In this document: positions 1 through 30,163 of the stretch, in pieces
How the letters are laid out: each line of letters opens with the position of its first letter
How positions within the stretch are numbered: the first letter of the stretch is position 1
Notes under the pieces: generated by a model
The model's input: the letters and a program-made list of their open reading frames with translations, nothing else
What the model was told of the DNA's origin: nothing
Database searches by the model: none
Position numbers and translations under genes: made by a program
Origin: a virus
IMG/VR virus record: IMGVR_UViG_3300047378_000853
Span: 1-30,163 of that record
Length of the DNA stretch: 30,163 nucleotides
Direction: 5' to 3' (one strand)

Positions 1-3000
1 CTTCTTGGAACGCAGCTGATTACGATGATGTTAAATGTAAGAGAGATACTGGATACATCATAGATGCAGCTATTACTGATTTACTATATGGTGGAAATGA
101 AAGAAGTATAATCGCTGGTGATTTCTACTACAAATATCCATCACAAGCACAAGGTTCACAATTAGACCAAACTGTTGATGGTATAGTTCATGCTCAAAGA
201 TTATCTGATAAGGTAATGAGTAACACTATTTTAGTAAATCCATCAGTAGAGAGAGAAGGATTATATCAAACAATAGAACAAAATAGAGAATTAGTTCAAG
301 CTGAAGTAATTGCTTACATCTCATCTTCTTGGGTTGGATTCGATTATGATGAAGCTAAATGTAGTAGAGATGTTGGACATATCTTAGATGCAGTTTCAAC
401 TGACTTGAGATATGGAGGAAATGAAAGAAGTGTTATCGCTGGTGAGTACTATTACTTATATCCATCAGAAGCAACAAGTGTTCAAAAAACACAAACAATC
501 GATGGTATCGTACATGCAGCTAACTTAGTTCAAAAACTTATTCAGAATGTTGTATTAGTACAACCTTCAGCAACTAAATTAAGTATTTGGAATACAATTA
601 GAGATAATAGAACTTTAATTCAAAAAGAAGTAACTGAATATATTGATTATGCATATCCATTCTTTACATACAATAGAGAAAAATGTAGAAGAGATGTTGG
701 ACATATCTTAGATGGTGTTGCAACTGATTTCTTATGGGGTGGTAATCAAAGAAGTATTAAAGGTGGAGAATTCTACTACCTATTCCCATCTGAAGCAACT
801 ACTGTACAAAAAGATGAAACTATTGATGGAATTATGTACGCTAAGAATTTACTTAGAGATATAATTACACAACAAACATTATTATCTCCATCAACGGTAT
901 CTAATACCGATGGAAATATCAAAGTAACATCTTTTGAAGCTGTAACATCTTCAATCGCATTAAGTGGTTCATATCAAACTGAAGTTAGTGAATCATATGA
1001 TATTGTAACTGGAATTATAAAAACAGGTATTGAATCATTCACACCTAAAACAGCAACTTATGACCCTGCAAATGGTGATTTTGTAATGACTGTACCTAAG
1101 CATAATTTATATAGTGGTGATAGTATCTATCTGAAACCTGAATCATTTGTATTCACTTGTGATATGGATGGTAATAGAACTGAGCACAAACTTCCATCAA
1201 TTGGACAACCTGCTTACGATAATAGATTAACAATTAAATCAACAACATCAGATACTATAACTGTAAATGTTGGTAAATCAGGTCCAAATGTAGAATACAA
1301 TCCAACAACTGCATCATATGACCCAGCAACTGGGGAATTTGTTGTAACTGTGGCAAGTCATAGTTTAAGTGTTGGAGAGGGTGTGGTAATGTCAGCTGAA
1401 TCATTCGCATTTACTTGTGATATGGATAATGACCAATCAGTTAAATCATATCCAAGAGTAGGAATCGACCCATATTCAGTACGTTCACTTCCTCTTACGG
1501 ATGTAACTGATACTACAATGACATTTAATGTAGGGGCATCAGGTCCGAATAAATATTTCACACCTGTATCTGCTTCATACAACGCTCTAAGTGGAGATAT
1601 GACTCTTACTGTTTCTGAATCATTCGGATTGGGTGTTGGTAGAAGTGTAGTGTTAGAAAACGAATCTATCGCATTTACTTGTGATATGGATAGTAACGCA
1701 ACTACTCACTCTTACCCAAGAAGTGGTTCAGACCCATACGCAGAACAATCAATAAAAATTACTTCAGTTGGTACAACTTCTCATAGTGTAACTGATGCAC
1801 CATATGATTCGGCAACTGGTGATGTAACTATTACAATAGCTAATCACAATTTCAATAATGGAGATTACATCAAATTAGATGATAACTCTCTAACTTATAC
1901 TTGTGTATTAGATAATAATACAACTACAAAATCTTACCCAAGACCTAATTACGATTATCCAAGTGGAAGATGGTTAGAAATTTCTAATGTAACAACTAAC
2001 ACATTCGATATCAATATAGGTTCTTCACCATATGTAGGTTCACATACATTTGTATCAGCAACTACTAATGGATTGAAGAGACAAGATGGAACATTTACAA
2101 TTAATGTTGGTGATGGTGGAAGTGCAAGTGGTTCAATTCATACATTTGTATCTGCATCTAATAGAGCAGTTAAGCATGAACCTCAATCAGTTCATACTTT
2201 CGTATCAGCTTCGAATGGGGCATTAAAACATTTACCTCAATCAGCTCATACATTTATTAGAACTGATAGAGATTCAGTAAGTACATTACCTATATTAACT
2301 GAAAACATTGAAGGGTTAATTAAAATTAATGATACAACTCAATTTACTTCTTCTTTAAGTGGTAGTGGAGTTGAATCAGCTTATGTAACTAGAAGTGTAG
2401 GATTTATTAATGATATTATCAGATTAGGAACCGATGATATTCCTTTCGCATTAGCTAAATGGTTTGATGATACATTGGATGCTCCACAACAACTAACAAC
2501 TGGTTCTTATGTAACTGCTAGTGGTACTTTTGTAACTGATACTGAATTTGGTATTGTAAGTTCTTCATTTGGTCAAATTATCAATATCATTGAAAATGGT
2601 GTTGGTACATTTACACCAACAACTGCGGCTTATAATCCTCTTAACGGAAACTTTATAGTTACTATTCCAAATCATACCTTAGATGTTGGAGAAGAAATTT
2701 ATATAAGACCTGAATCATTCGTATTCACTTGTGATATGGATGGAAATAAAACTGAACATAAACTCCCATCAGTTGGCCAACCTGCTTATACTAATAAATT
2801 AGAGATAATATCAAAAACTGATGATACTATAACTGTAAATGTAGGAGCATCGGGTCCTAATGTTGAATGGACTCCATCTAACGCAACTTATAACCCAGCA
2901 ACTGGTGATTTCGTAATCACAACTGGAACTCACACATTAAGTGTTGGGGAGGGTATCGTATTAGATACTGGTTCATTTGCATTTACTTGTGATATGGATA

Positions 3001-6000
3001 ATGACCAATCTACTAAATCATATCCGAGATTAGGAATAGACCCTTACGCTGGTCGTTCAATGAAACTTACTTCGGTAACTGATACTACAATGACTGTAAA
3101 TGTAGGAGTATCGGGTCCGAATAAATACTTTACACCTGTATCTGCATCTTATAACGCATTAAGTGGTGATATGACTTTAACTGTTTCTGAATCATTTGGT
3201 TTAGGAGTTGGTAGAAGTGTGGTATTGGAAAATGAATCATTTGCATTTACTTGTGACCAAGATTCAGATGCTACAACCCATTCTTATCCACGATTAGGTT
3301 CAGACCCATATGCAGAACAATCAATAGTAATTACTTCAGTTGGTAAAACTCAACATACACCAACCGATGCTCCATATAACTCATTAACTGGTGATGTTAT
3401 TATTACAATAGCTAATCATAATTTTACTAATGGTGATTATATTAAGATTTCTGATAACGGATTATCTTATACTTGTATATTGGATGGAAATAAAGTTAAA
3501 AAATCTTATCCAAGACCTAACTATGATTATCCATCTGGAAGATGGTTACCAATTTCTGATGTAACTACAAATACATTTAAAATTAATATTGGTGCTTCAT
3601 CTTATGTTGGTGAACACACATTCGTATCAGCAGAACAAAATAGTATTGAAAGACAAACTGGTACATTTACAATTAATGTAGGAAATGCTGGAAGTGCTTC
3701 TGGTTCGTTACATACATTTGTATCAGCTTCAGCAAACGCTGTTAAGCATGAACCTCAATCGGTACACACATTTGTATCTGCATCTAAAGCAGCGGTTAAA
3801 CACTTACCTCAATCAGTTCATAAATTTGTTAGAACTGATAAAAATTCAATAAGTGTTTTACCAGCGATTGTAAATAATACTGAAAGCAATATTAAAGTAA
3901 CTAATACAAATCAATTTACTTCTTCTATTGTTGGTTCTATAACTGAAGTTAACAAAGTAAAATCATCAATTGGTATAATTGAAGATATATTACAAAATGG
4001 TACTTCTGTTAAACCAACTGTTGTTAAGAATAACTCTGATAAAAATAACTTAATTAAAGTTACTGATGCAGTTCAAATAACATCAGAATCATTTGGAGAT
4101 AGATTACAACAAAGATTGATTTCATCATCAATCGCAATTGTAACTACAATTGTTGAAAATGGAACTGGTTCATTACCAACTGTTGTTGAGTATGGAACAC
4201 CATCCGATTCACCAAAAACATTAGCAGCTTACAACTTACTAAAAGATAACATTGAATTTATTCAAAGTGAAAGTATCGCTTACTTATCATCTTCTTGGTC
4301 AACTGCATCTTACAATGAAACGAGTTGTAGTAGAGATATTGGGGCAATTATAAGTGGAGCAGCTGAAGATATGTTGTATAACGCAAACTCTTCATCTATA
4401 TTCAATGGTAAGTTCTACTATGATTTCCCATCTAAAGCACAGGGTGCACAATTACAACAAACATTAGATGGTATTAACTACGCTGGTAGATTAGCAGAAA
4501 GTATAGTAAGAGGATACACATTCCAGACTGCATCCGCATTAGTTAGTGGTTCTTATGAGTTAATTAGAAACAATAGAGAATTTATTGAAAATGAAACAAT
4601 TGAATTCTTATCATCTTCTTGGGATGGATTTACTTATAATGAAATAACTTGTAAAAGAGATATTACTCATATTATAGATGCAGTATCAACTGACCTTCTT
4701 TATGGTGGAAATGAAAGAAGTGTAAATGCTGGAGATTACTATTATAGATATCCATCAGCAGCAATAATTGGTGGTGTACCAAATGAGAATAAACAAAAAG
4801 ACCCAACTGTAACTGCAGTAGATTTCGTACAAGGATTTGTATCAGAAATTGTAAGTGGAGCAATATTCCAAACTGCATCAAATGAAGTTGATTATGTTTA
4901 TGATACAATCAGAGAAAATAGAGAATTCTTACAAGCTGAAACTGTAGCATTCGTAAACGCTAAATATCCAAACTTTGAATACAATGAATTAAGTTGTAGT
5001 AGAGATACTGGATTTATTATTGATGCTGTTGCTACTGATTTAAGATATGGTGGAAACCAAAGAGCATTAACCGCTGGTGAATTCTATTATAGATTCCCAT
5101 CTGAAGCAACTGATAACCAATTAGATGAAACAACTGATGCATTAATCTATACTAAAGATTTAATTCAAAAATTAGTTAACAAAGAAACATTATTTATTCC
5201 AACTGGAAGTTTGAATACCGATAATGGAATTAAAGTAACTTCATTCTCACCAGCAACTGGAGGTGATATAACTGATATTACAATTCTTAACACAATTTCA
5301 TCTTCATTCGCAATTGTATCAGATGCAATCTCAAATGGAACAGGTTCAACACCAACTTCATCTAATTATGGGGCAGTTTCTACTGATTCAGATATCCTAA
5401 CTACTTATGGATTGATTACTGAAAGTGTAACATTTATACAAAATGAAGTTGTGGAATATATTTCTTCTTCTTGGGTAGGATTTGATTATGATGATGTTAA
5501 GTGTAGAAGAGATGTTGGATTTATAGTAAATGGTGTAGCAGAAGATTTAAGATACGGAATTGTATCAGCATCTTCGGTAAATGCTAGATTCTATTACCAA
5601 TTCCCATCTGAAGCTAATGGAACTGGTTCTCAAGCTCAACAAACTATTGATGGTATCAATTACGCAGCACAATTAACTGAACAAATCGTTAAAGGTGTAA
5701 CATTTGATTTCCCATCAACTCAAATATCAGCATCAGTTGAATTAATTAGAAATAATAGAGAGTTTATTCAATCTGAATCAATTTCTTACCTAAGTTCTTC
5801 TTGGGAAGGGTTTGATTATGTAGAATCAACTTGTATGAGAGATGTTGGACATATTTTAGATGCAGTATCTACTGATTTACTTTATGGTGGTAACCAAAGA
5901 AGTAAAATTGCAGGAGAATACTACTACAAATATCCTTCATCAGCAACATCAACTCAATTAGAACCAACTACAACGGGTATTAAGTACGCGGGTGATGTGG

Positions 6001-7676
6001 CAAGTAAATTAGTACAAAACGAAATATTCGTAACGGCATCGGCTGAAAGATTAGCTGGTAATAAAGTTCTTTTAGATAACAAAGAATTTATCCAAAATGA
6101 AGTAATATCATATATTTCTTCTTCTTGGAGTACATTTGATTACAATGAAGATAAATGTAAGAGAGATACTGGTTATATCTTAAATGGTGTAGCAACTGAT
6201 TTCTTATATGGTGGAAATGAAAGAGGTAGAGTAAATGGTGAGTACTATTACTTATATCCATCGGATGCAACTGTTAATTTCCAAAGTAATCCAAATGGAC
6301 AATTGAATCAAACAATTGATGGTATCAATTACTCAGCAAGATTGGCTGAAAAAGTGTTAGAAAACATAACATTTGTTACCGCATCTGCTGAAGTATCTGC
6401 ATCAGCTGAATTATTAAGAAACAATAGAAGTTTTGTACAAAACGAAACAATTGAGTTTATCTCATCTTCTTGGAGTAATGTAAAATATAATGAAGATAAG
6501 TGTAGAAGAGATACTGGATATATTATAGATGCAGCTGTAACTGATTTAGTATATGGTGGTAATGAAAGAAGTATTAATGCAGGATTGTACTATTGGAGAT
6601 ATCCTTCAAGAGCAACAAACGCTGGAACACCTTCAGAGCAAAATCAATTAGACCCGACTGTTGATGGAATCAGATTCGCAAATGGAACTTCACAAAATGT
6701 AGTTCAGAATCTACCATACACAACTCCATCGGCTGAAATTACAAATGGTGTTCAGTTATTAAGAGATAATACAACATTTATACAAAAAGAAACAATCGCT
6801 TATCTAAGTTCATCTTGGAGTGAGTTTGAATACAACGAAGTTAGTTGTAGTAGAGATTTAGGATACATCATAGATGCAGTAGCAACTGATTTAACATATG
6901 GTGGTAATGAAAGAGCAGTACAAGCAGGTACATTCTACTACTACATTCCTTCAATCGCTACAACGGAGCAAAAACCACAAACAACTGATGGTATTGATTT
7001 CTCTAAAGGGTTAGCTGAGAAGATAATCAAACAACAACAATTAGTATTCCCAGCATTTTTAAATAATAATGGGGCTACCGCTCTTAGAAACGCTAAGAAA
7101 GTATTACAAGGTAAAGCAATATCGTACACAAACGCTGCTTTCCCTAACTTTATATACAATGAAGAAAAATGTTATAGAGATACTGGTTTCATCTTAGATG
7201 CTATCGCAACTGATATCATTTATGGTGGTAACGAAAGAAGTATTAGAGCAGCTGAATCGTATTACAATGGTATATACGGAAGTGCGGCTGTGGTTATAAA
7301 CGAACAAAAGAAAGAAACTGCAGAAACTAATAGATATTTAAGAACTCAATTCCAATTTGTTGCTAGACAGGCACCAGTTGAAGAGTTTGGTTCTTTAATT
7401 ATTACAACTGGGCATGATTTCTCTTACGCTGGTGCTGGGGTAACTTATAAAGCATTACCTCCTAACCAAGGTGGTGATGGTGTACCTGATCCTGATAAGG
7501 AAATTACTGAAATAGGTGGAGGTAGAGTATTCTTCACATCAGGTAACGAACTTGGTGACTTTAGAATTGGTGGGGGTCTTGTTATTAAACAAGCTTCTGG
7601 TACATTAGAAGGTAGAACATTCTCTAAATCACTATTCTCACTTGTAACACCATTCTCATTAGCACTGCAAGATTAA
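1..7676 (+). CDS. Giant repeat-containing virion structural protein (5' end outside window)
   Basis: The open frame continues upstream of the first ATG at 216: codons from base 3 encode a further copy of the same repeat, so the true start lies before the window. About 2557 residues are visible, ending at TAA 7674-7676. Order: one partial and two full helical units with a Cys-x-Arg-Asp signature (3-899), a beta-rich block duplicated in tandem (about 1041-4184), nine more helical units (about 4218-7370), and a C-terminal cap with YAGAGVTYKALPPNQGG and GGRVFFTSGNELGDFRIGGG. I recall this cap and these repeats from structural proteins of marine T4-like phages. No signal peptide or enzymatic motif is visible. 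Its position ahead of fibre genes suggests a tail or baseplate-associated fibre, which is inference. A role in the capsid or neck cannot be excluded. Confidence 0.85.
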   Translation, partial: SWNAADYDDVKCKRDTGYIIDAAITDLLYGGNERSIIAGDFYYKYPSQAQGSQLDQTVDGIVHAQRLSDKVMSNTILVNPSVEREGLYQTIEQNRELVQAEVIAYISSSWVGFDYDEAKCSRDVGHILDAVSTDLRYGGNERSVIAGEYYYLYPSEATSVQKTQTIDGIVHAANLVQKLIQNVVLVQPSATKLSIWNTIRDNRTLIQKEVTEYIDYAYPFFTYNREKCRRDVGHILDGVATDFLWGGNQRSIKGGEFYYLFPSEATTVQKDETIDGIMYAKNLLRDIITQQTLLSPSTVSNTDGNIKVTSFEAVTSSIALSGSYQTEVSESYDIVTGIIKTGIESFTPKTATYDPANGDFVMTVPKHNLYSGDSIYLKPESFVFTCDMDGNRTEHKLPSIGQPAYDNRLTIKSTTSDTITVNVGKSGPNVEYNPTTASYDPATGEFVVTVASHSLSVGEGVVMSAESFAFTCDMDNDQSVKSYPRVGIDPYSVRSLPLTDVTDTTMTFNVGASGPNKYFTPVSASYNALSGDMTLTVSESFGLGVGRSVVLENESIAFTCDMDSNATTHSYPRSGSDPYAEQSIKITSVGTTSHSVTDAPYDSATGDVTITIANHNFNNGDYIKLDDNSLTYTCVLDNNTTTKSYPRPNYDYPSGRWLEISNVTTNTFDINIGSSPYVGSHTFVSATTNGLKRQDGTFTINVGDGGSASGSIHTFVSASNRAVKHEPQSVHTFVSASNGALKHLPQSAHTFIRTDRDSVSTLPILTENIEGLIKINDTTQFTSSLSGSGVESAYVTRSVGFINDIIRLGTDDIPFALAKWFDDTLDAPQQLTTGSYVTASGTFVTDTEFGIVSSSFGQIINIIENGVGTFTPTTAAYNPLNGNFIVTIPNHTLDVGEEIYIRPESFVFTCDMDGNKTEHKLPSVGQPAYTNKLEIISKTDDTITVNVGASGPNVEWTPSNATYNPATGDFVITTGTHTLSVGEGIVLDTGSFAFTCDMDNDQSTKSYPRLGIDPYAGRSMKLTSVTDTTMTVNVGVSGPNKYFTPVSASYNALSGDMTLTVSESFGLGVGRSVVLENESFAFTCDQDSDATTHSYPRLGSDPYAEQSIVITSVGKTQHTPTDAPYNSLTGDVIITIANHNFTNGDYIKISDNGLSYTCILDGNKVKKSYPRPNYDYPSGRWLPISDVTTNTFKINIGASSYVGEHTFVSAEQNSIERQTGTFTINVGNAGSASGSLHTFVSASANAVKHEPQSVHTFVSASKAAVKHLPQSVHKFVRTDKNSISVLPAIVNNTESNIKVTNTNQFTSSIVGSITEVNKVKSSIGIIEDILQNGTSVKPTVVKNNSDKNNLIKVTDAVQITSESFGDRLQQRLISSSIAIVTTIVENGTGSLPTVVEYGTPSDSPKTLAAYNLLKDNIEFIQSESIAYLSSSWSTASYNETSCSRDIGAIISGAAEDMLYNANSSSIFNGKFYYDFPSKAQGAQLQQTLDGINYAGRLAESIVRGYTFQTASALVSGSYELIRNNREFIENETIEFLSSSWDGFTYNEITCKRDITHIIDAVSTDLLYGGNERSVNAGDYYYRYPSAAIIGGVPNENKQKDPTVTAVDFVQGFVSEIVSGAIFQTASNEVDYVYDTIRENREFLQAETVAFVNAKYPNFEYNELSCSRDTGFIIDAVATDLRYGGNQRALTAGEFYYRFPSEATDNQLDETTDALIYTKDLIQKLVNKETLFIPTGSLNTDNGIKVTSFSPATGGDITDITILNTISSSFAIVSDAISNGTGSTPTSSNYGAVSTDSDILTTYGLITESVTFIQNEVVEYISSSWVGFDYDDVKCRRDVGFIVNGVAEDLRYGIVSASSVNARFYYQFPSEANGTGSQAQQTIDGINYAAQLTEQIVKGVTFDFPSTQISASVELIRNNREFIQSESISYLSSSWEGFDYVESTCMRDVGHILDAVSTDLLYGGNQRSKIAGEYYYKYPSSATSTQLEPTTTGIKYAGDVASKLVQNEIFVTASAERLAGNKVLLDNKEFIQNEVISYISSSWSTFDYNEDKCKRDTGYILNGVATDFLYGGNERGRVNGEYYYLYPSDATVNFQSNPNGQLNQTIDGINYSARLAEKVLENITFVTASAEVSASAELLRNNRSFVQNETIEFISSSWSNVKYNEDKCRRDTGYIIDAAVTDLVYGGNERSINAGLYYWRYPSRATNAGTPSEQNQLDPTVDGIRFANGTSQNVVQNLPYTTPSAEITNGVQLLRDNTTFIQKETIAYLSSSWSEFEYNEVSCSRDLGYIIDAVATDLTYGGNERAVQAGTFYYYIPSIATTEQKPQTTDGIDFSKGLAEKIIKQQQLVFPAFLNNNGATALRNAKKVLQGKAISYTNAAFPNFIYNEEKCYRDTGFILDAIATDIIYGGNERSIRAAESYYNGIYGSAAVVINEQKKETAETNRYLRTQFQFVARQAPVEEFGSLIITTGHDFSYAGAGVTYKALPPNQGGDGVPDPDKEITEIGGGRVFFTSGNELGDFRIGGGLVIKQASGTLEGRTFSKSLFSLVTPFSLALQD
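3..899 (+). repeat. Helical Cys-x-Arg-Asp repeat units 0-2 (within first CDS)
   Basis: Three copies of a unit of roughly 105-115 residues; the first is cut by the window edge. Each full unit starts with an amphipathic stretch such as IRDNRTLIQKEVTEYI, then YNxxKCxRDxGHILDxVxTD, then a LxxGGNxRS turn, then a GEFYYLFPSEAT segment and a final helix that begins TIDGIxxA. The same unit returns nine times at 4218-7370. The pattern of hydrophobic and charged residues suggests mainly alpha-helical folding (inference). Confidence 0.8.
1041..4184 (+). repeat. Tandem duplication, period 1572 nt (524 aa), of an FTCxMD beta-repeat block
   Basis: Copy 1 is about 1041-2612 and copy 2 about 2613-4184. Two anchor points give the same offset: the FTPxTAxY start (1041 versus 2613) and the LPxI motif (2286 versus 3858). 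There is therefore no net insertion or deletion between them. Within each copy are four sub-repeats of the form YxxxTGDxxxTxxxHxLxxG followed by a FTCDMD or YTCxLD strand, SYPR or LPS, and VNVGxSGPN. A run of HTFVSA segments follows. Most base differences between copies are synonymous. The edges are approximate because a related linker (IKVTxxxxxTSS) occurs on both sides and again near 5230. Confidence 0.85.
4218..7370 (+). repeat. Helical Cys-x-Arg-Asp repeat units 3-11 (within first CDS)
   Basis: Nine further units. A linker with IKVT and a SSSFAIV helix (about 5220-5380) separates units 5 and 6. Typical landmarks are NNREFIQNE, then SYISSSW, then YNEDKCKRDTGYI, then DLxYGGNERS, then GEYYYxYPS. 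Unit 3 has lost the GGN turn (YNANSSS) and unit 6 reads YGIVSASS there, so those two are diverged. The last unit replaces the YPS segment with SYYNGIYG before the cap. One cysteine per unit sits at the same place. Confidence 0.8.
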
Positions 7677-7709
7677 GGATAAAAAAGAAAACAAATATTT
7701 ATATAGGAT

Positions 7710-8570
7710 ATGGCAGAAGAATTAATACCACTAAATGCATTTAAATCCGTACTTACCACTTTGACAGGTGATGATGATGTAGTTTATTCAGCTCCAAAAG
7801 GAGTTTCTACTATCTTATTATCAGCTCAGATAACAAATACGGGTGAAGCAAACGAGCCCGTTACTATTAGTATAACAAGTAATAGGGAATTACCAGTACC
7901 TCAAGTAGATTCAATAATTAATTCAGGTAGTTTTTTAAGTGCATCTGCACTTATAGAAAAAAACCAAACTTTTATTGAAAAAGAATCTGCTGCGTATATT
8001 AATTTTCAAAATAATTTAACACAAATTCCATTTAGTTTTACATCTTCCTTTTTTGAAGGATATGTTAAAACTGCTTTGGATGGTGTTGAGGCAGATTTAA
8101 TAGCAGGAGGGACATTACAATCTAAAAAAGCAGCTCTTTCTTATTATAATAAGAATGGGGAAATTTTGATTCCTAATGATTATTTCACTTCATCATATCA
8201 ATCAATAGATTATGCCACTAAATTAGTAGAACAAATACTTATTAATGAATCGGTAACAGGTTCATCGGCTGTATCTAGATTATATCAAGATTCGGTAACA
8301 CAATCCATAGATAATACATTTGTATCAGAAACAGGTTCAATATCAGCATCAGTTGATTTATTGGATGCTATATCCGATACGATATCAACTCCAACGAGAG
8401 TTTTACAAGAACCAGTTGATTTAATTACAAATGTAATTATACCAGCTGGAGATTCATTATCACCGATTGTGGCAGGTAAGTTAGTATTAGAACAACAATT
8501 TTCATTAATTGTATCAGGTTCTACAAATTTAACTGTAATATTATCGATTCTTGAAAGTGCAAACGAATAA
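7710..8570 (+). CDS. Small beta-sandwich-like virion protein with an inserted helical repeat
   Basis: The 286-residue frame begins MAEELIPLNAF, 33 bases after the previous stop. The first 55 or so residues (VVYSAPKGVSTILLSAQITN) and the last 50 (NVIIPAGDSLSPIVAGKLVL and SLIVSGSTNLTVILSILES) align by eye with the start and end of the 110-residue protein at 21548. Between them lie about 170 residues that look like one diverged helical unit of the upstream giant protein: LIEKNQTFIEKESAAYI, then EGYVKTALDGVEADLIAGG, then KAALSYYNKNG, then SIDYATKLVEQIL. The Cys-Arg-Asp signature is lost. The short gap suggests co-transcription and partnership with the giant proteins on either side. The role is inferred as a baseplate or fibre-attachment structural protein; no enzymatic motif is seen. 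No strong Shine-Dalgarno is present; AGGA lies only two bases before the ATG. Confidence 0.75.
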   Translation: MAEELIPLNAFKSVLTTLTGDDDVVYSAPKGVSTILLSAQITNTGEANEPVTISITSNRELPVPQVDSIINSGSFLSASALIEKNQTFIEKESAAYINFQNNLTQIPFSFTSSFFEGYVKTALDGVEADLIAGGTLQSKKAALSYYNKNGEILIPNDYFTSSYQSIDYATKLVEQILINESVTGSSAVSRLYQDSVTQSIDNTFVSETGSISASVDLLDAISDTISTPTRVLQEPVDLITNVIIPAGDSLSPIVAGKLVLEQQFSLIVSGSTNLTVILSILESANE

Positions 8571-8593
8571 TTATATACTAAGACTAATAATAA

Positions 8594-11500
8594 ATGAGCC
8601 AATTATTAAGCGGAAAGGTTAAAGTAGTAAGACCATCCGATGTTTCGGAGGATAGGTACGAATATCTACGATTAAATGAAGCAGAACCAAACTTGGGTGT
8701 TCCTGAGAGTGGTTCACTTTCATCTGGGTCTATTGCGCTTGTTGCTTCCGATGCTGATGGTAATCGTTTATTTGTTACAACACTTCAATTAGAGCAAGTT
8801 ACTGGTTCTTTTAGTGGTTCATTTGCTGGAGATGGTTCTCAATTAAATAACCTTCCAGAAGCAGTAAGATTAATATCAGGTTCTGCATCCGCATCAATTT
8901 CACCTAATACTGGGTTTTTAGTAAACGTATCATCATCATTTGGTGGAGATATGGATGTTACTGGTGATGTAAGAGTTACTGGTGATTTAATTGTTGATAA
9001 TAGAATAGTAGCAAGAGAACTTATTGTTGAAATAATTTCATCTTCAATTATATTCTCATCTGGTTCAAACCGATTTGGTGAATTATCAACTGATAAGCAA
9101 GAATTTACAGGTTCGGTAGAAGTAACTGGTTCATTAGATGTATTTGGAGATACTACTATAAGTGGTTCTACATTTGTTAGTGGGAATGTACAACTAACTT
9201 CAGGTTCAGCATTTAGTGGTAGTGGTGAAAACTTATTCAACATTCCAAAATCAGCACTTACTGATGATGCACTACTCTCAAACTTAATAACAACAGGTTC
9301 AGTAACCGCATCTGTATCACCTGATGGTGTATTTAAAGTATTCGGAACTGGTTCAGTAACAACTGAATTAAGTGGTTCTTTATTTGTAAGTGGAAATGTA
9401 CAATTAATATCAGGTTCTGCTTTTAGTGGTAGTGGTGAGAACTTATTTAATATACCAAAATCGGCATTAACCGATGATGCATTACTTTCAAACTTAATAA
9501 CAACAGGTTCAGTAACGGCTTCCGTTTCTCAAGATGGATTCTTCAGAGTATTCGGAACGGGTTCAGTAACAACTGAGTTAAGTGGTTCGTTATTAGTTAG
9601 TGGAAATGTTAATCTTAATAGTGGTTCATCATTTAGTGGTAGTGGTGAAAACTTATTCAATATACCTCGTTCAGCACTTACTGAAGATGCATTAGAAACG
9701 AATTTAATTATTAGTGGAGCAGTAACTGCTTCAGTATCACCTGATACTGGTTTTGTAGTAAACTCATTAGATAGTGGTTCTACATTTACTGGTTCAGTAT
9801 TTCTAAGTAGTGGTTCATTCTTTAGTGGTAGTGGTGAAAACTTATTTAATATACCTTTATCAGCATTAGCTGAAGAAGTTGAAGTATCAACTAAAATACA
9901 ATCTGGTAATGTAACTGCATCTGTTTCAGATGAAGATGGGTTTGTTGTAACATCGGAAGCTAGTGGTTCTACATTCACTGGTAGTTTAAGATTAAGTAGC
10001 GGTAGTATATTTAGTGGTAGTGGTGCGGAGTTATTTGATATACCTCGTTCAGCACTTACTGAGGATGCTCTTATTACAAATAATATTAGAAGTGGTTCAG
10101 TAACCGCATCAGTTTCTCCAAACTTTGGATTAGTTGTAGAATCAGAATTAAGTGGTTCTACTTTTACAGGTTCTGTATTTTTAAGTAGTGGTTCATTCTT
10201 TAGTGGTAGTGGTGAAAAATTATTTAATATACCAAGAACTGCATTAACGGATGATGCACTTATTTCAAACTTAATATCTACTGGTTCAGTAACCGCATCG
10301 GTTTCAACTGATGGTTTCTTTAGAGTACAATCAACAGGTTCAGTAACAACTGAATTAAGTGGTTCGGTATTTGTTAGTGGAGCAGTTCAATTAAATAGTG
10401 GTTCAAAATATAGTGGTAGTGGTGAGGATTTATTTGATATACCATTCTCAGCACTTTCTAATGATGCACAAGAAGCAATTGAAGCTTTAGTAACAAGAGA
10501 AGCTGTATTTATAGCAAGTGGTAGTGTAACTGCATCAACTGAAGATAGTGTATTTAAAGTAACTTCTGATGAAAGTGGTTCTATCTTTATAGGAGATATT
10601 GAAATACCATCTGGAAGTGGATTCTTTAGTGGTAGTGGTGAAGGATTATTTAACATCCCTCGTTCAGCTTTAGTTGAAGATGCGTTATTATCGAACTTAA
10701 TTACAACTGGTTCGGTAAGTGCTTCCGTTTCAACTGAAGGTATATTTAAAGTATTTGGAACTGGTTCTATAAAATCAGAATTTAGTGGAAGTGTTTCTAT
10801 ATCAGAATCATTAGATGTTCCAAAAATCATAGCTGATGAATTCACTGGGTCATTAAGTGGTTCTGTAGCTGGAGATGGTTCACAACTTAATAACATTCCC
10901 CAATCAGCACTTTCTGAAGATGCTACACGAATAGCAAGTGGTTCAGCAACCGCATCTATTTCACCTAATTTAGGATTTGTAGTAAATACATCATCTTCTA
11001 TTGAAGGAGATTTATCAGTTAGTGGTAGAATAACAGCTGAAGAAATTTTTGTAAACTTTATTTCATCATCCATAGTAATATCTACTGGCTCAAACATATT
11101 TGGTGATGATTCAAATACTGATACTCAAAAATTATTTGGTGAAACTCAAATATTTGGGAATGTAACGGCAAGTGCGAAGATATCATCCAGTGGATTCGTT
11201 GGTGATGGTTCAGAACTATTTAACATACCACAATCGGCACTTTCGGAAGATGCACCATTAATATCAAGTGGTTCAGTAACGGCATCAGTTTCTCCAAATT
11301 TTGGATTTGTAGTAGAATCTACTGAGAGTGGTTCAACATTTAGTGGTTCTATACAAATTAGTGGAAGTGTAACACTTACATCGGGTTCATCTTTTAGTGG
11401 TAGTGGTGAAAACTTATTTAATATCCCACAATCGGCACTTTCAGAAGATTCTCCAAGAATATCAAGTGGTTCAGTTAGTGCTTCTATTTCTCCAAATTTA

Positions 11501-14500
11501 GGATTGATTGTAAATACATCTGCATCTATCGATGGTGATATCGATGTAAGTGGAGTTGTATCAGCATCTATCTTTAGTGGTAGTGGTGAATCATTATTCA
11601 ATATTCCATTATCAGCAATTACTGAAGAAGCATTTAGAATTGTTAGTGGTTCGGTAACTGCATCGGTTGACCCTAATAGAGGATTTGAAGTAAATTCAAC
11701 TGGTAGGTTCGATGATAGTATAACTACAAGTGGTAGTTTAATAGTATCAGCATCAACTTCTTGGGGACCTGATAATTTAGAAAAAATTGTAAAAGTTATT
11801 GGAACTGATGATGGTAACAAATATGAAATAGATGGAAAGAGACAACCATTACTTTATTTGGTAAGTGGTAGTACATACACATTCAATCAATCAGATTCTA
11901 CAAACGCTACACATGAAATAAGATTTTCAACAACTGATAATGGTACACACGCTGGTGGTGTTCCATTTACTGGTAGTGTAGATACTGGTAGTATATCTGC
12001 TGGTACAAATGGTTCACAAGTTACAATAGCAATAAACTTTAATACACCTGATACATTATACTATTATTGTTTGAATCACTCTGGTATGGGTGGGGAAATC
12101 AGAAAAGTACTTAGTTATCCAATTAGTGAAACTATAATAAATGATACAGTTGTTGTAACTGGTTCAATTTTCACAAGTGGTTCAATAACAACAACTGGTG
12201 ATATTGATACAAATATTGTTAGAGGTACTCAATTTAGTGGTTCATTTAGTGGTAGTGGTAGAGATTTATTTGATATACCTCTTTCAGCATTAGCAGAAGA
12301 TGTAGAAGAGTTATCATTTATCGCAAGTGGTAGTGTAACCGCATCAACAGATCCTGAATTTGGATTCAAAGTAAATACAACATCATCTATTGAAGGTGAT
12401 TTAAATGTAACGGGTGGATTATATGTATCTACTTCGGTAATTGAATTAGAAACTCTTCCAATTACTCAATCAGTAACTATTGGGCAGAACGGATTTGCAA
12501 TAAATGGTAATTTAAAGCAACCATTAAAATTCTTAAATGGACTTACATATCACTTTGATATATCAGATTCTTCTAACGCAAATAATCCAATAAAATTATC
12601 TCAAACGGTAGATGGTTCCCATAACACTGGTACTCAATATACAACTGGTGTAACAACAAATGGAACTGCTGGTAATAGTGGTGCATTTTTAAAATTAGAA
12701 GTTACTGATAATACACCAAAAAGATTATATTATTTTTCAACTCCATCAGCATCTTATGGTTCTTCTATAAAAATATTAGAAGAAGTTCCAACAATTTCAC
12801 AAAATATTATAAATGGTAATACTGAAATAACTGGAACATTAGATGTAAGTAGTATTTCATCTGCAGAAAAAATATCATCACCATTTATAACATCATCTTA
12901 TTTAACTTCATCGGTTATAGATTTTGTTACTGGTGAAAACACATTCCCATCTCAACCAGGTAGATTAAAGTGGAATGAAACCGATGGTACTTTGGATTTA
13001 GGAATGAGTGGAGGTTCTGCTTCATTACAAATCGGACAGGAATTATATTATCCAAAGGTAGTAAATAAAGCTGGTGAAAATCTAATCAATGGTACATTGG
13101 TAATGGTTGACCCAAACAATCCATCACAAGGTCAAAGAATTAGAGTTATTAAATCTATCTCAGATGGTACTTATGATTCTGATTTATTAATTGGTGTACT
13201 AACCGAAAATATAGATAATAATCAAGAAGGATTTGCTACTTGGTTTGGTATGGTTAGGGATGTAAAGGTAGACTTATTAGAAGATGCTGGGTTAAAATAT
13301 ACTGGTTCAACTTGGAGTGAGGGAGATATACTATATCCAGACCCACAAAGGGCTGGTGGTATGACAAATGTAAAACCTGAAGCACCTAATTTAAAATCAA
13401 CAATAGCACTTGTTGAAAGAGTAAATGGTGATAACATACAACTTTTAGTAAGACCACAATTAGGTAATCACTTAGAAGATTTACATGATGTACAAATAGT
13501 ATCGGCATCTAATAATGATATTATAGTATTTTCATCATCATCAAATAGGTTTGAAAATAGAAGTGATAATTTAGTACTAAGTGGTTCATTTAGTGGTTCA
13601 TATACTGGTGTTTATTTCGGAGATGGTTCAAACTTAGAAAATGTACAAGCGGCAGCTGCACCTCTTATCTCAAGTGGTTCTGCAACGGCATCGGTTGCAA
13701 GTGGTGATACGTTTGTAGTAACTGCACCCCAAAGTGGTTCAGAATTTACTGGTTCTATTGTAACATCTGGTTCAATAACTGTTGGTGGTGGTGGTAGATT
13801 TGTTGGTGATGGTAGTGGTTTAACTGATATCGATATAGCTAATTTAGCACTTACATTAAACGTATTAGAAAGTGGTTCAGCAACGGCATCGTTAGATGAA
13901 ACTGAATTTAAAGTATTTAATAACAATATAAGTACAAGTGTAGATTCATCTTTTAGTGGTTCGGTTAATATATCGGAATCATTAGATGTAGGTGGAATTA
14001 TTACTGGTGATGGTAGTGGAATTACAAACATTGATATTGCTAACTTAGCAATTGATTCATCAAAAATATTTACTGGTTCGGTAACTGCATCAGTTGACCC
14101 ATTAGGTTTCTTTAGAGTAGAAAACTTAGACCCAACACTTAGGTCTGGTTCAGTTAAAGTAGAAATTAGTGGTTCATTAGAAGTTTCTCAATCAATAACA
14201 GCATCTCTATATCGTGGTGATGGTGGTGGATTATTTAATATTCCATTAGATGCGATTGAAGATTTAGAATTAGATAGAATAGTATCGGGTTCAGCAACTG
14301 CATCAATTTCACCAAATAAAGGATTTTTTGCTAATACACAAATTAGTGGTACATTATTCGTTGGTGATGGTGGTGGATTATTTAATATACCAGCTGATGC
14401 ATTACAAGATTTACAATTACCATTAATCATTAGTGGTGGTGTAAGTGCTTCTGTTGAACCAAATGAAGGATTTAGAGTTTTCTCACCAACATATGGTTCT

Positions 14501-17500
14501 AAATTTACTGGTTCACTTAATATTAGTGGAAGTGTAACTATACCATCTGGAAGTGGATTCTTTAGTGGTAGTGGTGAAGGATTATTTAATATACCAGCTG
14601 ATGCTATTGTTGGATTAGACCAAAGTAGAATTCTTAGTGGTTCAGTAACTGCATCTACGAATCCTGATGATGGGTTTGTAGTAACATCGATTGCTAGTGG
14701 TTCAACATTCTTCGGAGAAGTTAATTTCCAAAATGATGTAAGTGCATCTAAGATAACTGTAACTGATGAAATATTCTCACCAAGAATTACATCATCATTT
14801 GTAGGTTCATATCAGGGTGAAAATGTTGGTATAGATGTACCTGATGATTTAGATATTTTAGTATTTGATGCAGCTGCAAATAAATTTAGACCTGTAACAC
14901 AATTTGGTGATACTGCTGTATTCCCATTCTCAGATGTAACTCAGGTAACATTCCAACACAATTTTGCTATTGATTATCCAGTAGTTCAAATTTATGAAAC
15001 TGGTTCAAATGGACAGATTATTCCACAAGCAATCGAATCAATTGATAGTTCATCGGTTAGAGTAACATTTAGTGGATTAACAAGTGGACAAGCAGTAATT
15101 GGTACTGGTGGTAGATTAGCAGGATTTGTAGAAGGTGATGATGTGGTAGGTTTAGTTAATTCAGCATCTTATGCATTATTTGCAGAAAACGCTGGAACGG
15201 CATCATCATTAGTAGGATTTGATTCAGCATCACTTGCTGAGTTAGGTAACTTATCTCAATATATAAAGAATAACCAAACTGCATCTATGACAGTTCTTTC
15301 AGCATCATATGCTGAAACTGCTTCATTCGCAGTAAACGCTGGTGATTTTAATACTGATAATTTTGTAAGAACTGACCAAACGGCATCGATGACTGTACTT
15401 TCAGCATCATACGCTGAATCAGCATCTTATGCTATAAACGCTGTATCTGCTGAAGATTATGTAAGAAATAATCAAACCGCATCGATGACTGTACTTTCAG
15501 CATCTTATGCGGCAACTGCTTCATTCGCTCTAAATGCTGGTGATTTTGTAGGAGAAAATTTCTTACCAAATAATGGTACTGGTTCATTTGTTGGAAGATT
15601 TGAAGTAAGTGGTAGTTTAGTAGTAACGGGAAGTACTGAGTTAATAGGATTAGAAACAGGTAGTTCAGATACAGTATTAGTAATAAATGAAACTACAAAT
15701 AGAATAGAAAAAAGAGATGTAACTGCAGTTAGTGGTACTTCTGGAACTGGTGGTACTTCTGGGACTGGTGGTTCATCTGGAAGTAGTGGTTCAGCAGGTA
15801 CATCAGGTACTTCTGGTACAAGTGGTTCATCTGGTTCAGCTGGAACGAGTGGAACGAGTGGAACTTCAGGTTCATCTGGGACTTCTGGAAGTAGTGGAAC
15901 AAGCGGTACAACTGGAACGAGTGGAACTTCAGGTACATCTGGTTCATCAGGTTCAGCTGGTACATCTGGTACGAGTGGAAGTAGTGGAACATCTGGTACA
16001 AGCGGAAGTAGTGGTACGAGTGGAAGTAGTGGTTCAAGTGGTACATCTGGTAGTGGAGGTTCTTCTGGTTCAAGTGGAACGTCTGGAACATCTGGTTCAG
16101 CTGGTTCTTCAGGTTCTTCAGGTTCTTCTGGAACGAGTGGAACGAGTGGAACATCCGGTTCATCAGGTAGTGGTGGAACTTCTGGAACAAGTGGAACATC
16201 GGGTTCATCTGGTAGAGAAGGTGGAAGATTATTTGTTGTAGAAAATGCTGGATTTGCTTATAGTTTTTCTGGATATACTGGAGATTTCCCAACAATTACA
16301 TTAGTAAGGGGAGAACTTTTCTATTTCGATGTAAGTGATGTTGCTTCATCTCATCCATTTGCACTAAGATTATCAGATGGAAATACAAACACAGTTCCGG
16401 GCACAACAAACAATGACCCAACAAATGGAAATCATTCAACATCAGTATTAGTAAAATATAGAGTACCGGAGGATGCACCTGATAGTATAGTTTATCAATG
16501 TGCTTCACACTCCTCAATGATTGGTACTATTCAAATAGTAGATAAGTACGGAACTTCTGGAACTTCTGGAACATCAGGTTCTTCTGGTTCATCTGGAACT
16601 GGAGGTTCATCAGGTTCTTCTGGTTCATCTGGTTCAAGCGGAACTTCAGGTTCTTCTGGAACAAGCGGAAGTAGTGGTTCTTCTGGTAGTGGAGGTACAT
16701 CAGGTTCTTCTGGTTCAAGTGGAAGTAGTGGAAGTAGTGGTTCTTCTGGTACATCGGGTTCTTCTGGAACGAGTGGTACATCTGGAACAAGTGGAAGTAG
16801 TGGTTCTTCGGGTAGTTCTGGTTCAAGCGGAAGCAGTGGTTCTTCTGGTTCAAGTGGAACAAGTGGAGCAGATGGTGAAGAAGGTTCATCAGGTTCAGCT
16901 GGTACTTCTGGTACGAGTGGTAGTAGTGGTAGTAGTGGTTCAACTGGTACAAATGGTACAAGTGGAACTTCTGGTACAAGCGGAACAAGTGGAGAAAGAG
17001 GTAGTAGTGGTTCAGCTGGTACTTCGGGTACTTCTGGTACAAACGGAACATCAGGTTCATCTGGTACAAGTGGAAGTAGTGGTACTTCGGGCACAAGTGG
17101 AACAAGTGGAACAAGCGGAACTTCTGGAACAAGTGGTACGTCTGGTAGTGGTGGAACCGCTGGTACTTCTGGTTCGAGTGGAACAACTGGAACCTCAGGT
17201 TCATCTGGAACTTCTGGTTCATCGGGTACTTCTGGAACAAGTGGTACAAACGGAACTTCAGGTTCAAGCGGAACTTCGGGTTCTTCTGGGACAAGTGGAA
17301 CATCAGGTTCAACTGGAACGAGTGGAACTTCTGGAACAAGTGGTACAAATGGAACTTCAGGTTCAGCAGGAACAAGTGGTTCAGCGGGTACATCAGGTAC
17401 ATCCGCAGAGGGAAGTAGTGGTACTTCTGGAACAAGTGGAAGTAGTGGAACTTCAGGTTCATCTGGAACAACTGGAACAAGTGGTACATCAGCTGAAGGA

Positions 17501-19756
17501 AGTAGTGGAACTGCTGGTACATCTGGAACAAGTGGAAGTAGTGGAACTTCTGGAACAAGTGGAACATCAGGTTCGTCTGGTACATCAGCGGAAGGAAGTA
17601 GTGGTACATCAGGAACAAGCGGAAGTAGTGGTTCAGCAGGAACAAGTGGTACAACTGGTACATCAGGTACATCAGCAGAAGGAAGTAGTGGTAGTAGTGG
17701 TACAAGTGGTACTAATGGTACATCAGGTTCAAGTGGAACTTCGGGCTCTTCTGGAACAACTGGTGAAGATGGTGAAGATGGTACAAGTGGTAGTTCTGGT
17801 AGTAGTGGACAAGATGGTACGTTCTTTGGTTCATCAGGTTCGTCTGGAACGAGTGGTTCAACTGGTACTGCTGGTTCATCTGGTATTAATGGTGTAGATG
17901 GTACTGATGGTACATCAGGTACAACTGGTAGAGATGGAACTTTCTTCGGAAGTTCTGGTACGAGTGGTACAAGCGGAAGTAGTGGAAGTAGTGGTTCTGC
18001 TGGAACTTCAGGTTCAGCAGGAAGTTCTGGAACAAGTGGAACAAGTGGAACAAGCGGACAAGATGGAACTTTCTTCGGTAGTAGTGGTACATCGGGTACA
18101 TCAGGTGAAACTGGTACATCTGGTACAAGTGGATTAGGTTCTTCTGGTACATCTGGAACTTCAGGTGTTGATGGAACATTCTTCGGAAGTAGTGGTACTT
18201 CTGGTGAAACTGGAACCTCAGGTACTTCTGGAGCTGGAACGAGTGGAACTTCGGGTTCTTCTGGAACAAGTGGAACAAGTGGGCAGGATGGAACATTCTT
18301 TGGTAGTAGTGGTACAACAGGTACTTCTGGTACATCTGGAGCTGGAACATCTGGAACATCTGGTTCAAGCGGAACTTCTGGTACGTCTGGTGTTGATGGA
18401 ACTTTCTTTGGTAGTAGTGGTAGTTCTGGTACTGATGGTACATCTGGAACAAGTGGATTAGGTACTGATGGTACGAGTGGTCAAAGTGGTTCTTCAGGAA
18501 CTACTGGAACAGGTGGTTCTTCTGGTACTGGTGGTACTTCTGGACAAGATGGAACATTCTTTGGAAGTAGTGGTACATCTGGTACTAATGGAACGAGTGG
18601 TTCATCAGGTACGAGTGGTTTAAGTGGAACTTCTGGTACTTCAGGTACATCTGGATTAGATGGTACATTCTTCGGAAGTTCTGGTACAAGTGGTTCTGAT
18701 GGTACTTCGGGTCAAACAGGTTCATCTGGTACGAGTGGTGTAAGTGGTTCTGCTGGTACGAGTGGTGTAAGTGGTACATCAGGTCAAGATGGTACTTTAT
18801 TTGGAAGTAGTGGTAGTAGTGGTACGAGCGGAAGTAGTGGTTCAACTGGTACTGCTGGTTCAAGTGGTGTAAGTGGAACTGCTGGAACATCTGGTTTAGA
18901 TGGTACTTTATTCGGTTCATCAGGTTCATCTGGTACATCTGGAAGTAGTGGTTCAACAGGAACTGCAGGTTCTTCTGGTTCAAGTGGTTCAAGTGGAACC
19001 GCTGGTACTTCTGGACAAGATGGTACTTTATTTGGCTCATCGGGTTCATCTGGAACATCTGGTTCGAGTGGAAGTAGTGGAACATCCGGTGTAGGTGGTT
19101 CAAATGGTTCATCGGGTACATCTGGTTTAGATGGTACTTTATTTGGAAGTAGTGGTAGTAGTGGTGTAAGTGGAACAAGTGGAAGTTCTGGTACATCAGG
19201 TGAAACTGGTTCATCGGGTTCATCAGGTTCTTCTGGTTCAAGTGGATTATTAAATGTAGCAAATGATGGAGCAGATAGAGTTCTTACTATGGATGGTGAT
19301 GGAACTGGAACTGCACAATCAAACCTAACATTTGATGGAGCTGATTTAGATGTAACTGGAAATGTACAAATAAGTGGTGAATTAGATGTAGATGGTGATT
19401 TTCTGGGAGCTACAACATTCTCTACAAGGTTCCACGAGAATTATAATAACATAGGAAATTCAACTGGTGGTACAACGATAGATTTATCAACGGCTAATAA
19501 TTTTAGAATTGATAGAATAGGTAGTATAACAATCGCTCTTTCAAACGCACCATCAGCCCCTCGTGCAATTGGATTTACATTATTGTTAGAGGATAGTAGT
19601 GGTGGTACGGCAACTGTAAGTTGGCCAGCATCAATACAATGGGCAAATGGAGCAGCACCAACACTAACGGCTGGTGGAAAAGATATATTAGTATTCTATA
19701 CTTATGATGGGGGGAGTACTTATTATGGATTCCTAAGTGCCAACAACATAAGTTAA
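8594..19756 (+). CDS. Giant collagen-like tail fibre / adhesin (3720 aa)
   Basis: A single uninterrupted frame from ATG 8594 to TAA 19756. The N-terminus (VKVVRPSDVSEDRYEYLRLN) resembles anchor regions that I recall from marine T4-like phage fibres. Residues about 207-613 carry regular 70/63-residue beta repeats, with diverged versions up to about residue 2060. Cupredoxin-like domains lie near residues 1055-1175, 1289-1400 and 2543-2652. A fibre-type domain spans about 1446-1632, and three NQTASMTVLSASYA repeats about 2227-2320. Collagen-like Gly-X-Y runs fill 2381-2542 and 2653-3551. The C-terminal tip has NFRIDRIGSITIALS and VSWPASIQWANG, a common phage fibre end. It probably trimerises through the collagen-like stalk and binds a host surface (inference). 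Weak initiation context: no clear Shine-Dalgarno, A-rich leader. Confidence 0.88.
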   Translation: MSQLLSGKVKVVRPSDVSEDRYEYLRLNEAEPNLGVPESGSLSSGSIALVASDADGNRLFVTTLQLEQVTGSFSGSFAGDGSQLNNLPEAVRLISGSASASISPNTGFLVNVSSSFGGDMDVTGDVRVTGDLIVDNRIVARELIVEIISSSIIFSSGSNRFGELSTDKQEFTGSVEVTGSLDVFGDTTISGSTFVSGNVQLTSGSAFSGSGENLFNIPKSALTDDALLSNLITTGSVTASVSPDGVFKVFGTGSVTTELSGSLFVSGNVQLISGSAFSGSGENLFNIPKSALTDDALLSNLITTGSVTASVSQDGFFRVFGTGSVTTELSGSLLVSGNVNLNSGSSFSGSGENLFNIPRSALTEDALETNLIISGAVTASVSPDTGFVVNSLDSGSTFTGSVFLSSGSFFSGSGENLFNIPLSALAEEVEVSTKIQSGNVTASVSDEDGFVVTSEASGSTFTGSLRLSSGSIFSGSGAELFDIPRSALTEDALITNNIRSGSVTASVSPNFGLVVESELSGSTFTGSVFLSSGSFFSGSGEKLFNIPRTALTDDALISNLISTGSVTASVSTDGFFRVQSTGSVTTELSGSVFVSGAVQLNSGSKYSGSGEDLFDIPFSALSNDAQEAIEALVTREAVFIASGSVTASTEDSVFKVTSDESGSIFIGDIEIPSGSGFFSGSGEGLFNIPRSALVEDALLSNLITTGSVSASVSTEGIFKVFGTGSIKSEFSGSVSISESLDVPKIIADEFTGSLSGSVAGDGSQLNNIPQSALSEDATRIASGSATASISPNLGFVVNTSSSIEGDLSVSGRITAEEIFVNFISSSIVISTGSNIFGDDSNTDTQKLFGETQIFGNVTASAKISSSGFVGDGSELFNIPQSALSEDAPLISSGSVTASVSPNFGFVVESTESGSTFSGSIQISGSVTLTSGSSFSGSGENLFNIPQSALSEDSPRISSGSVSASISPNLGLIVNTSASIDGDIDVSGVVSASIFSGSGESLFNIPLSAITEEAFRIVSGSVTASVDPNRGFEVNSTGRFDDSITTSGSLIVSASTSWGPDNLEKIVKVIGTDDGNKYEIDGKRQPLLYLVSGSTYTFNQSDSTNATHEIRFSTTDNGTHAGGVPFTGSVDTGSISAGTNGSQVTIAINFNTPDTLYYYCLNHSGMGGEIRKVLSYPISETIINDTVVVTGSIFTSGSITTTGDIDTNIVRGTQFSGSFSGSGRDLFDIPLSALAEDVEELSFIASGSVTASTDPEFGFKVNTTSSIEGDLNVTGGLYVSTSVIELETLPITQSVTIGQNGFAINGNLKQPLKFLNGLTYHFDISDSSNANNPIKLSQTVDGSHNTGTQYTTGVTTNGTAGNSGAFLKLEVTDNTPKRLYYFSTPSASYGSSIKILEEVPTISQNIINGNTEITGTLDVSSISSAEKISSPFITSSYLTSSVIDFVTGENTFPSQPGRLKWNETDGTLDLGMSGGSASLQIGQELYYPKVVNKAGENLINGTLVMVDPNNPSQGQRIRVIKSISDGTYDSDLLIGVLTENIDNNQEGFATWFGMVRDVKVDLLEDAGLKYTGSTWSEGDILYPDPQRAGGMTNVKPEAPNLKSTIALVERVNGDNIQLLVRPQLGNHLEDLHDVQIVSASNNDIIVFSSSSNRFENRSDNLVLSGSFSGSYTGVYFGDGSNLENVQAAAAPLISSGSATASVASGDTFVVTAPQSGSEFTGSIVTSGSITVGGGGRFVGDGSGLTDIDIANLALTLNVLESGSATASLDETEFKVFNNNISTSVDSSFSGSVNISESLDVGGIITGDGSGITNIDIANLAIDSSKIFTGSVTASVDPLGFFRVENLDPTLRSGSVKVEISGSLEVSQSITASLYRGDGGGLFNIPLDAIEDLELDRIVSGSATASISPNKGFFANTQISGTLFVGDGGGLFNIPADALQDLQLPLIISGGVSASVEPNEGFRVFSPTYGSKFTGSLNISGSVTIPSGSGFFSGSGEGLFNIPADAIVGLDQSRILSGSVTASTNPDDGFVVTSIASGSTFFGEVNFQNDVSASKITVTDEIFSPRITSSFVGSYQGENVGIDVPDDLDILVFDAAANKFRPVTQFGDTAVFPFSDVTQVTFQHNFAIDYPVVQIYETGSNGQIIPQAIESIDSSSVRVTFSGLTSGQAVIGTGGRLAGFVEGDDVVGLVNSASYALFAENAGTASSLVGFDSASLAELGNLSQYIKNNQTASMTVLSASYAETASFAVNAGDFNTDNFVRTDQTASMTVLSASYAESASYAINAVSAEDYVRNNQTASMTVLSASYAATASFALNAGDFVGENFLPNNGTGSFVGRFEVSGSLVVTGSTELIGLETGSSDTVLVINETTNRIEKRDVTAVSGTSGTGGTSGTGGSSGSSGSAGTSGTSGTSGSSGSAGTSGTSGTSGSSGTSGSSGTSGTTGTSGTSGTSGSSGSAGTSGTSGSSGTSGTSGSSGTSGSSGSSGTSGSGGSSGSSGTSGTSGSAGSSGSSGSSGTSGTSGTSGSSGSGGTSGTSGTSGSSGREGGRLFVVENAGFAYSFSGYTGDFPTITLVRGELFYFDVSDVASSHPFALRLSDGNTNTVPGTTNNDPTNGNHSTSVLVKYRVPEDAPDSIVYQCASHSSMIGTIQIVDKYGTSGTSGTSGSSGSSGTGGSSGSSGSSGSSGTSGSSGTSGSSGSSGSGGTSGSSGSSGSSGSSGSSGTSGSSGTSGTSGTSGSSGSSGSSGSSGSSGSSGSSGTSGADGEEGSSGSAGTSGTSGSSGSSGSTGTNGTSGTSGTSGTSGERGSSGSAGTSGTSGTNGTSGSSGTSGSSGTSGTSGTSGTSGTSGTSGTSGSGGTAGTSGSSGTTGTSGSSGTSGSSGTSGTSGTNGTSGSSGTSGSSGTSGTSGSTGTSGTSGTSGTNGTSGSAGTSGSAGTSGTSAEGSSGTSGTSGSSGTSGSSGTTGTSGTSAEGSSGTAGTSGTSGSSGTSGTSGTSGSSGTSAEGSSGTSGTSGSSGSAGTSGTTGTSGTSAEGSSGSSGTSGTNGTSGSSGTSGSSGTTGEDGEDGTSGSSGSSGQDGTFFGSSGSSGTSGSTGTAGSSGINGVDGTDGTSGTTGRDGTFFGSSGTSGTSGSSGSSGSAGTSGSAGSSGTSGTSGTSGQDGTFFGSSGTSGTSGETGTSGTSGLGSSGTSGTSGVDGTFFGSSGTSGETGTSGTSGAGTSGTSGSSGTSGTSGQDGTFFGSSGTTGTSGTSGAGTSGTSGSSGTSGTSGVDGTFFGSSGSSGTDGTSGTSGLGTDGTSGQSGSSGTTGTGGSSGTGGTSGQDGTFFGSSGTSGTNGTSGSSGTSGLSGTSGTSGTSGLDGTFFGSSGTSGSDGTSGQTGSSGTSGVSGSAGTSGVSGTSGQDGTLFGSSGSSGTSGSSGSTGTAGSSGVSGTAGTSGLDGTLFGSSGSSGTSGSSGSTGTAGSSGSSGSSGTAGTSGQDGTLFGSSGSSGTSGSSGSSGTSGVGGSNGSSGTSGLDGTLFGSSGSSGVSGTSGSSGTSGETGSSGSSGSSGSSGLLNVANDGADRVLTMDGDGTGTAQSNLTFDGADLDVTGNVQISGELDVDGDFLGATTFSTRFHENYNNIGNSTGGTTIDLSTANNFRIDRIGSITIALSNAPSAPRAIGFTLLLEDSSGGTATVSWPASIQWANGAAPTLTAGGKDILVFYTYDGGSTYYGFLSANNIS
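9212..10433 (+). repeat. 70/63-residue beta repeats with FSGSGENLFNIP signature
   Basis: The motif starts at 9212, 9422, 9632, 9821, 10010, 10199 and 10409, so the spacings are 210, 210, 189, 189, 189 and 210 bases. Each unit runs FSGSGExLFxIP, SALTxDAL, an SGSVTASVS segment and a short hydrophobic strand. The 63-residue form has SGSTFTGS in place of the longer GTGSVTTELSGS segment. Diverged copies, often as GDGSQLNNIP or GDGGGLFNIP, recur near 10630, 10870, 11200, 11395, 11575, 14215, 14360 and 14560. Others occur in the last gene near 22080 and 22275. A stacked beta-helix-like fibre shaft is the likely structure (inference). Confidence 0.85.
11757..12117 (+). other. Cupredoxin-like domain 1 in the giant fibre
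   Basis: Residues about 1055-1175. A strand pattern YLVSGSTYTFNQSD leads to ATHEIRFS (His1107), a DGTHAGG loop, and ends YYYCLNHSGMGG. Cys1159, His1162 and Met1165 lie in a Cys-x2-His-x2-Met arrangement. Blue copper proteins use an early His plus a late Cys, His and Met, so the first three candidate ligands are present. The Met is closer to the His than in plastocyanin or pseudoazurin, so metal binding is uncertain. I recall similar YYYCxNHSGMGG segments in marine phage structural proteins. Confidence 0.65.
12459..12792 (+). other. Degenerate cupredoxin-like domain 2 in the giant fibre
   Basis: Residues about 1289-1400. The scaffold matches domain 1: GLTYHFDISDSSNANN, a DGSHNTGTQYTTGV loop, and LYYFSTPSASYGSS at the end. 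The early His is replaced by Asn, and the Cys, second His and Met are all gone. This copy therefore keeps the fold pattern without any candidate metal ligands, and probably serves only as structure (inference). Confidence 0.6.
12930..13490 (+). other. Phage fibre structural domain (QPGRLKWNETDGTLDLGM type)
   Basis: Residues about 1446-1632. The segment reads GRLKWNETDGTLDLG, ELYYPKVVNKAG, LINGTLVMV, then a GVLTENID loop, ATWFGMVRDV, WSEGDILYPDP, and IALVERVNGDNIQLLVRP. I recall the same order in many phage tail fibre or structural proteins, where it has no enzymatic role. It is followed by HLEDLHDVQIVSASNNDIIV, a common connector to the next beta repeat. Confidence 0.6.
15272..15550 (+). repeat. 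Three NQTASMTVLSASYA repeats
   Basis: The motif begins at 15272, 15374 and 15470, giving spacings of 102 and 96 bases. Each copy has xQTASMTVLSASYA followed by ETASFAVNAGDF or a variant. The alanine/serine-rich heptad-like spacing could form a short coiled-coil neck just before the collagen-like stalk (inference). Confidence 0.8.
15734..16219 (+). repeat. Collagen-like Gly-X-Y stalk, first segment
   Basis: About 160 residues with glycine at every third position. The X position is almost always Ser or Thr, and Y is mostly Ser with a few Ala, Thr or Gly. No proline is present. It ends at GREG, directly before the third cupredoxin-like domain. Confidence 0.9.
16220..16549 (+). other. Cupredoxin-like domain 3 embedded inside the collagen-like stalk
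   Basis: Residues about 2543-2652. VRGELFYFDVSD is followed by ASSHPFALRLSDGN (His2587), and the domain ends YQCASHSSMIGTIQIV with Cys2636, His2639 and Met2642. Collagen-like repeats flank it directly on both sides. It has the same candidate ligand set as domain 1. A globular insert here would make a bulge or branch point along the stalk (inference). Confidence 0.65.
16550..19246 (+). repeat. Collagen-like Gly-X-Y stalk, second segment, with spaced interruptions
   Basis: About 899 residues of Gly-Ser/Thr-Ser triplets without proline. Two kinds of interruption recur. TSAEGSSG occurs four times, with the Ala codon at 17405, 17492, 17588 and 17675. DGTFFGSSG or DGTLFGSSG occurs twelve times, with the Asp codon at 17813, 17933, 18062, 18170, 18287, 18395, 18548, 18659, 18788, 18899, 19019 and 19130. 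The first eight are FF and the last four LF. The extra residue in TFF or TLF shifts the triplet register by one. Confidence 0.9.
19247..19753 (+). other. C-terminal fibre tip domain of the 3720-aa protein
   Basis: Residues about 3552-3720. A hinge with VLTMDGDGTGTAQSNLTFDG and VTGNVQISGELDVDG leads to a beta-rich end with NFRIDRIGSITIALS, IGFTLLLEDSSGG, VSWPASIQWANG and DILVFYTYDGG. I recall this end domain from tail fibres and other structural proteins of many phages. It is the most distal part and therefore a candidate for tip contact or trimer capping (inference). Confidence 0.65.
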
Positions 19757-19769
19757 TGAGTTATGAATT

Positions 19770-20693
19770 ATGAGTATAGCAAGAAGATTATTATCAATAG
19801 AAGCAGGACAAGTGAGACCTTTTAAATTTACAATACAAACAACATCAACAAATACTCAATTTGAGTTACCTATTACTGCGCCAGGTGGAAAACAACCTAA
19901 TATAACAGTAAGTTGGGGTGATGGTAGTAGTGATTCTATAATTACATCAACAACATCATCTGATAGATTTCATACATATTCAACTGCTGGTAGTTATCAA
20001 ATTATAGTTAGTGGATATTGTCCGGGTTTTAGTGTTGGTAATAACACATCATACAAAAACTTATACAAATCAGTTGATGATTGGGGAGTAGTTCAGTTTG
20101 AAGAAATTGATTTTTATGGATGTATTAATTTAACAACTATACCAGCGGATGGTTCTAATAACGCAACATTAAATGATGGATTAAATACTGTATTAAGATT
20201 TAACTCTACATTTAGACAAACTGGTATTACAATAATACCCAATGGTTTATTTGATTATTCAACAAATGTAACTTCATTCGTTAACACATTCGTATTTTGT
20301 CAAGGATTAACAGCAATACCATCTGGTTTGTTTGATAACAATACAAATGTAACATCATTTTCGGGTACATTTAACGCATTGTTAAATTTAACAACAATAC
20401 CAACAAATTTGTTTGATAATAACGCATTAGTAGTAAACTTTGAATCAGTATTTAGAAACTGTAGAAAGGTGGCTGGAATTCCAAGTCAGTTTTTTACTAA
20501 TAACCAACAAGTTACTACTTTTGCAAATGCATTTAATATGGCAACTACATCAAACTTATTAACTGGTGTAACTCCAACTGATTCAAATGGTGATGAGATT
20601 TTTGAAAGAACATCAAATCCAATTGGTACTGATTGTTTTGCTTTTTGTAGTGGTTTAACTAATTTTGGTTCAATACCAGCAACATTTAAATAA
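19770..20693 (+). CDS. PKD-like plus BspA-type leucine-rich repeat protein (putative adhesin)
   Basis: The 307-residue frame starts 13 bases after the giant fibre stop. After a short N-terminus (MSIARRLLSIEAGQVRPFKF), residues about 18-90 resemble a PKD-like beta domain with ITVSWGDGSSD and FHTYSTAGSYQIIVSG. Residues about 110-265 contain repeats near 26 residues such as NVTSFVNTFVFCQGLTAIP, SGLFDNN and LTTIPTNLFDNN. These match the BspA / DUF285 leucine-rich repeat pattern seen in bacterial surface proteins. No signal peptide or membrane anchor is evident, which fits a virion component better than a host surface protein. A role as an adhesin tip or fibre accessory is inferred. An LRR protein of unknown function is the fallback. 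No Shine-Dalgarno is seen; the start was chosen because it opens the frame right after the upstream stop. Confidence 0.7.
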   Translation: MSIARRLLSIEAGQVRPFKFTIQTTSTNTQFELPITAPGGKQPNITVSWGDGSSDSIITSTTSSDRFHTYSTAGSYQIIVSGYCPGFSVGNNTSYKNLYKSVDDWGVVQFEEIDFYGCINLTTIPADGSNNATLNDGLNTVLRFNSTFRQTGITIIPNGLFDYSTNVTSFVNTFVFCQGLTAIPSGLFDNNTNVTSFSGTFNALLNLTTIPTNLFDNNALVVNFESVFRNCRKVAGIPSQFFTNNQQVTTFANAFNMATTSNLLTGVTPTDSNGDEIFERTSNPIGTDCFAFCSGLTNFGSIPATFK

Positions 20694-20699
20694 AAAGAT

Positions 20700-21158
20700 A
20701 TGTACTTAAAAGTTTCAGGTTCAACAATAATTTATCCATATTCCATTCAAATATTAAAGAATGAGAATCCTACCATTAGTTTTCCAACAACGATAAGTAA
20801 TGATTTATTACAATCATACAATGTATATCCAGTTGAGTTGAAAAGTAGTGGGTACGATACTGATGATACAAAGGATGTAACTGAAGTTACACCTACTTTA
20901 TCTGGTTCGGTTTATATACAAACATATGAAATAACTGATGCGGATACTGAAACAATAAACAAAAGAAAGGAAATCAAATGGTCAGAAATAAGAAGTACGA
21001 GAAATACTTTATTATCGGAGTCAGATTGGACACAATTTCAAGATTCACCAATAACAGGTTCATCACTAACCGATTGGCAAACTTACAGACAATCACTAAG
21101 AGATGTAACAACACAATCAGACCCATACGATATTACTTGGCCAAACAAACCTTCTTAG
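20700..21158 (+). CDS. Tail-assembly-chaperone-like protein (152 aa)
   Basis: The start lies six bases after the previous stop, behind AAAAAGAT. The N-terminal half is a beta-like domain (MYLKVSGSTIIYPYSIQILK). The C-terminal half has RKEIKWSEIRSTRNTLLSES, DWTQFQDSPI, then WQTYRQSLRDVTTQSDPYDI and WPNKPS. The combination of RN-x-LL-x-x-x-DW, W-x-x-YRQ-x-LRD and a final WP-x-x-P is the pattern of phage tail assembly chaperone / fibre assembly C-terminal domains (family memory, not searched). Such proteins are usually encoded beside the fibre they help assemble, which fits its place between two giant fibre genes. In some phages this domain is part of the virion, so the chaperone role is inferred. 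Confidence 0.65.
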   Translation: MYLKVSGSTIIYPYSIQILKNENPTISFPTTISNDLLQSYNVYPVELKSSGYDTDDTKDVTEVTPTLSGSVYIQTYEITDADTETINKRKEIKWSEIRSTRNTLLSESDWTQFQDSPITGSSLTDWQTYRQSLRDVTTQSDPYDITWPNKPS

Positions 21159-21210
21159 AAGTTAAAAGATATTTATTTAATATTTATATCAAAGAAAAGG
21201 TAATTATCAC
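21159..21210 (+). promoter_or_regulatory. Longest intergenic gap in the window; AT-rich leader with weak ribosome binding site
   Basis: These 52 bases are almost all A and T and include TATTTATA at 21181-21188. AAGG at 21197-21200 lies 10 bases before the ATG at 21211 and is a plausible weak Shine-Dalgarno. No hairpin with a T-run is visible. As the largest gap, it is the best place for a promoter or processing site, but nothing proves one. Confidence 0.25.
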
Positions 21211-21543
21211 ATGAGAATAGACCAACCCAGTTTTTCCGGTTCGATTACACAAGCTCCATCGGCATATGCTGATTTGAGTGGTTCGTTTACTGGTTCGTTT
21301 ACTGGTTCACTTAGTGGTTCATTTATTGGAGATATTACTGTTCAACAAGCTGAATTTACGGATTTAGTTGTTAGACAGACATTAAATGTTGGTACGGAAA
21401 ATACTGATGGTGGAATAAATATCATCAATAGTGGTTCAGTTCAAATAAGTGGTTCAATAAATGTAACAAATGGAAACGCATTTACAGTTGAAGGTGTAGA
21501 TGTATTAGATTCTGCGTTGGCATTTTCAATAGCATTAGGATAA
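21211..21543 (+). CDS. Small fibre-related protein with SGSFTGSF repeats (110 aa)
   Basis: The protein begins MRIDQPSFSGSITQAPSAYA and has a short array LSGSFTGSFTGSLSGSFIGD. It continues with beta-type strands (FTDLVVRQTLNVGTEN, SGSVQISGSINVTNG). The SGSFTGSF motif also opens the last giant fibre near 22050, and the VQISGSINV style matches its beta repeats. It therefore looks like a miniature or partner of the fibre shaft, perhaps a connector (inference). No cysteine, signal peptide or enzymatic motif is present. It ends four bases before the next gene, so translational coupling is likely. Confidence 0.65.
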   Translation: MRIDQPSFSGSITQAPSAYADLSGSFTGSFTGSLSGSFIGDITVQQAEFTDLVVRQTLNVGTENTDGGINIINSGSVQISGSINVTNGNAFTVEGVDVLDSALAFSIALG

Positions 21544-21547
21544 AGAT

Positions 21548-21880
21548 ATGGCAAATGTATTTAAAAATAGTATAAAAGGACCTGCAGGAACAGGTGGTTT
21601 AGGTGTTTACACAACACCAGCTGCTACAGCAACTACTGTTATTGGTGTAAATGTAGCTAATATTATATCTACAAATATTTATGTAGATGTACAAATAACT
21701 GATAGTTCTGCTGGAGTTACTAAATATTTAGTAAAAGGAGCAGTTATACCAAATGGTTCATCGGCAGTTTTAGTTGGTGGTGACCAAAAAGTAGTTTTAG
21801 AAGCAAGTGATTCGATAACTGTAACATCAAATGTTGATAATTCAGCAGATGTTATTTTATCAGTATTAGAGATATCATAA
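21548..21880 (+). CDS. Small conserved virion structural protein (110 aa)
   Basis: The sequence MANVFKNSIKGPAGTGG, VYTTPAATATTVIGVNVANI, then VDVQITD, AVIPNGSSAVLVGGDQKVVL and SITVTSNVDNSADVILSVLE is a compact all-beta pattern. I recall close relatives as small structural proteins in marine T4-like phages. It is also the uninterrupted version of the fold that is split in the 286-residue protein at 7710. A baseplate or fibre-attachment role is inferred from context. It starts after TAAAGAT, four bases from the upstream stop, and ends ten bases before the last giant fibre gene. Confidence 0.7.
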   Translation: MANVFKNSIKGPAGTGGLGVYTTPAATATTVIGVNVANIISTNIYVDVQITDSSAGVTKYLVKGAVIPNGSSAVLVGGDQKVVLEASDSITVTSNVDNSADVILSVLEIS

Positions 21881-21890
21881 ATAGAGGTTA

Positions 21891-24800
21891 ATGGAATACG
21901 GAGGAAAGAACCCAAACGGAATCAATCAGGTCAGTCAAAGTTTACTTTCGATTGATGTTCAAGGTGTAGAACAATTAAACATATCAACCTCATCGGTTGA
22001 TATTAATACGTCTTTGAATGTTGAAAGCGGAATAACTGCATCATCATTTACTGGTTCTTTTACTGGTTCATTCAAAGGAGATGGTTCTCAATTAGAAAGT
22101 ATTCCAACTACTGCACTTACTGGTGATATTGGTAGAATAGCTGAAGGTTCAGCAACCGCATCAGTTTTAAATGGTACTTCATTCGAAGTAAATGTACCTA
22201 CAAACATAGATGGTAATGTAACATCAACTGGAGATATTGATATTGAAGGTGAAATGTCAGCATCGATATATAGAGGTGATGGTGGTGGATTATACAACAT
22301 CCCAGCTGATGCATTAGGTGATATAGATAGATTAAAATCAGGTTCAGTAGAAGCTATAATTTCACCTGATGGTGGTTTAAGAGTAGAAGCTGGTGTAACT
22401 GTAAGGGATTATCTTATCGTAACTGGTAGTAGTATATTCAAAGCAACTGCACAAGTAGGAACCGATTTAACAGTAACAGGTTCAGCAGATATACAAAACA
22501 ATTTAACTATTGGTAATAATTTATCAGTAGCGGGAAGAATAACTTCTCAAGAATTATTAACAACATTTATTTCATCATCAGTAATTTACGCATCGGGTTC
22601 GAATGTGTTTGGTGATGAATCAACCGATACACACCAATTTACAGGTTCAGTATTAATTAAAGATTCGGTAGTAATTCCAGTCTTTAATTCAGCACCTTCT
22701 GGTGGTGTAGTTGGACAATTATATTATAACACTTCAGATACTAACATTTATCGTTATACTGCTGGTGGATGGGAACCTGCAGCTGGTACTGCTGGTACAT
22801 CGGGTACAAGTGGTACTTCCGGTAGTGGAGGTACATCTGGTTCTTCAGGTTCAAGTGGAACTGCTGGAACTGGAGGAACTTCTGGTTCTTCAGGTACTTC
22901 TGGTTCTGGAGGGACAAGTGGTTCTGGTGGTAGTTCTGGTACTGATGGTTCTGAAGGAACCTCAGGTAGTGGTGGAACAAGTGGTTCTGGTGGAACAAGT
23001 GGTTCTGGTGGAACATCAGGTTCTTCTGGTACATCTGGAAGTGGTGGAACAAGTGGAAGTGGTGGAACTTCTGGTTCTGGAGGAACAAGCGGAAGTGGTG
23101 GAACAAGCGGAAGTGGAGGAAGTAGTGGTTCTGGTGGAACCTCTGGTTCAAGTGGTTCATCTGGTTCATCAGGTAACGATGGAGCTGATGGTGTTGATGG
23201 TGCTGATGGTGATGATGGTACATCTGGTGTAGATGGTACTGATGGTACATCAGGAAGTGGAGGAACTTCTGGTTCAAGTGGTACATCTGGTTCATCTGGT
23301 TCTTCAGGTGAAGATGGTGCTGCTGGTGAAGGTGGTACACCTGGTACTTCTGGTAGTGGAGGAACTTCTGGTTCAAGTGGTTCATCTGGTTCATCCGGCT
23401 CAAGTGGTACATCTGGTGAAGATGGAACATCGGGTTCATCTGGTTCATCTGGTACATCTGGAAGTAGTGGTACATCTGGTAGAGATGGTGCTGCTGGTGA
23501 GGGTGGTACGCCGGGTACATCTGGTTCATCGGGTTCAAGTGGAACGAGTGGTAGTGGAGGAACATCAGGTTCTTCTGGTTCATCGGGTTCAAGTGGAAGT
23601 TCTGGAACAAGTGGTAGTGGTGGTTCATCAGGTACTGCAGGTAGTGGAGGTTCATCAGGTACAAGTGGAGCAACTGGTGCTGATGGAGAACAAGGTGTAG
23701 ATGGAGATGATGGAACATCAGGTTCTTCTGGTTCAAGTGGAACAAGTGGAAGTGGTGGAACATCAGGAAGTGGAGGTTCATCTGGTTCATCTGGTACATC
23801 AGGTAGTGGAGGAACGAGTGGTTCAGCTGGAAGTAGTGGAACTTCTGGAACTGGGGGAAGTGGAGGAACATCAGGTTCTTCTGGTTCATCTGGTACTGCT
23901 GGTAGTGGTGGTACATCTGGTTCAAGTGGAAGTAGTGGAACTTCAGGTAGTGGAGGTACATCCGGCTCTGGAGGAACAAGTGGTTCTGGGGGTACAAGTG
24001 GTTCTGGAGGAACATCAGGTTCTTCTGGTTCTAGTGGTACTTCTGGTAGTGGAGGTTCTTCTGGTTTATTAGCATTAACTGGTACTACTAATAATGGTGT
24101 AATTACACTTAATGGTTCAGCACCAAACGGAACTGTTGAAAGTAATCTTACTTTTGATGGAACAACTCTAAACATAACAGGTAATCTGAATGTAACAGGT
24201 ACTCAAACAATTGTGAATACCGAAACTATTCAGTTAGCAGATAATATTATTACTCTTAATTCAAACTTTACATCAGGTACTCCATCGGAGAATGCTGGTA
24301 TTGAAGTTTTAAGAGGTTCATCAGCAACTAAACAATTTATTTGGAATGAAAGTAGAGATAGTTGGATTGCTGATTCTCATTTAGAGGCTCTTGGAAATAT
24401 TGTAGCAGGAACTACATCTAAACAATCAAATACTGCTATTCAAGTACTAGCAGGAGATTCATATCGTGCTGGATTTGAGGCTTATGGTAGTGGTCAAGGT
24501 ACAGGTTATCTTTATGTAGGACAATCTGCAACATATGGTGGTGGTATTTCTTATAATGGAGATAATTCACCTGCATTTATTAGTGGTGAGGGTTCTGACC
24601 GAATTACTTTCTTTAGAAGGGAAGCCGGAACAAATACAGAAGTATTTAGCTATTCTTATGCAAATAGCCAAGTAGACTTTAATGGTACAATAACTGCTGC
24701 AAATATCAACACTGGACAAGGTACAACTGAGGTTTATCTAATGAATCAAAATGTTCGTACAACTGACGCAGTAACATTCGCAACTGTAAATACTGGTCAT

Positions 24801-27800
24801 GGTGCAAACGAATTGTACGCAATGAATCAAAATGTTCGTACATCCGATTCAGTAGTATTCTCTCAGTTAAGAGTAAACGAATATATTAGACATAATGGTG
24901 ATGATAACACTTATGTTAGATTTAGAGGAGATGATTTACAATTAGTAGCTGGTGGTAGAAATATCATAAGAATGGATGAAGGTACTGACCCAGATAAAGT
25001 AGAATTAGGGGATTCGAGTACTCAAACATATACTGAAGGACAATTAATTGTTGGAGATGCATCACCAACATATACTATAAACGATAATACTCCAATAGTA
25101 GGTTCAAATACTAATAATGTACTACATATCGATGGTTCAATTCAGTTAAAAAATAATAACGATGCTATTGTAATTGGTAGAGGTACATCAACATTCCTTA
25201 AAGATGAAGAACTTGGATTCGGATGGGGTGGTGGTTGGTATATGACCGATGGTACTTACCTAAGAGTAAGAAATAATAAAATTCTTTATTCAACTGGTGA
25301 ATTTTGGGCTAGTAGATTTAATGATGTAAATGATACTGGATATTATGGTGATTTCGCATCTACATCAAATTTAAATAATCTCAATGTTAATCACTTTGGT
25401 ATAAACAATAGTAGTAGTGGAACAAGAGATGGTATATCTTTATATGGAGGATATTCAGCAGGTGAACCTACTTATGGTATTTTATTCACAGGTACAAGTT
25501 TAGGAACACATGGTGGTGTAACTGGTGATTGGGCTACATACTTTACAATGAGTAACACTTCTAATAGAGGTTGGATATTCAGAAGAGTGGGTAGTGGTAA
25601 TGCTGCTAGTATCTCAGCTGCTGGTTTAGGACAATTTAATGATAGTGTTCGTGCACCAATCTTTTATGATACAAATAATACGGGAAGATATGTAGACCCA
25701 GCTGGAACATCTTCGATGTTGAATATCAATATGAATAATGGTACTTTAAGTAATGTTAATCATATTACAATAAATGATCCTGGTGCTAGTGAAGGTATCC
25801 AATGGTTAAATGGTAATGATTGGAGAATCTATGAATCTCCTGATAATATGAGTAATTCATCGGGTAATTTACAATTTACTCAAGGTACTACATTTAGATT
25901 CAGAGTAGATACATCAGGTAATAGTTGGTCATCCGCATCATCCAGAGCACCTATTTTCTATGATTCAAATAATAGTGGATATTACTTTCATGGAGATGGT
26001 ACTACACAAATGTATCGTACTGAAATTAATAATCAGTTAAGATTAGAAAGTGGAGCACCAATTTATTTATACACATCAGCTGGAAATCAAAGAGGATATC
26101 TTCAAGCAACTGATACAAACGATGCTCATTTAATTATAGCAACATCAGGTGGTGAAGATATTTCATTCAGAGATGGTGGTTTAGGTGGTACATGGAATCA
26201 AATCATTAGAGGAGATGGACAAGTTCTGATTAATTCTAGACTTGATGTTCCTATAATGTATGATAGAAATGATACAAACTATTACGCAAATCCTGCTGGA
26301 ACTTCTGTATTTAACGGATTAACTGTTGGTGGATACAACGTTCTTACTGGTGGTAATCTTGAAAATTATGTAGCAAATATTGAGAATGGTTCATTCTACA
26401 ATATTACTGATTCAATGACTGATGCTGAAGTAAGAGCACAACTTGGTACAACATCAACTAAGGTAACTAAAGTAGATGATAGTACTGCACCGGCAGAAGG
26501 AGCATTTAAAGTTACTGGTTATTTAGGATTTGATGATGGTAGATATATTAAGATTGATAAAGAATCTCAATATACTTTTGAAGTTTGGGTTAAAGTAATT
26601 GATGGTGGTGATAGCAACCAAAGATTATATATGGGTTGGACAATGTATGATAGAAATAAATCATCATATGGTAACTCTAAAAGATATTGGGGTTCTGGTG
26701 GAAATCAATTTGATACTAACTCTAATACAAATGGTTGGTATAAAGTAACTGGAAAAATAAAAGGTACAGGATTCCATGCAGATGCTCAATACGCTAGACC
26801 AGTACTTCTTTTTAATTATTCATCAAATGTGGGTGTAACTCATTATTGTGGATTAAAACTTTACAAATCAGAGCAGAGTCTTGGTAGATTAAGATTACAT
26901 GGTAGTTATACTAATAATGCTTCATATGTTCATAACTTAACTGACCAAAGATATCCATACATTGAAGGTGGTGATAGTAACGCATTAAGAATACAATCAA
27001 ATAGTGGATATGTTGATTTTGGAGCAATGAATACTTCACATCTTCATATGTACACCGATAGAGGTTCATTCTATACCAACAAGATGATGTACATTAATGG
27101 TGGTACTGAATTAAGACAGGGTGATGTTAGAGCATCTATATTCTATGATAAAGATACTACATCAAGATATCTAAATCCGAATGGTACATCAAGAGTAAAC
27201 GAAATTGAAATATACGATACTATAAGAATGACTAATTATGGTATTGGTATCACTGGTACATATACATCTACAAGATTACAAACTATCTTTAATATGGATG
27301 ACCAGTATTCTATCGCACAAGATGGTAATGCTACAAATAACGCATATGGTTTATATTGGTCTCATCCAAACGCAGGTTCATTAGGTGGAGCTAACAACTT
27401 AAATGACCATGGTTTATTGATTATCAATAATGGTTCATTTAGAGCAGCAATCTCAAGTAGAGCAGTATTTAGTTCTGATGTTAGAGGTACTCAATTCTAT
27501 GATTACAATAATACTGGATATTATGTAAATCCAGCAGGTCAATCTCATATGAATACTCTTACCTTAGCAGGTAATAGAATCGGATTCATCAATACATCAT
27601 TTGATGCTGAAATTAGAGTATCTGATTCTAATCCTGATGGAACTGGTGCAGAATTTACATTCTATGGTGATACTGGAGCTAGAAACGCACAACTTTCAGC
27701 CGAAGTAGGTAGTTTTAACGCAAGAGTTAGAACACCTATAATGTATGATTACAATGATAGTGGATATTATGTTGACCCTAATTCACTTACTAATCTTAAT

Positions 27801-30163
27801 AACTTAACTGTACAAGGTACATTAAACTTAAATGGTACTGTTGATTTAGGTGATGATTATGAAATAGATGTTCATAAAACAATAGCTATCAACTCAACAT
27901 TAAGTGCAAGTGGTACTCAAGCTCGTAGATTTGAAATTGCTAGGATTTCAATGGATTGGAACGATTGGAATGGTACTGGTACATTTGAAGTAGAATTACA
28001 CGAACAATATTATGGTAGAGGTTCTAAAAAGACATACCAAGTATTTTGGGGATATTATAACGCATATCAAGTAAGATTAGTTGATGCTAATGTCTATGGT
28101 AACAATCATTTTAGAGTAACGATTGGTTCACCTGTAACAATTAGTGGAGATATTAGATATGTACCTGTTTATGTAGATGTAAGATACTACACTCAGGTAA
28201 AAGCAAGAGTTAGAACTACTAGAGCTGTAACTTATACTGATAGTACACCTTCTAGAAGTTGGGCATATATAAATAAATCACCAAGTGTAACTAATATATC
28301 AGATTTTTCTGGAGATTCTATCATTTATAAAACCGAAACATCACTAGCAGCTGATGTGTTCTATGATTCAAATAATACTGGTTACTATGGTAACTTTGCT
28401 TCTACTTCATATATGAATGATTTAAGGGCTAACATTTTCTACGAAAGAGAAAACACCGCATACTACTTTGGTAGTTCACAAGGTGATGCTCGAATGAGAA
28501 ATGTTAGAACAAATAACATTCAAGTTGAAAATGGTGCTACTCTAACTTCGGTTAATGGAAGTGGTAGAATTTATATGGGTGGTAACTTCCATATTGATGC
28601 ATATAACGGAAATGATATTTATGTAAACTACTATTCTAATAGAAGATTCAGAGTATGGAATGGTTCATCAGCTGAAAGATTTAGAGTAGATACAAATGGT
28701 ATTGTATATGCATTCTCACAAGTACGTTCACCAATCTATTATGATTATAACAATACTGGATATTATGTAGACCCTGCATCTTTCTCAAACTTTAATAGTG
28801 GTTTAAGAGCAACTGAAATCTACGCAAGAAACTGGTTCAGAAACGATAATAGTGGTGAAGGTTTATATAACCAAGCAACTGGAATGCATTGGTATTCTGA
28901 TTCATCATCTAGATTTAGATTATATTCTGGTAGTTCTTCTACATCACAAATTATGTTAACAACTTCTGGTAACTCTGTTAGGGGTTATCTATACGCAACT
29001 AATTCAAACGAAATTGGTTTATTAGATGCTGGTGGAAGTTGGGCAATTAGACACGCAAATGATAATGGTACTTATTTCTATACTGATGGTAGTTCATTGG
29101 AATTCAGAGTAGGTAGAGATACAGTAACTGGTAACTATGGTACTGTTCAAACCTCAAGCACTAGAGGTGGTTGGGGTGGATACTCAATTAATGGAAATTG
29201 GGTGTTTATGCATGACCATTCAAACGCAGCAGGTATCTATAATGATATTGAAAATGAGTGGGCTATCTATATGTTGAGAAACTCTTATGTAGAGTTAATG
29301 TACAACGGAACTTGGGAATTAGCAACTCGTAGTGGATATGGTTTAGCTAGAGGTTCGATGAGAGCACCAATCTTCTATGATTCAAATGATACTGGATATT
29401 ATATAGACCCTAATTCAACATCTAATACAGCACTTCGTATGAGAGGTGGAGCATTATTTGGACCAAATCAAAGTTGGGGTGAATATCTTGCAGTTGGTGG
29501 TAATGGTAGATGGACTAGTTCTTACGCACAAGTTGCTTCAACAAATGGTAACTTACACTTAGATGCGAGAAGTGGAAGAAGTATGTACCTAAACTGGTAT
29601 ACTGGTGGAACTGTTTATGTAAATGGTTCAATGCAAGCAGATATTTACTATGATAGAAATAGTACTTCTTATTATGGTAACTTTGCTTCTACATCTTATA
29701 TGAATGATGTAAGAGCTAACATTTTCTATGATAGAAGTAATACCGCATATTATTTTGGTAGTGGTTCTGGTGATTCTAGATTTAATAGAGTAACTGGTAA
29801 TTACTTCATCAATGATGGTTCAGTATCATCTAATGATAGATTTGGTATATTCTGGTCATCTGATAGAAGTGAAGCATATGCAATCTTTAGAGAAAGTGGT
29901 GGTTGGTCTTATAGATATCCTGATTTAAGAATCGCATTCCATACTGGTATTAAGTTTGGGGCAAACGCATCTTACAATGGTATGCGTTTCTACAACGATT
30001 ACAATATGGCAACGCAGGTGATGTCTGTTAACAACTCTACTGACCCATTAGGTGGAAATAACGTATATGTTAACTACAACCTACAAGCTGGAGATTCATT
30101 AAGAGCACCAATCTTCTATGATTCAAATAACACTGGTTACTATATGAACCCAGCGTCTGGAAA
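21891..30163 (+). CDS. Second giant collagen-like tail fibre (3' end outside window, at least 2757 aa)
   Basis: ATG 21891 follows GAGG at 21884-21887, a weak Shine-Dalgarno with short spacing. Reading the frame by eye to base 30163 shows no stop, so the gene runs past the window. Order: N-terminus MEYGGKNPNGINQVSQSLLS; beta repeats with SFTGSFTGSFKGDGSQL and GDGGGLYNIP; GQLYYNTSDTNIYRYTAGGW; a collagen-like stalk (residues about 299-725); a hinge SNLTFDGTTLNITGNLNVTG with TIVNTETIQLADNIITLNSN; two MNQNVRTTDxVxF motifs; and then from about residue 1140 many YYDSNNTGYYVDP-type repeats with inserted beta domains. The hinge and MNQNVRTTD motifs are familiar from phage fibres. It is probably a trimeric receptor-binding fibre (inference). 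Its true tip is not visible. Confidence 0.85.
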   Translation, partial: MEYGGKNPNGINQVSQSLLSIDVQGVEQLNISTSSVDINTSLNVESGITASSFTGSFTGSFKGDGSQLESIPTTALTGDIGRIAEGSATASVLNGTSFEVNVPTNIDGNVTSTGDIDIEGEMSASIYRGDGGGLYNIPADALGDIDRLKSGSVEAIISPDGGLRVEAGVTVRDYLIVTGSSIFKATAQVGTDLTVTGSADIQNNLTIGNNLSVAGRITSQELLTTFISSSVIYASGSNVFGDESTDTHQFTGSVLIKDSVVIPVFNSAPSGGVVGQLYYNTSDTNIYRYTAGGWEPAAGTAGTSGTSGTSGSGGTSGSSGSSGTAGTGGTSGSSGTSGSGGTSGSGGSSGTDGSEGTSGSGGTSGSGGTSGSGGTSGSSGTSGSGGTSGSGGTSGSGGTSGSGGTSGSGGSSGSGGTSGSSGSSGSSGNDGADGVDGADGDDGTSGVDGTDGTSGSGGTSGSSGTSGSSGSSGEDGAAGEGGTPGTSGSGGTSGSSGSSGSSGSSGTSGEDGTSGSSGSSGTSGSSGTSGRDGAAGEGGTPGTSGSSGSSGTSGSGGTSGSSGSSGSSGSSGTSGSGGSSGTAGSGGSSGTSGATGADGEQGVDGDDGTSGSSGSSGTSGSGGTSGSGGSSGSSGTSGSGGTSGSAGSSGTSGTGGSGGTSGSSGSSGTAGSGGTSGSSGSSGTSGSGGTSGSGGTSGSGGTSGSGGTSGSSGSSGTSGSGGSSGLLALTGTTNNGVITLNGSAPNGTVESNLTFDGTTLNITGNLNVTGTQTIVNTETIQLADNIITLNSNFTSGTPSENAGIEVLRGSSATKQFIWNESRDSWIADSHLEALGNIVAGTTSKQSNTAIQVLAGDSYRAGFEAYGSGQGTGYLYVGQSATYGGGISYNGDNSPAFISGEGSDRITFFRREAGTNTEVFSYSYANSQVDFNGTITAANINTGQGTTEVYLMNQNVRTTDAVTFATVNTGHGANELYAMNQNVRTSDSVVFSQLRVNEYIRHNGDDNTYVRFRGDDLQLVAGGRNIIRMDEGTDPDKVELGDSSTQTYTEGQLIVGDASPTYTINDNTPIVGSNTNNVLHIDGSIQLKNNNDAIVIGRGTSTFLKDEELGFGWGGGWYMTDGTYLRVRNNKILYSTGEFWASRFNDVNDTGYYGDFASTSNLNNLNVNHFGINNSSSGTRDGISLYGGYSAGEPTYGILFTGTSLGTHGGVTGDWATYFTMSNTSNRGWIFRRVGSGNAASISAAGLGQFNDSVRAPIFYDTNNTGRYVDPAGTSSMLNINMNNGTLSNVNHITINDPGASEGIQWLNGNDWRIYESPDNMSNSSGNLQFTQGTTFRFRVDTSGNSWSSASSRAPIFYDSNNSGYYFHGDGTTQMYRTEINNQLRLESGAPIYLYTSAGNQRGYLQATDTNDAHLIIATSGGEDISFRDGGLGGTWNQIIRGDGQVLINSRLDVPIMYDRNDTNYYANPAGTSVFNGLTVGGYNVLTGGNLENYVANIENGSFYNITDSMTDAEVRAQLGTTSTKVTKVDDSTAPAEGAFKVTGYLGFDDGRYIKIDKESQYTFEVWVKVIDGGDSNQRLYMGWTMYDRNKSSYGNSKRYWGSGGNQFDTNSNTNGWYKVTGKIKGTGFHADAQYARPVLLFNYSSNVGVTHYCGLKLYKSEQSLGRLRLHGSYTNNASYVHNLTDQRYPYIEGGDSNALRIQSNSGYVDFGAMNTSHLHMYTDRGSFYTNKMMYINGGTELRQGDVRASIFYDKDTTSRYLNPNGTSRVNEIEIYDTIRMTNYGIGITGTYTSTRLQTIFNMDDQYSIAQDGNATNNAYGLYWSHPNAGSLGGANNLNDHGLLIINNGSFRAAISSRAVFSSDVRGTQFYDYNNTGYYVNPAGQSHMNTLTLAGNRIGFINTSFDAEIRVSDSNPDGTGAEFTFYGDTGARNAQLSAEVGSFNARVRTPIMYDYNDSGYYVDPNSLTNLNNLTVQGTLNLNGTVDLGDDYEIDVHKTIAINSTLSASGTQARRFEIARISMDWNDWNGTGTFEVELHEQYYGRGSKKTYQVFWGYYNAYQVRLVDANVYGNNHFRVTIGSPVTISGDIRYVPVYVDVRYYTQVKARVRTTRAVTYTDSTPSRSWAYINKSPSVTNISDFSGDSIIYKTETSLAADVFYDSNNTGYYGNFASTSYMNDLRANIFYERENTAYYFGSSQGDARMRNVRTNNIQVENGATLTSVNGSGRIYMGGNFHIDAYNGNDIYVNYYSNRRFRVWNGSSAERFRVDTNGIVYAFSQVRSPIYYDYNNTGYYVDPASFSNFNSGLRATEIYARNWFRNDNSGEGLYNQATGMHWYSDSSSRFRLYSGSSSTSQIMLTTSGNSVRGYLYATNSNEIGLLDAGGSWAIRHANDNGTYFYTDGSSLEFRVGRDTVTGNYGTVQTSSTRGGWGGYSINGNWVFMHDHSNAAGIYNDIENEWAIYMLRNSYVELMYNGTWELATRSGYGLARGSMRAPIFYDSNDTGYYIDPNSTSNTALRMRGGALFGPNQSWGEYLAVGGNGRWTSSYAQVASTNGNLHLDARSGRSMYLNWYTGGTVYVNGSMQADIYYDRNSTSYYGNFASTSYMNDVRANIFYDRSNTAYYFGSGSGDSRFNRVTGNYFINDGSVSSNDRFGIFWSSDRSEAYAIFRESGGWSYRYPDLRIAFHTGIKFGANASYNGMRFYNDYNMATQVMSVNNSTDPLGGNNVYVNYNLQAGDSLRAPIFYDSNNTGYYMNPASG
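22785..24065 (+). repeat. Collagen-like Gly-X-Y stalk of the second giant fibre
   Basis: About 427 residues of Gly-X-Y. Unlike the first fibre, GSG triplets are very frequent (GTSGSGGTSG). There are acidic patches (GNDGADGVDGADGDDG near 23173-23220) and two near-identical segments GAAGEGGTPGTSG near 23320 and 23490. These hold the only prolines, both in the Y position. No TFF-type interruptions occur. Confidence 0.88.
26330..26880 (+). other. Inserted jelly-roll / carbohydrate-binding-like domain in the distal fibre
   Basis: Residues about 1481-1664. The pattern runs ENGSFYNITDSMTDAE, then GYLGFDDGRYIKID, ESQYTFEVWVKVIDGG, LYMGWTMYDRN, NGWYKVTGKIKGTG, ARPVLLFNYSS, and THYCGLKLYK. A strand with Tyr-x-Phe-x-Val-Trp-Val, a WYKVxG strand and a final LKLY strand are typical of beta-sandwich sugar-binding modules on phage fibres. 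Sugar binding is inferred from the pattern only; the exact family is not recognised. Confidence 0.45.
27840..28350 (+). other. Inserted beta domain in the distal fibre (FEIARISMDWNDWNG type)
   Basis: Residues about 1984-2153. It reads VDLGDDYEIDVHKTIAI, RRFEIARISMDWNDWNG, TFEVELHEQYYGRG, YQVFWGYYNAYQVRLV, HFRVTIGSPVTISGD, then VPVYVDVRYYTQVKARV, and ends near NISDFSGDSIIY. I recall comparable segments in marine phage fibre proteins, without an assigned function. It contains no YYD motif and sits between two of them, so it is a distinct module. Confidence 0.45.

Follow-up and report, generated by a model that had tools for sequence, protein, structure and literature searches.

A near-invariant aromatic interruption recurs in the head-proximal half of collagen-like tail-fibre stalks of uncultured phages

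Introduction

Non-fibrillar animal collagens carry conserved breaks in their Gly-X-Y repeat, the G1G and G4G interruptions, which often contain hydrophobic residues. Among phage proteins, EPclA and EPclB of an E. coli prophage are tail fibres that combine a Gly-X-Y stalk with a C-terminal trimerisation domain (PMC3368898), and gp12 of phage SPP1, a capsid accessory protein of 64 aa, is a homotrimer with a central collagen-like fold (PMC6316719). Here we describe a fibre encoded in 30,163 nucleotides of viral DNA (the window, that is, the whole stretch analysed), which resembles EPclA and EPclB in being a phage tail-fibre protein with a Gly-X-Y stalk and a C-terminal domain (PMC3368898). The EPclA stalk, however, is short (111 residues) and has one different interruption (PMC3368898), whereas the window stalk is long and has many copies of a single cassette; EPclA and EPclB also contain the PfN (PF08400) and PfC (PF06820) domains, neither of which was found in the window ORF in a Pfam scan at E<=0.01. 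In contrast to the long, interrupted window fibre, SPP1 gp12 is a small capsid accessory protein (PMC6316719). Both animal interruption classes also occur in these stalks, but unlike in animal collagens the predominant class here is G3G, whose sequence is near-invariant and whose copies lie about 40 residues apart. The motif is undescribed in the literature searched, which took in few subscription journals or preprints.

Results and Discussion

The window fibre ORF (8594-19756; this and all features below lie on the plus strand) encodes 3720 aa and is a phage tail fibre by its operon context, assembly chaperone and fibre-type tip. It matches Pfam Collagen (PF01391) at E=3.5e-98, with 321.8 bits over a cut-off of 27.2, and its PHROG matches are tail fibre. 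A short proximal Gly-X-Y segment (15734-16231) precedes an inserted domain of about 107 aa (16232-16549), cupredoxin-like by eye and with no Pfam match, on the far side of which lies the main Gly-X-Y stalk of 899 proline-free residues (16550-19246). The C-terminal head domain (19232-19753) is beta-rich and common to the family (alignment A1; AlphaFold2 pLDDT 82; Foldseek), and its predicted fold resembles that of the Pa223 capsid spike (Foldseek E=3e-4) as well as those of numerous phage fibre tips. F, Y, L, V and I are absent from the proximal half of the main stalk, the proximal 420 residues are cassette-free, and every Phe of the stalk sits inside a cassette.

Exactly twelve GT[FL]FG motifs occur in the ORF, each within a cassette of the form G-x-D-G-T-[F/L]-F-G-S-S-G; across the record the cassette pattern gives 12 forward and 0 reverse matches, and a reversed-pattern control gives 0. 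The sequence GQDGTFFGSSG is found in cassettes 1 (17807-17839), 3 (18056-18088), 5 (18281-18313) and 7 (18542-18574), GRDGTFFGSSG in cassette 2 (17927-17959), GVDGTFFGSSG in cassettes 4 (18164-18196) and 6 (18389-18421), GLDGTFFGSSG in cassette 8 (18653-18685), GQDGTLFGSSG in cassettes 9 (18782-18814) and 11 (19013-19045), and GLDGTLFGSSG in cassettes 10 (18893-18925) and 12 (19124-19156). The codons for the glycine of GT start at 17816, 17936, 18065, 18173, 18290, 18398, 18551, 18662, 18791, 18902, 19022 and 19133, giving successive spacings of 120, 129, 108, 117, 108, 153, 111, 129, 111, 120 and 111 bp. These places and spacings match exactly those in an earlier note on this DNA, as do the change from FF in cassettes 1-8 to LF in cassettes 9-12 and the register shift of +1 per cassette. 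That note had counted four residues between the glycines, where G-T-F-F-G has three (T-F-F), and had ended the array at 19140, where the last cassette in fact ends at 19156. The cassette is a G3G interruption and so falls outside the G1G and G4G classes, separate examples of which occur in the same stalk. Four G4G interruptions (GTSAEG) start at 17396, 17483, 17579 and 17666 (17396-17683), and G1G breaks that the note had overlooked, GLG at 18131-18139 and 18455-18463 and GAG at 18230-18238 and 18338-18346, undo the register shift in four intervals, which is why four of the spacings, in residues, are 0 mod 3. The residues preceding D run Q R Q V Q V Q L Q L Q L, so that the alternation claimed earlier stands in the window as Q/non-Q and is unlikely to be due to chance (P about 0.002); relatives have no alternation, and a two-unit repeat behind it was therefore rejected.

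The cassette is present in at least 119 viral stretches and conserved in all relatives found. The consensus of 53 non-redundant arrays is G-[LQVFK]-[DN]-G-T-[FLYNM]-F-G-S-S-G, with T and the second F nearly invariant. In an open interruption catalogue, 950 of the 955 G3G breaks were GT[FLYMN]FG or rare FN or FV forms, in a set that had been fetched using the motif; a search with the head domain, which was blind to the motif, recovered the cassette in 79 of 79 readable loci (35 distinct). Spacing averages 39.8 aa (sd 4.1, for spacings of 28-60 only), 89% of all 483 spacings are 34-46 residues, and in 28 of 43 arrays the placement is more regular than random at p<0.001, a figure that predates the counting of N-type copies, which fill double gaps. 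Random spacing and an unconserved motif, which the earlier note had named as the outcome that would tell against it, were looked for among the relatives, where spacing proved regular and the motif conserved. Motif conservation, spacing statistics and the motif-blind head search thus strongly support the view that the hydrophilic stalk carries functional elements that are regular and conserved. In comparison with four divergent orthologues, the motif has a pN of 0.09-0.18 and the linkers 0.31-0.33, with similar pS, corresponding to 2-4 times more constraint on the motif. Stalks are mostly near 1,000-1,060 residues long, and their range of 627-1,317 implies only a loose constraint on length. The twelve window copies are thus a conserved protein-level cassette, repeated at intervals of about 40 residues along the distal half of the stalk, the half nearer the head. 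In these arrays each copy moves the Gly-X-Y register on by +1, and G1G breaks in mid-interval move it back. The presence of the cassette in every relative found suggests a genuine structural element rather than a chance product of repetitive DNA.

From the Pfam Collagen match and by analogy with known phage collagens, the stalk would be a triple helix of three identical chains, about 260 nm in length, in which cassettes would lie some 11.5 nm apart; triple-helix formation by the proline-free GTS/GSS sequence is predicted and unproven. We tentatively suggest, as the most likely of several mechanisms, that each cassette acts as a small plug between the chains. All three chains would share the same extra residue, with the invariant Phe and the neighbouring F, L or Y packing together and Asp/Asn-Gly-Thr capping a turn, so that the chains could stay in register across the inserted residue. 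The distal half might then consist of short cooperative rods linked by hydrophobic nodes, which may double as sites of fibre bending. The earlier note had offered kinks, inter-chain clasps or lateral docking points; strict conservation favours a built-in plug between chains. Cassettes are not generally needed for holding such chains together, since the proximal 420 residues, the operon's second stalk and, in the 735-kb uncultured phage LR756501, a GTS stalk all lack them. More doubtful is the fuller proposal that the distal half consists of cooperative segments of about 40 residues locked by aromatic stutter plugs, which would register and zip a trimer of about 260-300 nm from the head with neither proline nor hydroxyproline.

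Interruptions in collagens are often flexible, and the cassettes could instead be joints that break the helix and let the distal half bend every 11.5 nm or so while the head searches the cell surface, the aromatic pair only limiting fraying. The confinement of the cassettes to the half of the stalk adjoining the head is consistent with this, as is an extra G1G break near the middle of 102 of 467 intervals. A plain hinge would nevertheless tolerate many sequences, and both the near fixation of T and the second F and the stronger constraint on the motif than on the linkers argue against it, making joints rather unlikely.

The genes around the fibre bear on a further, unlikely alternative, in which the hydrophobic pairs are candidate docking points, along the length of the stalk, for some other protein or fibre or for the virion surface. 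Five downstream genes, identical in kind in 32 of 32 loci, are possible partners. Downstream lie the next gene (19770-20693; 307 aa), which has a weak PKD-like start and repeats (locus comparison, Pfam), and a tail-fibre assembly chaperone of 152 aa (20700-21158; PF16778, E=9e-18), each in 32 of 32 loci. A second collagen-like fibre (21891-30161), which extends past the window end, has a cassette-free stalk and serves as an internal control: in none of 32 loci does this second stalk have a cassette (0 in 4,641 triplets). Hydrophobic pairs that recur and are conserved, where the rest of the stalk is hydrophilic, would suit docking, but the scatter in spacing (11-15 triplets) would point the sites at different faces of the helix, at perhaps 36-51 degrees per triplet, and differences of a triplet or more speak against attachment to a rigid lattice. 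A length comparison gave no support for docking onto the second stalk, motif-zone length not following second-stalk length (Spearman -0.24, p 0.19).

It is quite improbable that the GTS/GSS sequence is some other glycine-rich trimer or a disordered linker in which the cassettes are the only ordered points. The stalk is proline-free, and we know of no structure of a sequence of this type, but in 462 of 467 intervals of relatives glycine is strictly every third residue, as a triple helix requires, once shifts are counted by the rule of +1 per cassette and -1 per G1G. Duplication is the likely origin of the copies, since neighbours are slightly more alike (motif DNA identity 0.80 at lag 1, falling to 0.75 at lag 10), but as the whole story, with regularity a functionless leftover from the duplication of a unit about 120 bp long, it is disfavoured and very improbable, the codons having diverged (11 DNA versions among the 12 window copies) while the protein motif persisted, divergent orthologues still having 12 copies, the last four of them LF, and the spacing of about 40 residues having held across diverged phages.

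The cassette, then, is a real feature that we did not find described in the literature searched and that is fixed at the protein level in one tail-fibre family. The plug interpretation, if correct, shows how a very long collagen-like fibre assembles in register without proline or hydroxyproline, and bears on designed collagens as well as on the folding of bacterial and viral ones; the module is short and repeated. The family comprises tail fibres of uncultured phages with cassettes in the distal half, and the cassette provides a sequence signature for it among these abundant phages. Some members are T4-like phages: a Gp23-type major capsid protein is encoded in 7 of 38 parent contigs, one of which belongs to the near-identical relative L009, and the window is a fragment without this gene. 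A tblastn search of isolate phages with the stalk returned nothing, low-complexity masking being probable, so that absence from isolates is unproven. In six phage records that are related or rich in collagen, the pattern matched just once, and in a pattern scan of genome contigs the matches listed were single and scattered and were read as chance. The similarity in a third sequence hit, to 8zxl, was rejected as merely compositional, because the alignment is a generic GAPGSQGAPGLQ repeat. LR756501 also has GTS-rich stalks; one of its ORFs has a single exact cassette and degenerate DG[TNS]F[FLY]G copies in no regular array, and another GTS stalk, some 2,000 residues long, is cassette-free. Other sampled viral collagen stalks likewise often have periodic, lineage-specific interruptions, which our findings suggest are common in such stalks. 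These include G5G breaks (G[AL]S[QRK]TSG), mostly 21-27 residues apart, and G6G breaks such as GAASTVAG, mostly 16-22 apart, both of which differ from the present cassette in having no aromatic pair.

Results

All twelve copies of the cassette G-x-D-G-T-[F/L]-F-G-S-S-G lie in the 3,720-aa tail-fibre ORF at 8594-19756 of the 30,163-base IMG/VR record, and a record-wide pattern search gave 12 forward matches and 0 in controls. Re-reading the ORF agreed with the earlier note on the number of motifs, their spacings, the change from FF to LF and the residues preceding D; the motif places three residues between glycines (G3G) rather than the four it described, and the last cassette runs to 19156, beyond its array end of 19140. 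Absent from that note were single-residue G1G breaks in four intervals (GLG, GAG, GAG and GLG), which offset the register shift.

From N- to C-terminus, the fibre has repeated modules, then a short Gly-X-Y segment and an inserted domain, and after these an 899-residue main stalk and the head. A rise of 0.29 nm per residue, as in PMC3368898, gives an expected length of ~260 nm for the main stalk and ~11.5 nm for one interval. Cassettes are confined to the distal half of the main stalk, and F, Y, L, V, I and proline are all absent from the proximal half. Directly before the cassette zone, at 17396-17683, are four GTSAEG interruptions (G4G, 29-32 residues apart), which orthologues L033 (where the fourth copy reads TSAI), L047 and L066 share. 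The N-terminal part includes 189-210 bp tandem repeats of SGSGENLFNIP-type modules (9159-10306). Between the two Gly-X-Y segments, a domain of ~107 aa (16232-16549) is cupredoxin-like by eye (SHPF...YQCASHSSM) with no Pfam match, and comparable stretches are found further upstream in the ORF. As a predicted structure (pLDDT 82), the head is similar to the capsid spike of Pa223 and to the tips of many phage fibres.

The degenerate DNA pattern G-x-D-G-T-[FL]-F-G occurred in at least 119 stretches of viral contigs, many with 5-17 copies; removal of redundancy left 53 arrays of at least three copies, with the consensus G-[LQVFK]-[DN]-G-T-[FLYNM]-F-G-S-S-G. Accepting N in place of D filled most double-length gaps, and with N copies counted, 89% of 483 spacings fall within 34-46 residues and 95% within 31-52 (mean 39.8, sd 4.1, taking only spacings of 28-60). 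Before N copies were added, 28 of 43 arrays were more regular than random placement (p<0.001). If each cassette adds 1 and each G1G subtracts 1, the register of 462/467 intervals is accounted for, Gly-X-Y being otherwise intact. Conservation and periodicity of the cassette are thereby shown, contrary to the random spacing and unconserved motif in homologous stalks that the earlier note named as its refutation.

Because this first set was retrieved by the motif itself, two independent tests were added. In the first, an alignment of the C-terminal head domain (A1) served as a motif-blind query against viral contigs; among the best 80 of 238 loci the head was readable in 79, and all 79 (35 distinct) carried at least three cassettes upstream. 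The query heads were drawn from motif-bearing fibres, and the result covers the heads closest to them. Distant heads in isolates (33-38% identity) are on short proteins with no space for such a stalk. The second, downstream collagen fibre of the operon, an internal control, had 0 cassettes in 4,641 triplets from 32 loci, and G3G made up only 7/561 (GTS-rich pattern) and 12/273 (proline-containing pattern) interruptions in other viral stalks.

Gene order downstream was constant in 32/32 loci: first a protein of 290-311 aa, then a tail-fibre chaperone and two small proteins, and finally the second collagen fibre. The gene after the fibre (19770-20693), present in 32/32 loci, opens with a weak, sub-threshold PKD-like match (E=0.018) and contains short repeats of the form 'IPxGLFDxxTNVTSF'. 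T4-like Gp23 is encoded in 7/38 parent contigs, including that of the near-identical relative L009. Among named records, this Gp23 comes nearest to those of Microcystis phage Mel-JY01 and Flavobacterium phage immuto (49-52%), and the motif was found in neither record.

Discussion

Eleven of the twelve window copies differ in DNA over D-G-T-x-F-G-S-S, using both serine codon families, and orthologues retain twelve copies with LF in the last four. In four divergent orthologues (L033, L061, L066 and L047) pN was 0.09-0.18 for the motif versus 0.31-0.33 for linkers at similar pS, and in the nearer pair L103 0.017 versus 0.043. Adjacent copies are slightly more similar than far-apart copies, and the array is therefore likely to have arisen by tandem duplication; since then the motif has been maintained by selection at the protein level.

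As T and the second F are near-fixed and the neighbouring (F/L/Y/N/M) and preceding positions are tolerant, our best, if tentative, guess is an inter-chain plug maintaining register across the stutter. Such a pattern would fit a single buried residue in each chain together with a capped turn. Flexible joints are less likely, the strict sequence telling against a plain hinge. Slightly less probable again are docking points: spacings span 11-15 triplets, so rigid sites would face different sides of the helix. Stalks that have no cassettes, in this protein, elsewhere in its operon and in phage LR756501, tell against a general need for stability.

Animal collagens are well known to carry interruptions. 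Trimerising phage collagens are likewise established, in EPclA (PMC3368898) and SPP1 gp12 (PMC6316719), and EPclB-type proteins contain one conserved interruption. The cassette, a periodic aromatic G3G form, is apparently undescribed in the literature searched, which covered few subscription journals.

Other viral collagen stalks (sets B and C; e.g. L271, L274, L348, L413 and L448) have periodic interruptions of their own, namely G5G of the form G[AL]S[QRK]TSG, mostly 21-27 residues apart, and G6G such as GAASTVAG, mostly 16-22 apart. The uncultured phage LR756501.1 (735 kb) carries many Gly-X-Y ORFs of up to ~3,500 aa at about 100-124 kb and 392-421 kb.
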